A stretch of 64,000 bases of DNA, from positions 1 through 64,000 of the forward strand of contig NZ_JAKVIL010000006.1 in assembly GCF_022601675.1 (NCBI RefSeq), given 5' to 3'. The notes beneath the pieces were generated by a model that worked only from the letters and a program-made list of their open reading frames with translations, ran no database searches and was not told where the DNA came from. The stretch is from Ancylobacter gelatini (lineage in GTDB: Bacteria > Pseudomonadota > Alphaproteobacteria > Rhizobiales > Xanthobacteraceae). Each line of letters begins with the position of its first letter. The stretch's first letter is position 1. Both the position numbers and the translations under genes were made by a program. Below are positions 1 through 64,000 of this stretch, one piece after another.

Positions 1-45
1 ACTATGTCTTAAGACCTGGGAGAGTAGGTCGCTGCCAGGCCTGCC
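1..45 (+). rRNA. rrf: 5S ribosomal RNA, 3' end only
   Basis: The first 45 bases read as the 3' third of a bacterial 5S rRNA, with the conserved GGGAGAGTAGGTCGCTGCCAG segment (positions 18-38) that forms helices IV/V and closes helix I. The gene starts outside the window, so the window begins at the end of an rRNA operon. The exact 3' end is uncertain by a few bases (42-45). Confidence 0.9.
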
Positions 46-80
46 AAACACAGCATGCGCTTCTAAACGACACCTGAACA

Positions 81-117
81 AAACCCCCGTCGCGGTAACA
101 ACCCGGCGGGGGTTTTG
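81..117 (+). terminator. rRNA operon intrinsic terminator
   Basis: AAACCCCCG (81-89) pairs perfectly with CGGGGGTTT (107-115), followed by a short T run. It lies about 35 bases after the 5S gene, the expected place for the terminator of the rRNA operon. Confidence 0.85.
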
Positions 118-167
118 TTATGAAAAATCCGCCGCAACCGGATCCCGGCCCCCGGCCGCGCACCCCA

Positions 168-1430
168 TCACGGCCCGGGGAGCCGCTCCTCCAGCCGCGC
201 CAGATCCTTCTTCAGAGCCCGCATCTCCTCGAAACGCTTCGTCACATCGCGCAAGACCGAGGCCATGCCCGTCACCCGGCCACCGTCATCCTTCAGCAGA
301 ACGATCGTGAACTCCAGCGAGATGCGTCCGCCCGCTTTGGTCAATCCCGGCACGGCGAGCAGATCGCCGGCGCCATAGCGGCTCTGCCCGGTGCTCACCG
401 TCTCGTGGTAGCCGTCCCAATGGCGCTGCCGGAACGGTTCGGGAATGATGATGTCGAGTGATTGACCCAGCGCCTCCTCCTGCGTGAAACCGAACACCCG
501 CGTCGCCCCGGCGTTCCACAGAACGATCATCCCCTCGCGGTCGCTGGCAATCACCGCATCGGCGGCACTGTCCAGCAACCCATCCGCGATGTCGGCGCGG
601 TTAAAGCCGCCAATGGTGGTCGCCGCGTGCGGAGCCGCGATGCTGGAGGACGGCGCCGGCGTGGGCGTCGCGTCGAACAGGTCCTCCACCGGGCCGAAGA
701 ACTCGTAATGCAGCCGCGATGTCGGCACCCCGGCAGCTGTCAACGCGCCGATCATTTCCCGCAGAAAGTCGAGCGGACCGCAGACGAAGTAGTCCGCGGC
801 GTCGGCCTGTGTATTCGCAAGGATCCACTCCGGCGTCAGGTGGCCGGAAATATCATAGTCGCGACCTTCCCGATCCTCCGGTCGCGGGCGGCTGTAGAAG
901 GTGGTCACGGTCACGTCCGGTGCCTGATCGGCAAGCGCGCGGACATGCGGGCCGAAGGCATGGCTGGCGCCGTCTCGCGCGCCGTGCACGAAATGAATCG
1001 GCCAACCGACCGGTGCCGCGGCGTGCTGCTCGAGCATGGCCACCATCGGCGTGAGACCGACGCCGGCGCTGAGCATCACCACGGGGGCCGTGGCGGGGTC
1101 GGGCAGCACGAAGCTGCCGGCCGCGTCCGCGACGTCGAATTCGGTGCCGGGGGCCGCATGGTCGTGCAGCCATTTCGAGACGCGCCCCTCTTCCTGACGC
1201 CGCACCGAAATGCGCCAGTTCTCGCCATTCGGGGCGCAGGAAATCGTGTAGTTCCGCTTGTGCCGGCCGTCGCCGGGAATGTCGGCCCAGAGCGTCAAAT
1301 GCTGCCCCGCCCGATGCGTCGGCGGGGGAGCGCCGTCCGCCGGACGCAGCACGAAGGAGGTGATGACATCGCTTTCCGCGTGCCGGCTTGCGAGCACGAA
1401 CCGGCGTGTGCCGCTGGCAGGGCTATTCAT
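168..1430 (-). CDS. Hmp-type FAD/NAD(P)H reductase fused to a C-terminal PAS domain
   Basis: 420 residues from the ATG at 1430, which has GGGGAG upstream. The longer open frame would run through the regulator promoter. Residues 1-252 match the reductase half of flavohemoglobin: RNYT (59-62) for FAD, GVGLTPM (123-129) for the nucleotide, FVCGP (215-219), and YEFFGP (242-247) at the end. There is no globin domain. A Pro/Ser/Ala linker (254-272) joins it to a PAS domain (about 280-400) ending in the usual RDVTKR exit motif. Family knowledge suggests NAD(P)H-driven electron transfer; the acceptor is unknown. The PAS carries PEPFRQRH with His337, near where FixL has its heme-ligand His, so a heme or flavin sensor role is possible but unproven. 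It is divergent from an NsrR-type regulator with a shared operator, pointing to nitric oxide control. Confidence 0.85.
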   Translation of the reverse strand: MNSPASGTRRFVLASRHAESDVITSFVLRPADGAPPPTHRAGQHLTLWADIPGDGRHKRNYTISCAPNGENWRISVRRQEEGRVSKWLHDHAAPGTEFDVADAAGSFVLPDPATAPVVMLSAGVGLTPMVAMLEQHAAAPVGWPIHFVHGARDGASHAFGPHVRALADQAPDVTVTTFYSRPRPEDREGRDYDISGHLTPEWILANTQADAADYFVCGPLDFLREMIGALTAAGVPTSRLHYEFFGPVEDLFDATPTPAPSSSIAAPHAATTIGGFNRADIADGLLDSAADAVIASDREGMIVLWNAGATRVFGFTQEEALGQSLDIIIPEPFRQRHWDGYHETVSTGQSRYGAGDLLAVPGLTKAGGRISLEFTIVLLKDDGGRVTGMASVLRDVTKRFEEMRALKKDLARLEERLPGP

Positions 1431-1451
1431 GAACGGGCTCCCCGTAAAAAC

Positions 1452-1468
1452 ATGCATATGATATGCAT
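1452..1468. promoter_or_regulatory. NsrR-like operator
   Basis: ATGCAT (1452-1457), five bases, ATGCAT (1463-1468). Sequence and spacing match the core of the E. coli NsrR consensus (two ATGCAT blocks five bases apart). It lies 22 bp before the reductase start and 44 bp before the regulator start, so it can control both divergent genes. Confidence 0.75.
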
Positions 1469-1512
1469 ATAAATGGAGTAATGAAAGACACCCGGCGCGC
1501 AAAGGTCCGCAC

Positions 1513-1938
1513 ATGCATCTGACGCGCTATTCCGACTATGCGATGCGCGTGCTGCTCTATCTCGGCGCGCGGCCGGAGCGCCAATGCTCGATCGCGGAAG
1601 TGGCCAAAGCCTACGGCATCTCGCAGAGCCATTTGATGAAGGTGGTCAGCGATCTCGTGCAGGCGGGCTATGTGGCGAGCGTGCGCGGGCGGACCGGCGG
1701 CATCCGGCTTGGCATGCCGCCAGAGCGCATCGTCATCGGTGAACTGGTACGCCGCACCGAGGGCAGCCTGGCGCTGGTCGATTGCGCGAACTGCCTGCTG
1801 GCCCCCGGCTGCGGCCTCGCCTGCGTTCTGGGCGAAGCGATGGTGGCGTTCCTTGCGGTGCTGGACCGCCACACGCTCGCCGATGTGATCGCCCGCCGGC
1901 CGGAAGCGCTGAGCCGCCTGATGCACCCGCTGAGCTAA
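1513..1938 (+). CDS. nsrR: Rrf2-family nitric oxide-sensing repressor NsrR
   Basis: 141 residues, normal size for NsrR/Rrf2 regulators. The N-terminal winged helix contains the typical MHLTRYSDYAMRVLLYL start and a GISQSHLMKVV recognition region (36-46). Cysteines at 91, 94, 100 and 104 lie in CANCLLAPGCGLAC, resembling the NLxxAPxC cluster that holds an Fe-S cluster in NsrR; C94 and C100 have the same six-residue spacing as C96 and C102 of E. coli NsrR. The protein should be a cytoplasmic repressor released when nitric oxide attacks the cluster. The symmetric ATGCAT box in the divergent promoter supports NsrR over IscR. The most likely target is the adjacent reductase-PAS gene. Confidence 0.85.
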   Translation: MHLTRYSDYAMRVLLYLGARPERQCSIAEVAKAYGISQSHLMKVVSDLVQAGYVASVRGRTGGIRLGMPPERIVIGELVRRTEGSLALVDCANCLLAPGCGLACVLGEAMVAFLAVLDRHTLADVIARRPEALSRLMHPLS

Positions 1939-1992
1939 CGCAGCGGGCCTCTGCCCACAGATGGGGCAACGTGCCGATCGTCAATGTGACGA

Positions 1993-2079
1993 TGGTGCGG
2001 GCGGTCGGACTCGAACCGACATATTGTTGCCAATGGCGGATTTTGAGTCCGCTGCGTCTACCAATTCCGCCACGCCCGC
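1993..2079 (-). tRNA. tRNA-Leu (anticodon CAA)
   Basis: On the minus strand the acceptor arm GCGGGCG (2079-2073) pairs with CGCCCGC (2003-1997), followed by A and an encoded CCA (1995-1993). The anticodon loop CTCAAAA gives CAA, the T arm contains GGTTCGAGTCC, and a long variable arm marks a class II leucine tRNA. The length is 87 bases. The stretch 1939-2257 holds this gene, the palindrome at 2205-2219 and otherwise only probable promoter DNA. Confidence 0.95.
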
Positions 2080-2204
2080 GCGAGCGCCTGTCTATAACGG
2101 ATCGCGCGTTCCGCCAATAAAGATGCGCGGGAAAATGAGGCGTCCTCCACGCCCGATCTTTAGCTTTTCCTTACGCCCGGCTGCGCCCTCCGCAATCGAT
2201 ACCT

Positions 2205-2219
2205 GACCCGTGACGGGTC
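2205..2219. repeat. 15-bp perfect palindrome upstream of the kdp locus
   Basis: GACCCGT-G-ACGGGTC, 39 bp before the first small kdp-linked reading frame. It could be an operator or a short hairpin. It does not resemble the E. coli KdpE site, so no regulator can be named. Confidence 0.4.
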
Positions 2220-2257
2220 CATCGTTTCGGCTCCTTGAAGCGTCAGGAGATTGTCCC

Positions 2258-2344
2258 GTGGCGGACCTTTTCTTTCTGTTCCTCACCGTCGGCCTGTTTG
2301 CCGCGCTGTCCGTCTATGCGCGCCTGCTCGCGCGGCTCTCGTGA
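2258..2344 (+). CDS. 28-residue membrane microprotein preceding kdpF
   Basis: GTG start at 2258 with AGGAGA at 2245-2250, giving VADLFFLFLTVGLFAALSVY followed by ARLLARLS. It is a single transmembrane helix with a basic C-terminal end. The stop is 8 bases before kdpF, so it is the first gene of the kdp operon. I recall similar tiny hydrophobic proteins ahead of kdpF/kdpA in other bacteria, but no function is established. The strong ribosome site and the tight spacing are the main reasons to accept it. It might stabilise the KdpFABC complex as KdpF does, but that is inference. Confidence 0.6.
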   Translation: MADLFFLFLTVGLFAALSVYARLLARLS

Positions 2345-2352
2345 GCCCTCCG

Positions 2353-2439
2353 ATGATCGAACCCATTCTCGGCCTCGCGGTCGCGCTCGCGCTCGCGGCC
2401 TATCTCGTCGTGACGCTGCTGCGTCCTGAACATTTCTGA
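2353..2439 (+). CDS. kdpF: Potassium-transporting ATPase subunit KdpF
   Basis: 28 residues, the family's normal size (about 29). It is one transmembrane helix ending in the characteristic LLRPEHF tail seen in KdpF proteins. KdpF is a small stabilising lipid-like subunit of the KdpFABC complex in the inner membrane. It sits 18 bases before kdpA in the same operon. Confidence 0.9.
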   Translation: MIEPILGLAVALALAAYLVVTLLRPEHF

Positions 2440-2457
2440 GCGGCGGAGCCTCTCATC

Positions 2458-4167
2458 ATGTCTCTCGTCGGATGGCTGCAGATCGCAGCCCTGTTCCTTA
2501 GCGTCCTTCTCGTGGTGAAGCCGCTGGGAAGCTATATGGCGCGCGTGTTCTCGGGCGAGCACACCGTGCTGTCCCCACTTCTCGCGCCGCTGGAAGCCGG
2601 CTTCTATGGGCTGGCCGGCATCGATGCCCGCAAGGAGCAGGGCTGGCTGGCCTATACGCTGGCCATGCTCGCCTTCTCGCTCACCGGCGTGCTGGCGCTC
2701 TACGCCATCCTGCGGCTGCAGGCTTATCTGCCGTTCAATCCGCAGGGTTTCGGCAACGTACCGGCGGACCTCGCCTTCAACACGGCGGTGAGCTTCGTCA
2801 CCAATACCAACTGGCAGAACTATGGTGGAGAGACCACGCTGAGCCATTTCAGCCAGATGGCCGGGCTCACCACGCAGAATTTCGTCTCGGCGGCGACCGG
2901 CATGGCACTGGCCATGGCGCTCACCCGCGCCTTCGCCCGCTCGCGGGCGGCGACGCTGGGCAATTTCTGGGTCGATCTGACCCGCGCCACGCTTTATGTG
3001 CTGCTGCCGCTCGCCATCGTGGTCGCGCTCATCTTCGTGTTCATGGGCCTGCCGCAGACGCTGCAAGCCTCCGTCACCGCGACGACGCTCGAAGGCGCCC
3101 AGCAGGTGATCTCGCTCGGCCCGGTGGCGAGCCAGGAAGCGATCAAGCAGATCGGCACCAATGGCGGCGGCTTCTTCAACGTGAACGCAGCGCACCCGTT
3201 CGAGAACCCAACCGCGCTGTCGAACCTTCTCAACATCTTCGCGATGCTCTCGGTCTCCTCGGCGCTGGTCTACAGCTTCGGCCAGGTGGTCGGCGACCGC
3301 CGGCAGGGCTGGGCGTTTCTGGCCGCCATCGCGCTCCTGCTGATCGCGGGCGTCGGCGCGGTGTACTGGGCCGAGACCTACGGCAACCCGATCCTGACCT
3401 CGCTCGGCCTCGATGCGGCCACCGGCAATATGGAAGGCAAGGAAGTGCGCTTCGGCCAGTCCGCCAGCGCGCTTTATGCGGCGGTGACCACGGGTCTGTC
3501 GGATGGCGGCGTCAACGCCATGCACGGCTCGCTGACCGGGGCGGGCGGGCTGGTGCCGATGTTCCTGATCCAACTCGGCGAGGTGCTGCCCGGCGGCGTC
3601 GGCTCGGGGCTCTACGGGCTGGTGGTGTTCGCCATTCTCGCGGTGTTCGTCGCCGGGCTGATGGTCGGGCGCACGCCGGAACTGCTCGGCAAGAAGATCG
3701 ACGGGCGCGAGATGAAATACGCGATGCTCGCCGTGCTGATCCTGCCGCTGGCGATCCTCGGCTTCTCCGCGGTGTCGGCGTTGCTGCCGGTGGCGCTGGC
3801 CAGCATCGGCACGCCGGGCCCGCATGGCCTCTCGGAAATCCTCTACGCCTACACCTCGGCGGCCGGCAATAACGGCTCGGCCTTTGGCGGGCTGTCGGGC
3901 AACACGCCCTGGTACAACACCACGCTCGGGCTCGCCATGGTGTTCGGCCGCTTCGGCTATGTGGTTCCGGTCATGGCGATTGCCGGCTCGATCGCGATCA
4001 AGGTCCGAACAAAGGCGTCGAGCGGCACCTTCCCGACCCACACGCCGCTGTTCGTCGGCCTGCTGATCGGCATCATCCTCATTCTCGGCGGCCTGCAGTT
4101 TTTCCCCGCGCTGGCGCTCGGCCCCATCGTCGAGCAGTTCGCCATGCTCGCCGGCCAGACCTTCTGA
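2458..4167 (+). CDS. kdpA: Potassium-transporting ATPase subunit KdpA
   Basis: 569 residues against 557 in E. coli. KdpA is the potassium-binding, channel-like subunit of the high-affinity KdpFABC pump, related to Trk/Ktr channels by four membrane-pore-membrane repeats. The selectivity loops are visible: [11 protein letters not shown] near residue 115, [18 protein letters not shown] near 233, and [15 protein letters not shown] near 470, all strongly conserved in KdpA. It follows kdpF and precedes kdpB by 15 bases. Induction by potassium limitation through KdpDE is expected. Confidence 0.97.
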
Positions 4168-4182
4168 AGGAAAGGGCACATC

Positions 4183-6237
4183 ATGTCCTCCAAATCCAAT
4201 GCTCCCGAAGCCGGCCGCCCGCAGGGGCTGCTCGATCCGGCGATTCTCGTGCCGGCGTGTCGCTCGGCCTTCGCCAAGCTCGATCCGCGCCAGCTCATGC
4301 GTAATCCGGTGATTTTCGTCACCGAGGTGGTGGCGGCGCTCGTCACCCTGTTCTTCCTGCGCGACCTCGCAAGCGGCGGCGATGCCGGCTTTTCCGGCCA
4401 GATCACCGCGTGGCTGTGGTTCACCGTGCTGTTTGCCACCTTCGCCGAAGCCGTGGCCGAAGGGCGGGGCAAGGCGCAGGCGGAAAGCCTGAAGCGTACC
4501 CGCTCCGAACTCTCCGCCCGCCGGCTGCTGGAGGGCGGCGCGCGCAGCGAAACCGTGCCCGCCACCGCGCTCAAGCTCGGCGATCTCGTGCTGGTCGAGG
4601 CCGGCGAGCTGATCCCGGGCGATGGCGAGGTGGTCGAGGGCGTCGCCTCGGTGAACGAGAGCGCCATCACCGGCGAATCCGCGCCCGTCATCCGCGAATC
4701 CGGCGGCGACCGCTCGGCGGTGACCGGGGGGACGCAGGTGCTGTCCGACCGGCTGAAGATCCGCATCACCGTGGCGCCCGGCTCCAGCTTCGTCGACCGC
4801 ATGATCGCGCTGATCGAGGGCGCCAAGCGGCAGAAGACCCCGAACGAGATCGCGCTGTCGATCCTGCTGTCCGGCCTCACGCTGATCTTCCTGATCGCTG
4901 TGGTGACGCTGTGGGGGCTGGCTGGCTATTCCGGCACCGTGCTGTCGGTCACCGTGCTGGCCGCGCTGCTGGTGACGCTGATCCCGACCACCATCGGCGG
5001 TCTGCTCTCGGCCATCGGCATTGCCGGCATGGACCGGCTGGTGCGCTTCAACGTCATCGCCACCTCCGGCCGTGCTGTTGAGGCGGCGGGCGATGTCGAC
5101 ACGCTGCTGCTCGACAAGACCGGCACCATCACCTTCGGCAACCGCATGGCGACCGATTTCATTCCCGTCCCGGGCGTGGCGGCGCTCGACCTCGCGCAGG
5201 CGGCGCTGCTGGCGAGCCTCGCCGACGAGACGCCGGAAGGCCGCTCCATCGCCGCGCTGGCGACCGGCGAGTTCGGCGCGTCGGCGCAGGGTTTCACTAC
5301 GGAGTCCATCGTGCCCTTCGCCGCCGAAACCCGGCTCTCCGGCGTCGATGGCGGCGGGCGGCGGCTGCGCAAGGGCGCGGTGGACGCGGTGCTGCGCTTC
5401 ACCGGCCTCGGCCCACAGGACGCGCCGGCTGAGTTCCGGCAGGCGGTGGACCGCATCGCCCGCACCGGCGGCACGCCGCTCGCGGTGGCGGACGGCGGCA
5501 GGCTGGTGGGCGTCATCCATCTTAAGGACGTGGTGAAGCCCGGCATCAAGGACCGCTTCGCCCGCATGCGCGCCATGGGCATTCGCACCGTGATGGTGAC
5601 CGGCGACAACCCGGTGACGGCGGCGGCGATCGCCTCGGAGGCCGGCGTGGACGATTTCCTCGCCCAGGCGACGCCGGAGGACAAGCTCGCCTATATCCGC
5701 CGCGAGCAGGAAGGCGGCCGGCTGATCGCCATGTGCGGCGACGGCACCAATGACGCGCCGGCTTTGGCGCAGGCCGATGTCGGCGTGGCCATGCAGACCG
5801 GCACCCAGGCCGCGCGGGAAGCCGCGAACATGGTCGACCTCGATTCCTCGCCGACCAAGCTCATCGAGATCGTCGAGATCGGCAAGCAATTGCTGATGAC
5901 GCGCGGCTCGCTCACCACCTTCTCCATCGCCAACGATGTCGCGAAGTATTTCGCGATCATCCCGGCGCTGTTCGTGGCGACCTATCCGGCGCTCGACGCG
6001 CTGAATGTGATGGGGCTCGCCTCGCCGCAATCGGCGATCCTCTCGGCGGTGATCTTCAACGCGCTGATCATCGTCGCGCTGATCCCGCTCGCGCTGAAGG
6101 GCATTGCCTATCGCCCGGTCGGCGCCAGCGCGCTGCTGCGCCGCAACCTGCTGGTCTACGGGCTCGGCGGCCTCGTCCTGCCGTTTGCCGGCATCAAGCT
6201 CATCGACCTCGCCGTCTCGGCGCTTCATCTGGTGTGA
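4183..6237 (+). CDS. kdpB: Potassium-transporting P-type ATPase subunit KdpB
   Basis: 684 residues, normal length. It is the catalytic P-type ATPase subunit that hydrolyses ATP to drive potassium uptake. The actuator loop TGES is at about residues 165-168, the phosphorylation motif DKTGT at about 310, and the hinge [16 protein letters not shown] at about 520. Seven membrane helices are expected, with two pairs before the large cytoplasmic domain. Its stop is two bases before the kdpC ATG, implying translational coupling. Confidence 0.98.
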
Positions 6238-6239
6238 TC

Positions 6240-6809
6240 ATGCTTAAAGCTCTCCGCCCCGCCCTTGTACTCACGCTGTTGATGACGGTGCTGACCGGGC
6301 TCGCCTATCCGCTCGCCATCACCGGCATCGCCGATGCCATGGCGCGTGACAAGGCGCGCGGCAGCCTCATCACCCGCGAGGGCACGGTGATCGGCTCCAG
6401 CCTCATCGGCCAGAACTTCGCCTCGGAGCGCTATTTCTGGCCGCGCCCCTCGGCGACCGGACCGGACCCCTATAATGCCGGCGCCTCCAGCGGCTCCAAT
6501 CTCGGCCCGACCTCGGCGAAGCTGCGCGACCGGGTGGCCGCCGATGTCGAGCGGCTGCGCGGGGCGGGGCTCGCCGGCACGGTGCCGGCCGACGCCGCGA
6601 CCACCTCGGCCTCGGGGCTCGATCCGCACATCTCGCCGGATTATGCCCGCGCGCAGGTGGCCCGCATCGCCCATGCCCGCAGCCTGTCCGAAGCGGATGT
6701 CGCCGCGCTGGTGGAGCGCCTCGCGGAAGGCCGGCATCTCGGCTTCATCGGCGAGCCGCGCGTTAACGTGCTAGAGCTGAATCTCGCACTGGATGCGCTG
6801 AAGGGCTGA
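6240..6809 (+). CDS. kdpC: Potassium-transporting ATPase subunit KdpC
   Basis: 190 residues from the ATG at 6240; a GTG two codons earlier overlaps the end of kdpB and is a possible alternative. One N-terminal transmembrane helix (about residues 8-28) is followed by a periplasmic domain with the conserved [11 protein letters not shown] and GLDPHISP motifs of KdpC. KdpC assembles with KdpA and KdpB in the inner membrane. It is seven bases ahead of kdpD. Confidence 0.96.
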
Positions 6810-6816
6810 ACCGGGC

Positions 6817-9510
6817 ATGGCGTCGAGCGCCGATCGACACGATAACCGGCCGGACCCGGACGCCCTGCTCGCCGCTGCGCGGCAGGATGGGCGCGGCCGG
6901 CTGACCATCTTCCTCGGCGCCGCGCCGGGGGTCGGCAAGACCTACGCGATGCTGACGCGGGCGCGCAAGCTGAAGGCAGACGGCATCGACATCGTGGTCG
7001 GCCTCGCCGAAACCCATGGCCGCGGGGAGACGGCGCAGCTTCTCGACGGGCTGGAGGTGCTGCCGCGGGCGCGGCTTGAGCATCGCGGCCGGAGCGTCGA
7101 GGGCTTCGATCTCGACGGCGCGCTCGCCCGCCGCCCGCGCCTCATGATCGTCGACGAACTCGCCTCATCCAACCCGGACGGAGCGCGCCATCCCAAGCGC
7201 TACCAGGACATCGAGGAACTGCTGGAGGCGGGGATCGATGTCTGGACGGCGTTGAACGTCCAGCATCTGGAGAGCCTGTCCGATGTCGTGGCCGACATCA
7301 CCGGCGTGAAGGTGCGCGAGCGCATTCCCGACACGGTGCTGCGCAAGGCCGATCAGGTCATCCTCGTCGATCTGCCCCCGGCCGAGCTGATCGAGCGGCT
7401 GAAGGACGGCCGGATCTATCTCGCCGATACCATCCAGCGTGCCTATGAGCGTTATTTCCGCCTCGGCAATCTCACCGCCCTGCGCGAACTCGCCTTGCGC
7501 CGCACCGCCGACCGTGTCGACGACGACATGGTGGACTACCTCAAGCGCCACGCGATCGAGGGGCCATGGGCGAGTGCCGAACGGCTGATCGTGTGCGTCG
7601 GGCCGGATGCGCTGTCGGAAAAGGTGGTGCGCACCGCGAGCCGGCTCGCCTCCGGCCTCAACGCGCCATGGATCGTGGTGTCGCTGGAGCGTGCCGAGCG
7701 CGAGGTCGACGATGCCGCGCAGGCGCGGGTGGACAGCTGGCTTCGCCTCGCCGAGAGCCTCGGGGCGGAAACCCGGCGCATCATCGCCAGCGATTTTGTC
7801 ACGGAGCTGATCCGCCTCGCCCGCCGCGAGCATGCCACGCAGATCGTGCTCGGCGCCCATCCACGTCCGCGCTGGGCGAGCTGGCTCGGTACCTCGCTCG
7901 CCGACGAGGTGGCGGCGAGCGCCTCGGGGCTTGGCGTTCATCTGGTGACCGGGGAGGGCGCGGAACCGGTCCCCCGGCCGCGCCGGATGTCGATCGGGCT
8001 CGCCGAGCGGGCGCGCGCGGGTGCGGTGGCCTTCGCCAGCGTGCTGGCGGCGACGCTGATCGGCACCGGCATCGACCGGGTGATCCCGGTGCCGAACGTC
8101 TCGCTGCTGTTCCTGATGGCGGTGATGGTCGCTGCGATCCGGGCGGGCTATGGCGCGGCGCTGCTGGCGGCGCTGCTATCGGGCCTGGCCTATAATTTCT
8201 TTTTCATCGAGCCGCTCTACACCTTCACCATCGCCGCGCCGCACGAGGTGTTCGCCTTCATCGTGTTTCTCCTCGCCGCGCTGGTCGCGGGCGGGCTGGC
8301 CTCGCGGGTGCGCGAGCAGGCGCGAACCGCGCGGGCGCGCGCCGTGGCGGTGCAGTCGCTTTATGATTTCGCCGGCAAGCTCTCCGGCACGGCCAAGCCC
8401 GATGATGTGCTCTGGGTCGCGGTCGCCCAGCTTCACACCAGCTTCGGCCACCCTGCCGTGGCGCTGATGCCGCGCGAGGGAGAACTCTCGCTCGCCGCTG
8501 CCTGGCCGCCCGATGCCGAGCTGGGCGTCGCCGACATGACCGCCGCGCGCTGGGCCTTCGAGCATGGCGAGCCGGCCGGGCAGGACACCGGAACGCTGCC
8601 TTCCAGCCCCTATCAGTTCCGCCCGCTGATCAGCCCGCACGGCGCGCTCGGCGTCTATGGGCTGCGCTGGGGCGGGGACCCGATCGATGGCGTCTCCGAG
8701 CGCATGCTGCTGGCGGTGATGGACCAGACCGCCATCGCCATCGACCGCGCGCGGCTGGCCGAGGAGGCGATCGCGCAGGGCGCGCGGCTGCAGGGCGAGA
8801 ATTTGCGCGCGGCGCTGCTGTCCTCGATCTCGCACGATCTGCGCACGCCGCTGTCCACCATCACGGGCGCGGTCACCAGCCTGCGCCAACTCGGCGACCG
8901 AATGAGCGCGGCGAGCCGCGACGACCTCCTGCTGACCATCGAGGAGGAGAGCGCGCGGCTGTCGCGCTTCGTCGCCAACCTGCTCGACATGACGCGCATC
9001 GAGGCCGGCACGCTCGATGCGCGCTCGGACTGGATCGATGTCGGCGACGCCATCCGTGCGTCCCAGGAGCGCTGCGCCCGCTATTTCCCCCGGCTCGGCA
9101 TCGTCACCCGCATCGATCCCGGCCTGCCGCTGCTGCGCGGCGACGGCGTGCTGCTCGGGCAGGTGCTTTTCAACCTGCTGGACAACGCCGCCAAATATGG
9201 CGGGGGCCAGCCGGTCGAGCTCTATGCACGGGTCGAGGGGCGTGATCTTGTCATCACCGTCACCGATGCCGGGCCGGGCATCCCGCCGGAAGACCTCGGC
9301 GCGGTATTCGAGAAGTTCTTCCGGCGCGGCAATCCCGACGGCCGCCCGCCCGGCACCGGGCTCGGCCTGTCGATCGCGAAAGGGTTCGTCGAAGCCATGG
9401 GCGGCACCATCACGGCGGAGAGCCCGGCGCAACCGAACCGGGGTGCGTCGCCCGGCACCCGGATGGTGCTGCGGTTTCCAGTGCCCGAGGGCGGGTCGAT
9501 CGCGTCATGA
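6817..9510 (+). CDS. kdpD: Osmosensitive potassium sensor histidine kinase KdpD
   Basis: 897 residues (E. coli 894) with full domain order: N-terminal KdpD domain with Walker A GAAPGVGKT (34-42), a Usp-like region (about 250-365), four membrane helices (about 395-500), a GAF-like region (about 520-640), the phosphoacceptor in SISHDLRTPLS (His673), and a C-terminal ATPase domain with NLLDNAAKYG and GTGLGLSIAKG. It senses potassium limitation and phosphorylates KdpE. Its end overlaps kdpE by four bases (ATGA). Confidence 0.97.
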   Translation: MASSADRHDNRPDPDALLAAARQDGRGRLTIFLGAAPGVGKTYAMLTRARKLKADGIDIVVGLAETHGRGETAQLLDGLEVLPRARLEHRGRSVEGFDLDGALARRPRLMIVDELASSNPDGARHPKRYQDIEELLEAGIDVWTALNVQHLESLSDVVADITGVKVRERIPDTVLRKADQVILVDLPPAELIERLKDGRIYLADTIQRAYERYFRLGNLTALRELALRRTADRVDDDMVDYLKRHAIEGPWASAERLIVCVGPDALSEKVVRTASRLASGLNAPWIVVSLERAEREVDDAAQARVDSWLRLAESLGAETRRIIASDFVTELIRLARREHATQIVLGAHPRPRWASWLGTSLADEVAASASGLGVHLVTGEGAEPVPRPRRMSIGLAERARAGAVAFASVLAATLIGTGIDRVIPVPNVSLLFLMAVMVAAIRAGYGAALLAALLSGLAYNFFFIEPLYTFTIAAPHEVFAFIVFLLAALVAGGLASRVREQARTARARAVAVQSLYDFAGKLSGTAKPDDVLWVAVAQLHTSFGHPAVALMPREGELSLAAAWPPDAELGVADMTAARWAFEHGEPAGQDTGTLPSSPYQFRPLISPHGALGVYGLRWGGDPIDGVSERMLLAVMDQTAIAIDRARLAEEAIAQGARLQGENLRAALLSSISHDLRTPLSTITGAVTSLRQLGDRMSAASRDDLLLTIEEESARLSRFVANLLDMTRIEAGTLDARSDWIDVGDAIRASQERCARYFPRLGIVTRIDPGLPLLRGDGVLLGQVLFNLLDNAAKYGGGQPVELYARVEGRDLVITVTDAGPGIPPEDLGAVFEKFFRRGNPDGRPPGTGLGLSIAKGFVEAMGGTITAESPAQPNRGASPGTRMVLRFPVPEGGSIAS

Positions 9511-10196
9511 ACGGCAACCGGATTCTCGTGGTGGACGACGAGCCGCAGATCCAGCGCTTCCTGCGCCCGGCCCTGTCGGCGGCGGGCTATGACGTGTTCG
9601 AGGCGGCGACCGGGGCCGAGGCGCTCAAGGCCGCCGCCACCACGGCGCCGGACCTCATCCTGCTCGATCTCGGCCTGCCGGACATGGACGGCAAGGAGGT
9701 GATCGCCCGGCTGCGCGGCTGGTCGCATGTGCCGATCATCATCCTGTCCGCGCGGGATCGCGAGGCCGAGAAGATCGCCGCGCTCGATCTCGGGGCGGAC
9801 GATTATGTTGAAAAGCCGTTCGGCATCGGCGAGCTCACCGCCCGCATCCGCACCGCGCTGCGCCACAAGAAGGGCGTCGAGGTCGAGGCCGAGCGCTACG
9901 CGGTCGACGGGCTCGATATCGACATGGTGCGCCGGCTGGTGACGCGCGGCGGCGAGCCTGTGAAGCTGACGCCCAAGGAATACGACCTCCTGACCCTTCT
10001 GGCCCGCCATGCCGGCCGCGTGGTGACGCACCGCACGCTGCTGACCTCGGTCTGGGGCCCCGCCCATGGCGAGGACCTGCATTACCTGCGCGTGTTCATC
10101 GGCCAGCTCCGCCAGAAGATTGAGCGCGATCCCGCCAATCCCGCGATCATCCGCACCGAGCCGGGCGTGGGCTATCGTTTCGCGGAGGCGGCCTGA
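9507..10196 (+). CDS. kdpE: Response regulator KdpE
   Basis: 229 residues: receiver domain (1-118) with phosphoacceptor Asp54 in LLDLGLPDMDG, acidic pocket DDE (10-12) and the conserved Lys in YVEKPF, then an OmpR-type winged helix (about 130-227). It is the partner of KdpD and the expected activator of this kdp operon. The four-base overlap with kdpD indicates coupled translation. I could not identify its binding site upstream of 2258. Confidence 0.96.
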   Translation: MNGNRILVVDDEPQIQRFLRPALSAAGYDVFEAATGAEALKAAATTAPDLILLDLGLPDMDGKEVIARLRGWSHVPIIILSARDREAEKIAALDLGADDYVEKPFGIGELTARIRTALRHKKGVEVEAERYAVDGLDIDMVRRLVTRGGEPVKLTPKEYDLLTLLARHAGRVVTHRTLLTSVWGPAHGEDLHYLRVFIGQLRQKIERDPANPAIIRTEPGVGYRFAEAA

Positions 10197-10371
10197 GCGG
10201 GCCACTCGCGCCGGTGGGTTTCGCGCTTCTGGCGGTTGCCGGCAAATCCCGAAGCATTCATAGTCGCTTGAAGAGGGCGGGCGCGGGCGGCCGCGCGTCG
10301 GCAGGGGCGAACGAGAATGGCATCGGCAAATCTTCCCCGTGGCGGGTTCGCGCGGGGGCGCGTGGCGACTC

Positions 10372-12078
10372 ATGGCGCGTAAACCTTCCAACATCATCTA
10401 CAGCGCGCCCGAGCGTCCGCCGCTGTTGACGCTGATCATCCTCGCATTCCAGCATGCCGTGCTGGCGCTGCTGTTCGTGGTCTATCCCATCGTCGCCGCC
10501 GCGGAGGCCGGGTTGTCCTTCGAGGACACGCAGGTGCTGATTACCGGCTGCGTCATCTTCATGGGCATCACCACCATGCTGGTGTGCTGGCCGCGCACCG
10601 GTTCCGGCGTACTGCTGGTGCAGCTTCCGAACCCGATGCATCTGCCGCTGGCGGTCCAGTCCCTCGGCCTCGGGGGCCCGGCGGCCTATGCCGGTACCAG
10701 CGTGCTCACCGCCTTCAGCCAGCTCGCGCTGACCCGTTTCATGGGCGCGCTGCGCTCGGTGTTTCCGCCGGAAGTCTGCGGCGTGGCCGTGACCATGATG
10801 GGCGTTGCGCTGGCCGCACCGGCCTTCCGCCGCGCCTTCAATCTCATCGAGGAGAGCGGCGGCGCGATCGACTACCGCTACCCGCTGGTAAGCTTCGTCA
10901 CCCTGGCGGTGATTGTCGCCCTCGCCATCTTCTCGCGGGGCATGCTGCGCCTGTTCGCGGTGGCGATCGGGGCGAGCCTGGGCTGGGGGCTGGCGGTGTA
11001 TTACGGCCTCACCCCCGACCACCCGGAATTCGACATCGCCGCGCTGCCGCTGGTCGATCTGCCGAATCTGCGCTGGCCGGGGCTGACCTTTTCCTGGGTC
11101 GCTGTGCCGGTCGCCATCATCACCGCCGTCGTCTCCGCCATCGACATGCTCGGCACCGTGGTCTCGATGCAGCGCATGGACGATGCCGACTGGCGGCGCG
11201 TCGACATGAACACGGCGGGCCGCGCCATCCGCGCCAACAGCATCGGCGATCTCGGTGCGGCGCTGGTGGGCGGCTTTGCCAGCGCCTCGTCCTCCGCCTC
11301 GATCGGCGTCGCCTTCGCCACCGGCACCACGGCGTGGCGGGTCGGCATCGCGGCGGGGATCATGGTGCTGGCTTCGGCGTTCTCGCCCCGGCTGATCGCG
11401 CTGCTGAGCGTCATTCCCTCCTCGGTGATCGGCGCGATCCTGCTGTATGCCGCCGCCTTCCTGATCGTCGCCGGCATGGACCTGATCCTGTCGCGGCGCA
11501 TGAGCGACCGGCGCATCTTCACGGTCGGCCTTTCCGTGCTGGCGGGCCTTGCGGTTGCGGTGCTGCCCGAACTGGTGGACGCGCTGCCGGACTGGATGCA
11601 TCCGATCTTCGAATCCCCGCTCTCGGTGGCGACGGGCTTTGCCATCGGCCTGAACCTGCTGTTCCGCATCGGCATCCGCCAGGAAGCGAGCGTGCCGGTG
11701 AAGCGGGACGACAACGCCTTCGAGACCGCGACCGATTTTCTGGAGCGGCAGGGCGACCTCTGGGGCGCGCGGCGCGACGTGGTGGCCACCGCCATTCCGC
11801 TCGCCGCCGAGGCCGCCGAGATGCTGCTCGACAACGACCTCGCCACCGGCGACGTCGAGATGCGGGCGCATTTCGACGAGATGAATTTCGACGTTTCGCT
11901 GCTCTATACCGGCGAGCCGATCGAGGTGCCGAGCCTGCGCCCCTCGCCGGAGGCTCTGCTGGGCGATGCCCATGAGGTGGCGCGCTTCGTCGGCTACATG
12001 CTGAGCAAGCGTGCGGACCGCCTGGTGCTCGGCCGCGAAGGCGAGCGCCAGGTGCTCACCCTGCGCATGGAGCATTGA
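10372..12078 (+). CDS. NCS2-type membrane protein with degenerate signature and C-terminal GHKL-like domain
   Basis: 568 residues from the ATG at 10372. Residues 20-432 form an NCS2 (nucleobase-ascorbate/xanthine/uracil permease) core: QH in the first helix (27-28), SAIDMLG (255-261) and GGFASASSSASIGV (300-313). The family signature [Q/E/P]-N-x-G-x4-T is here A309-S310-I-G-x4-T317, so the two substrate-site residues are lost. Residues 435-568 are an added cytoplasmic domain resembling the RsbW/SpoIIAB ATPase fold. It has AAEAAEMLLDND near the N box and a REGERQVLTLRM end that aligns by eye with REGGRNVVTLHF in the kinase encoded 0.5 kb downstream, but it lacks the DxG nucleotide motif. The next genes encode a STAS protein and that kinase. 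A sensor role is inferred; a working purine permease remains possible. Confidence 0.8.
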   Translation: MARKPSNIIYSAPERPPLLTLIILAFQHAVLALLFVVYPIVAAAEAGLSFEDTQVLITGCVIFMGITTMLVCWPRTGSGVLLVQLPNPMHLPLAVQSLGLGGPAAYAGTSVLTAFSQLALTRFMGALRSVFPPEVCGVAVTMMGVALAAPAFRRAFNLIEESGGAIDYRYPLVSFVTLAVIVALAIFSRGMLRLFAVAIGASLGWGLAVYYGLTPDHPEFDIAALPLVDLPNLRWPGLTFSWVAVPVAIITAVVSAIDMLGTVVSMQRMDDADWRRVDMNTAGRAIRANSIGDLGAALVGGFASASSSASIGVAFATGTTAWRVGIAAGIMVLASAFSPRLIALLSVIPSSVIGAILLYAAAFLIVAGMDLILSRRMSDRRIFTVGLSVLAGLAVAVLPELVDALPDWMHPIFESPLSVATGFAIGLNLLFRIGIRQEASVPVKRDDNAFETATDFLERQGDLWGARRDVVATAIPLAAEAAEMLLDNDLATGDVEMRAHFDEMNFDVSLLYTGEPIEVPSLRPSPEALLGDAHEVARFVGYMLSKRADRLVLGREGERQVLTLRMEH

Positions 12079-12237
12079 GGGCATGCGGCCGGCGCCTTCG
12101 CGGGAGCGGTTCCCGCGCTTGCGTGTCCGCGGCTTTCTCGGGTAATTCTGGCGCTCACGTCCGGGCCCGTTCCGCACAGGTCCCGGGCGTCAACGGGCGC
12201 GGTACGCGCGTTTCGGCGCAGATGGTTCGGAGTTTCG

Positions 12238-12570
12238 ATGCAGATAGACCGTTCCATTGAGAATGCCGTCATGATCACGACGGTGAAGGGCCGGCTGGAC
12301 AGCTCCAGCGCCCAGCGGCTCGATGAGGTTCTGGCGGTGATCCCGGAGGGTAGCAATGGCGTCCTCCTCGATTTCGCCGAGCTGGTGTTCATTTCGTCGG
12401 CGGGTCTGCGGGTGGTGCTGAAGGCGGCGAAGCTCGCGCGTGGCGCCAGCATTCCGCTGGCCGTGTGCAGCCTTAGCCCACAGGTGCACGAGGTGTTCGA
12501 GGTGAGCGGTTTCTCCGCCCTCATCCCCATCCACCAGAGCCGCGAAACCGCGCTGGTGGCGTTGACCTAG
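12238..12570 (+). CDS. STAS-domain anti-sigma factor antagonist (RsbV/SpoIIAA-like)
   Basis: 110 residues, a single STAS domain. The phosphorylation loop reads VFISSAGLRVVL (50-61); Ser54 aligns with the serine phosphorylated in SpoIIAA/RsbV, with Ser53 in place of the usual Asp before it. In partner switching the unphosphorylated form binds an anti-sigma kinase and releases its target. The gene begins 159 bases after the NCS2-type gene and 35 bases before an RsbW-like kinase gene, and a PP2C phosphatase lies 5 kb away, so the three roles of a partner switch are present. The target sigma factor is not in the window. Confidence 0.9.
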   Translation: MQIDRSIENAVMITTVKGRLDSSSAQRLDEVLAVIPEGSNGVLLDFAELVFISSAGLRVVLKAAKLARGASIPLAVCSLSPQVHEVFEVSGFSALIPIHQSRETALVALT

Positions 12571-12605
12571 CCGCGCGCCGTCAGGGCGATGTCGAGGGCG
12601 GAGAC

Positions 12606-13043
12606 ATGATCGACAACGGGATCGACATCCGCCTCGTCAACGACCTCTCGGAAATGGACCGTCTCGGCGCCGCGCTGGACGCCTATGCCGATGCGGCCGA
12701 TCTGCCGGCGCGGGTCGCCTTCAATGTCAGCCTCGCCGTCGACGAGTTCGTGAGCAACGCGATCAACCATGGCTATGCCGACGGTCGGCGTGGCGAGATC
12801 GCGGTGAAGGTCGCGCGCGAGGACGGAAGGCTGACGCTGGTGATCTGCGACGACGGCGATGCCTTCGATCCCTTCACCGCCCCTCCACCGGACCTTGACG
12901 CCTCGATCGAGGACCGCCGCATCGGCGGGCTCGGCGTGCATCTGGTACGCCGCTTCGCCGACGGCTCCGCCTATGCGCGCGAGGGCGGGCGCAACGTGGT
13001 GACGCTGCATTTCGACCTGCAAGGCGCGGATACCCCCCACTAA
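12606..13043 (+). CDS. RsbW-like serine kinase / anti-sigma factor
   Basis: 145 residues forming one GHKL ATPase domain. The N box is DEFVSNAINHG (46-56, Glu47 and Asn51), the G1 region is CDDGDAFDP (81-89), and the G2 region is IGGLGVHLVRRFAD (106-119). It has the size and layout of RsbW/SpoIIAB anti-sigma kinases, which phosphorylate their STAS antagonist. Its partner is presumably the STAS protein encoded just upstream. Unlike the C-terminal tail of the neighbouring NCS2 protein it keeps the ATP motifs, so it is likely active. Its 3' end faces that of the Na/Pi gene at 13056. Confidence 0.9.
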   Translation: MIDNGIDIRLVNDLSEMDRLGAALDAYADAADLPARVAFNVSLAVDEFVSNAINHGYADGRRGEIAVKVAREDGRLTLVICDDGDAFDPFTAPPPDLDASIEDRRIGGLGVHLVRRFADGSAYAREGGRNVVTLHFDLQGADTPH

Positions 13044-13055
13044 GGGGAGGTCCGG

Positions 13056-14660
13056 TCAGTCGGTGGCGGTGGCGCGGCGGGCCTGGCTGAGGTCGTTCAC
13101 CAGTCGCCGCGCCAGCCAGACGATGCGCTCGAACAGCACCGTCATGCGGAACAGTGCGTTCTGGGCCTCGGCGCCGACATCCTCCTGCGACGACAGGCGC
13201 AGCCGCAGATCCTCCATCAGCTTGTCGCGGTGGCCGAGCAGGCTGAGAACCATCTCGGGATCGTCCGCCGCCGGGTCCTCGGCGTGGTCGGCCACGGTGC
13301 CGAGCAAGGCGTGCAGCGCCTCGACCAGCCGTCCGGCGGCGGGCATCGCGCGCGCATCGGCATGGGCATCGGCAAGTTCCGCCAGCGCCTCATGCAGCGC
13401 GCTGGCATTGGCGGCGGCGTCTTCCAGCAACAGGGCGGTGGCGACCTGAGGGCGGGTCGGCTGGTTATCGAGCAGCGAGGCGAGATAGGCGCGGATCGCC
13501 CCCGCCAGCGTCACGCCGGCGGTGCGCAGCACGGCGGGGGAGGGGGCGGAAAGGTCCGGCTCGTCGCGTATATGGTCCAGCATCTGCGGCAGCCGCGCGC
13601 TGAGCCGGCCGAGCTCGTGCAAAGTCAGGTCGAGCGCGGCGGCCGGGTCGTTTAGCGCCTCGCGCATCAGATAGGCGGGTTGCGCCAGCGTCTCGACCGC
13701 GGGAACCGGCATCAGGCGCAGCATCAGTCGCCGCGTCGGCTCCTCGATCAGGCTCGCCCCGGCCGCGCCGACGATCTGCGCCAGCAGGAACAGAATGGCG
13801 AGCTGCCCGTCGGGCGGGCCGCCGGCCCACCCCAGCACGCTGGCGCCCGGTCCCGGATAGAGCGCGGCAAAGATCGCGACGGCGGCGAGGAACAGCGCGC
13901 CGATGCCCTTCTGCACCACCTGCAGCGCGAAGGTCAGGCGGCCGGCGGTGGTCTCGCCGGGGATCAGTACGGCATTGTTGATCATGCCGGCGGCATTGGC
14001 GCCCGCGACCAGAGGCAGGGCGGCCGGCAGGTCGAGCAGCCCGCCGCTCATGGCCGCGACCGCGATGGCCGCCGACACCGACGAGGATTGCGCGATGCAG
14101 GAGAACGCCGCGCCGATTAATGCGAGCACCAGCGGCTGCTCGAGCGCGGCTTCCCACCAGGGCAGGTGCATCAGCCCGTCGCGAATCGGGCCGACGGCGA
14201 GCGCGACCAGATGCATGCCAAACAGCAGCATGGCGGCGCCGAGAGCGGCTTCCATGGCATGCTTGAGGCTCTCGCGCTTCACCAGCTTGAAATAGCTGGC
14301 GAAACCGGCGAGGCCGATGACGATGCCGGCGGCGATCGAGGTGTCGAGGGCCACGATCAGCGGCAGCAGTGCCGTGCCGACATTGGCCCAGACCGGCGCC
14401 AGCAGAACCACGCTGCCGGTAAGGATACCGGCCCGCACGAACGACACCACGATCCAGGAGACCGCCGTCGAGCTCTGGGTCACCGCGCCGGCGATGGTGC
14501 CGCCGATCGCGCAGCTCAGCCGGCCGCGCAGTGCGCGCGCAAAGGCCGCGCGCGCGCGCCGGCCCATGAGCGGCACGAGATTGGCGGAGAGCGCCCGCAC
14601 GCCGATGAAGAACAGGCCGAGCCCGGCGAAGAGCTCGGAAATCGTAGCAAGCGCACTCAA
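13056..14660 (-). CDS. Na/Pi cotransporter family protein with PhoU-like C-terminus
   Basis: 534 residues. Residues 1-310 contain two inverted Na/Pi-cotransporter repeats marked by GAVTQSSTAVSWIVVSF (about 58-74) and CIAQSSSVSAAIAVA (about 187-201); the QSS motifs are the family hallmark. The C-terminal 200 residues are helical and PhoU-like. Such proteins move phosphate with sodium, often outward in bacteria. It lies on the opposite strand between the two halves of a partner-switching signalling set. The 182 bases after its start show only promoter-like DNA. Phosphate specificity is from family knowledge, not sequence proof. Confidence 0.85.
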   Translation of the reverse strand: MSALATISELFAGLGLFFIGVRALSANLVPLMGRRARAAFARALRGRLSCAIGGTIAGAVTQSSTAVSWIVVSFVRAGILTGSVVLLAPVWANVGTALLPLIVALDTSIAAGIVIGLAGFASYFKLVKRESLKHAMEAALGAAMLLFGMHLVALAVGPIRDGLMHLPWWEAALEQPLVLALIGAAFSCIAQSSSVSAAIAVAAMSGGLLDLPAALPLVAGANAAGMINNAVLIPGETTAGRLTFALQVVQKGIGALFLAAVAIFAALYPGPGASVLGWAGGPPDGQLAILFLLAQIVGAAGASLIEEPTRRLMLRLMPVPAVETLAQPAYLMREALNDPAAALDLTLHELGRLSARLPQMLDHIRDEPDLSAPSPAVLRTAGVTLAGAIRAYLASLLDNQPTRPQVATALLLEDAAANASALHEALAELADAHADARAMPAAGRLVEALHALLGTVADHAEDPAADDPEMVLSLLGHRDKLMEDLRLRLSSQEDVGAEAQNALFRMTVLFERIVWLARRLVNDLSQARRATATD

Positions 14661-14842
14661 CGCACAACACCCGATGGGTCAGGAGGACGATCTGGCGGGG
14701 GCCGATCCCATGTCGGCGCGCCGGATCACCCGGGAAGGATTAGCAATCGCTGCGCCAAGCGTGGCAGGCGGCGCCTCCGGTGATGTGCAACTTGCGTATG
14801 ACGATCTGACGACAGACCCGTGAAGGCACCCGCGCGCGCCGA

Positions 14843-15217
14843 CTATTCCGGGAGGCCGAGCTGCGCCCGGATTTTCCCGAGCAGGCGCGGCAGGTCCACC
14901 GGTTTGGTGTCGAAATCATCGCAGCCGGCCGCCAGCGCGTCCTCGCGGTCCTGCGCCATGGCGTGGGCGGTGAGGGCGATCACCGGGATGGCGGTGGTTT
15001 CCGGGTTCGCCTTCAGCCGCCGGGTCGCCTCCCAGCCATCGAGCACCGGCAGGCTCATATCCATGAGAATGAGATCGGGCTTGCCGGCGAGGGCGAGGTC
15101 CACGCCCTCCTGCCCGTTCACCGCGACGGCGACCTCGAAGCCATTGCGCGACAGCCGGCGCGAGAGCATGTCGCGGTTCAGTTCGTTGTCCTCGACCAGC
15201 AGAATGCGGCTCATCAT
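14843..15217 (-). CDS. Single-domain response regulator (CheY/DivK-like)
   Basis: 124 residues, a receiver domain only. It has the acidic pair in VEDNELNRD (8-16), phosphoacceptor Asp53 in MDMSLPVLDG, Thr83 in ALTAH and Lys105 in DTKPVD. The first ATG at 15217 overlaps the TGA of the hybrid kinase gene (ATGA), so it is translationally coupled to it and is probably its output or a phosphate sink. There is no output domain. It resembles DivK-type shuttle regulators; its downstream partner is unknown. Confidence 0.92.
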   Translation of the reverse strand: MMSRILLVEDNELNRDMLSRRLSRNGFEVAVAVNGQEGVDLALAGKPDLILMDMSLPVLDGWEATRRLKANPETTAIPVIALTAHAMAQDREDALAAGCDDFDTKPVDLPRLLGKIRAQLGLPE

Positions 15218-17577
15218 GCCTCCTCCGTAACGATGCGCCCGGTCACGCCGTGCCCGGCGATCGCCGCCAGCGCTGCGCCAAGCGTGCCGATCGGCTGCGC
15301 GCTCTTGCTCAGGATCAGCAGCGTGTTGCGGGCGAGGAAGTTGCGCTCCTCGGCCGTCAGCTCCTTGGCGGTGAGCACCACGATGGGCAGCTCGGTGAAT
15401 TTCGGCATGCCGCGCACCCGCTCCAGGAATTCCATCCCGTCCATCACCGGCATCATCAGATCGAGCAGGATCAGCGCCGGGCGCGGATTGGCCGCGAGCC
15501 ACTCCAGCGCCTCGCGCCCATTGCCGGCCTCCGCGACCTCGATGCCGAGATCCTCGATGGTGGTGCGCACCATGGCGCGCACATCGGCGTCGTCATCGAC
15601 CACGAGAATCGGGGTCTCGCTTGCGGTGGGCGCGAATTTGTGGATGAGCGCCAGCAGCCGCTGCCGGTCGATCGGCTTGGTCATGTATTCGGAGGCGCCG
15701 AGCGAATAGCCGAGGGTGCGGTCGTCGACGATGGTGAGCATGATCACCGGAATATGGTCGAGCGCGGGATCGGACTTCATGATGCCGAGCACCGACCAGC
15801 CGTCGATCTTGGGCATCATCACGTCGAGCGTCACGATGTCCGGCGGCTCGCGGCGCATGATCTCCAGCGCCTCGTGGCCATCATGGGCGTGGATGAGGTG
15901 GTAGCCCTCCTTGCCCAGCGTGGCGGCCAGCACCTCGTGCACCGCCGCGTCGTCATCCACCACCAGAACGGTGATGGCGCCATGGCGCACCTTGTCGAGC
16001 GCGCTCGGCTCCGGCAGGTCCTCGGGCGTGGCGACGGCGCGGCCCGCGACTTCCTGCGGCAGGCGGATGGTGAAGGTCGCGCCTTCGCCGGGGGCGCTGG
16101 CCACCTCGATGGTGCCGCCGAGCATGGCGACGAAATGCTTGGTGATGGTGAGGCCGAGCCCGGTGCCGCCGAAATTGCGCGTGGTCGAGGCGTCGGCCTG
16201 GGTGAAGGCCTGGAACAGCCGGCCCATCTGCTCCTCGCTCATGCCGATGCCGCTGTCGCGGACCGAAAGCCGCACTTCCTCGCCGCCATCCGCGGTGGGA
16301 ATGCGGGCCAGCGCCAGCGTCACCTTTCCTTCCTTGGTGAACTTGGCGGCGTTGCTCAAGAGGTTGATCAGGCTTTGCTTGAGCTTGGTCAGGTCGGTGC
16401 GCACCGAGCCGATGTCGGACGGACACTCGATGACGAGGCTGTTGGCGTTCTTCTTCATCATGGGCGAGACGATGGTCTTCACCTCGTCCACCAGCCGGGT
16501 CAGGAAAACCTGCTCCAGATACACGTCCATGCGGCCTGCCTCGATCTTGGACAGATCGAGAATGTCGTTGATCAGGCCCAAAAGGTGCTTGCCCGCGCCC
16601 TGGATTTTTTCGAGGTCGGCGACGAGGGCGTCGTTGCCGTCGTCGCGCGCGTCCTCCTGCAGGATTTCGCTGTAGCCGATGATGGCATTGAGCGGGGTGC
16701 GCAGCTCGTGGCTCATATTGGCGAGGAAGGCGCTCTTGACCTGGCTGGCGGATTCCGCCGCCTCCTTGGCCTCGCGCAGTTCGTCCTCCATGCGCACGCG
16801 GTCGCTGATATCCGAGACCGTGGCGATGATGGAGGGGTCGTGCATGAAGTCGAGCGCGCCGCCGAACACCATGGTGTAGCAGGTGGAGCCATCCTCCTTG
16901 CGGAACGAGAATTCCTGCGGCCCGTTCGGCAGGCGGCCCATGACGTCGCCGAACTCGCGTCCCTTCTCGGGGTCGTCCAGCAGCCCTTCGATCGACTTGC
17001 CGATGAACTGGGCGGCATCCTTGCGGAACATGCGGGCGAAGCACGGGTTCACATGGCGGATGACGCGGCTCGGCCATGCGACGATGACGAGGCCGACCGG
17101 CGCGGCGCCGTCGATCTGGCGCAGACGCTCTTCCTCATCCTTCAGCCGCTGCTCGGCGCGCTTGCGCTCAGTGATGTCGGTGTAGATCGCGATGAAGCCG
17201 CCGCCGGGGATCGGGTCGCGCCGCACTTCCAGCACCTTGCCGTCCGGGCGGACGCGTTCGAACTGGTGGGAATGGTCCAGTTCCTTGAGTCGCTTCTCCA
17301 GCAGCACCTCGACATCGGCATCGCCGAACTCGCCCCGGCCGTGCAGGTAGCGGATATAGTCGGAAAAGGTGTGCTCAGTGCCGAGAAACTCATCCGGCAT
17401 GTTGAGATATTCGCGGAACAACGCGTTCCATGTCACCAGCCGGTGCTGGTCGTCATACATGGCGACGCCCTGCGCCATGTTCTCCAGCGTGGCGCGAAGC
17501 AGCGCGAGTTCGCGCCCGCTGGCGGCGTCCGGCACCAGGTCCTCGGGCTTCGCCACCCGTCCGATCTCGGTTCCCAT
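15214..17577 (-). CDS. Hybrid sensor histidine kinase: two PAS, HisKA, ATPase, two receivers
   Basis: 787 residues from the ATG at 17577, preceded by a GGGGGA ribosome site. Order: a PAS domain (about 25-137), a second PAS (about 150-262), a dimerisation domain with His290 in ANMSHELRTPLNAIIGY, an ATPase domain with N box LINLLSNAAKF (403-413) and G2 GGTGLGLTITK (470-480), a receiver with Asp585 in LDVMMPKIDGW, and a second receiver with Asp706 in LDLMMPVMDG. The open frame extends further upstream but would run into the phosphatase gene. No membrane helix is seen, so it is cytosolic and may sense through PAS. It is the middle gene of a three-gene operon that starts with a PP2C regulator. Confidence 0.93.
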   Translation of the reverse strand: MGTEIGRVAKPEDLVPDAASGRELALLRATLENMAQGVAMYDDQHRLVTWNALFREYLNMPDEFLGTEHTFSDYIRYLHGRGEFGDADVEVLLEKRLKELDHSHQFERVRPDGKVLEVRRDPIPGGGFIAIYTDITERKRAEQRLKDEEERLRQIDGAAPVGLVIVAWPSRVIRHVNPCFARMFRKDAAQFIGKSIEGLLDDPEKGREFGDVMGRLPNGPQEFSFRKEDGSTCYTMVFGGALDFMHDPSIIATVSDISDRVRMEDELREAKEAAESASQVKSAFLANMSHELRTPLNAIIGYSEILQEDARDDGNDALVADLEKIQGAGKHLLGLINDILDLSKIEAGRMDVYLEQVFLTRLVDEVKTIVSPMMKKNANSLVIECPSDIGSVRTDLTKLKQSLINLLSNAAKFTKEGKVTLALARIPTADGGEEVRLSVRDSGIGMSEEQMGRLFQAFTQADASTTRNFGGTGLGLTITKHFVAMLGGTIEVASAPGEGATFTIRLPQEVAGRAVATPEDLPEPSALDKVRHGAITVLVVDDDAAVHEVLAATLGKEGYHLIHAHDGHEALEIMRREPPDIVTLDVMMPKIDGWSVLGIMKSDPALDHIPVIMLTIVDDRTLGYSLGASEYMTKPIDRQRLLALIHKFAPTASETPILVVDDDADVRAMVRTTIEDLGIEVAEAGNGREALEWLAANPRPALILLDLMMPVMDGMEFLERVRGMPKFTELPIVVLTAKELTAEERNFLARNTLLILSKSAQPIGTLGAALAAIAGHGVTGRIVTEEA

Positions 17578-17615
17578 GTCCAATGTCCCCCTGCGCCGTT
17601 CGGAATGTGCGGGAA

Positions 17616-18791
17616 TTACGCCGGGCCATCCAGAGCCAGCATGAGCGCGGCCATGTCGTCGAAGGCCGGCAGCCCGGCCTCGAAGGTCCGCACCTCGCCG
17701 GCGAGCCGCGGCAGCGTCTCGGCGGAAAGCCCCGGCGTTGCGGCAAGGAAGCGGGCGATCGGCTCCTCGCCATAGAGTTCGCCGGCCGGGTCCTGCGCTT
17801 CGGTGAAGCCGTCGGTGACGGCCAGCAGGCTGTCGCCCGGTTGCAGCTCGATGGAGCCGGCGCGATAGGCGATGCCGTCCGCGACGCCGAGCGGCGGGCC
17901 GCTGAGCACTTCCAGCCGCACCACCTCGCCATCGGCCCGGCGCAGGAAGGGCGGCACATGGCCGGCGCGGACATAGGCCAGGCGGCGCGTGTCCAGGTCG
18001 AGCGTGGCGAGGAAAAGCGTGACGAACATGCAATTGGCATTGCCGACCGCGAGCGCGTCATTAACCAGCGCCACCGCGCGCTCCGGCCGGGCGAACAGTT
18101 CGCCGGCGTCGGGCCGCGCCGCCAGCGCGCGGAACATGGCATGGGTGCGCGCCATGACCAGCGCCGCGCCCGCGCCCTTGTCGGAGACGTCGCCGACCAG
18201 CATGGCGAGCTTGTCGCCGTCCACGGCGAAATAATCCACCAGGTCGCCGCCGACTTCCTTGGCCGGCTCCAGCATGGCCGAAACGCGCAGATGGCTGCCG
18301 CCAAGCGGGGCTCCGAAGCGCGGCGGGGCGAGGGCGAGTTGCAGCGTGCGGGCCTCGGCGAGTTCCACCTGCTTGCGCTTCAGCTCGTCGCGCGTGCGAT
18401 CGCGCAGCGCCTTTTTCTCCAGCGTGGCCAGCACGCGGGCGCGCAGCAAGGTCGGGTTGAACGGCTTGAACAGGAAGTCGTCGGCGCCGAGTTCGACGCA
18501 GCGCACCAGCGGCTCGATGTCGTTCAGCGCCGAGACCACGACCACGGGCAGGTCGTTGATCCGCCCGTCGGCCTTGAGCTGCTCCAGCACGCCGAACCCG
18601 TCCAGCACCGGCATCATGATGTCCAGCAGCACCAGATCGAAGGCGCGCCGGTCGATGGCGGCGAGTGCCTCGACCCCGTTCTCGGCCTCCTCGATCTGGG
18701 TGAAGCCCATGCGCTTGAGGCGGCGGGACAGCAGGTCGCGATTCTCGGCGACATCGTCGACGACGAGAATGGCAGTATGCGTGTCGGCCAT
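17616..18791 (-). CDS. Response regulator with PP2C (SpoIIE/RsbU-type) phosphatase domain
   Basis: 391 residues from the ATG at 18791. A receiver domain (6-125) carries Asp57 in LLDIMMPVLDG and Lys in FKPFNP. A helical linker (about 130-165) leads to a SpoIIE-type PP2C domain (about 175-388) with the metal motifs EVGGDLVDYF and VGDVSDKGAGAALVMA, AGHVPPFL, and the final DDMAALML. Such proteins dephosphorylate STAS antagonists, which releases anti-sigma kinases. The nearest candidate substrate is the STAS protein encoded at 12238. It is the first gene of an operon with the hybrid kinase (38-base gap) and the single-domain regulator. Confidence 0.93.
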   Translation of the reverse strand: MADTHTAILVVDDVAENRDLLSRRLKRMGFTQIEEAENGVEALAAIDRRAFDLVLLDIMMPVLDGFGVLEQLKADGRINDLPVVVVSALNDIEPLVRCVELGADDFLFKPFNPTLLRARVLATLEKKALRDRTRDELKRKQVELAEARTLQLALAPPRFGAPLGGSHLRVSAMLEPAKEVGGDLVDYFAVDGDKLAMLVGDVSDKGAGAALVMARTHAMFRALAARPDAGELFARPERAVALVNDALAVGNANCMFVTLFLATLDLDTRRLAYVRAGHVPPFLRRADGEVVRLEVLSGPPLGVADGIAYRAGSIELQPGDSLLAVTDGFTEAQDPAGELYGEEPIARFLAATPGLSAETLPRLAGEVRTFEAGLPAFDDMAALMLALDGPA

Positions 18792-19006
18792 GGCGGTTCT
18801 TCCGGTGGCGGTGCTGCGGGCGGCGCGGAACGGAAGGATCCCCGCGGCTCGCACCCAGCCAAGTTCATGAGCGCACGGACTTTCTTCGATCCCGGCGGCC
18901 AAGTCCAGCGTGCCGACGGCGGTTCATGGCGAGAAAGCCGCTTTGCCAGCACGCCGTCATTGGCGATGATGGGCGCGCCGGCGTCCCGCCCGGAATCGGT
19001 CTTGCA

Positions 19007-19987
19007 ATGCTCTCACGCTTTCTCCGCCATCCGGTCCTGCTCATCGTCGCGGCGGTGGTGACCCTGTTCGCGCTGTACGAGATCAGCGTCCGCTACTTCG
19101 CCTATACCGGCGACGCCTATGTCGACAGCAATGTCATCGTGGTCGCCTCGCAGATCGCCGGCCCGGTCTCGGAACTGGCGGTACAGGACAATCAGCCGGT
19201 GACAGCGGGACAGGTGCTGTTCCGCATCGACCAGACGCCGTTCGCCCTGAAGGTGAAGGAGCGCGAATCGGCGCTCGACCAGGCGCGGGCCGATCTGGCG
19301 CTGGCTGATGACGAGGTGAGCGCGGCCAAGGCCACCATCGTCTCCGCCCAGGCGGTCGCCACCAATGCCAACGAGACGCTGGCCCGCGTGCGCTCGCTCG
19401 CCAAGGACGGTTTCTCGCCGGAGGCCCAGCTCGACGTGGCGACGCGCGACGTCGCGACCGCCAATGCCGCGGTACAGGTGGCGGAATCCGCGCTCAGCGT
19501 CGCCACCCGCCGCGTCGCGGTGGCCACGGCGGACATCGCCACGGCCGAGGCCTCGCTCGCGACCGCGCAATACGATCTCTCCAAGACCGTGGTGACCGCA
19601 CCCGAACCCGGCCGGGTGACGCCCTTCGTGATCCGGGTCGGCGACTACATGGAACGCGGCACCAAGGTGATGGCCATCGTCACGCCGGAGCGGCGGCGCG
19701 TGGTCGCCAATGTGGCGGAGCGCCATCTCGCGCGTATCGCGCTCGGCCAGCGGGTCTGGCTCACGCTCGGTTCCGACCCGTGGGTGCTTCATGCCGGCCG
19801 CGTCACCGGCATCTCGCCCGGCGTGGCGCGGCAGGAAGGCGAGGTGCAGGTGCTGCCCTATGTCGAGCCGTCCACCGACTGGGTGCGGCTGCCGCGCCGC
19901 TTTCCGGTGGAGGTGACGCTGGATGAATGGCCCGAGGGGCTCGGCCTGTTTCTGGGCGCCGATGCCCGCGTCCTGATCTGGTTCTGA
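19007..19987 (+). CDS. HlyD/EmrA-type membrane fusion protein
   Basis: 326 residues from the ATG at 19007, chosen because the N-terminal membrane helix (about 9-27) follows directly. A biotinyl-lipoyl half-motif (about 50-75), a long Ala-rich coiled coil (about 80-185) and a second lipoyl plus beta-barrel part (190-325) give the standard periplasmic adaptor layout. It probably pairs with the FUSC protein 14 bases downstream, as AaeA pairs with AaeB in aromatic-acid efflux. No outer-membrane factor gene is nearby. Confidence 0.88.
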   Translation: MLSRFLRHPVLLIVAAVVTLFALYEISVRYFAYTGDAYVDSNVIVVASQIAGPVSELAVQDNQPVTAGQVLFRIDQTPFALKVKERESALDQARADLALADDEVSAAKATIVSAQAVATNANETLARVRSLAKDGFSPEAQLDVATRDVATANAAVQVAESALSVATRRVAVATADIATAEASLATAQYDLSKTVVTAPEPGRVTPFVIRVGDYMERGTKVMAIVTPERRRVVANVAERHLARIALGQRVWLTLGSDPWVLHAGRVTGISPGVARQEGEVQVLPYVEPSTDWVRLPRRFPVEVTLDEWPEGLGLFLGADARVLIWF

Positions 19988-20001
19988 GCGCGGCGGCGGC
20001 G

Positions 20002-20994
20002 ATGGATGACATTTCCCGCCAGGCCCTCGCCACCGCCGTCGGCGTGATCGTCGCGGTCTATATCGCGCTGTGGATGGGGCTGGAGCAGCCCTATTGGGCC
20101 GCGCTCAGCGTGATGATCATCTCCAACACCGACCGCGACGCGCTGTTCACCAAGGGCGTGCTGCGCGTGGTCGGAACCATTGTCGGGGTCACCACCGGCT
20201 ATGTCGCCGCGCTGTGGAGCGAGCCACTGCCGCCGGCGCAACTCGTGCTGGTCGCGCTGGCGGCGGGCATCGGCACCTATGGCCGCCAGCGCAGCGCCTA
20301 TGGCTATGCCTGGTTCTATGGCGCGCTGACCTTCATGCTGATGATCGCCTGCGCGATGACCACGCCGGATCAGATCTACTCCTTCGCCTGGTATCGCTGC
20401 TACGAGATCGTCATCGGGGTGACGGTCGCCACGCTGGCGAACTGGGCGATCGGGCCGGGCGAGCCGAGCTTGCCGCATCGCCTCGTCGCCCAGTCCACGG
20501 CCACCACGGCGGAGAGCGCGCTCCGGCAGTCGGCGATCGGCGCCCTGGGCGTCGCGACCATCGTGATCGTGTGGTCGTTGTTCAACCTGCCGCAACTGGT
20601 GCAGGTGCTGATTTCCAGCCTGATCATCATCGACGCCAATCCCGCCGCGTCGCGCCATCGCGGCTGGCAGCGCATTCTGGGCTGCATCATCGGCGGCACC
20701 ACCGCGCTGGCCATCATCTGGATCGACGCGGTGCACATCTGGTGGTGGACCATCAGCATGGGGCTCGGTGTGTTCACCTTCGCCCGGATGCATCTGGGCA
20801 AGACGCCCAATGCCTATATCGGCACCCAGTCGGCGATCGCGCTGCTGGTGACGATGGTGGGCACCGGCCCGCCGGACAGCATCCTGCCGCCGATCGACCG
20901 GCTGATCGGCATCGTGATCGGGGTGAGCATCATGACGGTGCTGATCTGGGCGCTGAACCCCCGACCCGCCGAGCCGGCCAAGGCCTCCGCCTGA
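20002..20994 (+). CDS. FUSC-family inner-membrane exporter (AaeB-like, short form)
   Basis: 330 residues with about eight to ten hydrophobic helices. It contains the FUSC motif EQPYWAALSVMIIS (about 29-42) and a second related half with QVLISSLIIIDANPAASR and a conserved Arg-rich loop. Full AaeB proteins are about 650 residues with a large cytoplasmic domain; this one is about half that size, a form common next to HlyD-type adaptors. The substrate is unknown; aromatic acids are the family precedent. Confidence 0.82.
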   Translation: MDDISRQALATAVGVIVAVYIALWMGLEQPYWAALSVMIISNTDRDALFTKGVLRVVGTIVGVTTGYVAALWSEPLPPAQLVLVALAAGIGTYGRQRSAYGYAWFYGALTFMLMIACAMTTPDQIYSFAWYRCYEIVIGVTVATLANWAIGPGEPSLPHRLVAQSTATTAESALRQSAIGALGVATIVIVWSLFNLPQLVQVLISSLIIIDANPAASRHRGWQRILGCIIGGTTALAIIWIDAVHIWWWTISMGLGVFTFARMHLGKTPNAYIGTQSAIALLVTMVGTGPPDSILPPIDRLIGIVIGVSIMTVLIWALNPRPAEPAKASA

Positions 20995-21029
20995 GAAGCC
21001 AGTGGGCGGAAAGTGAGCGCGGCAGCCGT

Positions 21030-21362
21030 TCAGTCGGCGTCGCGCGGGGCCAGCCGGTCCAGCAGCGCGCTGACATCCTCGCCCTCGCGAACCAGATGCC
21101 AGCAGCCCGGCTCACGGGAGGCGATGGTCACCACGGCGTTCTTCGGGCAGATATCGAGGCAGGACACCTCGACCACGGCGACGCGCGCGCCGTTGCGGCG
21201 GGGCTTCTTCTGAGGTTTGGCGCCCTCGCGACGGGCAATCTCGGCGCGCAGCGCCTTGGGCAGGCTTTGCTTCCCATCGGGACCGAAGCCGCCATCCAGC
21301 TTCTTCGCGCATTTGCGGCACACCAGCACGATGTCCGTCCAGTCGGATCGTATCGGTTTCAT
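21030..21362 (-). CDS. Thioredoxin-like [2Fe-2S] ferredoxin-like protein
   Basis: 110 residues. Cysteines C15 and C18 (CRKC) and C68 and C72 (CLDIC) are arranged like the ligands of thin, thioredoxin-fold [2Fe-2S] proteins, and PGCWHLV (85-91) is a typical C-terminal strand. A basic loop (about 45-60, with REGAKPQKKPRRNGAR) separates the halves. It may act as an electron carrier or a metal-binding chaperone; the partner is unknown. It is transcribed alone between convergent FUSC and the RND operon. Confidence 0.7.
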   Translation of the reverse strand: MKPIRSDWTDIVLVCRKCAKKLDGGFGPDGKQSLPKALRAEIARREGAKPQKKPRRNGARVAVVEVSCLDICPKNAVVTIASREPGCWHLVREGEDVSALLDRLAPRDAD

Positions 21363-21503
21363 CGCGCCGCTCGCCTGTTCATGGCGCGCCCTGTGCCATG
21401 CCGGCGGAAAAATGGAAAGGCCGGCTGGAAGGCGGGGCAGACCGAAGCACGCAAGGGGGCGGGGCGCCTCCGGGCTGCTCTGCTGTGCCTTCCAGCCGGC
21501 CGG

Positions 21504-21547
21504 AGGCCCGTCCTACAGGTAGGGGACCTGCAGGGTCGGACGGGCCT
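21504..21547. terminator. Long inverted repeat, probable terminator of the RND operon
   Basis: AGGCCCGTCC (21504-21513) pairs perfectly with GGACGGGCCT (21538-21547); an inner CAGGT/ACCTG pair (21516-21520, 21526-21530) extends the hairpin. It begins 10 bases after the RND gene stop on the minus strand. There is no U run, so termination is likely but not certain. Confidence 0.5.
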
Positions 21548-21556
21548 CAGGGGGGC

Positions 21557-24500
21557 TCACTCCGCCGGGGCGGGGTGAGGGATCGGGGAGGCCCCGTGCT
21601 GGCGCAGCGGGCGGTTGCCGGTGAGCAGCCGCAGCAGCACGTAGAACACGGGGGTCAGGAACAGGCCGAAGAAGGTCACGCCGATCATCCCGGAGAACAC
21701 CGCGATGCCCATGGCCTGCCGCATCTCCGCGCCGGCGCCGGTGGAGAGCACCAGCGGCAGCACGCCCATGATGAAGGCGAAGGAGGTCATCAGGATCGGC
21801 CGCAGGCGCAGCCGGCTGGCCTCGATCGCCGCTTCCACCGGGTTGCGGCCCTGGAACTCCAGTTCGCGGGCGAACTCGACGATCAGGATCGCGTTCTTCG
21901 CCGAGAGGCCGACAAGGACGACGAGGCCGATCTGCGTGAACACGTTGTTGTCGCCGCCGCTGAGCCAGACCCCGAACAGCGCCGCCAGGAGGCCCATCGG
22001 CACGATCAGGATAATCGCGATGGGCAGTGTCAGGCTTTCATACTGCGCCGCCAGTACGAGGAAGACGAGCAGGATGGCGAGCGGAAACACCAGCGTGGCG
22101 GAATTGCCGGCGAGGATTTCCTGATAGGTCAGGTCGGTCCATTCGAAGTCGAAGCCCGGCGGAAGCACCTCTTTCGCGATCCGCGCCGCCGCGTCCTGCG
22201 CCTGTCCCGACGAGAAACCAGGAGCGGGTGAGGCATTGAAGTCGGCGGTGAGGAAGCCGTTATAGCGCTGCGCGCGTTCCGGTCCCGCGGTCGGCTCCAC
22301 CTTCAGCAGCGCCGATAGCGGGATCATCTCGCCGCTGACGGAGCGGACCTTGAGCTTGCCGATATCCTCGGGCCGGGCACGGAACGGCGCGTCGGCCTGT
22401 ACGCGCACCGAGTAGGTGCGGCCGAACTTGTTGAAGTCGTTCACGTAGAGCGAGCCGAGATAGACCTGCAGCGTCTCGAACACCGATTGGATCGGCACGC
22501 CGAGTTGGCGGGCCTTGGTGCGGTCCACATTCGCGAACAGTTGCGGCACGTTCACCTGGAAGGTGGTGAACTGGCCCACCAGTTCCGGCGCCGCCATCGC
22601 CTTGGCCATGAAGGCGTTGGTGACGTTGGCGAGTTCTTCGTAGCCGCGTCCGGCGCGGTCTTCGAGCTGCATCTTGAAGCCGCCGACCACGCCGAGTCCC
22701 TGCACCGGAGGCGGAGGGAACATGGCGATGAAGGCATCCTGGATCACGCCGTACTTCTGGTTGAGCGACATGGCGATGGCGCCGGCCGAGAGCGAGGGAT
22801 CCTGGCGTTCCTCGAACGGCTTCAGCGTCGAGAACACGATGCCGGCATTGGACGAGTTGGAGAAGCCGGCGATCGACAGGCCGGGGAAGGCGACCGCGTT
22901 GGCGACGCCCGGCTCGGCCAAGGTGATTTCCGTCATGCGGCGGATCACCTCTTCCGTCCGGTCGAGCGTCGCGCCGTCGGGCAGCTGGGCGAAGCCGACC
23001 AGATACTGCTTGTCCTGCGCCGGCACGAAGCCGGAAGGCACCGCCTGGAACAGCCACCACGTCGCCCCCAGCATCACGGCGTAGAACACCATGACGAGGC
23101 TCTTGGCCTTCAGCGTGCCGCGCACGCCGGCGCCATAGCCGTGCGAACCGCGCGCGAACACATAGTTGAAGCCGCGGAAGAACCAGCCGAGCAGGAAATT
23201 GATCACCCGCTGGAGCCGATCCGGTTCGGCGTGGTGGCCCTTCAGCAGCAGCGCGGCGAGCGCCGGGGACAGGGTGAGCGAGTTGACCGCCGAGATCACC
23301 GTCGAGATGGCGATGGTCAGCGCGAACTGGCGGTAGAACTGTCCGGTCAGGCCGGAGATGAAGGCCAGCGGCACGAACACCGCGACCAGCACGAGCGCGA
23401 TGGCGATGATCGGGCCGGACACCTCGCTCATGGCCTGATAGGAGGCCTCGCGGGGCGACAGGCCGTTCTCGATGTTGCGCTCGACATTCTCCACCACCAC
23501 GATCGCGTCATCGACCACGATGCCGATGGCGAGCACCAGCCCGAACAGGCTGAGCGCGTTGATGGAGAAGCCGAACAGATACATGATCGCGAAGGTGCCG
23601 ACGATCGACACCGGCACGGCGAGCAGCGGGATGATGGAGGCGCGCCAGGTCTGCAGGAACACCACGACGACGATCACCACCAGCAGCACCGCCTCGAACA
23701 GCGTGTGCACCACCGCCTCGATCGAGGCGTCGACGAAGCGGGTGGTATCGTAGACGATGGCGTAGTCGACGCCTTCCGGCATCGTCTGCTTCACCTCTTC
23801 CATCGTCGCGCGGACATTCTCGGCGATCTCCAGCGCGTTGGAACCCGGCGCCTGGAACACGCCGATGCCGACCGCCTGCTTGTTGTCGAGCAGCGAGCGC
23901 AGCGCATAGTCGGCCGCGCCGAGTTCGATCCGGGCGACGTCGCGCAGGCGCACCACCTGCCCGTCGGCGCCGGTCTTCACCACGATGTCGCCGAATTCCT
24001 CTTCGGTCTCCAGACGGCCCTGCGCATTGACGGAGAGCTGGAGATCGACGCCCTCGGCGGCCGGGGACGCGCCGACGATGCCGGCGGCGGCCTGCACGTT
24101 CTGCGCGCGGATTTCATTGGCGACATCGCCAGCGGAGAGTCCGTGCTCGGCGATCTTCTGCGGGTCCAGCCAGACCCGCATCGAGTAGTCGCCGGCGCCG
24201 AAAATGTCGATCTGGCCGACGCCGCCGATGCGGGCCAGCCGGTCCTTCACGTTCAGGACCGCGTAATTGCGCAGGTAGGTGATGTCGTAGCGGTCGTTCG
24301 GCGAGACCAGATGCACGACCATGATGAAGTTGGGCGAGCTCTTGGCGGTGGTCACGCCCAGGCTGCGCACTTCCTCAGGCAGGCGCGGCTCGGCCTGGCT
24401 GACGCGGTTCTGCACCAGCTGCGTCGCCTTGTCGGGGTCGGTGCCCAGCTTGAAGGTGACGGTCAGCGTCATCACGCCGTCAGTGGTCGCCTGCGAGGAC

Positions 24501-24739
24501 ATGTAGAGCATGTCCTCCACGCCGTTGATCGCCTCCTCGATCGGGGTGGCGACGGTGGCGGCAATGACCTTCGGGTTGGCGCCGGGATAGGTGGCGCGCA
24601 CGATCACCTGCGGCGGCACGACCTCGGGATATTCCGAGATCGGCATCACGCGCAGCGCCAGCAGGCCGGCGAGGAAGATCAGAACCGACAACACCCCGGC
24701 GAAGATCGGCCGGTCGATGAAAAATCGGGACAAGTTCAT
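21557..24739 (-). CDS. RND multidrug efflux permease (MexF/BpeF-like)
   Basis: 1060 residues, normal for the hydrophobe/amphiphile RND family. The start NLSRFFIDRPIFAGVLSV, the GVEDMLYMSSQATTDG loop, the transmembrane-4 proton relay in GIVVDDAIVVVENVER (two Asp) and the late GLSAKNAILIVEFA helix (transmembrane 10 Lys) are all present. The protein exports drugs by proton antiport across the inner membrane with a periplasmic adaptor. It follows the adaptor gene by 38 bases. No outer-membrane channel gene follows, so a TolC/OprM partner must be encoded elsewhere. Confidence 0.95.
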   Translation of the reverse strand: MNLSRFFIDRPIFAGVLSVLIFLAGLLALRVMPISEYPEVVPPQVIVRATYPGANPKVIAATVATPIEEAINGVEDMLYMSSQATTDGVMTLTVTFKLGTDPDKATQLVQNRVSQAEPRLPEEVRSLGVTTAKSSPNFIMVVHLVSPNDRYDITYLRNYAVLNVKDRLARIGGVGQIDIFGAGDYSMRVWLDPQKIAEHGLSAGDVANEIRAQNVQAAAGIVGASPAAEGVDLQLSVNAQGRLETEEEFGDIVVKTGADGQVVRLRDVARIELGAADYALRSLLDNKQAVGIGVFQAPGSNALEIAENVRATMEEVKQTMPEGVDYAIVYDTTRFVDASIEAVVHTLFEAVLLVVIVVVVFLQTWRASIIPLLAVPVSIVGTFAIMYLFGFSINALSLFGLVLAIGIVVDDAIVVVENVERNIENGLSPREASYQAMSEVSGPIIAIALVLVAVFVPLAFISGLTGQFYRQFALTIAISTVISAVNSLTLSPALAALLLKGHHAEPDRLQRVINFLLGWFFRGFNYVFARGSHGYGAGVRGTLKAKSLVMVFYAVMLGATWWLFQAVPSGFVPAQDKQYLVGFAQLPDGATLDRTEEVIRRMTEITLAEPGVANAVAFPGLSIAGFSNSSNAGIVFSTLKPFEERQDPSLSAGAIAMSLNQKYGVIQDAFIAMFPPPPVQGLGVVGGFKMQLEDRAGRGYEELANVTNAFMAKAMAAPELVGQFTTFQVNVPQLFANVDRTKARQLGVPIQSVFETLQVYLGSLYVNDFNKFGRTYSVRVQADAPFRARPEDIGKLKVRSVSGEMIPLSALLKVEPTAGPERAQRYNGFLTADFNASPAPGFSSGQAQDAAARIAKEVLPPGFDFEWTDLTYQEILAGNSATLVFPLAILLVFLVLAAQYESLTLPIAIILIVPMGLLAALFGVWLSGGDNNVFTQIGLVVLVGLSAKNAILIVEFARELEFQGRNPVEAAIEASRLRLRPILMTSFAFIMGVLPLVLSTGAGAEMRQAMGIAVFSGMIGVTFFGLFLTPVFYVLLRLLTGNRPLRQHGASPIPHPAPAE

Positions 24740-24777
24740 GGCGTCCTCCCCTCACAGGGGGTGTCGGAAGAAGCCGC

Positions 24778-26091
24778 TCAGCGCGCGGCGACGTCGCTGT
24801 TGCGGGAATCGGCTTCGGTGGCGCGGGCGGTCTGCATCGGCACGACTTCCGGGGCGAGCAGGGCGCCGGGGCGCACGCGCTGGAGGCCATTGACCACCAC
24901 ACGCTCGCCTGCCGAGAGGCCCTGGGTCACGACGCGAAGGCCCTCGGAGGTGGAGCCGAGCTTGACCTCGCGATACGCCGCCTTGTTGTCGGCATCGACC
25001 ACGAACACGAACTTCTTGTCCTGGTCGGTGCCGACGGCGCGCTCATTGATCACCAGCGCCGGCTCGGTCTTGCCGCGACCCATGCGCACCCGGGCAAACT
25101 GGCCGGGAACGAGGCGGCCGTCGGGATTGTCGAACACCGCGCGCAGCCGGAAGGTGCCGGTGGCGGCGTCGACCTGGTTGTCGACGAGCTGGAGGCGGCC
25201 GCTGACCGGCTTGCCGCCGGTGGTCGCGGTGGTGATCTCGACCGGAATGCGGTCGATCTGGCTCAGCACGTCGCCATCGCCGAGCGTGGCCAGCGCCTCG
25301 CTCACCGCGTTCTCATCCGCCGCGAAGCCGACATAGATCGGGTCGACCGAGACCAGAGTGGTCAGGACAGGAGACGTCGGGCCGGCGGCGACCAGATTGC
25401 CGACGGTGACATCGATGCGCCCGACGCGCCCATCCACCGGAGCGCGGACCTCGGTGTAGCCGAGATCGAGCCGGGCGGTCTGCACGTCCGCCTGCGCGGC
25501 GCGCAGATTGGCCTGCGCTTCCTTGTAATTATTGGTGCGCTGGTCGAGGTCCTGCACCGAGACGACGCGCGAATCCACCAGCCTCTGGCCGCGGTCGAGC
25601 TCGTTCTTGGTGAAGAGCAGCCGGGCCTCGGCGGCGGCGGCCTGTGCCTCGGCCCGGTCAAGTTCGGCCTTGAACGGCTCGGGATCGATCGTGACCAGCA
25701 GGTCGCCCTGCTTCACCAGCGCGCCTTCACGGAAATGCACCGACTTCACCGCCCCGGCCACACGGGGGCGGATGTCGACACGCTCCACGGCGCTCAGGCG
25801 GCCGGAGAACTCGTCCCAGCGCATGGTGTCGCGCGATTGAAGCACCGCGACCGAGACCGGGGTGGCCTGCGGCGCGGCGCTGGAGGGAGCGGGATCGGTC
25901 GCCAGCGCGCGGTCGCCGATGCTGGCGAGCACGACGGCCGCGCCGAAGATGACCGCGGCGGTGACAATGGCGAGGCCGGCAGCCGGCCGGCGGCGCGGAT
26001 GCAGCGGAGTGAGGCCGTTCATAATATCGCGGGCGATATCGGCGTGTTCGATTCTATCGTCTGCGTCGAGGCGAGGGTCACTGTGACTCAT
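24778..26091 (-). CDS. RND efflux periplasmic adaptor (MexE/BpeE-like)
   Basis: 437 residues. A cytoplasmic N-terminus and one membrane helix (about 37-60) are followed by lipoyl halves (VDIRPRVAGAVKSVHFREGALVKQGD and APVDGRVGRIDVTVGNLV regions), a coiled coil (about 130-185) and a C-terminal membrane-proximal domain. It would tether the RND pump to an outer-membrane channel. It starts 17 bases after the lipase-like gene. An internal ATG at 26022 is an alternative start that would shorten the unusual hydrophilic N-terminus. Confidence 0.92.
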   Translation of the reverse strand: MSHSDPRLDADDRIEHADIARDIMNGLTPLHPRRRPAAGLAIVTAAVIFGAAVVLASIGDRALATDPAPSSAAPQATPVSVAVLQSRDTMRWDEFSGRLSAVERVDIRPRVAGAVKSVHFREGALVKQGDLLVTIDPEPFKAELDRAEAQAAAAEARLLFTKNELDRGQRLVDSRVVSVQDLDQRTNNYKEAQANLRAAQADVQTARLDLGYTEVRAPVDGRVGRIDVTVGNLVAAGPTSPVLTTLVSVDPIYVGFAADENAVSEALATLGDGDVLSQIDRIPVEITTATTGGKPVSGRLQLVDNQVDAATGTFRLRAVFDNPDGRLVPGQFARVRMGRGKTEPALVINERAVGTDQDKKFVFVVDADNKAAYREVKLGSTSEGLRVVTQGLSAGERVVVNGLQRVRPGALLAPEVVPMQTARATEADSRNSDVAAR

Positions 26092-26108
26092 GGCAAAAAT
26101 CTCCGGCT

Positions 26109-26945
26109 CTAGGCCCGAATAGTGCGATTAGGAGCGACGGCGTGCGCCGTCAGAAAAGTCTCGAACAGCCGGCGCAACGGCTCGGCCCAGGAAGGAAGGC
26201 TCGCGGCGTCCGGCGGGCCGCTCTGCGGCAGGTCGGCCGTATCGGCGAGGACGTGGCTTTCAACCGGAACGCCGCAGGCCTGGAGCCGGCGGCCATAGTC
26301 GACGCCCTCGTCGCGGGTGGGGCATTCGTCACAGGTGACGATCAGTGCCGGGGCGACGCCGCCGAGACGACGCGAGCCCAGAGGCGCGGCGTAAGGGTGG
26401 GCGGCCTTGTCGGCGGTGCCGAGATAATCGTGCCAGCCATCCGCCCATTTGCAGCCAGCGGCGCCGGCCGCGGCGGCGTGGATCGACTTGGAGCCCAGAT
26501 TGGGGTCGAGCATCGGCGACAGAAGGATCTGCCCGGCGACCGGCGGGTGGTTCTGGTCACGGGCCATCAGCGTCAGCGCGGTGGCGATATTGGCGCCGCC
26601 TTCCTCTCCTGCCACGAACAGCTTGGCCCCGCGCCCTGCCCAGCGGGCACGCTCACGATGCAGCAGGCCGAGCGCGGCGAAGCTGACATTCAGCGCGGCG
26701 GGGAAAGGGTGCTCAGGCGCGAGCGGGTAGTCCAGCGACACCACCACCGCGCCGGCTTCCGCCATGGCCCGGCAGATATAGGCGCTGCAATCGAGATCGC
26801 CGCAGGTGAAGGTGCCGCCGTGCAGGTGGAGCACCAGCGGCGCCGGACGCGGCGACGCGGCGGAACGGTAGACGCGGACCGGCCAGGCCGTCCCGTCCAG
26901 TTCCAGCGTGTCCTCGGTCCATAAAGCCGACATGGCGCTCACCAT
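26109..26945 (-). CDS. Lipase-like alpha/beta-hydrolase fold protein lacking its catalytic triad (llpE-like)
   Basis: 278 residues with the HSL-family fold: oxyanion motif HLHGGTF (40-46) and the SLDYPLAPEHPFPAAL segment (70-85) are intact. The nucleophile elbow GDSAG is GEEGG (113-117), so Ser is replaced by Glu; the Asp position before PTRDEG is Cys (208); no HGF follows at the C-terminal His position (HVLADTADLP, 231-240). All three catalytic residues are missing, so it is unlikely to be an esterase. It is the first gene of the RND operon, beside a divergent LysR gene, matching the bpeT-llpE-bpeEF and ceoR-llpE-ceoAB layouts of Burkholderia. Function in efflux is unknown. Confidence 0.82.
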   Translation of the reverse strand: MVSAMSALWTEDTLELDGTAWPVRVYRSAASPRPAPLVLHLHGGTFTCGDLDCSAYICRAMAEAGAVVVSLDYPLAPEHPFPAALNVSFAALGLLHRERARWAGRGAKLFVAGEEGGANIATALTLMARDQNHPPVAGQILLSPMLDPNLGSKSIHAAAAGAAGCKWADGWHDYLGTADKAAHPYAAPLGSRRLGGVAPALIVTCDECPTRDEGVDYGRRLQACGVPVESHVLADTADLPQSGPPDAASLPSWAEPLRRLFETFLTAHAVAPNRTIRA

Positions 26946-27013
26946 CCGCCGGGACGGGAGCCCATTGCCACCCGATTTCCCTTGCTGCAGTGCGGCGAAA
27001 ACTAGTGCGCGTG

Positions 27014-27067
27014 ATCTGGCGAAAAAATACCAGATTCAGCATATCATTATTCACATATGGAAATAAT
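27014..27067. promoter_or_regulatory. Two equal-geometry inverted repeats in the LysR/RND divergent promoter
   Basis: ATCTGG-N10-CCAGAT (27014-27035) and ATTATT-N10-AATAAT (27046-27067) have the same 22-bp geometry and centres 32 bp apart, about three helical turns. This suits a tetrameric LysR regulator with recognition and activation sites. They lie between the hydrolase start (26945) and the LysR start (27091). Confidence 0.55.
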
Positions 27068-27090
27068 CCAGCAGCGGACCGGGGGAGCTT

Positions 27091-28026
27091 ATGGATCAGA
27101 TCGCCGCAATGCGGGCCTTCGTTCGCGTGGTCGAAGCCGGGACCTTCACCCGCGCCTCGGACCTGCTCGACATGCCCAAGCCGACCGTAACCAAGCTGGT
27201 TCAACAACTTGAGGCGCATCTGCACACCAAGCTGCTGAACCGCACCACCCGCCGCGTCGGCGTTACCCCGGACGGGGCGGCCTATTACGAGCGAGCGGTG
27301 GCGCTGCTCTCGGATCTCGACGAACTGGACGGCTCGATGTCACATTCGCAGGCCAGCCCCTCCGGCCGGCTGCGCGTGGATGTCGCCTCCTCGCTCGCCC
27401 TGTTCGTGCTGATACCGGCATTGCCGGAGTTTCACGCCCGCTATCCCGATATCCGCGTCGACCTCGGCGTCTCCGATCGCTCCGCCGATCTCATCGCCGA
27501 AAATATCGACTGCGCGATACGCGGCGGCGATCTCGCCGATCCGACGCTGATCGCCCGGCGCATCGGGCAGGTGCAGGCCATGCTGTGCGCGACGCCGGGC
27601 TATGTGGAGCGCCACGGCATGCCGGCCCATCCGCTCGACCTTCAGGAGGGCCATAGCGTTGTGGCCTATTTCAACGCCCGCACCGGCCGTCACGGGCCAT
27701 TCAGCATCGTGCGCGGCGCCGAGAGCTACGATCTCAACCTGCCCTATGCGGTGGCGGTGAACGATTCCACCGCCTATCTCGCGGCGGCTTTGGCCGGGCT
27801 CGGCATCGCGCAGTCAATCGAGCCGATGATCGAGTCCTATCTGCGGGCCGGCCTTTTGGTGCCGGTGCTGCCGGAATGGAGGGGTGCTCCCATCGTGCTC
27901 CATGTCGTCTATTCGCCGAACCGGCACCTGAGCAGCCGGTTGCGCGTGTTCGTCGACTGGGTGGCGGAGCTGTTCGCGTCCGCCAATGTCTATCGCCTGC
28001 GCCCGGGTTCGATGTTTCCGGGCTAG
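27091..28026 (+). CDS. LysR-family regulator of the RND operon (CeoR/BpeT-like)
   Basis: 311 residues. The N-terminal winged helix (1-65) has MDQIAAMRAFVRVVEAGTF and LDMPKPTVTKLVQQLE; the rest is a two-lobed effector domain. It belongs to the single-copy LysR group that includes many AaeR/CeoR/BpeT relatives. It is divergent from the llpE-like, adaptor and pump genes with two symmetric operators between, so it probably activates them in response to an aromatic ligand, and autoregulates. The ligand is not identifiable from sequence. Confidence 0.88.
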   Translation: MDQIAAMRAFVRVVEAGTFTRASDLLDMPKPTVTKLVQQLEAHLHTKLLNRTTRRVGVTPDGAAYYERAVALLSDLDELDGSMSHSQASPSGRLRVDVASSLALFVLIPALPEFHARYPDIRVDLGVSDRSADLIAENIDCAIRGGDLADPTLIARRIGQVQAMLCATPGYVERHGMPAHPLDLQEGHSVVAYFNARTGRHGPFSIVRGAESYDLNLPYAVAVNDSTAYLAAALAGLGIAQSIEPMIESYLRAGLLVPVLPEWRGAPIVLHVVYSPNRHLSSRLRVFVDWVAELFASANVYRLRPGSMFPG

Positions 28027-28091
28027 CCGGTCCGGTCGCCGTCGATCTGTCGGGGACGCGGCACCGGCCGGGCGCCGCGCCCCCTCCGATG

Positions 28092-28820
28092 TCAGTGCTG
28101 CATGCCCAGGAACTGTTTGAGCTCGGGCGTCTTCGGATTGGCGAACACGTCTTCCGGCCGCCCGATCTCGTGCACACGGCCCATATGCATGAACACCACG
28201 CGTGAGCACACATCGCGGGCGAAGCGCATCTCATGGGTCACCATGAGCAACGTCATCCCCTCGCTCGCCAGTTCCTTCACCACGGCGAGCACCTCGTTCA
28301 CCAGTTCGGGGTCGAGCGCGGAGGTGATCTCGTCGCAGAGAAGCGCGATCGGCTCCATGGCCAGCGCGCGGGCGATGGCGACGCGCTGCTGCTGGCCGCC
28401 GGAGAGCTGGTCGGGATAGGCGTCGAACTTGTGGCCAAGCCCGACGCGCTCCAGCATCTTCTTGGCCATCTCCTCGGCCTCGGCCTTCGGCGTCTTCTTC
28501 ACCACCATCTGCGAGAGCATCACGTTCTTTCCCGCCGACAGATGCGGGAACAGGTTGAACTGCTGGAAGATCATCCCGACCTTCAGGCGCAGCGCCTTGA
28601 GGTGCAGTTCGTCCGGCAGCAACTGGGCGCCGGCGACCGAGATGGAGCCCTCGTCAATGGTCTCCAGCCCGTTGATGCAGCGCAGCAGCGTGGATTTACC
28701 CGAGCCCGACTTGCCGATGATGGCGATGACTTCGCCGGGCTCGACGTCGATATTGATACCCTTGAGCACTTCGTTGTCGCCGAAGCGCTTCTTCACTTCA
28801 GTGATTTCGATGAGCGACAT
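28092..28820 (-). CDS. Polar amino-acid ABC transporter ATPase
   Basis: 242 residues, GlnQ/GltL-like. Walker A GKSGSGKSTLL (about 36-46), signature LSGGQQQR (about 138-145), Walker B ALLCDEITSALDP and the switch His in VTHEM are present. It overlaps the end of the upstream permease gene by 23 bases, so the last two genes of the operon are coupled. It energises import by two membrane permeases and a periplasmic binding protein encoded upstream on the same strand. Confidence 0.95.
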   Translation of the reverse strand: MSLIEITEVKKRFGDNEVLKGINIDVEPGEVIAIIGKSGSGKSTLLRCINGLETIDEGSISVAGAQLLPDELHLKALRLKVGMIFQQFNLFPHLSAGKNVMLSQMVVKKTPKAEAEEMAKKMLERVGLGHKFDAYPDQLSGGQQQRVAIARALAMEPIALLCDEITSALDPELVNEVLAVVKELASEGMTLLMVTHEMRFARDVCSRVVFMHMGRVHEIGRPEDVFANPKTPELKQFLGMQH

Positions 28821-29457
28821 TGAGTTTCCTTTCGAGTACCTGGCTCGACTTGGAGAGGGGCCAACACAGGCAGAAATAGATCAGTGCAACGAAGCCGTAG
28901 ACGGTGAAGGGCTGGAAGGTGGCGTTGGTCAGTACGGTGCCGGCCTTGGCCAGTTCGACGAAGCCGATGATCGAGGTCAGCGCCGTGCCCTTCACCACCT
29001 GTACCGAGAAGCCGACGGTGGGCGGGACGGCGATGCGCAGCGCCTGGGGCAGGATGACGTAGCGCATCTGCTGGAGGTACCCCATGCCAAGGCTGGAGGA
29101 GGCTTCCCACTGCCCCTTGGCGATGGATTCCACGCAGCCGCGCCAGATCTCGACCAGGAAGGCGGCGGTCCACAGGATCAGCGCCACCGTCGCCGCGAGC
29201 CAGGCCGGCACGTCGATGCCGAACAGGCCGAGGCCGAAGAAGGCGAGGAACAGCTGCATCAGCAGCGGCGTGCCCTGGAACAGCTCGATGTAAACCTTGG
29301 TGAATATCTGACCGGCGCGTCCCTCGCCGATGCGCAGCAGCAGAAGCAGGGCGCCGACAATGCCGCCGCCGATGAAGGAGACGATGGACAGCGCCACCGT
29401 CCAGCGCGCCGCGAGCAGCAGGTTGCGCAGGATATCCCAGTCGGTGAATTCGTTCAT
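28798..29457 (-). CDS. Polar amino-acid ABC transporter permease
   Basis: 219 residues with about five membrane helices and the EAA-type loop GCVESIAKGQWEASSSLGMGY (about 108-128) that docks the ATPase. It is one half of the heterodimeric membrane channel. It lies nine bases after the other permease gene. Confidence 0.94.
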   Translation of the reverse strand: MNEFTDWDILRNLLLAARWTVALSIVSFIGGGIVGALLLLLRIGEGRAGQIFTKVYIELFQGTPLLMQLFLAFFGLGLFGIDVPAWLAATVALILWTAAFLVEIWRGCVESIAKGQWEASSSLGMGYLQQMRYVILPQALRIAVPPTVGFSVQVVKGTALTSIIGFVELAKAGTVLTNATFQPFTVYGFVALIYFCLCWPLSKSSQVLERKLNVAHRNH

Positions 29458-29466
29458 GTCAGCCTC

Positions 29467-30138
29467 CTACCGGCCGGAACGCTTGGGAAACAGCGACCAG
29501 CCTAGCCCGCGCAACATCTGGCGCAGCGCGATGGCGAGCGCGAGATAGATCGCGGTCGAGACGAAATAGGCCTCGAAGGCGCGGAAGGTGCGCGACTGGA
29601 TGAAGTTCGCCGCGAAGGTCAGGTCTTCCGCCGCGATCTGCGACACCGCCGCCGAGCCGAGCATCACGATGACGATCTGCGAGGACAGCGCGGGCCAGAT
29701 GCGTTGCAGCGCGGGGATCAAAACCACATACCAGAAGGTCTGGATCCGGCTCATGCCGAGGCTCGCCCCGGCCTCGAACTGGCCTTTTGGCGTCGCCTGG
29801 ATGCCCGCGCGCACGATCTCGCAGCCATAGGCGCCGAGATTGATGATCATGGCGAGGTTCGCCGCTTCAAGCTCGCCCAGCCGGACGCCGAGCGAGGGCA
29901 GGCCGAAGAAGATGAAGAAGAGCTGGATCAGGAACGGTGTGTTGCGGATCATCTCCACATAGGTGGTGACGATCGGGCGCAGCCATTTCGGCCCCAATGC
30001 GCGGGCCCAGGCGCAGGCGACGCCCAACGCCACCCCGAACACGCCGCCGACGAGCGTGAGTTCGACCGTGATGGCGAGCCCCTTGAGCAGGACTGGCCAG
30101 TATTCAAGCAGCCAGCCGTAATCGAACGCGTAGTTCAT
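29467..30138 (-). CDS. Polar amino-acid ABC transporter permease
   Basis: 223 residues from the ATG at 30138; a longer frame to 30216 would enter repeat-like intergenic DNA. It has about five helices, RNTPFLIQLFFIFFGLPSLG (about 67-86) and an EAA loop with GIQATPKGQFEAGASLGMS, characteristic of PAAT-family permeases. It is separated from the binding-protein gene by 229 bases that hold a repeat element. Confidence 0.94.
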   Translation of the reverse strand: MNYAFDYGWLLEYWPVLLKGLAITVELTLVGGVFGVALGVACAWARALGPKWLRPIVTTYVEMIRNTPFLIQLFFIFFGLPSLGVRLGELEAANLAMIINLGAYGCEIVRAGIQATPKGQFEAGASLGMSRIQTFWYVVLIPALQRIWPALSSQIVIVMLGSAAVSQIAAEDLTFAANFIQSRTFRAFEAYFVSTAIYLALAIALRQMLRGLGWSLFPKRSGR

Positions 30139-30184
30139 GACGGTGAACTCCCGCTGTGAAGTGTTGGGGGACGTTAGGGAATGC

Positions 30185-30352
30185 CACTGCCTCGCCCCGG
30201 AGCGGGGAGTGGCCATGCTGCTGAAAGGGCACGTCCTACTCCCTGGCAGGGAGAGGGGTGGGTGGAGGGGGCGCTGGCTTCGCGATCACCAGAGCTCCCC
30301 GCCGACCCGCTGCGCGGGCCACCTCTCCCCGAGGGCGAGAGGGGCAGAAAGC
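30185..30352. repeat. Dispersed palindromic intergenic repeat, copy 1
   Basis: The gap between the binding-protein and permease genes contains hairpins CCCCGGAGCGGGG (about 30195-30207) and CTCCCTGGCAGGGAG (30240-30254), and a core CCGACCCGCTGCGCGGGCCA (30302-30321) followed by a CTCTCCCC...GAGAGGGG hairpin. The same core recurs at 40451-40470. It resembles short palindromic repeats common in alphaproteobacterial intergenic DNA. No reading frame is supported here. Confidence 0.6.
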
Positions 30353-30367
30353 GAAATTAGGCGTGGA

Positions 30368-31159
30368 TCACAGCTCGGCCGGCAGCTTGGCGCCGAGCCA
30401 CTTCTCGGAGATGGCGTTCAGCGCGCCATCGGCCTTGGCGCTCGTGATGATGGCGTTGACCTTCTCCAGCAGCGCCGGCTCATTCTTGTTGAGGCCGATA
30501 AAGCAGGGCGAGTTCTTGATCAGGAACTTGATCTCCGGGCGCTTGGGCGGGTTGCGCTCCAGGATCGCGGCGGCCACCACATTGCCGGTCGCGATGAGTT
30601 CGACCTGGCCGGAGAGGAAGGCGGAGATGGTGCCGTTATTGTCCTCGTAGCGCTTGATGGTGACGCTGGCCGGGGCGATCTTGGTCAGTTCCAGGTCTTC
30701 CACCGCGCCGCGCGTGACGCCGATGGTCTTGCCGTCCAGGTCCTTGATCTCCTTCACCGCGACGTCGGCCGGGGCGAACACGCCGTTGAAGAACGGGGCA
30801 TAGGCGATCGAGAAGTCGATCACCTTCTCGCGCTCGGCATTCTTGCCCAGCGAGGAGATGACGAGGTCGACCTTGTTGGTCTGGAGATAGGGGATGCGGT
30901 TGGCACTGGTCACCGGCACCAGTTCCAGCTTCACGCCGAGCTTGTCGGCGATCAGCTTCGCGACGTCGACATCATAGCCCTTGGGGGCCATGTCGACGCC
31001 GACGCTGCCGAAGGGCGGGAAGTCCTGCGGCACCGCGATGCGGATGACCTTATTGGCCTCGATGGTGGCGAGGGCATCGGCGCTGGCCGGCAGCGGGGCC
31101 TGGATGGCGGCGATGGTCAGCGCGCCGGCGAGGCACGAGAGCAGGGTACGGCGGTTCAT
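30368..31159 (-). CDS. Polar amino-acid ABC transporter substrate-binding protein
   Basis: 263 residues with a Sec signal peptide (about 1-27, cut near ASA-DA). The mature part is a family-3 binding protein with the VIRIAVPQDFPPFGSVG start and the KGYDVDVAKLIADKLG motif. It captures an amino acid in the periplasm; the exact ligand cannot be read. It starts three bases after the GntR regulator gene stops, so the two are co-transcribed. Confidence 0.93.
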   Translation of the reverse strand: MNRRTLLSCLAGALTIAAIQAPLPASADALATIEANKVIRIAVPQDFPPFGSVGVDMAPKGYDVDVAKLIADKLGVKLELVPVTSANRIPYLQTNKVDLVISSLGKNAEREKVIDFSIAYAPFFNGVFAPADVAVKEIKDLDGKTIGVTRGAVEDLELTKIAPASVTIKRYEDNNGTISAFLSGQVELIATGNVVAAAILERNPPKRPEIKFLIKNSPCFIGLNKNEPALLEKVNAIITSAKADGALNAISEKWLGAKLPAEL

Positions 31160-31162
31160 CGT

Positions 31163-31936
31163 TCAGTCCTCTTTTGCGGAAGCGTGGGAATGATGGGTAT
31201 GGGCGTGGCCATGGCCGTGCGCACCATTCGCGGCGCCGGGCATGGAAGGCGGCGCGCCGGCGAAGGTCGACGGCGACAGCAGTTCGCGCAGGCCCGCGAG
31301 CGGGTCCGGCTTGGCGGTGAGGTTGAGGCCGGCCTCGACCTTCTGGATGTGCTCGTCCATCAGCCGGGCGGCGAGCGGAATGTCGCCGGCTTCCAGCGCC
31401 GCCACGATGTCCTCGTGGTCATGGCTGGATTCGGCGGCCTTCTCCGTCGGCTGGTAGAGCATGGAGATCAGCGTGGTTCGCGCGGTGAGGTCGCGGATGA
31501 TTTCGGTCAGCAGCCGGTTGCCGAGCGCGTCGGCGAGATGGATGTGGAAGTCGCCGAGCAGGCAGGCGCGGGAGTGGACATCCCCGGCCGCGATCGCCTC
31601 GCGCTCGATGGCGACGTGCTCCTTGAGGCTTTTCACCACCTCGGACGGCACGGCGCGCAGCGTGTGCAGCAGGCCGGTCTCGATCACACGCCGGGTCTGG
31701 AACGCCTCGCGCGCCTCGTCGGCCGAAGGCTCGACCACATACCATCCGCGCCGCGCGCTCACCTGCACCACGCCGCGCGTCTCCAGCCGCATCATCGCCT
31801 CGCGCACGCGGGTGCGGGACACGCTGAACAGGTCGGCAAGCTTCTGCTCGCCGAGCCGCGTGCCCGGATTGATGCGCCCGGCAAGGATCGCCGAGAGGAT
31901 GGCTTCTTCGATATTGGCGGCAGCCGGGTTCATCAC
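31163..31936 (-). CDS. GntR-family (FCD) regulator with a His-rich C-terminal tail
   Basis: 257 residues. The winged helix (about 8-75) has LGEQKLADLFSVSRTRVREAM and an FCD ligand domain (about 85-215). The last 30 residues contain GAHGHGHAHTHHSH, seven histidines, which is not a usual FCD feature and suggests metal binding. It is the first gene of the ABC importer operon, and a 12-bp palindrome lies just upstream. It probably represses its own operon until ligand binds. An adjacent ATG one codon later is equally possible as start. Confidence 0.88.
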   Translation of the reverse strand: MMNPAAANIEEAILSAILAGRINPGTRLGEQKLADLFSVSRTRVREAMMRLETRGVVQVSARRGWYVVEPSADEAREAFQTRRVIETGLLHTLRAVPSEVVKSLKEHVAIEREAIAAGDVHSRACLLGDFHIHLADALGNRLLTEIIRDLTARTTLISMLYQPTEKAAESSHDHEDIVAALEAGDIPLAARLMDEHIQKVEAGLNLTAKPDPLAGLRELLSPSTFAGAPPSMPGAANGAHGHGHAHTHHSHASAKED

Positions 31937-31949
31937 GCTTGCTCACAAA

Positions 31950-31961
31950 CTTGTATACAAG
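31950..31961. promoter_or_regulatory. GntR operator palindrome
   Basis: CTTGTATACAAG is a perfect 12-bp palindrome, 13 bases upstream of the regulator start, containing the TNGT...ACNA pattern of FadR/FCD-subfamily operators. It very likely mediates autoregulation of the ABC importer operon. Confidence 0.75.
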
Positions 31962-32064
31962 AATGTAAGCAAGCGCCGTGCCAAGCGGGGATCAAGGCGC
32001 GGCAACGCTTTGCGCATCAGGCGCCCGTGCGCGGATCGTCCGGTCCGCCTATGGGAAATAATGA

Positions 32065-32098
32065 AAACGGCGCAGCCATTTGGAGGGCTGCGCCGTTT
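32065..32098 (-). terminator. Terminator of the propionate operon
   Basis: AAACGGCGCAGCC (32065-32077) pairs perfectly with GGCTGCGCCGTTT (32086-32098) across an eight-base loop. Reading on the minus strand it lies 70 bases after mutB and is followed by a T-rich run. The hairpin is symmetric and could also act on the other strand. Confidence 0.85.
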
Positions 32099-32167
32099 GC
32101 GGCGACGGAATGAAATGACGTTCGGCTAATGGCGCGTCGAGGGCACGAAGCCCGACGGCGCGTCCGT

Positions 32168-34324
32168 CTACTCCGCCGCCGCGCGCTCGTGGCCGAGACG
32201 TTTGCCTATTTTTTCAACCAGTTCGCCTGCCGCGTCGGCAATCACGGTGCCGGGCGGATAGATCGCTTCGGCACCTGCCGCGTGCACGGCGTCATAATCC
32301 TGCGGCGGCACCACGCCGCCCACCACGATCATGATGTCCGGCCGCCCCTCCGCCGCTAGCGCGGCCTTCACTTCGGGCACCAGCGTCAGGTGGCCGGCGG
32401 CCAGAGAGGAGATGCCGATGACGTGGACGTCGTTCTCCACCGCCTGCCGGGCGGCTTCCTGGGGGGTGGCGAAGAGCGGGCCGATATCGACGTCAAAGCC
32501 GAGATCGGCGAAGGCCGAGGCGATCACCTTCTGGCCGCGGTCATGCCCGTCCTGCCCGACCTTGGCGACCAGGATGCGCGGGCGCCGGCCCTCCTCGGCC
32601 TCGAATGCGGCGACGCGCGCGCGCACCCGCTCCACCTTGTCGGTCATGGCTCCCGCCTCCCGCCGATAAATGCCGGACACGGCACGGATTTCCGCCCGGT
32701 GCCGGCCGAAGGCGCGCTCCAGCGCGTCGGAAATCTCGCCCACCGTCGCCTTGGCCCGCGCTGCGTCGATGGCGAGCGCCAGCAGGTTGCCATCGCCGCG
32801 CGCGCCATTCTCCAGCGCCTTGAGCGTCGCATCAACCGCCTTCGGGTCACGCTCGGCCTTCAGCCGCTTGAGCTTGTCGAGTTGGGCGGCGCGCACGGCG
32901 GAATTGTCGACCTTCAGCACGTCGATGAGTTGCTCGTGCCCCGGCTTGTACTTGTTGACGCCGACCACGGTCTGGGCGCCGGCATCGATGCGGGCCTGCG
33001 TGGTGGCGGCGGCTTCCTCGATGCGCAGCTTGGGAATGCCGGCCTCGATCGCCTTGGCCATGCCGCCAAGTTCCTCGACTTCGCGAATATGCCCAAGCGC
33101 TTTCGCCGCGAGGTCGGCGGTGAGCTTCTCGACATAGAAGGAGCCGCCCCACGGATCGATGGCGCGGGTGGTGCCGCTTTCCTGCTGCAGCAGGATCTGC
33201 GTGTTGCGGGCGATGCGGGCGGAGAAATCGGTCGGCAGCGCCAGCGCCTCGTCCAGCGCATTGGTGTGCAGCGACTGGGTGTGACCCTGCGTCGCCGCCA
33301 TCGCCTCCACCATGGTGCGCATGACGTTGTTGAACACGTCCTGTGCGGTCAGGCTCCAGCCCGAGGTCTGGGAATGGGTGCGCAGCGGGAGAGACTTCGG
33401 ATTGGTGGCTCCGAGCTCGGTCATCAGCTTCGCCCAGATCAGCCGGGCGGCGCGCAGCTTGGCGACCTCCATGAAGAAGTTCATGCCGATCGCCCAAAAG
33501 AAGCTCAGGCGCGGCGCGAAGCTGTCGATCGGCAGCCCCGCGCGGGCGCCGGCGCGCACATAGTCGACCCCGTCCGCCAGCGTGTAGGCCAGTTCCAGGT
33601 CCTGCGTCGCCCCGGCTTCCTGCATGTGGTAGCCGGAAATCGAGATCGAGTTGAAGCGCGGCATGTGCGTCGAGGTGAAGGCGAAGATGTCGGAGATGAT
33701 CCGCATCGAGGGCGCCGGCGGATAGATGTAGGTGTTCCGAACCATGAACTCCTTGAGGATGTCGTTCTGGATGGTCCCGGAGAGCTTTTCGGGGCTCACG
33801 CCCTGTTCTTCCGCCGCCACGACATAGAGCGCGAGGATGGGCAGGACCGCGCCGTTCATGGTCATGGATACACTCATCTGGTCCAGCGGAATGCCGGAGA
33901 ACAGCGTGCGCATATCGTAGATGGAATCGATCGCCACCCCGGCCATGCCGACATCGCCGGCCACGCGCGGATGGTCGCTGTCATAGCCGCGATGGGTGGC
34001 GAGGTCGAAGGCGACCGAGAGCCCCTTCTGCCCGGCCGCGAGATTGCGCCGGTAGAAAGCATTGGAATCCTCGGCCGTGGAGAAGCCGGCATATTGCCGG
34101 ATGGTCCAGGGCTGGGTCGCATACATGGTCGGGTAGGGCCCGCGCAGGAAGGGCGCGATGCCGGGATAGCCATCGACGAAGCCGAGCCCCTCAAGGTCCG
34201 ACGAGCCGTAGACGCTGGCGACCTTGATGCCTTCCGGTGTCATCCAGGCAGCGCCGGGCGTCAACGGCGCGCCGGTGCGCGGAGCAGCCCAGCCGATATC
34301 GGCGAAGTTCGGAATGCGGCTCAT
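32168..34324 (-). CDS. mutB: Methylmalonyl-CoA mutase large subunit
   Basis: 718 residues. The N-terminal (beta/alpha)8 barrel (about 30-560) contains [20 protein letters not shown] near residue 72 and [12 protein letters not shown]. The C-terminal cobalamin domain (about 580-712) has DGHDRG with His594, the lower cobalt ligand, plus SSLAAGHLT and VVGGVVPP. It interconverts methylmalonyl-CoA and succinyl-CoA with adenosylcobalamin in the cytosol. It is the last gene of the pccB-pccA-mutA operon, separated from mutA by a small secreted-protein gene. Confidence 0.96.
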
Positions 34325-34358
34325 CGGACACCCCTTTCGGCGTCATGAGCCGGGAGGA

Positions 34359-34736
34359 TCACGTCCTCCGCGCCACCCACGAACCCGTGCAGTTCTTCGC
34401 AGGCGATACCCATTCGCCCGAGGCCACGTCGCCGCGCACCAGCCCCTTCGCCGCGACCGTCTCGTCGCCACGAACCACGCGAATCTCGATCACGCCCAAC
34501 GGGTCGACCGAACCGCTGGCGTTCACCGGCATCAGGCCCGCATAGGAAATCTGGCCCGCATCCACCGACAGTTTGAATTCCAGCTTTTTCGAGCATGGGC
34601 CGGTGGCCGGCTCGGTCGCCACCTGCCACAGGCCATCGTGCATATTCAGGGCGAGTTCCTGCCGGGCGGAGAGCGGGGAGGCGAGAAGCGCCCCACAGAC
34701 CGCCGCCACGCCGCAGGCGTACATCAGCGTTCTCAT
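34359..34736 (-). CDS. Small secreted protein inserted between the mutase subunits
   Basis: 125 residues from the ATG at 34736. A Sec signal peptide (about 1-25, cut near LSA-RQ) is followed by a compact domain with one cysteine early (PCSKK, about 48) and one late (NCTGSW, about 116), probably forming a disulfide, and repeated Gly/Val strands (ISYAGLMPVNASGSV, GLVRGDVASGEW). I recognise no named family; similar small exported proteins occur in rhizobia. It is in the same direction, 57 bases after mutA and 34 before mutB, so it must be co-transcribed with cytosolic enzymes. Confidence 0.75.
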   Translation of the reverse strand: MRTLMYACGVAAVCGALLASPLSARQELALNMHDGLWQVATEPATGPCSKKLEFKLSVDAGQISYAGLMPVNASGSVDPLGVIEIRVVRGDETVAAKGLVRGDVASGEWVSPAKNCTGSWVARRT

Positions 34737-34793
34737 GGCATGTCCCTTCACGGTCGCGACACAAAGCGACCCTGGGGCAACGGCCGGCGCGGC

Positions 34794-36659
34794 TCATGGT
34801 TCCCTCCCGCCAATGCCGAGCCGGCAATGGAGATCGCGAAGCACCTCGATCGCGTCCACATCGGCGAAGATGAAGCGCTCGACGCCGGCCGCACGCCACG
34901 CGTCCTCGTGGTCGCCCGGCTTCCCGGCGAGCAGGACGTAGCCGGCGCCCTCCCGCCTCAGCGCGCGCGCCACCTCTTCGGCCTTTTCGGCGTACAGGGC
35001 GTCGGAGGAACAGAGGCAAGCGAGCTTCGCGCCGCTCGCCGTGAAGGCGGCGGCGAGGGTCGCGGTGTCGGTGAAGCCGTCATTCATCGTGGCGCGAAGG
35101 CCGCCGGCCTCGAACAGGGCGCGGGCGAAGGTGGCGCGGGCGGTGAAATCCGCCGCTGTGCCGAGCGTGGCGAGGAACACGGTCGGCGCCCTGCCCGCCG
35201 CCGCTGCCCGCAGCGCTTCAAACGGCTCGGCGAGGCGATACGCGACGAGCGGCTGGGTGGTCAGCGTGCCGTCAGCCGGCGCTGGGGACGACGGCGGGAT
35301 CGGCGCCAGCACGGTGACCGGCGCTTCGCCCAGCAGAGGGAATTCCGAGGTGCCGGTGATCGGCAGCCGGCGGGTGGCGATGTCCTTCTTGCGGGCGGCG
35401 CTCACCACGCCGATGCGCCGCTGCCAGTCGCCGGAGAGCAGCGCCTCGACCATGCCGCCTTGCCGTTCGATCTCGCGGAACAGTTCCCAGGCCGCGCCGG
35501 CGAGTTGATCCGTTCGTTCCTCGATGGCGCCCGCTCCGGCGCCCGGGTCGGCGACGCGGTGGAGATTGGCTTCTTCGATCAGGATAAGCTGGGTGTTGCG
35601 GGCGAGGCGGCGCGCAAACCCCTCCGGCAGGCCGATGGCCTGCGTGAACGGCAGCACGGAGAGACTGTCGGCCCCGCCGACGCCGGCCGCGAAGGCAGAG
35701 ATGGTGGCGCGCAGGAGGTTCACATGGGCGTCGTGCCGCGTCAGGCTGCGCCAGGCGGTTTCCATGTGGATCGCGACCGGCGCGGGGGCGCTGACACCGC
35801 AGGATTGCAGAACCGAGGCCCATAGCAGGCGGAAGGCGCGCGGCTTGGCCTGGGTGGCGAACTGGTCGACATCGGCGGTCAGTGTCACCTCGATGAGCGC
35901 GGCGGCGTCCTCGACCGACAGGCCGGTGACTTCCAGCGCGCGCAGATAGGCGAGCGCGGTGGCGAGGGTCGCCGCGAGTTCCTGCGCATCGCCGGCGCCG
36001 GCGGCGTGATGCACCCGCCCGTCCGCCCGCACCATGGGGGCGGCGAAGCCGCGTGCGCGGAGTGTCGAGACGGTCTGGCCGAGACGGACCGACAACCCTT
36101 CCCAGTCGAGCGGGGAGGTGCCGAGCGCGGCGAAATCGCCGATCGGGTCGAGCCCGAAACGAATATCGAGCGCTGCGGGGTCCTGCGCCTCATAGAGCCG
36201 CGCCAGCGCCAGGGCGATGTCGCGCGCCTGGAAGCGCCCGGCCTCGATGCGCAGGGTGATCAGCTCCGGCAGCACTTTGTCGAGCGCGCGCGCGATCGCG
36301 GCGATCTCCGTCGGCAGGCCGAAGCCATGGGCGGCGGGAGACGAGGCGAACACCAGCGAGAGCGCATCTGCGCCGCCATCGAGGTCTTCGAGCACCTGCG
36401 CATTGGCGGCCGCCGCGTCGGGAAGGTCGATGCGCGCGGCGATCTTCCACGGCGCGCCCGCCGCCCGCCCGGCAATCGGGGAGGCGTCCTTGCGGCGTGG
36501 CGCCAGCGCGTCGAAGGCGAGCCTCTCTAGCGTATGCGTGACCATGCGCTTGTCGTAAGCGCCACCCTTCAGCACGCCCTCGACCAGCTTCAGCCAGTCC
36601 TCGCGGCCCGGCAGCGGGAAGCGGTCGAGATCGGCGAGGTCGAGCGCGGCGGTGTCCAT
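34794..36659 (-). CDS. mutA: Methylmalonyl-CoA mutase small subunit
   Basis: 621 residues. It is related to the large subunit over the barrel (FPLPGREDWLKLVEGVLKG at the start, DGRVHHAAGAGDAQELA, RLARNTQLILIEEANLHRVADPGAGAGAIE) and has a C-terminal cobalamin-like fold without the DxHxxG ligand motif, as is normal for the non-catalytic subunit of heterodimeric mutases. It pairs with the large subunit encoded at 32168. It begins eight bases after pccA ends. Confidence 0.93.
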   Translation of the reverse strand: MDTAALDLADLDRFPLPGREDWLKLVEGVLKGGAYDKRMVTHTLERLAFDALAPRRKDASPIAGRAAGAPWKIAARIDLPDAAAANAQVLEDLDGGADALSLVFASSPAAHGFGLPTEIAAIARALDKVLPELITLRIEAGRFQARDIALALARLYEAQDPAALDIRFGLDPIGDFAALGTSPLDWEGLSVRLGQTVSTLRARGFAAPMVRADGRVHHAAGAGDAQELAATLATALAYLRALEVTGLSVEDAAALIEVTLTADVDQFATQAKPRAFRLLWASVLQSCGVSAPAPVAIHMETAWRSLTRHDAHVNLLRATISAFAAGVGGADSLSVLPFTQAIGLPEGFARRLARNTQLILIEEANLHRVADPGAGAGAIEERTDQLAGAAWELFREIERQGGMVEALLSGDWQRRIGVVSAARKKDIATRRLPITGTSEFPLLGEAPVTVLAPIPPSSPAPADGTLTTQPLVAYRLAEPFEALRAAAAGRAPTVFLATLGTAADFTARATFARALFEAGGLRATMNDGFTDTATLAAAFTASGAKLACLCSSDALYAEKAEEVARALRREGAGYVLLAGKPGDHEDAWRAAGVERFIFADVDAIEVLRDLHCRLGIGGREP

Positions 36660-36667
36660 GGGCTCCC

Positions 36668-38683
<2,016 letters not shown>

Positions 38684-38694
38684 GGTGCGAACCT

Positions 38695-40230
38695 TCACAG
38701 CGGCAAGTTGTCGTGCTTCTTCGCCGGGGCTTCGACCTTTTTCGAAGCCAGCATGGCGAGGGCACGGGCGATGCGTTTGCGGGTCGAGCGCGGCGTGATC
38801 ACCTCGTCGATATAGCCGCGCTCCGCCGCGACAAACGGCGAGAGGAAGCGCTGCTCATATTCCTTCGTCCGCGTCGCGATTTTCTCGGGGTCGTCGATAT
38901 CGGCACGGAAGATGATCTCCACCGCGCCCTTGGCGCCCATCACCGCGATCTGCGCGGTCGGCCACGCGTAGTTCACGTCGCCGCCGACATGCTTGGAGGC
39001 CATCACGTCATAGGCGCCGCCGAAGGCCTTGCGGGTGATGACGGTGACCAGCGGCACGGTGGCCTGGCTGTAGGCGAAGAGCAGCTTGGCGCCATGCTTG
39101 ATCAGCCCGCCATATTCCTGCGCCGTACCGGGGAGGAAGCCGGGGACGTCGACCAGCGTCACGATCGGGATTTCAAAGGCGTCGCAGAACCTTACGAAGC
39201 GCGCGGCCTTGCGCGACGCATCTGAATCGAGCACGCCCGCCAGCACCATGGGCTGGTTGGCGACGAAGCCGACCGTCTTGCCCTGCACCCGGCCGAAGGC
39301 GGTGATGATGTTACCGGCGAAGCCTTGCTGGATCTCGAAGATGTCGCCTTCGTCGGCGATCTTCGCGATCAGTTCCTTCATGTCGTAGGGCTTGTTCGGG
39401 TTGTCCGGCACCAGCGTGTCGAGCGAGGGATCGAGGCGCTCGCCATCGTCGAAACTCGGCCATTCCGGCGCGCCGTCGGCGTTATTGGCGGGCAGAAAAT
39501 CGATCAGCCGGCGCATCTGCAGCAGGCACTCGACATCATTGTCGAAGGCGCCGTCCGCCACCGACGACTTGGTGGTGTGCACCTTGGCGCCGCCCAACTC
39601 CTCGGCGGTCACCGTCTCGTTGGTGACGGTCTTCACCACGTCCGGGCCGGTGACGAACATGTAGGAGGTATCGCGCACCATGAAGATGAAGTCGGTCATG
39701 GCCGGCGAATAGACGTCGCCACCTGCGCACGGACCCATGATGACGGAAATCTGCGGGATCACGCCCGAGGCCAGCACGTTGCGCTTGAACACCTCGCCAT
39801 AGCCGCCGAGCGCGGCGACGCCTTCCTGGATGCGCGCCCCGCCGGCGTCGAACAGGCCGATGATCGGGGCGCGGGTCTTCAGCGCGAGGTCCTGGATCTT
39901 GGTGATCTTCGCCGCGTGCGCTTCCGAGAGCGAGCCGCCGAACACGGTGAAGTCCTTGGCGAAGACGAAGACGCGGCGGCCATTCACCGTGCCCCAGCCG
40001 GTCACCACGCCGTCGCCGGGAATCTTCTCGGCCTTGTCCATGCCGAAATCGGTGCAGCGGTGCTGCACGAAGGTGTCGAACTCCTCGAAGGAGCCGGTGT
40101 CGAGCATCAGCTCGATGCGCTCGCGGGCGGTCAGCTTGCCGCGCTTGTGCTGAGCGCTGATGCGTTTTTCGCCGCCACCGAGGCGCGCTCCGGCGCGGCG
40201 CTGTTCGAGCTCGTCGAGTATGTGCTTCAT
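38695..40230 (-). CDS. pccB: Propionyl-CoA carboxylase beta subunit
   Basis: 511 residues from the ATG at 40230 ([11 protein letters not shown]), normal for PccB. Crotonase-fold carboxyltransferase halves are marked by [57 protein letters not shown] and [11 protein letters not shown]. It is the first gene of the operon that converts propionyl-CoA to succinyl-CoA. The divergent regulator at 40530 and the AT-rich symmetric elements between them suggest control by short-chain acyl-CoA. Confidence 0.97.
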
Positions 40231-40320
40231 GGCGGGCACCGATCGGGCAGTGGTTGGGGCCCGGACGACGGGCCGGGCGTGATGTTGCAGTTCTAGGCCC
40301 TTGCCGGACAAAAGATAAGC

Positions 40321-40360
40321 TGTGAAAATGCGGATCGTGAAATTGTAAAATCTTCACAAA
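40321..40360. promoter_or_regulatory. Candidate ScfR/PccR operator region
   Basis: An AT-rich island in otherwise GC-rich DNA. On the minus strand TTTGTGAA (40360-40353), three bases, TTTACAA (40349-40343) resembles the TTTGCAAA/TTTGCAA tandem reported for PccR-type regulators, with substitutions and a spacer one base shorter; another TGTGAAAA lies at 40321. It is 90-130 bases before pccB. The stretch 40231-40529 otherwise contains the second repeat copy and no gene. Confidence 0.45.
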
Positions 40361-40450
40361 GTGGAAGGCGCGCCGAGCCGATGGACCTTCGCCCTTCGCG
40401 CTTCCCCCGAGAGGAGGTGGGGCGCCGTTTCGCTAGCCTGTCGCTGTTCA

Positions 40451-40490
40451 CCGACCCGCTTCGCGGGCCATCGCTCTCCAATGGGAGAGG
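40451..40490. repeat. Dispersed palindromic intergenic repeat, copy 2
   Basis: CCGACCCGCTTCGCGGGCCA (40451-40470) differs from the core at 30302-30321 by one base and is again followed by a CTCTCC...GGGAGAGG hairpin (40474-40490). The element may begin near 40395. It lies just before the ScfR-type regulator gene. Confidence 0.6.
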
Positions 40491-40529
40491 CAAAGCTAGA
40501 GCACTTCCCGCGGATTGTGGAGCCGCACC

Positions 40530-41963
40530 ATGTCCAAGAAAGTCTTTGCCGGTCATGCGGTGCGCAATCTTCGCGAGAAGCTGGGGCTGACGCAGGTCGA
40601 CTTCGCCCGCCGCCTGTCGCTGTCGCCGAGCTACATCAACCAGATCGAGAGCAACCAGCGCCCGGTCACCGCCGCGGTGCTGCTGGCGATCGGCCGGGTG
40701 TTCGACCTCGACATCACCCGCTTCGGCGCCGACGATCTCGACCGCATCGTCGCCGATCTGCGCGAGGCGCTGGCCGATCCGATGTTCCGCGGCATGGAGC
40801 CGAGCCTTCAGGACCTGAAGAACGCCACCACCCACGCGCCCGCCTTCGCCCATGCCTTCCTGCGCCTTCACGGATCGATGCGCCGGCTGGTGGAGCGCCG
40901 CGCCGCGCTGGACGACGCGGTGAGTTCGGTCGCGCAGGAGGGCGACGGCGAGGCCCGCAGCCTCCCGCCCTATGAGGAGGTGCGCGATCATTTCCATTAC
41001 ATCGATAATTATGTCGACGGGCTCGACCGCGCCGCCGAGGAGATGAGCGCGGCGCTCGACCTGTTCGGCCGCGACGATGCGCTCGGCATTCTCGTGCGCC
41101 ATCTGCGCGAGCGGCACGATATCGGCGTGGAGGTCGCGCCGGCGGGCGACCCGGAGGCGCCGCTGCTGCGCTACGACCGCCAGCGCCGCGTCGCCACGCT
41201 CTCCAAGGCGCTGGACCGCGCCAGCCAGACGTTTCGCATCGCCACGCTGCTCGCGCGCTTCGAGCAGAGCGAACTGATCGACCGCCATGTGTTCGACGCC
41301 GGCTTCCGCTCAGTGGCCGCGCGAGAGGTCTGCCGGTTGTCCTTGCAGAATTATTATGCCGGTGCGCTGATCCTGCCCTATCGCCGCTTCGCGCGGCTGG
41401 CACGGGAGAAGCGGCACGATCTCGACCTGCTGTCCGTCATCACCGGCGCCAGTCTCGAACAGGTCTGCCATCGCCTCTCGACCTTGCAGCGGCCGGGCGA
41501 GAAGGGCGTGCCGTTCTATTTTCTCAAGGTCGACCGCGCCGGCAACGTCATCAAGCGCCACAGCGCGACGCGCTTCCAGTTCGCGCGCTATGGCGGGGCC
41601 TGCCCGGTGTGGAACGTGCACGAGGCGTTCGAGCAGCCATCCAGGGCGCTGGTGCAGATCGGAGAGATGCCGGACGGGGTGCGCTATCTGTGCCTTGCGC
41701 GCGGCAGCGTGAAGCCCCCGCAGCGCCACGGCCAGCGCGAGCGCCGCTTCGCACTCGGCATTGGCTGCGAGATTTCCTATGCCGGCGAGCTGGTCTATGC
41801 CGACGGGCTGGACCTGCGCAGCGCGAGCGTCGCCCCGCTCGGCGTGAACTGCCGCATCTGCCCGCGCACCACATGCCCCGAGCGTGCCTTCCCCCCGCTC
41901 GACCGCGCCATCGTGCTGGACCCCGACCGCCGCGGCGTGGTGCCGTTCACGATTCAGGAGTGA
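40530..41963 (+). CDS. ScfR-family (PccR/RamB-like) short-chain acyl-CoA regulator
   Basis: 477 residues from the ATG at 40530. It has an XRE helix-turn-helix (about 8-65, LREKLGLTQVDFARRLSLS, YINQIE), an IrrE-like middle region with QNYYAGALILPY, and a C-terminal domain with GVNCRICPRTTCPERAFPP, a conserved cysteine cluster of this family. Relatives RamB, MccR and PccR control glyoxylate, methylcitrate and propionyl-CoA carboxylase genes. Divergence from pccB makes PccR-like control of the propionate operon most likely; acyl-CoA as ligand is from family knowledge. Confidence 0.9.
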   Translation: MSKKVFAGHAVRNLREKLGLTQVDFARRLSLSPSYINQIESNQRPVTAAVLLAIGRVFDLDITRFGADDLDRIVADLREALADPMFRGMEPSLQDLKNATTHAPAFAHAFLRLHGSMRRLVERRAALDDAVSSVAQEGDGEARSLPPYEEVRDHFHYIDNYVDGLDRAAEEMSAALDLFGRDDALGILVRHLRERHDIGVEVAPAGDPEAPLLRYDRQRRVATLSKALDRASQTFRIATLLARFEQSELIDRHVFDAGFRSVAAREVCRLSLQNYYAGALILPYRRFARLAREKRHDLDLLSVITGASLEQVCHRLSTLQRPGEKGVPFYFLKVDRAGNVIKRHSATRFQFARYGGACPVWNVHEAFEQPSRALVQIGEMPDGVRYLCLARGSVKPPQRHGQRERRFALGIGCEISYAGELVYADGLDLRSASVAPLGVNCRICPRTTCPERAFPPLDRAIVLDPDRRGVVPFTIQE

Positions 41964-42138
41964 CGTCACATCTGCCCGCCGGGTGGTCGAGATCGGGAAG
42001 TGGGGCCGATACGCCGAACGATGTTGCCGCGTCGCCGAAAGAGGTATGTCTCCGCTCTCGTCGCAGAATTATGCATGGCCTATGATAATAGATCAGCAAA
42101 TATGACAAGTAAGCTTATCTATTCGAAGGGATGGGCGT

Positions 42139-42981
42139 GTGACGGGGCGTTATTGTTCTGTTGCAGGCCTGGGTCTCGTGGCCTGTCTCTGCTCGCTATC
42201 CTCGACTGCCCACGAACCGGGGCGGCGTGTCGACCTTGAGCTTGTCATCGCTGCCGACGTGTCGACGTCGATGGATCGCGAGGAAAAGCGCCTTCAGCAT
42301 GAAGGCTTCGTGCAGGCCTTTTTGAGCGGGGCGGTGCAGCGGGCCATTATCGCCGGCGAACTGGGCCGGATCGCGGTTACCTATGTCGAATGGGGCGGGT
42401 TGGAACGCACGCGGATCGTTGTGCCCTGGATGCTCATCGATAGCGTGAAAGCCGCCAAGGACTTCGCCGCGCAGCTCGCCGAGAGCAAGCCCGGCCGGCT
42501 GGCCTATGGAACCAATATGGGGAACGCGATTGCGACAAGCGCAAGCCTGCTCGATGATAATGGCTTCAACGGCACCCGCCGCGTGATCGACATTTCCGGG
42601 GATGGCATCGCCAATCGAGGCCAGCCGGTCCCCTTGGCGCGCGCGGCGGCGCTGGCACGCGGCATCACCATCAACGGGCTGCCCATTATCCTGCGTCAGC
42701 CCTCCGACGTGCAGGAGGACACGGACCTCTTCGACATCTGGGATCCCGAGGTGCTGATCGCCTATTTCCGCGACGAGGTGATCGGCGGCGACAATGCGTT
42801 CCTGATGCCGGTGATCGGGCGCGAGCAGTTTGGCGCGGCGATCCAGGCCAAACTGCTGCGGGAGATTTCAGGCGTGCCGGCATCAACCCGGCACGCCGCG
42901 CTCCCGGATGCGGCCACGCCCGGCGCGGTTCAGATGTCCAGCGTGTTGTCGCGTTCCCACTGGGTCAGGTGGCGGGAATAG
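42139..42981 (+). CDS. Exported DUF1194 von Willebrand-A-like protein
   Basis: 280 residues from a GTG at 42139 with AAGGGA seven bases before it. The hydrophobic N-terminus ends either in a lipobox-like LVAC (13-16) or a Sec cut after STA (about 24). The domain (about 30-240) has a metal-binding DVSTS motif (40-44, DxSxS), VIDISGDGIANRG and GLPIIL, matching the DUF1194 family. Function is unknown. The last 52 bases overlap the end of gmaS on the other strand. The 140 bases upstream are clearly richer in A and T than the surroundings, hinting at a recent join. Confidence 0.8.
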   Translation: MTGRYCSVAGLGLVACLCSLSSTAHEPGRRVDLELVIAADVSTSMDREEKRLQHEGFVQAFLSGAVQRAIIAGELGRIAVTYVEWGGLERTRIVVPWMLIDSVKAAKDFAAQLAESKPGRLAYGTNMGNAIATSASLLDDNGFNGTRRVIDISGDGIANRGQPVPLARAAALARGITINGLPIILRQPSDVQEDTDLFDIWDPEVLIAYFRDEVIGGDNAFLMPVIGREQFGAAIQAKLLREISGVPASTRHAALPDAATPGAVQMSSVLSRSHWVRWRE

Positions 42982-44282
42982 GCGTCCCATTCCTCCTGCT
43001 TCAGCTTCAGGAAGCCGTCCACCACCGGGCTGCCCAGCGCGGAACGCAGCACGGTCGACTTGCCGAGCGCGCGCAGCGCGTCGAGCAGGTTCAGCGGCAG
43101 CTTCTTGGCGCCGCGCACCTTGTGGCCTTCGGTGTACATGTTGATGTCGAGCCGCTTGCCCGGATCGCGCTGGTTCTGGATGCCGTCGAGGCCGGCGGCG
43201 AGCACGGCGGCGGGCGCGAGATAGGGGTTGGCGGCGCCGTCCGGCAGGCGCAGCTCCAGACGGCCCGCATCGGGGATGCGGATCATGTGGGTGCGGTTAT
43301 TGCCAGTATAGGTGACGGTGTTGGGCGCCCAGGTGGCACCGGAGACCGTGCGCGGGGCGTTGATGCGCTTGTAGGAGTTCACCGTCGGATTGGTGAAGGC
43401 GCACAGCGCGTCGGCCGAATGGATCAGGCCGCCGATGAAGTTGTAGCAGAGGTCGGAGACGCCGAGCTCGCCGTCCTCGTCCTCGAACAGATTGGTGTCG
43501 CCGGCCCACAGCGAGGTGTGCATGTGGCAGCCCGAGCCGGTGAGATCGATGAACGGCTTGGGCATGAAGGTGGCGCGCAGGCCGTGCTTCTCGGCGATGG
43601 AGCGCGCCATGAACTTGAAGAACACATGGCGGTCGGCGGTGGTGAGCGCATCGGCGAAGTTCCAGTTCATCTCGAACTGGCCGTTGGCGTCCTCATGGTC
43701 GTTCTGGTAGGGGCCCCAGCCCAGCATGAGCATGCTGTCGCAGATTTCCTTGATGACGTCGTAGCGGCGCATCAGGGCGGACTGGTCGTAGCAGGGCTTG
43801 GTGGCGTCGTCGGCGGCGTCGGAGATCTTCCGGCCGTCCGGCGTGGTGAGGAAGAACTCGCACTCGACGCCGGTCTTCATCTCATAGCCCAGGCTATCGG
43901 CGCCGAGCAGCGTGTTCTTGAGCACGTTGCGCGGGGCCTGCGCCACCAGCTCGTTGTTCATCACCAGATCGGAGGCGAGCCAGCCCACTTCCGGCTTCCA
44001 GGGGAGCTGGATCAGGCTCTCGGCGTCGGGCACCGCGAACAGGTCCGGGTCGGCCGGCGACATGTCGAGCCAAGTGGCGAAGCCGGCAAAGCCGGCGCCG
44101 GCCTTCTGCATGCCGCTGATCGCGCTGGCCGGCACCAGCTTGGCGCGCAAGCCGCCGAACAGGTCGACATAGGAGATGAGGAAGTAATTGATGCCGAGTT
44201 CTCTCGCGGCATAGGCAAGATCGTGGGCCATGCGTTGCAATCCGCTTTCGTGCTGTTCCCCGGCCCTTTTGGGCTCGTTCAT
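42930..44282 (-). CDS. gmaS: Gamma-glutamylmethylamide synthetase (type III glutamine-synthetase fold)
   Basis: 450 residues. Glutamine-synthetase motifs are visible: VECEFFL, NGQFEMNWNF, GSGCHMHTSLW and NNRTHMIRIP, with RLELRLPDGAANPYLAPA. By sequence alone it could be called a GlnT-type glutamate-ammonia ligase. The context, next to mgsCBA and near mgdABCD, makes ATP-dependent ligation of methylamine to glutamate much more likely. It is the last gene of the mgs run, 184 bases after mgsC. Confidence 0.88.
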   Translation of the reverse strand: MNEPKRAGEQHESGLQRMAHDLAYAARELGINYFLISYVDLFGGLRAKLVPASAISGMQKAGAGFAGFATWLDMSPADPDLFAVPDAESLIQLPWKPEVGWLASDLVMNNELVAQAPRNVLKNTLLGADSLGYEMKTGVECEFFLTTPDGRKISDAADDATKPCYDQSALMRRYDVIKEICDSMLMLGWGPYQNDHEDANGQFEMNWNFADALTTADRHVFFKFMARSIAEKHGLRATFMPKPFIDLTGSGCHMHTSLWAGDTNLFEDEDGELGVSDLCYNFIGGLIHSADALCAFTNPTVNSYKRINAPRTVSGATWAPNTVTYTGNNRTHMIRIPDAGRLELRLPDGAANPYLAPAAVLAAGLDGIQNQRDPGKRLDINMYTEGHKVRGAKKLPLNLLDALRALGKSTVLRSALGSPVVDGFLKLKQEEWDAYSRHLTQWERDNTLDI

Positions 44283-44424
44283 GAATGCAAGCGGCGCGCC
44301 GGACGTGCCGGCGACGCCGTGTCAAAGGTCGACATCCCGGCCGCCGCTGGCGACGTGGCCACATCGCGCTACCGCCTCCGGCCGGTGATCAAAGCGTCAC
44401 AGGCCCGCTATCGGATGTGTGCCA

Positions 44425-44460
44425 CCCTCCCGCCCCGCGCATGAGGCACGTGCGGGAGGG
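44425..44460 (-). terminator. Hairpin after mgsC
   Basis: CCCTCCCGC (44425-44433) pairs perfectly with GCGGGAGGG (44452-44460), starting seven bases after the mgsC stop on the minus strand. There is no U run. It may attenuate rather than end transcription before gmaS, which is in the same direction. Confidence 0.55.
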
Positions 44461-44466
44461 CGGCGA

Positions 44467-45804
44467 TCAGAAATTACCGCCGCGGCCGGGAATCCAGTCG
44501 GTTCCCGCCAGCGGCACATTGGCCATGGCGGCGGCCTCGATGGTCAGCGCCACCAGGTCTTCCGGCTCCAGATTGTGCACATGGCTCTTGCCGCAGGCGC
44601 GGGCGATGGTCTGGCACTCCAGCGTCAGCACGGCGAGGTAATTGGCGAGCCGGCGGCCGGCGGCGACCGGATCGAGGCGCGCCATCAGCGCCGGGTCCTG
44701 CGTGGTGATGCCGGCGGGGTCGCGGCCCTCGTGCCAGTCGTCATAAGCGCCGGCCTTGGTGCCGAGCGCCTCGTATTCGGCGGCATAATGGGGGTCATTG
44801 TCGCCGAGGGCGACGAGGGCCGCGGTTCCGATCGCCACCGCATCCGCGCCGAGCGCCAGCGCCTTGGCGACGTCCGCGCCGTTGCGGATGCCGCCGGAGA
44901 CGATGAGCTGAACCTTGCGGTGCATGCCGAGGTCCTGCAGCGCCTTCACCGCCTGGCGCACCGCGGCCAGCGTCGGGATGCCGACATTCTCGATGAAGAC
45001 TTCCTGCGTCGCCGCCGTGCCGCCCTGCATGCCGTCGACGACCACGACGTCGGCGCCGGACTTCACCGCCAGCGCGGTGTCATAATAGGGGCGGGCGGCG
45101 CCGACCTTCACATAGATCGGCTTTTCCCAATCGGTGATCTCGCGCAGTTCCTCGATCTTGATCTCGAGGTCGTCCGGCCCGGTCCAATCCGGGTGGCGGC
45201 AGGCCGAGCGCTGGTCGATGCCGACGGGCAGCGTGCGCATCTTCGCGACGCGCTCGGTGATCTTCTGGCCGAGCAGCATGCCGCCGCCGCCGGGCTTGGC
45301 GCCCTGGCCGACCACGACCTCAATGGCGTCGCAGCGCTTGAGGTCGTCCGGGTTCATGCCGTAGCGCGAGGGAAGGTACTGGTAGACGAGCTGGGTGGAG
45401 TGCCCGCGCTCCTCATTGGTCATGCCGCCGTCGCCGGTGGTGGTCGAGGTGCCCATGGCGGACGCACCGCGCCCCAGCGCTTCCTTGGCATTGGCCGAGA
45501 GCGAGCCGAAGCTCATGCCGGCGATGGTGATCGGGATCTTCAGCGCGATCGGCTTCTTGGCGAAGCGGGTGCCGAGCAGGACTTCCGTCGAGCACTTCTC
45601 GCGGTAGCCCTCCAGCGGGTAGCGCGAGATCGAGGCGCCGAGAAACAGCAGGTCGTCGAAATGGGGAACCTTGCGCTTCGCCCCGGCGCCGCGGATGTCA
45701 TAGATGCCGGTGGCGGCGGCGCGGCGGATTTCCGAAAGCGTGTACTCGTCGAAGGTGGCGGACGCGCGGGGAGTGGTTCGGGGGGTGTTGGTGATATCGT
45801 TCAT
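44467..45804 (-). CDS. mgsC: N-methylglutamate synthase subunit C (FMN glutamate-synthase fold)
   Basis: 445 residues. The FMN-binding glutamate synthase barrel has AGMSFGSLSANAKEALGRGA, STTTGDGGMTNEERGHS and VVVGQGAKPGGGGMLLGQK, and VVDGMQGGTAATQEVF with GGIRNGADVAKALALGADAV. It is the catalytic subunit that forms N-methylglutamate from gamma-glutamylmethylamide-derived methylamine. It is 12 bases after mgsB. Glutamate synthase proper would be one 1500-residue protein; the split into three subunits is the NMG-synthase arrangement. Confidence 0.9.
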   Translation of the reverse strand: MNDITNTPRTTPRASATFDEYTLSEIRRAAATGIYDIRGAGAKRKVPHFDDLLFLGASISRYPLEGYREKCSTEVLLGTRFAKKPIALKIPITIAGMSFGSLSANAKEALGRGASAMGTSTTTGDGGMTNEERGHSTQLVYQYLPSRYGMNPDDLKRCDAIEVVVGQGAKPGGGGMLLGQKITERVAKMRTLPVGIDQRSACRHPDWTGPDDLEIKIEELREITDWEKPIYVKVGAARPYYDTALAVKSGADVVVVDGMQGGTAATQEVFIENVGIPTLAAVRQAVKALQDLGMHRKVQLIVSGGIRNGADVAKALALGADAVAIGTAALVALGDNDPHYAAEYEALGTKAGAYDDWHEGRDPAGITTQDPALMARLDPVAAGRRLANYLAVLTLECQTIARACGKSHVHNLEPEDLVALTIEAAAMANVPLAGTDWIPGRGGNF

Positions 45805-45816
45805 GTGCCCGCGCCT

Positions 45817-46545
45817 TCAGTAGCTCGACACGTTGTCGACGTGGAAATGGTAGAGCGTGCGGGACGAGCCGTAGCGGCGGAACTCGGAGATATCGACCTC
45901 GCCGAGAATGCCGGCGGCCTCCAGCTTCGAGGCCAGCAGCGCCTTGTGCTCGTCGCGCATTTCCTTCTCCACGCAGTCGGCGCCGAGGCCGGCGACCGTG
46001 CCGCGCACAAAAAGCTTCGCCTCATACAGGCTGTCGCCGAGTGCCTCGCCGGCGTCGCCGAGCACGGTGAGCGTGCCGGCCTGGCCCATGAAGGCCGAGA
46101 GGTGGCCGACCGAGCCCTTCACCACGATGTCGATGCCCTTCATCGAGATGCCGCAGCGGGCGGAGGCGTTGCCGTCGATGATCAGCAGGCCGCCATTGCC
46201 GGTCGCGCCGGCCGCCTGGCTGGCATCGCCCTTCACATGGACGAGGCCGCTCATCATGTTCTCGGCGACGCCGACGCCGGCAGTGCCCTCGATGATGATG
46301 CGGGCCTGCTTGTTCATGCCGCCGCAATAATAGCCGACCGGCCCGTCGATCTCGACGCTCACCGGCAGGTCGAGGCCGGCGGCGATGGCGTGGAGGCCGC
46401 GCGGATTGGCGATCTTCCACAGCGTCTCGTTGGTGTCGGGCTTGAGCGCGTGCAGCGCGCCGTTCAGCTCGCGCACCGTCGAGGTGGCGAGGTCGACATG
46501 GGTGGTGCCGTCCAGCACGGACGAGCTTCGCAGGGAGAGGTTCAT
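45817..46545 (-). CDS. mgsB: N-methylglutamate synthase subunit B (GXGXG domain)
   Basis: 242 residues of right-handed beta-helix like the C-terminal GltB domain, with repeated Gly turns (VGYYCGGMNKQARIIIEG, VHVKGDASQAAG, GNGGLLIIDGNASARCG). It is a structural subunit of the trimeric synthase. Its ATG overlaps the mgsA stop (ATGA), so the two are coupled. Confidence 0.9.
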   Translation of the reverse strand: MNLSLRSSSVLDGTTHVDLATSTVRELNGALHALKPDTNETLWKIANPRGLHAIAAGLDLPVSVEIDGPVGYYCGGMNKQARIIIEGTAGVGVAENMMSGLVHVKGDASQAAGATGNGGLLIIDGNASARCGISMKGIDIVVKGSVGHLSAFMGQAGTLTVLGDAGEALGDSLYEAKLFVRGTVAGLGADCVEKEMRDEHKALLASKLEAAGILGEVDISEFRRYGSSRTLYHFHVDNVSSY

Positions 46546-47423
46546 GCTGCGCGATCCCAGAAATAGACCTTGGCCGGCTCGGGCTCGAACACCCGCGCGG
46601 TCTCGATGCCCGGCAGGCCGGCGAGCGCACGATATTCCGAGCCAAAGGCGACGTAAGCGTCGGTTTCCGCCATGACGGCGGGCTTGCAGGCGATTGGGTC
46701 GCGCAGCACGCCGAAGCCGCTCTCGGTGCCGACCACGAAGGTGTAGAAGCCGTCGAGGTCCGAGAGCGAATGCTCCAGCGCCTCGCCCAGCGTATCACCC
46801 GAGCGCATGCGATAGGTGAGGTAGGCGGCCGCGACCTCGCTGTCGTTCTCGGTGTCGACGTTCACGCCCTCACGGGCGAGGCGGCGGCGCACGCCGGCAT
46901 GGTTGGACAGCGAGCCGTTATGGACGAGGCACTGGTCCGGGCCGGTGGAGAACGGATGGGCGCCGTCGGTGGTCACCGCGCTTTCCGTGGCCATGCGGGT
47001 GTGGCCGATGGCGTGGGTGCCGCTCATGCTCTCCAGCTTGAAGCGGCGGGCGACCTCGATCGGCAGGCCGACTTCCTTGTAGAGCTCCATGCGCGCGCCG
47101 GTGCCGACCACGCGGACCTCCGGGGCGAGCCCGGCGAGGGCCGCGCGCACCAGGCCTTCCTCCGCCGCCGGCACGCTGAGCACCGCATGGGTGCCGCGCG
47201 GGACGATGGCGTGGCCGAGCTGCGAGGCCAGCGCGGCGAAATCCATGCCGTCCGGGCCGCGCAGGGTGAGCTTGACGAAACCGTGGTTACCGGCGCCGTA
47301 GACCGCGAAGCCGGCGGAATCCGGTCCGCGGTCGCACATGACGTCGAGCATGCCCGAGAGCAGGGAGCCGAGCTGCGGCTCCAGCTTCGGGTCTTTCAGA
47401 AACAGGCCGACAATGCCGCACAT
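46542..47423 (-). CDS. mgsA: N-methylglutamate synthase subunit A (class II glutamine amidotransferase domain)
   Basis: 293 residues. The N-terminal nucleophile Cys2 in MCGIVGLF is exposed after Met removal; RGPDSAG (32-38), GHTRMAT and HNGSLSNH complete the class II amidotransferase site. It would hydrolyse gamma-glutamylmethylamide to release methylamine to MgsC. It is the first synthase gene, with a 140-base gap after the XRE-cupin regulator gene. Confidence 0.9.
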   Translation of the reverse strand: MCGIVGLFLKDPKLEPQLGSLLSGMLDVMCDRGPDSAGFAVYGAGNHGFVKLTLRGPDGMDFAALASQLGHAIVPRGTHAVLSVPAAEEGLVRAALAGLAPEVRVVGTGARMELYKEVGLPIEVARRFKLESMSGTHAIGHTRMATESAVTTDGAHPFSTGPDQCLVHNGSLSNHAGVRRRLAREGVNVDTENDSEVAAAYLTYRMRSGDTLGEALEHSLSDLDGFYTFVVGTESGFGVLRDPIACKPAVMAETDAYVAFGSEYRALAGLPGIETARVFEPEPAKVYFWDRAA

Positions 47424-47563
47424 CGGCAGGACTCCCGGGGCAATGAATGCATGAAGTGATTGCGTAGCCCTGTTGTAGGAGCGGATGATGGGAGCGTCAA
47501 TGCAGGGGAATAAATTTTTCTTCTTAGGAAATCGGCCGCTGCCGTCTTATGGCTCACGGCGAT

Positions 47564-48241
47564 TCATACCGGCTCGCGCGGATAGATGATGATCGACAGA
47601 TAGCTCATCGGCCGCACCAGCAGTTCCTCCGGCCCATGATTGGCGGCGCTGTCGAACAGCAGCGAATCGCCGGGCTTCAGGTGATAGGTGCGGTCGCCGT
47701 GGCGGTAGACCACCTCGCCGCTCACCATGTGGATGAACTCCACGCCGGCATGGCGGAAGCCGGTATAGGGCACCGCCTCCTCGGAGAGGGTGATGAGGTA
47801 GGGCTCCACCGCCACCTCGCCACCGAGCGCATGGCCGAGCAATTCATATTGATGCCCGACCTTGGTGCCCCGCCGCTCGATATGCACGCCCTGTCCGGCC
47901 GGCACATAGGAACAGTCGCGCTTCTCCTCGAAGCTGGTGAACAGCATGGACAGCGGGACGTTGAGCGCGCTGGAGATCGATTGCAGCGTGGCGAGCGAGG
48001 GCGAGATCAGCCCGTTCTCGATCTTGGACAGCATGCCCACCGAGATGGCCGCGGCATTGGCGAGGTCCGAGACGGTGAGGTCCAGATCGCGGCGGATCGC
48101 CCGCACCTGAAGGCCGAGCGCCTGTTCGAGCGTGCGTTCGCTGGTGGCCGGCGCGCCGGACCCCGTGTTCAGATCCTCGACCGGTGCGTCCACCTTCCGG
48201 CCCTTCGATTCTGCCACCTTGCCGATTCCCCCGTGCCCCAT
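47564..48241 (-). CDS. XRE-cupin transcriptional regulator of the mgs genes
   Basis: 225 residues from the ATG at 48241. An XRE helix-turn-helix (about 35-95, LQVRAIRRDLDLTVSDLANAA and MLSKIENG) is followed by a linker and a C-terminal cupin (about 145-222, FIHMVSGEVVYRHGDRTYHL then GDSLLFDSAANHGPEEL). This class regulates amine or amino-acid metabolism in response to small ligands. It precedes mgsABC in the same direction. A perfect palindrome abuts its start codon, suggesting autoregulation. The 47424-47563 gap contains an AT-rich promoter-like segment. Confidence 0.87.
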   Translation of the reverse strand: MGHGGIGKVAESKGRKVDAPVEDLNTGSGAPATSERTLEQALGLQVRAIRRDLDLTVSDLANAAAISVGMLSKIENGLISPSLATLQSISSALNVPLSMLFTSFEEKRDCSYVPAGQGVHIERRGTKVGHQYELLGHALGGEVAVEPYLITLSEEAVPYTGFRHAGVEFIHMVSGEVVYRHGDRTYHLKPGDSLLFDSAANHGPEELLVRPMSYLSIIIYPREPV

Positions 48242-48255
48242 GGAATGATCATTCC
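48242..48255. promoter_or_regulatory. 14-bp palindrome at the XRE-cupin start codon
   Basis: GGAATGATCATTCC is perfectly symmetric and lies directly against the ATG, covering the place of the ribosome site. It is a strong candidate for an autoregulatory operator. The remaining 48256-48432 is promoter DNA for this gene and the divergent sthA. Confidence 0.6.
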
Positions 48256-48432
48256 CGCAGATGGGAACTCCATAACCACAAAAAGCCAAGTCCGAACTGT
48301 CCCGGAGGCGCGGAAAAGCGCCGGACCGGCGGGCGAACGCCTCGCGCCGTCATGCCGGCTTGGCATTCATCATGCATCGTCGAGGCCGCGCGGCGCACGT
48401 CCGGCGCCTTCGGTTGAGCGGTACGAGTCCCC

Positions 48433-49827
48433 ATGCATGACTTCGACATGATCGTTATCGGCAGCGGCCCTTCAGGCCGCCGCGCGGCGGTGCAGTCCGC
48501 CAAGATCGGTAAATCGGTACTGGTTATCGAGAAGGGGCGGCGTGTGGGCGGCGTGTCGGTGCATACCGGCACCATCCCGTCCAAGACCATGCGCGAGACC
48601 GTGCTCAACCTCTCGGGCTGGCGCGAGCGCGGGTTCTATGGCCGCTCCTACCGCGTCAAGCAGGACATCTCCGCCGGCGACATCCTCGCCCGGCTGCACA
48701 AGACGCTGGACCACGAGGTCGAGGTTCTTGAGCATCAGTTCAGCCGCAACGCGGTCAAAAGCCTGCGCGGCGAGGCGCGCTTCCTCTCCCCGCACGAGAT
48801 CGAGGTCACGGGCGAGGAGGGCGAGAGGCAGGTCGTGACCGGCGCGCACATATTGATCGCCTGCGGCACCAACCCGTTCCGCCCGGATTATGTGCCGTTC
48901 AACGGCGCCACCGTGTTCGACAGCGACGAGATCGTCGAACTGCCGCGCCTGCCGCGCAGCCTCGCGGTGATCGGGGCGGGGGTGATCGGCGTCGAATATG
49001 CCACCATCTTCTCGGCATTGGATGTGGCCGTCACCCTCATAGAACCCCGCGCGACCTTCCTCGACTTCATCGACAAGGAACTGATCGAGGAATTCGTCCA
49101 TGAGCTGCGCGACCGCAACGTCGCGCTCCGGCTCGGTTCGGCGGTGTCCACCATCACGCTCGGCCCCGATGATCGGCCGATCGTGAAGCTGGCCGACGGG
49201 CGCACCGTGGTGGCCGACATGCTGCTCTTCGCCGCCGGCCGGGTCGGAGCGACGGCGCGGCTCAATCTGGAGGCGGCCGGGCTGGCGGTCGACCATCGCG
49301 GACGCATCGCGGTTGACCCCAAGACGCTGCAGACCGTGGTGCCGCACATCTATGCGGCGGGCGACGTGATCGGCTTCCCGAGCCTCGCCTCGACCTCGAT
49401 GGAGCAGGGCCGGCTGGCCGCCTGCCACGCCTTCGGCCTCTCGCCGCCGCCAGCGCCGGAGTTCTTCCCCTACGGCATCTATGCGGTGCCGGAAATGTCG
49501 ACCGTCGGCATGAGCGAGGAAGAGGTGCGCCGCCGCGAGATTCCCTATGAATGCGGGATCGCGCGGTTCCGCGAGACCTCGCGCGGCCACATCATGGGGC
49601 TCAATAACGGGATGATGAAGATGATCTTCTCGGTGCGCACCCGCCGGCTGCTGGGCGTACACATCGTGGGCGAGGGCGCGACCGAGTTGATCCATATCGG
49701 CCAGGCGGTACTGAACCTCAAAGGCACGATCGACTATTTCATCGAGAACACGTTCAACTATCCCACGCTGGCGGAGGCCTACAAGATCGCCGGCCTCGAC
49801 GCCTGGAACAGGATGTCGAGGGTGTGA
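48433..49827 (+). CDS. sthA: Soluble pyridine nucleotide transhydrogenase-like flavoprotein
   Basis: 464 residues of the lipoamide-dehydrogenase-like family: FAD motif IVIGSGPSGRRAA (4-17), NAD motif VIGAGVIGVEYA, and a C-terminal dimerisation domain with VHIVGEGATELIHIGQAVL, all most like SthA. The active-site segment reads VSVHTGTIPSKT, so the Cys pair of disulfide reductases is absent, even the first Cys kept in E. coli SthA. It probably exchanges hydride between NADH and NADP. It lies inside the methylamine cluster but on the opposite strand, facing folD with eight bases between stops. Confidence 0.88.
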   Translation: MHDFDMIVIGSGPSGRRAAVQSAKIGKSVLVIEKGRRVGGVSVHTGTIPSKTMRETVLNLSGWRERGFYGRSYRVKQDISAGDILARLHKTLDHEVEVLEHQFSRNAVKSLRGEARFLSPHEIEVTGEEGERQVVTGAHILIACGTNPFRPDYVPFNGATVFDSDEIVELPRLPRSLAVIGAGVIGVEYATIFSALDVAVTLIEPRATFLDFIDKELIEEFVHELRDRNVALRLGSAVSTITLGPDDRPIVKLADGRTVVADMLLFAAGRVGATARLNLEAAGLAVDHRGRIAVDPKTLQTVVPHIYAAGDVIGFPSLASTSMEQGRLAACHAFGLSPPPAPEFFPYGIYAVPEMSTVGMSEEEVRRREIPYECGIARFRETSRGHIMGLNNGMMKMIFSVRTRRLLGVHIVGEGATELIHIGQAVLNLKGTIDYFIENTFNYPTLAEAYKIAGLDAWNRMSRV

Positions 49828-49835
49828 GGGGCGCG

Positions 49836-50711
49836 CTAGGCGCCCGCCACCTGCCGCCGTGCCGCCGTGAGCGTGTTGGCGAGCAGGCAGGCGATCGTCA
49901 TGGGGCCGACGCCGCCGGGCACCGGGGTGATGGCGCCGGCGATGCCCTGAGCTTCGTCAAACGCCACGTCGCCAACGAGGCGGGTGCCGCCGCCGGCCTT
50001 CTCCACGCGGTTGATGCCGACATCGATCACCGTCGCGCCGGGCTTGATCCAGTCGCCGCGGATCATCTCCGGCCGTCCCACGGCGCCGATCAGTATGTCG
50101 GCGCGCCGGCATTCCTCGGCGAGGTCCTTGGTGCGGGAATGGGCGATGGTGACGGTGCAGTCCTCGCGCAGCAGGAGCTGGGCGAGCGGCTTGCCGACGA
50201 TGTTGGAGCGCCCCACCACCACGGCGCGCAGACCGGCGAGCGAGCCGAGCAGGTCCTTCAGCAGCATCACGCAGCCGAGCGGCGTGCATGGCACCAGCGC
50301 GTCGAGCCCGACTGCGAGCCGGCCGGCATTCACCACATGGAAGCCGTCGACATCCTTGGCCGGGTCGATGGCGGCGAGCACATCCTGCGCGTCGAGATGG
50401 CCGGGCAGCGGCAATTGCACGAGGATGCCGTGCACGCCCGGATCGGCGTTGAGGCTCGCGATCAGCGCCAGCAGTTCGGCCTGGGTGGTGGTATCGGGCA
50501 GCTTGTGCTCGATCGAGGCCATGCCGGCCTCCACCGTCTGCTTGCCCTTGTTGCGGACATAGACCGCGCTCGCGGGATCCTCGCCCACGAGAACCACGGC
50601 GAGGCCCGGTGTCACGCGGGTCTCGGCATGAAAGGCGGCGACCTCGCCGGCAAGGCGCGCGCGCAGTTTCTCGGCAAAGCCCTTGCCGTCGATGATGCGG
50701 GTCTCGACCAT
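49836..50711 (-). CDS. folD: Methylenetetrahydrofolate dehydrogenase/cyclohydrolase
   Basis: 291 residues, normal length. YVRNKGK with the catalytic Tyr and Lys (about 51-57), [28 protein letters not shown] and [11 protein letters not shown] are canonical FolD motifs. It oxidises methylene-THF to formyl-THF with NADP. With purU just upstream it forms the C1 exit from methylamine oxidation. Located 28 bases after purU. Confidence 0.97.
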
Positions 50712-50739
50712 GGATCAGCTCTCCAGTGGGGCGAAAGGT

Positions 50740-51624
50740 TCAGTCGCGGAACACCACGGTCTTGTGCCCGTTGGTCAGCACGCGGTCGTCGAGATGCCAG
50801 GCCAGCGCCCGGGCGAGCACGCGGCGCTCGATGTCGCGGCCCTTGCGCACCAGCGCTTCGGCGGAATCCTGATGGGTGATGCGCTCGACGTCCTGCTCGA
50901 TGATCGGGCCTTCGTCGAGATCCGAGGTCACGTAATGCGCGGTGGCGCCGATCAGCTTCACGCCGCGCTCGAACGCCTGGTGATAGGGCTTGGCGCCCTT
51001 GAAGCCGGGCAGGAACGAGTGATGGATGTTGATGCAGCGCCCCGAGAGCTTGGCCGACAGCCCGTCGGAGAGCACCTGCATGTAGCGCGCGAGCACCGCG
51101 ACTTCCGCGCCGGAGGACTGGAACAGCTCCCAGAGCTGGGCTTCCTGCTCCATCTTGGTCGCCTTGGTGATCGGCAGATAATGGAACGGGATGCCGTCGA
51201 AATCGAGATGGGCATAGGTCTCGCGCGGGTAGTTGGCGGCGATGGCGACGATATCCATCGGGATTTCGCCGATGCGCCAGCGATACAGCAGGTCGGCGAG
51301 GCAATGGTCGAACTTGGAGACCAGCAGCATGACGCGGCGCTTCTGCGAGCGCGGGCGCAGCCGGTAGTTCAGCGAGAAGCTCTGCGCCACGGCGGTGAAC
51401 GCCTTGCTGATCTGCTCGAAGCTGAACGCGTCGGACACCCGCTCGAACGAGACGCGCATGAAGAAGCGCCCGCTCTCGGTGTCGTCGAACTGCTGGGCTT
51501 CGAGGATGTTGCAGCCATGCTCGAACAGGAAATTGGCGACGCCGGCCACGATGCCCGGCCGGTCCGGGCAGGAGAGCGTCAGCACATAGGTTTCAGCGGG
51601 TGTGCTCGTGGCATTGGTGGTCAT
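50740..51624 (-). CDS. purU: Formyltetrahydrofolate deformylase
   Basis: 294 residues from the ATG at 51624. An N-terminal ACT domain ([17 protein letters not shown]) is followed by a formyltransferase fold with [19 protein letters not shown] and [19 protein letters not shown]. It releases formate from formyl-THF. Beside mgdABCD and folD it would complete the path from methylene-THF to formate rather than serve only purine metabolism. Confidence 0.96.
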
Positions 51625-51720
51625 GGCAAATCTCGTCACAGGGCCGGCGGCGTGCGCGGCGGTGTTGTAGGGAGAAAAGCTGCGGGAGGGAAGCGCGCGG
51701 GGGGCTCGGATCGGCCGCGC

Positions 51721-52335
51721 TCAACCTCGCCCGTCGAGGTGAAAACCGCAGGGCGCGGCGGCGGCGATCAGCGCGCGCAGGAACGCGGCCTCATAGGAGC
51801 GGGCGACCAGCAGCCGGTAGTCGGAGGCCTCCGGGGCCTGCCACAGCGTGACACCGATATGGGCGAACACCGTGGTGGCGGCGCTGCCGGCGGCGAACAC
51901 CGAGGGGTGAAGATCGAGCGCCAGCCCCTTTGCCAGAACCTCGCGCACCTCCGGGCCCGACAGCGCGTACAGCAGCGCGGAGTCGGTCTGCTCGGTGATC
52001 GCGGCGAGCCGGCCGAACGCGGCGTCGAGCCGAATGACGAGGTCGCTCGCGGCGTCGGAGAGCACCATCCAGCGGCCCGGCGCGGTGCCGATGAAGCTCA
52101 GCCCGCCGGCAGAGCTGACGCGCGGCGCGTCGATCAGGCGCACGCCGAAGGCGCGCTCGGCGGCCTCGGCCAGTTCGACCTCGCGGCCACGGCGCGCGGC
52201 GAGGCTCGCCAGCGCGGCGGGGACGAGGCGGGTGGCCCGCAGGCCAGGCTCCACCTGCGCGCCATAATGGCCGTCCGGCGGAAGCAGTGTCACCGGGATG
52301 CCCGCGAGCGGGTCATGGTGGGAATGATCAGCCAC
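51721..52335 (-). CDS. mgdD: N-methylglutamate dehydrogenase subunit D (sarcosine oxidase gamma-like)
   Basis: 204 residues from a GTG at 52335 that overlaps the end of mgdC by eight bases and follows a strong GGGGGAGAGG site. The fold resembles SoxG, a small GcvT-related subunit (RWMVLSDAASDLVIRLDAAF, AAITEQTDSALLYALSG). It is the fourth subunit of the heterotetrameric dehydrogenase. It precedes purU by 96 bases in the same direction. Confidence 0.86.
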   Translation of the reverse strand: MADHSHHDPLAGIPVTLLPPDGHYGAQVEPGLRATRLVPAALASLAARRGREVELAEAAERAFGVRLIDAPRVSSAGGLSFIGTAPGRWMVLSDAASDLVIRLDAAFGRLAAITEQTDSALLYALSGPEVREVLAKGLALDLHPSVFAAGSAATTVFAHIGVTLWQAPEASDYRLLVARSYEAAFLRALIAAAAPCGFHLDGRG

Positions 52336-55306
52336 GGAGCCTCTCCCCCTTGGGATCGATGAAGCCGGGCGCGCAGACTTCCACCTCGAAATCATTGCCG
52401 CGCACCGGGTCATAGGCGCGCACGCGGTAGCCGATGCGCTCCGGCCCGTCCTTCAGCAGCCCCAGCCCGATCCAGTGGCCGAGATGCGGTGAGTAGGCGA
52501 CCGATGTCATGTAGCCCTCATCATTGCCCACCTCCGCGGCCTTGCCGGGGGTGAGGAAATGCGCGCCCGCGCGCAGCCTTTGCGTGCGGTCGACCGGCCG
52601 GAAGCCGACAAGGCTGGGGCGCTCCGGATCGGCGATGCCGGGCCGGGCGGCCATGACGCGGCCGATATGATCCTTCTTGGTCGAGGCCATACGGCCCAGG
52701 CCGAGATCGGCGGCGGTGGTCTGGCCCGTCAGCTCGTTGCCGGAGACATGGCCCTTCTCAATGCGCAGCACGCCGAGCGCCTCGATGCCGTAGGGCGTAA
52801 TGCCGAACGTCTCGCCGGCCGCCATCAGCGCCTTGGCCAGCGCCTCGCCATGGCGCGCCGGGACCGCGATCTCGAAGCCGAGCTCGCCGGAGAAGGACAG
52901 GCGGAACAGCCGTGCCGGCACGCCCCCCATCACCGCGCCGGCGATGGCCCCCATGAAGGGAAGGCCGTCATTGGACACGTCGGTGCCGGCGTCGACGATA
53001 CGCGCCAGCACCTCGCGCGAGCGCGGACCGGCCAGCGCGATCTGCGCCCATTGCTCGGAGACCGAGGTCAGCGTCACATCGAGCTCGGGCCACAGCACCT
53101 GAAGGCAGAATTCCAGATGCTGGAACACCTTGCCGGCATTGGCCGTGGTGGTGGTCATCACATAATGGCTCTCGCCGAGCCGGGCGGTGGTGCCGTCGTC
53201 CATCACCATGCCGTCCTCGCGCAGCATCACGCCGTAGCGCGCCTTGCCGATGGCCAGGGTCGAGAAGGTGTTGATGTACACGCGGTCGAGGAAGGCGCCG
53301 GCATCGGGGCCCTGAAGGTCGATCTTGCCGAAGGTCGAGACGTCGATCAGGCCGACCGAGGCGCGCACCGCCTTGACCTCGCGGTTGACCGTCTCCAGCC
53401 AGTCGGTTTCCCCGTCGCGCGGAAAGTATTGCGCGCGCAGCCATGGCCCGGTCTCGATGAACACCGCGCCGAGCGAAGCCGCCCAGTCATGGGTCGGGGT
53501 GAGGCGGGTGGGACGGAAATCCTGCCCGCGATGATGGCCGGCAAAGGCGCCGAGCGCGACCGGCGTATAGGGCGGGCGGAAGATGGTGGTGCCGGTCTCG
53601 CCGATGCCCGCCCCCGTCAGTTCCGCCATGATGGCGAGGCCGGTGACGTTGGAGGTGCGGCCCTGATCGGTCGCCATGCCGAGGGTGGTGTAGCGCTTGA
53701 GGTGCTCCACCGAGCGGAACCCCTCCTTGTGCGCGATGCCGATATCCTTGGCGGTCACGTCGTTCTGCTGGTCGACGAAGGCCGGGCCTTTCGAGCCGGC
53801 GACGTGCCAGAACGGGGTGATGGCGTAGCGCTCATCCGCCACCGGCGGCAGCGCGAGGATGGTGGTGGCCAAGCCGAGATCGGCTGCGGCCGTCGCGCCT
53901 TCCTCCGCCCCTTCGCGCAATATGTCGGCGAGGGCGAAGCTGCCCTTGGCTGCGCCGGCGACCGTGAGGCCGGGCGGGGTGGAGCCGGGCACGAAAGCGG
54001 CGATATCCGCGCGCCATGTCGGCTTGCCGCCATGGTGGCAGGTCAGGTGCACATTGGGCGACCAGCCGCCGGAGACGGCCAGCGTATCGGCGGCGAGGCG
54101 CTCGGTGCGCCCGTTCGCGGCGACGGTGAGGCCGGAGAGCGTCGCACCCGGCAGCAGGCCGCTATGGGTCGCGACGACCTGTCCGCCCAGAATCGTCCGC
54201 ACCCCCTGCCGCTCGGCCTCGCGGGCGAGCGGAGCGGCGATGTCGGGACGGATGTCGATGATCGCCTCGACATTGGCGCCGGCCGCCTTCATGGCGAGCG
54301 CGTCGCGCCAGGCGGCGTCGTTATTCGCGAATACCGCGAGGCGCTTGCCGGGAAGCGCGGCGTAGCGGTGGACATAGGTCGCGGCGGCGCCGGCCAGCAT
54401 CACGCCCGGCCGGTCATTGCCGCCGAACACGATCGGCCGCTCGGTGGCGCCGGCGCACAGCACGGCGCGCGTCGCCTGAATGCGCCAAAGCACCTGCCGG
54501 GGCTGGAACGGGGCAGGGGTGGCGAGGTGGTCGCTCACCCGCTCCACCGCGCCATAGGCGCCGCCGTCATAGACGCCGAACACGGTGGTGCGGGTCATGA
54601 TCCGCACATTGTCGAGGCTGCACAGCTCGGCAAGGGTCGCGGCGACGAACTCGCCCGCCGGCGCGCCGTCGATCTCGCCCGGCTCGGCATTCAGCCGCCC
54701 GCCGACGCGGAAATCCTCCTCCGCGAGGATCACGCGCGCCCCGGCGCGCCCGGCGGCGAGTGCCGCCATCAGCCCGGCCGGGCCGGCGCCGATCACCAGC
54801 ACGTCGCAGAAGGCGTTGGCCTTCTCGTAATGGTCCGGATCTTCCTCCGGCGCGGCGCGGCCGAGGCCGGCGGCGCGGCGGATCACCGGCTCGTAGAGCT
54901 TCTCCCAGAAATGGGCGGGCCACATGAAGGTCTTGTAGTAGAAGCCGGCGCCGAGGAAGGGCGAGAGCAGCCCGTTGACGCTCAGCGCGTCGAGGGCGAG
55001 CGAGGGCCAGCGGTTCTGGCTCGACGCGGCGAGCCCGTCGAACAGCTCGACCAACGTGGCGCGGGTGTTCGGCTCGCGACGCGCGCCCTCGCGCAACTCC
55101 ACCAGCGCATTCGGCTCTTCCGGTCCGGCCGAGAAGATGCCGCGCGGGCGGTGATATTTGAACGAGCGGCCGACAAGGCGGACGTCGTTGGCCAGCAAAG
55201 CGGAGGCGAGGGTGTCGCCCTCATAGCCTTGATAGCCCTTGCCGTCGAAGCGGAAGGAAAGCGGGCGGGCGCGGTCGATCAGGCCGCCGGAGGACAGGCG
55301 GCTCAT
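52328..55306 (-). CDS. mgdC: N-methylglutamate dehydrogenase subunit C (sarcosine oxidase alpha-like)
   Basis: 992 residues from the ATG at 55306; the open frame extends upstream across mgdB. The N-terminus is a ferredoxin-like fold (FDGKGYQGYEGDTLASALLAN, FKYHRPRG); the middle has an NAD-type Rossmann motif CDVLVIGAGPAGLMAA (about 166-181); the C-terminal 380 residues are a GcvT-like folate-binding domain (VGLIDVSTFGKIDLQGPDAG). It transfers the methyl carbon to tetrahydrofolate as methylene-THF. The four-base overlap with mgdB shows coupled translation. Confidence 0.93.
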   Translation of the reverse strand: MSRLSSGGLIDRARPLSFRFDGKGYQGYEGDTLASALLANDVRLVGRSFKYHRPRGIFSAGPEEPNALVELREGARREPNTRATLVELFDGLAASSQNRWPSLALDALSVNGLLSPFLGAGFYYKTFMWPAHFWEKLYEPVIRRAAGLGRAAPEEDPDHYEKANAFCDVLVIGAGPAGLMAALAAGRAGARVILAEEDFRVGGRLNAEPGEIDGAPAGEFVAATLAELCSLDNVRIMTRTTVFGVYDGGAYGAVERVSDHLATPAPFQPRQVLWRIQATRAVLCAGATERPIVFGGNDRPGVMLAGAAATYVHRYAALPGKRLAVFANNDAAWRDALAMKAAGANVEAIIDIRPDIAAPLAREAERQGVRTILGGQVVATHSGLLPGATLSGLTVAANGRTERLAADTLAVSGGWSPNVHLTCHHGGKPTWRADIAAFVPGSTPPGLTVAGAAKGSFALADILREGAEEGATAAADLGLATTILALPPVADERYAITPFWHVAGSKGPAFVDQQNDVTAKDIGIAHKEGFRSVEHLKRYTTLGMATDQGRTSNVTGLAIMAELTGAGIGETGTTIFRPPYTPVALGAFAGHHRGQDFRPTRLTPTHDWAASLGAVFIETGPWLRAQYFPRDGETDWLETVNREVKAVRASVGLIDVSTFGKIDLQGPDAGAFLDRVYINTFSTLAIGKARYGVMLREDGMVMDDGTTARLGESHYVMTTTTANAGKVFQHLEFCLQVLWPELDVTLTSVSEQWAQIALAGPRSREVLARIVDAGTDVSNDGLPFMGAIAGAVMGGVPARLFRLSFSGELGFEIAVPARHGEALAKALMAAGETFGITPYGIEALGVLRIEKGHVSGNELTGQTTAADLGLGRMASTKKDHIGRVMAARPGIADPERPSLVGFRPVDRTQRLRAGAHFLTPGKAAEVGNDEGYMTSVAYSPHLGHWIGLGLLKDGPERIGYRVRAYDPVRGNDFEVEVCAPGFIDPKGERLRG

Positions 55307-55566
55307 GATCCGCTCCTCGTGAAGACGGCCGACGAAATGGCGTGGGTGCGGGTGTCGCGGGTGACGGTCACCCAGCGCCGGCAGCCATTGGCGTGATACC
55401 ACAACTCCTGATGCACACCGGCGGGATTGTCGCGCAGATAGACGTAATCGTGGAACGCGGCCGGCGCATCCGCCGCCGACGGATCCGGGCGGGTGACGGT
55501 CGCATCGCCGAGATAGGCGAATTCATGGGCGTCGCGCGCGCCGCAATAGGGGCAGGGGATACGCAT
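55303..55566 (-). CDS. mgdB: N-methylglutamate dehydrogenase subunit B (sarcosine oxidase delta-like)
   Basis: 87 residues. The zinc-site motifs CPYCG (5-9) and HANGCRRW (58-65) match SoxD. It begins where mgdA ends (TGATG, one shared base) and overlaps mgdC by four bases. A small structural subunit of the heterotetramer. Confidence 0.92.
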   Translation of the reverse strand: MRIPCPYCGARDAHEFAYLGDATVTRPDPSAADAPAAFHDYVYLRDNPAGVHQELWYHANGCRRWVTVTRDTRTHAISSAVFTRSGS

Positions 55567-56816
55567 CAGTGCAGGTTCGGCTGCGCGCCGACTCCCTTTT
55601 CGTCGATCAGATGTCCGGTGCGGAAGCGGTCGAGACGGAAGGCGGTTCCGGTGGCGTGCGGCTCGTCCTTCGCCAGCAGATGGGCGAAGCACCAGCCCGA
55701 GGCCGGGGTGGCCTTGAAGCCGCCATAGCACCAGCCGGCATTGAGATAGAGGCCGGGCAGCGGCGCGTGATCGATGATCGGCGAACCGTCCATCGACATG
55801 TCCATGATGCCGCCCCACATGCGCAGGAGGCGCAGCCGGCCGATGCGCGGCATCAGGGCCATGCCGCCCTCGCACACATCTTCCACCACCGGGAGATTGC
55901 CGCGCTGGGCGTAGGAATTGTAGCCGTCAATGTCGCCGCCGAAGACCAGGCCGCCCTTGTCGGACTGGCTGATGTAGAAATGCCCGGCGCCGAAGGTGAT
56001 CACGCCGTCGATCAGCGGCTTGAGCCCTTCGGAGACGAAGGCCTGCAGCACATGGCTTTCGATCGGCAGGCGCATGCCGGCCATGGCCGCGAGCTTGGAG
56101 GAGGAGCCGGCGACCGCGAGCCCGACCTTGCCGGCGCGGATTTCTCCGCACGTGGTCTGCACCCCCGTCACCACGTCGCCCTCGCGGATCAGGCCGGTGA
56201 CCTCGCAGTTCTGGATGATGTCGACGCCGAGCCGGTCGGCGCCGCGCGCATAGCCCCACACCACGGCGTCGTGGCGCGCGGTGCCGGCGCGGCGCTGCAA
56301 CAGGCCACCGCGGATCGGGAAGCGGGCATTGGCGAAATCAAGGAACGGGTACATGGCCCGCACGCCCTCGGTGTCCAGCAGTTCCGAATCCGCCCCGTTC
56401 AGCCGCATCGCGTTGCCGCGCCGCGCATAGGCGTCGCGCTGGGCGTCGGAATGGTAGAGGTTGAGGATGCCGCGCTGGCTCACCATCGCGTTGTAGTTCA
56501 GCTCCTGCTCCAGCCCTTCCCAGAGCTTCATCGAGAACTCGTAGAACGGCTCGTTGCCCGGCAGCAGGTAGTTGGAGCGGATGATAGTGGTGTTCCGCCC
56601 GGCATTGCCGGAGCCGATATAGCCCTTCTCGATCACCGCCACGTTGCGGATGCCGTGCTGGCTGGCGAGGTAATAGGCCGTGGCCAGCCCATGCCCGCCG
56701 CCACCGACGATGATCACGTCATAGGAAGGCTTCGGGCTGGCATCGCGCCAGGCCGGCTTCCAGCCGGATTGGCCGGACAGGCCGTTGCGAAGAAGGCTGA
56801 GGAAGGAATAGCGCAT
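55566..56816 (-). CDS. mgdA: N-methylglutamate dehydrogenase subunit A (sarcosine oxidase beta-like)
   Basis: 416 residues from the ATG at 56816. The FAD-dependent oxidoreductase fold starts with YDVIIVGGGGHGLATAYYLA (about 32-51), typical of SoxB; GLYLNAGWCYGGFKATPASG near the end is the conserved flavin-site loop. It oxidises the N-methyl group of N-methylglutamate. It is the first gene of a tightly overlapping mgdABCD run and divergent from a LysR gene. Confidence 0.93.
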   Translation of the reverse strand: MRYSFLSLLRNGLSGQSGWKPAWRDASPKPSYDVIIVGGGGHGLATAYYLASQHGIRNVAVIEKGYIGSGNAGRNTTIIRSNYLLPGNEPFYEFSMKLWEGLEQELNYNAMVSQRGILNLYHSDAQRDAYARRGNAMRLNGADSELLDTEGVRAMYPFLDFANARFPIRGGLLQRRAGTARHDAVVWGYARGADRLGVDIIQNCEVTGLIREGDVVTGVQTTCGEIRAGKVGLAVAGSSSKLAAMAGMRLPIESHVLQAFVSEGLKPLIDGVITFGAGHFYISQSDKGGLVFGGDIDGYNSYAQRGNLPVVEDVCEGGMALMPRIGRLRLLRMWGGIMDMSMDGSPIIDHAPLPGLYLNAGWCYGGFKATPASGWCFAHLLAKDEPHATGTAFRLDRFRTGHLIDEKGVGAQPNLH

Positions 56817-56871
56817 GGCGGCTCGCTGCATCTGTCGATAAAGCTATAGTGCGCGGCGAAGCCGGTGATAA

Positions 56872-56888
56872 TATAAGTTTTGGTTATA
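56872..56888. promoter_or_regulatory. LysR-type operator between mgdA and its regulator
   Basis: TATAA-GTTTTGG-TTATA is a perfect inverted repeat containing the T-N11-A pattern of LysR-family sites. It lies 55 bp before mgdA and 49 bp before the LysR ATG. Confidence 0.65.
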
Positions 56889-56937
56889 GTTCGGAAGGCG
56901 TCGCTCGTGGCGCGCGATCAAGGAGTTGCGCCAACCC

Positions 56938-57909
56938 ATGCCCCCTTCCGACACGCTGCCCTTCGACCTTCGCGCGCTGGAAATCTTCCTCGCCGTCTGC
57001 GACGCCGGCACCATGGCGCAGGCGGCGCGGCGGCTCTCGCTCACCCAGCCGGCGATCTCGCAGGCCATTGCCGACATGGAGCGGCGCATCGGCATCGCGC
57101 TGTTCGACCGGCGCGCCCGTCCGCTCGCCCTCACCGCCGCCGGCGGCGCGCTGCGCCAGCGGGCGAGCGCGCTGCTTTCCGAGGCGCGCCAGATCGCGCC
57201 GCTGCTGCGCGAGGCCGAGCATGCGCGCCTGCCGCTGCTGCGCGCCGGGCTGGTGGATTCGCTTGCCCGAGCGCTGATGGCCCCGCTCGCCGGCCGGCTG
57301 GACGAGATGGCGGAACAGGTGTCGCTGCTCTCCGGGCTGACCGCCTCCCATGCCGGGGCGCTGCTCACGCGCCAGCTCGACCTGCTGGTCGGTGCCGACG
57401 AACTCGACGAGATCGAGGGGCTGGAGCGCTGGCCGCTGCTGAGCGAGCCTTACATCCTGCTGCTGCCGGAAGCCGCTCCCGCGCCGATCCGCGCGGGCGA
57501 TCTGGCGGAACTGGCGCGGCAGACGCCGCTGGTTCGCTTCTCCGCTCGCTCCAAGACCGGCATGGAGATCGAGCGCCATCTGCGACGGCTGCGGCTCGAT
57601 CTGCCGCGCCGGCTGGAGTTTGATACCCCCTATGGGGTGAGCGCCAGCGTCGCGGCCGGCGCCGGCTTTGCCATCACCACGCCGCTCTGCCTGCTGGAGG
57701 CCGGCGTCCCGCTGGCGGGGCTGGCCTGCCATCCGCTGCCCGGCCCCTCGCTGACGCGCCATTTGACCTTGATCGCGCGCCGGCAGGAGCTCGGCCGCCT
57801 GCCGCGCGAGGTCGCCGCCTTCTGCCGCGAGCGGCTGGCGGCGCAACAGGAGGCGGTGCGCGCGCTGGTGGGCGAGAAGCTGGCGGCGGAGTTTCGCGTG
57901 GAGGGGTGA
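56938..57909 (+). CDS. LysR-family regulator divergent from mgdABCD
   Basis: 323 residues from the ATG at 56938, with AAGGAG at 56920-56925. The winged helix (about 8-70) has LPFDLRALEIFLAVCDAGTM and LSLTQPAISQAIADME. The effector domain is of GcvA/CbbR-like size. Divergence from mgdA and the symmetric site between them indicate control of N-methylglutamate dehydrogenase. Ligand unknown. Confidence 0.88.
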   Translation: MPPSDTLPFDLRALEIFLAVCDAGTMAQAARRLSLTQPAISQAIADMERRIGIALFDRRARPLALTAAGGALRQRASALLSEARQIAPLLREAEHARLPLLRAGLVDSLARALMAPLAGRLDEMAEQVSLLSGLTASHAGALLTRQLDLLVGADELDEIEGLERWPLLSEPYILLLPEAAPAPIRAGDLAELARQTPLVRFSARSKTGMEIERHLRRLRLDLPRRLEFDTPYGVSASVAAGAGFAITTPLCLLEAGVPLAGLACHPLPGPSLTRHLTLIARRQELGRLPREVAAFCRERLAAQQEAVRALVGEKLAAEFRVEG

Positions 57910-57918
57910 GGGGCGACC

Positions 57919-59133
57919 TCAGCCGCGATAGCGCCGCGCCGCCAGCACCGCGTTAAGCCCGCCAAAGGCGAAGCTCGACGACAGCGCGACCTCGATATCG
58001 GCCGCGCGGGCCTCATTGGGCACGCAGTCGATATCGCAGTCCGGGTCCTTCTCGCGGAAGCCCATGGTCGGGGGCAGGAAGCCCTCGCGCAAAGCGAGCA
58101 CCATGGTCACCATGTCGAGCGCGCCGGAGGCGCTCATGGTGTGGCCGTACATCGATTTGGAGGACGAGACCGGCAGCGCCGCCATGCGGTTGCCGAACAC
58201 GGCGCGCAGCGCGGCGCTCTCGGTCTTGTCGTTCAGCGGCGTCGCGGTGCCGTGGGCGTTCACATAGTCCACCGCGTCGGGCGACAGGCCGGCATCCTCC
58301 AGCGTCGCGGCGATGGAGCGGGCGCAGCTCGCCATGTCCGGGGCGGTGATGTCCATGCCGTCCGCGCTCATGCCGAAGCCGATCAGCTCGGCATGGATGG
58401 TGGCGCCGCGCGCCACGGCGTGGTCGAGATTTTCCAGCACCACCGCGCCCGCGCCCTCGCCGATCACCAGCCCACCGCGATCCTTGGAGAACGGGCGGCA
58501 GGCGTCGGGGGCCAGCACGCGCAAGGCTTCCCAGCTCTTGAGCATGCCGTAGGTGATCTGCGATTCCGCCCCGCCCGCCAGCGCGACATCGAGCATGCCG
58601 GCGCGGATCATGTGGAAGGCGGTGCCGATGGCGTGCGAGGCCGAGGAGCAGGCCGAGGCGATGGAGAAGGACGGGCCGTGAATGCCGAGGTCCATGGTGA
58701 CATGGCTCACCGGCCCACTCGGCATGGCGCGCGGCACGGTGAAGGGATGCGGGCGCGGCGCCTTGTCGAAATAGAGCTTGCGGTAGCTGTCGTCGACGGC
58801 GTGATAGCCGACCGAGGCGGCGAAGATCGCCCCGACGCGGTGGGGCGCGACGCCCTCGCGCGCGGCGCCGGCATCCGCCATCGCCTGCCGCGCGGCGACG
58901 AGGCCGAGCTGGCTGGTGCGGTCGATGAGGCCGAGCTGGCGCGGCTCGAAATGCGCCTCGGGGTTGAAATCGCGCACCTCGGCGGAAATCCGGGTCTTCA
59001 TGGTCGACACATCGACGCCGCGCGTCTCGCCAATGCCGACCGTGCCGGCCTTCAGCCCGGCCAGATGCGCGCCGACGTCATTGCCCAGCGCCGAGAGCGA
59101 ACCGAGCCCGGTGATCGCAACCCGCGCCGCCAT
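57919..59133 (-). CDS. Beta-ketoacyl-ACP synthase II-like enzyme
   Basis: 404 residues. The catalytic triad is present: Cys162 in SIASACSSASH, His in VNAHGTATPLND and His in SKSMYGHTMSASG, with the C-terminal AFGGLNAVL typical of FabF/NodE. It condenses malonyl-ACP with an acyl-ACP. It overlaps the ACP gene by one base (TGATG), so the two are made together. No other lipid genes flank the pair, which points to a dedicated acyl product rather than bulk fatty-acid synthesis, as in NodFE-like pairs. Confidence 0.9.
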   Translation of the reverse strand: MAARVAITGLGSLSALGNDVGAHLAGLKAGTVGIGETRGVDVSTMKTRISAEVRDFNPEAHFEPRQLGLIDRTSQLGLVAARQAMADAGAAREGVAPHRVGAIFAASVGYHAVDDSYRKLYFDKAPRPHPFTVPRAMPSGPVSHVTMDLGIHGPSFSIASACSSASHAIGTAFHMIRAGMLDVALAGGAESQITYGMLKSWEALRVLAPDACRPFSKDRGGLVIGEGAGAVVLENLDHAVARGATIHAELIGFGMSADGMDITAPDMASCARSIAATLEDAGLSPDAVDYVNAHGTATPLNDKTESAALRAVFGNRMAALPVSSSKSMYGHTMSASGALDMVTMVLALREGFLPPTMGFREKDPDCDIDCVPNEARAADIEVALSSSFAFGGLNAVLAARRYRG

Positions 59134-59408
59134 CAGGCCGAAGCCGCCCGGGCGTTCTTGGCGGCCAGAAGCTCCGCCACATGGTCCACCAGCGCGCCGA
59201 CGGTCACGTCGTTGCCGTTGAGCGGGCCGTCATTGGGGATCTCGATCCCGAAGCGGCTTTCCAGCTTGAAGATGGTCTCGATGAGATCGAGCGACGAGAT
59301 GCCGAGTTCCGCGACCGGGGTGTCGCGGGTCATGAGGCTCGAATCGACGCCGACTTCCCCGGCGATGAACTCGACGATTTCGGCGACGGCGGGATCGTCT
59401 GTCTGCAT
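59133..59408 (-). CDS. Dedicated acyl carrier protein
   Basis: 91 residues from the ATG at 59408. It is acidic, with the phosphopantetheine site Ser39 in LGISSLDLIE (35-44; Ser-Ser-Leu in place of the usual Asp-Ser-Leu). It differs clearly from housekeeping AcpP, which is shorter and carries ADSLD. It partners the overlapping ketoacyl synthase. A complex inverted-repeat region lies about 110 bases upstream. Confidence 0.9.
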   Translation of the reverse strand: MQTDDPAVAEIVEFIAGEVGVDSSLMTRDTPVAELGISSLDLIETIFKLESRFGIEIPNDGPLNGNDVTVGALVDHVAELLAAKNARAASA

Positions 59409-59515
59409 GCGTCTCTGCTCAGGTTTCCAGCATCGCTCACCGCGGCGCGGCAGCGGCTCGCTTGTCGTGTGGTAGCACAAACCGGGGCGGTGCCAATAAC
59501 CGCTCCGCTCCATGC

Positions 59516-59555
59516 TGACATGCACATGGCCGACATATATGTCCGGCGCATGTCA
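59516..59555. promoter_or_regulatory. Nested inverted repeats with four GACAT half-sites
   Basis: Outer TGACATGC (59516-59523) and GCATGTCA (59548-59555) are perfect complements; inside lies the 12-bp palindrome GACATATATGTC (59532-59543). Four GACAT/ATGTC half-sites in 40 bp look like a cooperative regulator site upstream of the ACP gene. It is 25 bases past the GH1 stop, so a role as that gene's terminator is possible but the AT-rich centre argues against it. Confidence 0.55.
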
Positions 59556-59580
59556 CCCGCACCCCGTGCAGGGCTGCCGC

Positions 59581-61047
59581 TCAGGGCATGCTGGCGACCC
59601 CGGCGCCGCCGATCCCGGTGCCGGGCTTGCCCCGGATCACGTCCGACAGGAAGCCGAGCGAGGCCTTGGGCGTGCGCTTCTGCGTCGCGAAGTCGACATG
59701 CACCACGCCGAAGCGCCGGCGCTCGCCCTCCGCCCACTCGAAATTGTCGAGCAGCGACCACACGAAATAGCCCTGCAACGCGCAGCCCTTGCCGATGGCG
59801 TCGGCGGCGGCGGCGAGATGCGCGCGCAGGAACTCGACGCGCTGCGGATCGATGACCACGCCGTTCACCGGCGCGGGATCGTCGAAGCAGGCGCCGTTCT
59901 CGGTGATGAACACCAGCGGGTTGCCATAGTGATCGCGCAGCCGCGCCAGCACCTCGACCATGCCTTGCGGCTCGATCGGCCAGCCCATGGCGGTGGTGTG
60001 CGTGCCGGGCGGCAGCGGGCCGAAACTTGCCTGCGCCAGGAAGCTGTCGGGCGCGTTCACCACATGGGCGCGGCCGTAATAGTTCACGCCGAGGAAATCC
60101 AGCGGCGCGCGGATGGCGGCGAGATCACCCGGCTGGACCAGCGGGGCGAAATCCGCCTCGAACGCGGCCGGGTAGCGGCCATGGAACAGCGGGTCGAGAT
60201 TGATGGTGTTCCACGCCGCATCGAAGCGCGCGGCGGCGGCGGCATCTTCCGGCCTGTCGGTGGCCGGCAGCACCGGCTGGAGCGACAGCACGGTGCCGAG
60301 CATCAGATCGGAATGCGCCGCCCTGAGCGCGCGCAGCGCCGTGCCCTGCGCGAGGTTCTGGTGGTGCTGCGCCTTCACATAGCTGGCCCAGCCGGTGAGG
60401 CCCGGCGCATGATTGCCGAAGCCATGGCCGAAAATGGCGTGCACCGACGGCTCGTTGAGCATCGCCCAGCTCTTCACCCGGTCGCCGAGCCGGGCGACGG
60501 TGGCCTGCGCGTAATCGGTGAACCAGCCGGCAATGTCGCGATTGTGCCAGCCGCCGCGGTCCTGCAGCGCCTGCGGCAGGTCCCAGTGATAGAGGCAGGC
60601 GAACGGGCTGATGCCCTGCGCGAGCAGCGCGTCGACAAGGCGGTCGTAGAAGTCGAGGCCCTTGGCGTTCACGGCGCCCGTGCCTTCCGGCATGACGCGC
60701 GGCCAGGCGATGGAAAAGCGGTAGGCCTGGAGCCCGGCGCGGGCCATCAGCTCCACGTCGCCGGCGTAGAGATTGTAATGGTCGCAGGCGACATCGCCCG
60801 TGGTGCCGTCATTGATGCGGCCCGGCGTGTGGGAAAACGTGTCCCAGATGCTCGGACCGCGCCCGTCCGCCGTGACGGCGCCCTCGATCTGGTAGGCCGA
60901 GGTGGAGGCGCCCCACAGGAAGGCCGGTGGCAGGCGCGGCACGCTGGCAGGCTGGGCCGAGGCTTTCATGGCGACCAGAGGCAGGGGTGAGGCGGCGAGG
61001 GCGGTTGAGGCGAGGGCGGAGGTGAGGAAGTCGCGTCGGCGCAGCAT
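59581..61047 (-). CDS. Tat-exported GH1 beta-glucosidase
   Basis: 488 residues from the ATG at 61047 chosen to give a twin-arginine signal (LRRRDFLTSALAS, cut near 32). The GH1 barrel has FLWGASTSAYQIEGA, acid/base Glu199 in NEP and nucleophile Glu383 in ITENG. It should cleave terminal beta-glucosides, probably in the periplasm; most GH1 enzymes are cytosolic, so the signal is unusual. It follows the GntP permease gene by 13 bases. Confidence 0.92.
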   Translation of the reverse strand: MLRRRDFLTSALASTALAASPLPLVAMKASAQPASVPRLPPAFLWGASTSAYQIEGAVTADGRGPSIWDTFSHTPGRINDGTTGDVACDHYNLYAGDVELMARAGLQAYRFSIAWPRVMPEGTGAVNAKGLDFYDRLVDALLAQGISPFACLYHWDLPQALQDRGGWHNRDIAGWFTDYAQATVARLGDRVKSWAMLNEPSVHAIFGHGFGNHAPGLTGWASYVKAQHHQNLAQGTALRALRAAHSDLMLGTVLSLQPVLPATDRPEDAAAAARFDAAWNTINLDPLFHGRYPAAFEADFAPLVQPGDLAAIRAPLDFLGVNYYGRAHVVNAPDSFLAQASFGPLPPGTHTTAMGWPIEPQGMVEVLARLRDHYGNPLVFITENGACFDDPAPVNGVVIDPQRVEFLRAHLAAAADAIGKGCALQGYFVWSLLDNFEWAEGERRRFGVVHVDFATQKRTPKASLGFLSDVIRGKPGTGIGGAGVASMP

Positions 61048-61060
61048 GGTGCGGGTTCCG

Positions 61061-62395
61061 TCAGGCGGCGATACAGAAAACCCCAAGCAAGAGCAGTGCC
61101 GCGAGCGCGACAACGCCCTGTACGAGGGTGCCGAGGCTGAAGCGGGCGAGCGTGCCGCCCGGCCGCCAGCGCCCGGCCTCTCCTGTCAGCCAGAACAGGC
61201 CGTCATTTATATGGCTGAACGTCATCGATCCGGCGCCCACCGCCAGCGCGGCCAGCGCCCGGCCGCCGGACGAGCCGAGGCCCAGCGGCTCCATCAGCTC
61301 CATCATCATGCCCGAGGCGGTGATGGCGGCGACCAGCGAGGAGCCTTGCAGTGTCTTGACGACCGCCGCCACAGCGAAGGGCAGCAACAGAGTGAACGGG
61401 GCGGGCGGCACCCAGTCCAGCAGCCGCTCGGCATTCATCTCCGGCATGCCGGTGTCCTGCGCGATCTTTTGCAGGCCGCCGGCGGCGCCGATCAGCAGCA
61501 CCAGCCCGGTGGCGCGCACCAGCCCGCGACCGGCCCAGCCCTGTTCGCCGAAGCCATCCGCGTGCCAGTGCCCGGTGAGCACGACCATCAAGCCGGCGCC
61601 GACCAGCAGCAGGATCAGCGGGCGGCCGAGCGCGATCAGGAATTCCCGGTTGGAGCCGCCGCCCAGCGGCTCGCTGGCGATGTCGCCGAGCGACTGGGTG
61701 ATCAGCATCGCCACCAGAACGGCGCTGGTGAGCGCGAGCGCCAGCGCCGCGCGGCCGGGCGCGTGGAGGCTGCTATCGACGATGGCGCTGGTATCGACCG
61801 GGCGCGGATCGCCGGAGGCGGCAAAACGGGCCATCGCCAGCCCGACGAGGAGGCTGAGCAGCGCGACCGGCACCCCGTACGCCAGAGCGAGGCGCCAGTC
61901 GGCCCCGAGGATGGTCATGCTCGCCAGCATGACCGGCGCCGGCAGCAGCAGGCCATGGCCGGCGGAGAGCGCGAGCGCCATGGCCAGCGCCGAGCGCGGC
62001 GTGTCGGCGCCGAGCCCGCGCCGCAGCGGCGTCAGGATCGCGAAGGCGGCGCCCGGCGTCGAGGCGACCGAGGCGACGAGCCCCACCAGCGCCACCGGCA
62101 GCGAGCGCCAGCGCCGGGCCCTCGCCTGCGCCTGAAGCCACGCCGTGGCGCCGGTCGCGTCGGCGATCTCGGCAAGGATGGCGGCGGTCAGCACGGTGAG
62201 GCCGAGCCCATTGAGGCTCTGCGCGAAGCCGAGCCCGAACGCCTTGCCGACATGGCTGGTCGACATGCCCGAGGCATAGCCGAAGCCGACCGCGGCGATG
62301 ACGAGGGCGAGGAAGACATGGAGCCGTCCCTGCCGCGTGGCGAGGACGAGCAGAACCAGCGCGGCGAGAAGGTAGGCGGCCTGCAGAAGCGACAT
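61061..62395 (-). CDS. GntP-family (gluconate/sugar-acid) permease
   Basis: 444 residues with about twelve membrane helices. The pattern SMTFSHINDGLFWL (about 396-409) is a hallmark of GntP transporters, and GHGLLLPAPVML matches the family. The substrate is a sugar acid such as gluconate by family precedent. It is the first gene of a two-gene run with the GH1 enzyme and divergent from the GH5 gene, suggesting uptake of a product from glucoside breakdown. Confidence 0.88.
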   Translation of the reverse strand: MSLLQAAYLLAALVLLVLATRQGRLHVFLALVIAAVGFGYASGMSTSHVGKAFGLGFAQSLNGLGLTVLTAAILAEIADATGATAWLQAQARARRWRSLPVALVGLVASVASTPGAAFAILTPLRRGLGADTPRSALAMALALSAGHGLLLPAPVMLASMTILGADWRLALAYGVPVALLSLLVGLAMARFAASGDPRPVDTSAIVDSSLHAPGRAALALALTSAVLVAMLITQSLGDIASEPLGGGSNREFLIALGRPLILLLVGAGLMVVLTGHWHADGFGEQGWAGRGLVRATGLVLLIGAAGGLQKIAQDTGMPEMNAERLLDWVPPAPFTLLLPFAVAAVVKTLQGSSLVAAITASGMMMELMEPLGLGSSGGRALAALAVGAGSMTFSHINDGLFWLTGEAGRWRPGGTLARFSLGTLVQGVVALAALLLLGVFCIAA

Positions 62396-62623
62396 GGAAA
62401 GGCGGGGCCCGTGATGCGGGAAGGGAGGCTTTCGGCTTATCGCGCCACCGCTGCGCTGTCACGCGGGGAGCGCGCGGCGGAGCGCCTTCGCCCGACGGCA
62501 GGCGCCGGATGCGGGATTGCGGCAACACAATCGGCGCGCGCCGCTTCCCTTGCGGAGGTGCGCCGGCTCCATCCGTGCGAAAACCGTTCAACTCGCGCGC
62601 GACATGCTCTAGTTTGCCGCACC

Positions 62624-63904
62624 ATGATGCGCCCCGCCTTGCCTCGTCTTCTCATCTGCGCCGCGCTTTGTGCCGGCCCCGCCGCCTTTTCCGCCGCGGC
62701 GAAGGCGCAGGACGGCGTTGCCGCCGCAGCTCCGGCAGAGGCTTCTGCGCCCGGCTTCATCCGCGCGCAGGGCACGCGCTTCGTGCGTCCGGACGGCACG
62801 ACCTTCCCGATCCGCGGCATGAGCTTCGGCAACTGGCTGCTGCCGGAAGGCTACATGTTCAAGTTCAAGGTCCACCGCTCCCCGCGCGAGATCGAGGACG
62901 TGATTTCTTATCTTGCCGGGCCGGAAGAGGCCGCGCGGTTCTGGGAGCAGTTCCGCGAGGTCTATATTCAGGAGGAAGACCTCGCCTTCCTCTCCGCCGC
63001 CGGCTTCACCACGGTGCGGGTGCCGCTGCACTGGAAGTTCTTCCTCGACACCGCCGACCCCTCCAAGGTCGACCCGGACGGCGAGGGCTGGGCGCGGATC
63101 GACCGGGTGATCGGCTGGGCGAAGGCGCATGACATCAAGATCATCCTCGACATCCACGCCGCGCCCGGCGGGCAGACCGGCGTGAACCATGATGACGGCG
63201 TGGGCTATCCGCTCACCTTCTACGTGCCGGAGTTCCAGCGCCGCACCATCGCGCTGTGGCGCGCCATCGCCGAGCGCTACAAGGACGAGCCGACCGTGCT
63301 GGCCTATGACCTGCTCAACGAGCCGATCTCGCCCTATCACGACACGGATTTCCTCAATCCGCGTCTCGAACCGCTCTATGCCAAGATCACGCAGGCGATC
63401 CGCGAGGTGGACCCGAACCACCCGGTTATCCTCGCCGCCGCGCAGTGGAGCACCAATTTCGGCGTGTTCGGCCCGCCCTTCGACGCCAATGCCGGCTACA
63501 CCTACCACAAGTTCTGGGCGAGCCCGGAGCGGCGCGAGGTGCAGGATTACGTCAACTTTGCCAATCGCTGGGGCGTGCCGATCTTCCTCGGCGAGACCGG
63601 CGAGCTGACGGACGAATGGAACGAGAAGTACCGCAAGATGAACGAGAAATTCGGCATCGGCTGGAGCTTCTGGACCTATAAGAACCTCGATTCGCTCTCC
63701 ACCGTCTCCTCGATCGAGAAGCCCGAGGGCTGGGACGCCATTGCCGCCTTCGGCTCGGCCCCGCGCGAGCAATGGGACGCCATGCCCCGTCCCTCGCGCG
63801 AAGAGGTGGCGGCGACGCTCGACGCCTATCTCGCCAATGCGCGCTTCGCCAGGACGCGGATCAATCGCGGCTATGTCGAATCGCTGGGGATGAACGTGCC
63901 GTGA
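62624..63904 (+). CDS. Secreted GH5-family glycoside hydrolase
   Basis: 426 residues from the ATG at 62624 (a second ATG follows directly). A Sec signal (about 1-28, cut near AKA-QD) leads to a GH5 barrel with RGMSFGNWLLPEGY, IILDIHAAPGGQ, acid/base Glu233 in LNEP and nucleophile Glu324 in FLGETGE. It probably cuts beta-glucans in the periplasm or outside. The 228 bases between it and GntP contain only divergent promoter DNA. Substrate specificity within GH5 is not readable. Confidence 0.9.
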   Translation: MMRPALPRLLICAALCAGPAAFSAAAKAQDGVAAAAPAEASAPGFIRAQGTRFVRPDGTTFPIRGMSFGNWLLPEGYMFKFKVHRSPREIEDVISYLAGPEEAARFWEQFREVYIQEEDLAFLSAAGFTTVRVPLHWKFFLDTADPSKVDPDGEGWARIDRVIGWAKAHDIKIILDIHAAPGGQTGVNHDDGVGYPLTFYVPEFQRRTIALWRAIAERYKDEPTVLAYDLLNEPISPYHDTDFLNPRLEPLYAKITQAIREVDPNHPVILAAAQWSTNFGVFGPPFDANAGYTYHKFWASPERREVQDYVNFANRWGVPIFLGETGELTDEWNEKYRKMNEKFGIGWSFWTYKNLDSLSTVSSIEKPEGWDAIAAFGSAPREQWDAMPRPSREEVAATLDAYLANARFARTRINRGYVESLGMNVP

Positions 63905-64000
63905 CCGTCGCGTCCGATAAAGGGCGGCGGTGGAGACAAGAACCGGGACGCGCCCGGCCATGACACCAATGTTTTGCTACGGGACGAAGCGCCAACCATG

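Follow-up and report, generated by a model that had tools for sequence, protein, structure and literature searches.

A partner-switching locus of Ancylobacter gelatini with a degenerate RsbW-like domain fused to an NCS2-like membrane protein as a candidate output

Control of sigma factors is the textbook role of partner switches, and we know of no target for some Gram-negative partner switches and for those of methanogens. The locus studied here raised the question of what such a switch acts on when no sigma factor gene lies beside it. It occupies positions 10372-18791 of the window, that is, of the whole stretch of 64,000 nucleotides of A. gelatini DNA that was analysed. The comparative analysis suggests that a membrane protein can take the place of a gene-expression factor as the target of such a switch.

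Gene content of the locus and its conservation in the genus

An ORF and Pfam check found the six genes named in the original prediction at the predicted positions and on the predicted strands, but a Na/Pi cotransporter gene within the interval had been overlooked. On the plus strand, the first gene (10372..12078) encoded an NCS2/SLC23-like membrane protein with a C-terminal pseudo-GHKL domain (PF00860, E 3e-39). The protein had 568 aa counted from the ATG at 10372, and the frame was also open from a GTG at 10339. It was followed on the same strand by a stand-alone STAS protein (12238..12570; PF01740, 4e-15; ant_ant_sig TIGR00377 over cut-off) and a HATPase_c_2/RsbW-like serine kinase (12606..13043; PF13581, E 5e-27). 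The minus strand carried the Na/Pi cotransporter-family protein (13056..14660; PF02690, 5e-27), a single-domain response regulator, REC (14843..15217; PF00072), a hybrid histidine kinase with the Pfam order PAS-PAS-HisKA-HATPase-REC-REC (15214..17577), whose gene shares 4 bases with the REC gene, and a response-regulator PP2C phosphatase, REC-SpoIIE (17616..18791; PF07228, E 2e-43; PF00072).

Three parts of an Rsb/SpoIIA-type switch were present: a STAS protein with the conserved serine, a HATPase_c_2 kinase with both boxes, and a PP2C/SpoIIE phosphatase. The putative phospho-acceptor serine lay in a FISSAGLR motif, and S54 is presumably the phosphoserine, judged by its motif after RsbV. An SS motif of this kind occurred in 56 of 62 STAS matches (overlapping loci included). 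The kinase had an intact N-box (E47, N51) and an intact G1 box (D82-x-G84), and judging from these residues it is apparently active. In the whole genome, the only SpoIIE match was the REC-PP2C of the locus. Only one PF13581 match was strong (the locus kinase, 95 bits), the other 18 being below 30 bits. Furthermore, two of the three PF01740 matches lay in frames of 584-661 aa, and the locus STAS was the only short-frame one (PF13466 left out of the count). With a single SpoIIE match and a single short-frame PF01740 match in the genome, a separate partner for the PP2C protein elsewhere, which the original prediction had named as evidence against itself, was unsupported.

The predicted lack of a local sigma factor extended to the whole contig, since the 12 Sigma70_r2 places of the genome all lay elsewhere. 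The single Sigma70_r3 match over cut-off lay in a frame of 684 aa, the size expected of RpoD; therefore, no sigB/sigF-type factor was evident in the genome.

Of 19 loci from the genus, 18 had the same gene set in the same order. The Na/Pi cotransporter gene in the same position, the single-domain REC gene, and the core and RECs of the hybrid kinase were each found in 18/19, with the PAS part of the kinase matched in 16 of those 18. In four further loci the gene set was rearranged and accompanied a 35-37% form of the membrane protein, and in five paralogue loci of the genus (L065-L069) the tail was kept and the neighbours of this locus were absent. The sole genus genome without the NCS2-tail protein (G003) was also the sole one of 25 without SpoIIE. 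In addition, none of the tail-less NCS2 genes of the genus (9 rows, E 1e-16 to 1e-11, compared by eye) lay within 20 kb of SpoIIE. The neighbourhood check found conserved synteny in the genus, in bacteria beyond it and in archaea, whereas its absence from relatives had been named in the original prediction as a refuting outcome. This repeated synteny ruled out chance co-location in one genome, and it bears out the view of these genes as one system.

The membrane protein and its predicted pseudo-kinase tail

The GHKL-like tail of the original prediction went unmatched in Pfam, even with the cut-off relaxed to E 1, but profile comparison and an AlphaFold model indicated that it is real and related to RsbW. 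It corresponds to a degenerate RsbW/SpoIIAB-like domain at residues 439-568 (11686..12075, plus strand; hhalign, AlphaFold2, Foldseek). A tail-only profile (56 sequences) and an RsbW-only profile (21 sequences) aligned over 122 columns with an hhalign probability of 96.6; the two sets were built separately, and an iterated tail profile drifted into RsbW. With E values up to 10 accepted, the tail profile matched 39 of 52 RsbW frames, the best of them at 5e-7. In the reverse direction, the RsbW-only profile matched just 11 of 114 tails, two of them below E 0.001; accordingly, the evidence for the relation comes from the tail profile, hhalign and the fold. A tail profile search of PDB sequences gave 0 matches. 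The AlphaFold2 model of the tail had a pLDDT of 96.3 and a pTM of 0.89, and its ten Foldseek matches in the PDB at E<=0.001 all fell in SpoIIAB, RsbW, UsfX or sigF/anti-sigma complex entries (TM 0.58-0.68 on the query, with chain identity taken from the fold match). Histidine kinases appeared from rank 12 on, and an ordinary histidine-kinase ATPase domain was ruled out by the ten best matches.

An alignment of 81 sequences (tail match below E 1e-8, frames above 450 aa; L064 and most orthologues from Ancylobacter excluded beforehand) was used for residue comparison. As 68 rows remained once those at least 90% identical were removed, a single-sequence artefact was ruled out. Position 484 was never the N-box Asn and position 512 never the G1 Asp. 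The assignment to the GHKL group therefore stood with regard to the Bergerat fold, which is of the RsbW/SpoIIAB type, but the absence of these two ATP-binding residues had escaped the original prediction. Since both are missing in 81/81 sequences, the tail is predicted to be unable to bind ATP. It should be a pseudo-kinase homologous to RsbW, as judged from profiles and models. No description of an SLC23-kinase fusion was found among the literature matches listed, in which subscription journals were thinly covered. On a Thiodictyon plasmid, a gene for a free-standing tail-like protein directly precedes one for a STAS protein.

The full-length AlphaFold2 model of the NCS2-like protein (pLDDT 88.1) had SVCT1, UraA and UapA as top Foldseek matches. 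With respect to the NCS2/NAT family, the SLC23 fold was present (PF00860, Foldseek), but Glu241 and Glu290 of UraA, given as essential in PMC5539350, were not kept. By alignment mapping, E241 corresponds to D258 and E290 to A309. In the 81 sequences, position 258 was D in 58, K in 15, R in 5, and N, E and T in one each, so that the Glu was missing in 80/81; position 309 was A in 43, S in 34, G in 2, V in 1 and T in 1, with Glu in none. It is unlikely that a substrate is bound in the fashion of uracil in UraA. With both glutamates lost, a transport-dead receptor could be an equally good reading of the membrane domain.

Relatives outside the genus and the proposed output of the switch

Loci were surveyed around the best 80 of 143 relatives. 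Removal of 17 Ancylobacter-type orthologues (one a fragment) left 63, and removal of L145, which is the same DNA as L064 from a genome in the same genus, left 62 loci outside the genus. Partner genes adjoined the NCS2-tail gene in 18 of these, 17 of them having at least two of PP2C, STAS and RsbW; since L130/L137/L142 and L132/L135/L151 are mutually close relatives, the 18 loci are not 18 independent events. In 44/62 no partner gene lay within 10 kb or the contig. Switch genes stood beside the NCS2-tail protein in genomes of Proteobacteria, in deltaproteobacterial and Ignavibacteriales genomes, and in methanogenic archaea; for the archaea this was so in 8 of 17 genomes having the protein.

The phosphatase was also found where no partner was local. 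SpoIIE was present in 40 of 41 chosen tail-bearing genomes, the exception (G075) being a MAG. The neighbourhood of the best SpoIIE was viewed in 20 of the 28 chosen genomes without a local partner, and it held RsbW and STAS in 10, one of the two in 4 and neither in 6. A Na/Pi gene lay near switch genes in 7 of these 20 regions, and also in L062, L064, L139 and L150. In the class sample, SpoIIE occurred in 9/11 genomes with the tail, compared with 47/133 without it (Fisher p 0.003; 8/10 tail-bearing genomes and p 0.007 minus the own genome); the tail was present and SpoIIE absent in G136 and G145. The 47 genomes with SpoIIE and no tail indicate that the phosphatase serves other systems too.

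The input parts differed among three lineage types: a hybrid kinase with REC-PP2C here, a HAMP-PP2C with ABC_sub_bind in L062, and a 5TMR-LYT-PP2C in L114 and L119. Because the NCS2-pseudo-GHKL protein stayed while the inputs changed, it was read as the output of the switch and not mainly as a sensor. On the strength of sequence and models, we give about even odds that the genes make up a self-contained partner switch with this membrane protein, and not a sigma factor, as its output. The hybrid kinase would set REC phosphorylation and hence PP2C activity, and PP2C would dephosphorylate STAS-P. Unphosphorylated STAS may then dock on RsbW and be rephosphorylated; alternatively, it may dock on the pseudo-GHKL tail, which would be incapable of rephosphorylating it. 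This docking would open, close or assemble the membrane protein and so alter transport, in which the neighbouring Na/Pi cotransporter perhaps acts together with the NCS2-like protein. A precedent for a STAS protein acting on a transporter is MlaB-MlaF (PMC7367683).

The original prediction had taken the NCS2-like protein for a ligand receptor, the input, whose tail captures STAS in competition with RsbW, with the output elsewhere. The comparison leans against this, and we consider it unlikely, although the loss of Glu290 in every aligned sequence and of Glu241 in all but one is as expected of a transport-dead receptor, and STAS itself can be the output of such a switch, as described for RbaV in PMC3999984. 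A separate input was already present in all three lineage types, and PP2C, STAS and the NCS2-tail protein occurred together without a nearby RsbW match in L114, L119, L132 and L151. Moreover, neighbour clustering, a noisy (shadow frames included) and insensitive test, gave no constant second output gene. The same four loci weigh against a pairing of the tail with RsbW itself, by which the kinase would be recruited or inhibited at the membrane with STAS as the downstream factor, although PF13581 matches over cut-off were present in 11/11 genomes checked. GHKL anti-sigma kinases form dimers, RsbW-type kinases are the closest likeness of the tail, and an RsbW gene lay near the tail gene in 11/62 loci outside the genus; still, we regard this pairing as rather improbable. 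Equally doubtful is an ordinary RsbU/V/W-type switch on a distant target (RpoH, an ECF factor or RpoD), with a co-located NCS2-like transporter and a tail of unrelated use: the 12 Sigma70_r2 places and the 44 loci in which the tail protein stands apart from switch genes speak for it, but the tail is itself related to the switch kinase, Sigma70_r3 over cut-off occurs only in the RpoD-sized frame, and the adjacency recurs across several phyla of bacteria as well as in archaea, for which we know of no sigma factors. RbaVWY of Rhodobacter capsulatus, without a known sigma target (PMC3999984), also fits such a distant target.

Comparison with known systems

The recurrence of a degenerate copy of the switch kinase on a membrane protein offers a concrete candidate target for target-less partner switches, and it suggests that a serine-phosphorylation switch can control a membrane protein quickly and independently of transcription. 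More tentatively, and at somewhat below even chances, there may be a widespread and ancient class of partner switch that acts on transport and not on transcription, in which an RsbW-type kinase and a PP2C toggle a free STAS protein that docks on a catalytically dead copy of this kinase, itself fused to an SLC23-fold membrane protein.

The locus has in common with RsbU-RsbV-RsbW and SpoIIE-SpoIIAA-SpoIIAB the PP2C, the serine-bearing STAS and the HATPase_c_2 kinase, whose N-box and G1 box are intact. It differs from them in having no cognate sigma gene nearby and an extra degenerate RsbW-like domain on a membrane protein. RbaV-RbaW-RbaY of R. capsulatus, likened by description, is likewise an alphaproteobacterial STAS/kinase/phosphatase switch with no sigma target found; the text of PMC3999984 names no membrane partner of the NCS2-tail kind ('permease' and 'transporter' 0 times). 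For the SpoIIAA/SpoIIAB/SpoIIE-like genes of Methanomicrobiales, the authors could not determine the target (PMC2686161), and 'permease' and 'uracil' are absent from that text. Here, an NCS2-like gene stood beside such genes (likened by description) in the archaeal genomes mentioned above, and if the proposed output is true, it could supply the missing target of the archaeal SpoIIA-like genes.

Compared with UraA, UapA and SVCT1 (NCS2, SLC23), the membrane fold is the same, but the protein is without UraA Glu241 and Glu290 and has an extra C-terminal domain. In SulP/SLC26 with a C-terminal STAS (PMC8256260) and in MlaB-MlaF, a transporter is likewise influenced by a STAS domain. However, in our locus the STAS is separate and probably switchable, and the transporter-like protein bears a relative of the kinase partner of STAS. 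If true, this arrangement would mirror that of SulP/SLC26 transporters, in which a related fold carries the STAS domain itself.

Gene content of the locus and the pseudo-kinase tail of the NCS2-like protein

The interval 10372-18791 contained seven genes. The NCS2-like membrane protein (10372-12078, from the ATG at 10372; 568 aa), a STAS protein (12238-12570; 110 aa) and an RsbW-like kinase (12606-13043; 145 aa) formed a plus-strand run. On the minus strand, from 18791 downward, lay the REC-SpoIIE phosphatase (PP2C, 17616-18791), a PAS-PAS-HisKA-HATPase-REC-REC kinase, a single-domain REC protein and a Na/Pi cotransporter. The six genes of the original prediction were all present, but the Na/Pi gene had been omitted from it. 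Putative Kdp-type genes, judged from the frames, were located upstream of the NCS2-like gene at 6234-10196; among the fetched loci, upstream KdpD/KdpE-like matches were found only in L042 (38% and 57%), the others having none or 27-34%. Overlapping genes for an HlyD-family adaptor and a FUSC-family membrane protein (18926-20994) adjoined the PP2C gene, downstream of the interval, and looked like an ordinary efflux pair.

Residues 439-568 of the NCS2-like protein, its tail, had no Pfam match. Tail-only and RsbW-only profiles aligned over 122 columns with an hhalign probability of 96.6. Among 13,925 frames, 52 were RsbW frames, and the tail-only HMM matched 39 of these with E values no higher than 10, the best being 5e-7; besides tails and RsbW frames, it matched just two tail-like frames and two others at E 8.5. 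The reverse search was weak, as the RsbW-only profile matched 11 of 114 tails and gave E below 0.001 for two of them. The tail was modelled confidently by AlphaFold2 (pLDDT 96.3), and the ten PDB matches of this model at E ≤ 0.001 were all SpoIIAB, RsbW, UsfX or sigF/anti-sigma complex entries (TM 0.58-0.68). Residues were counted in 81 aligned sequences (68 once rows at least 90% identical were dropped). The N-box Glu position held E in 60 and Q in 21, the Asn four residues later was absent from all 81, and Tyr, His or Trp occupied the G1 Asp position in every tail. Loss of both the N-box Asn and the G1 Asp throughout indicates, at the level of sequence, that the tail is a pseudo-kinase domain. 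The local RsbW-like kinase kept the N-box Glu and Asn and the G1 Asp intact. The tail had conserved marks of its own: W464 (77/81), F501 (75/81), D502 (79/81), E503 (78/81) and G514 (81/81). A free-standing tail-type protein (74 bits, no Pfam match at E 0.01) was encoded on a Thiodictyon plasmid (L041:14073-14591), with a STAS gene directly 3' and two NCS2-tail genes and a SpoIIE gene near.

Membrane domain

The full-length model (pLDDT 88.1) matched SVCT1, UraA and UapA first, followed by SLC26 proteins. By alignment, UraA Glu241 and Glu290 corresponded to D258 and A309. The residue at position 258 was D in 58 of the 81 sequences, K in 15, R in 5, and N, E and T in one each; position 309 was A in 43, S in 34, G in 2, and V and T in one each. 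Both glutamates contact uracil and are functionally essential, according to PMC5539350. Since Glu241 is kept in just one of the 81 sequences and Glu290 in none, a UraA-like nucleobase mode appears unlikely, and the protein may have another substrate or a receptor role.

Conservation and linkage

The 68-72% orthologue occurred in 20 of 24 same-genus genomes. One of these, G021, had it as a contig-edge fragment together with a diverged 35-37% form. Three genomes had lesser relatives only, led by this form, and G003 was the sole genome with no relative at E 1e-10. SpoIIE, present in the other 24 of 25 genus genomes, was missing from G003 too, and both absences may reflect a single loss event. NCS2-tail, STAS and RsbW genes occurred together in all 19 orthologue loci fetched. 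In 18 of them every gene of the set, the Na/Pi gene among them, was present; in the exception, G022, SpoIIE lay on a separate contig. The PAS part of the hybrid kinase was matched in 16 of the 18. Four loci of the 35-37% form (L061-L064; Pfam run for L062 only) had a changed order: NCS2-tail, HAMP-PP2C, membrane sensor, ABC_sub_bind protein, RsbW and STAS; two of these loci also had a Na/Pi gene. Further Ancylobacter paralogues (L065-L069, with L036-L038 as shorter pieces of some) carried Arg in place of UraA Glu241; four of the five lacked the Trp conserved in the tail, and no STAS, RsbW or PP2C gene was found within the 18 kb fetched.

Outside the genus, 62 loci were considered, from the best 80 of 143 relatives after removal of 17 Ancylobacter-type orthologues and L145 (identical DNA to L064). 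STAS, PP2C or RsbW lay no more than 10 kb away, or before the contig ended, in 18 of them, 17 with two or more, and no local partner was found over that distance in 44. The linked loci, some being close relatives of one another, included Deltaproteobacteria, Binatia and Ignavibacteriales MAGs, Betaproteobacteria, other alphaproteobacteria and Methanosaeta/Methanothrix. The deltaproteobacterial L114 and the Methanosaeta L119 had 5TMR-LYT-PP2C, STAS and NCS2-tail; Fodinicurvata (L139) had RsbW, STAS, two NCS2-tail genes, a sensor and PP2C; and Desulfuromusa (L130) had a PP2C-RsbW frame, its PP2C part truncated at the contig edge, together with NCS2-tail, STAS and a Na/H exchanger. This exchanger, with TrkA_N (L130:3268-5043), directly followed the switch genes, an adjoining ion transporter like the Na/Pi gene in Ancylobacter. 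A GAF-rich adenylate/guanylate cyclase (L114:5625-8222) lay just 5' of the L114 genes. Within the phylum to which the Methanosaeta record belongs, the tail was matched in 17 of 392 genomes, with PP2C, STAS and/or RsbW beside it in eight, two of which (G060 and G072) were the already counted L119 and L138. Three others of the 17 (L204, L206, L208) had tandem NCS2-tail genes, the tail partly matched in the second, without local partners. Composition, homology, residue loss and linkage are what the analysis shows.

Among 41 genomes selected from the outside-genus records, SpoIIE was missing from just one. For 20 unlinked genomes the surroundings of the best SpoIIE were inspected: 14 had RsbW and/or STAS there, and seven a Na/Pi gene. 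Across the class, 144 evenly sampled genomes included 11 with the tail and 56 with SpoIIE; SpoIIE occurred in 9 of 11 genomes with the tail versus 47 of 133 without (Fisher p 0.003), and in 8 of 10 tail genomes with the own genome left out (p 0.007), relatedness and genome size being uncontrolled in both comparisons.

Role of the membrane protein

The most likely reading, to which we give an even chance, is that the membrane protein is the output of the switch, and each binding and phosphotransfer step is inferred: PP2C would free STAS, which would dock on the dead RsbW-like tail and alter transport, and RsbW would reset STAS. The target may instead be RpoH or an ECF factor elsewhere; none of the twelve Sigma70_r2 places in the genome was on this contig, in line with the predicted lack of a local sigma factor, and the one Sigma70_r3 over cut-off was in a 684-aa frame. 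An input role would suit the loss of the UraA substrate residues. In favour of output over input, each of the three lineage types examined had a separate sensor, within or next to the PP2C protein, and the NCS2-tail protein was constant throughout.

Among the papers listed by the literature search, no fusion of an SLC23-type protein with an RsbW-like domain was described. A precedent is MlaB-MlaF, in which, according to PMC7367683, a STAS protein acts on a transporter.
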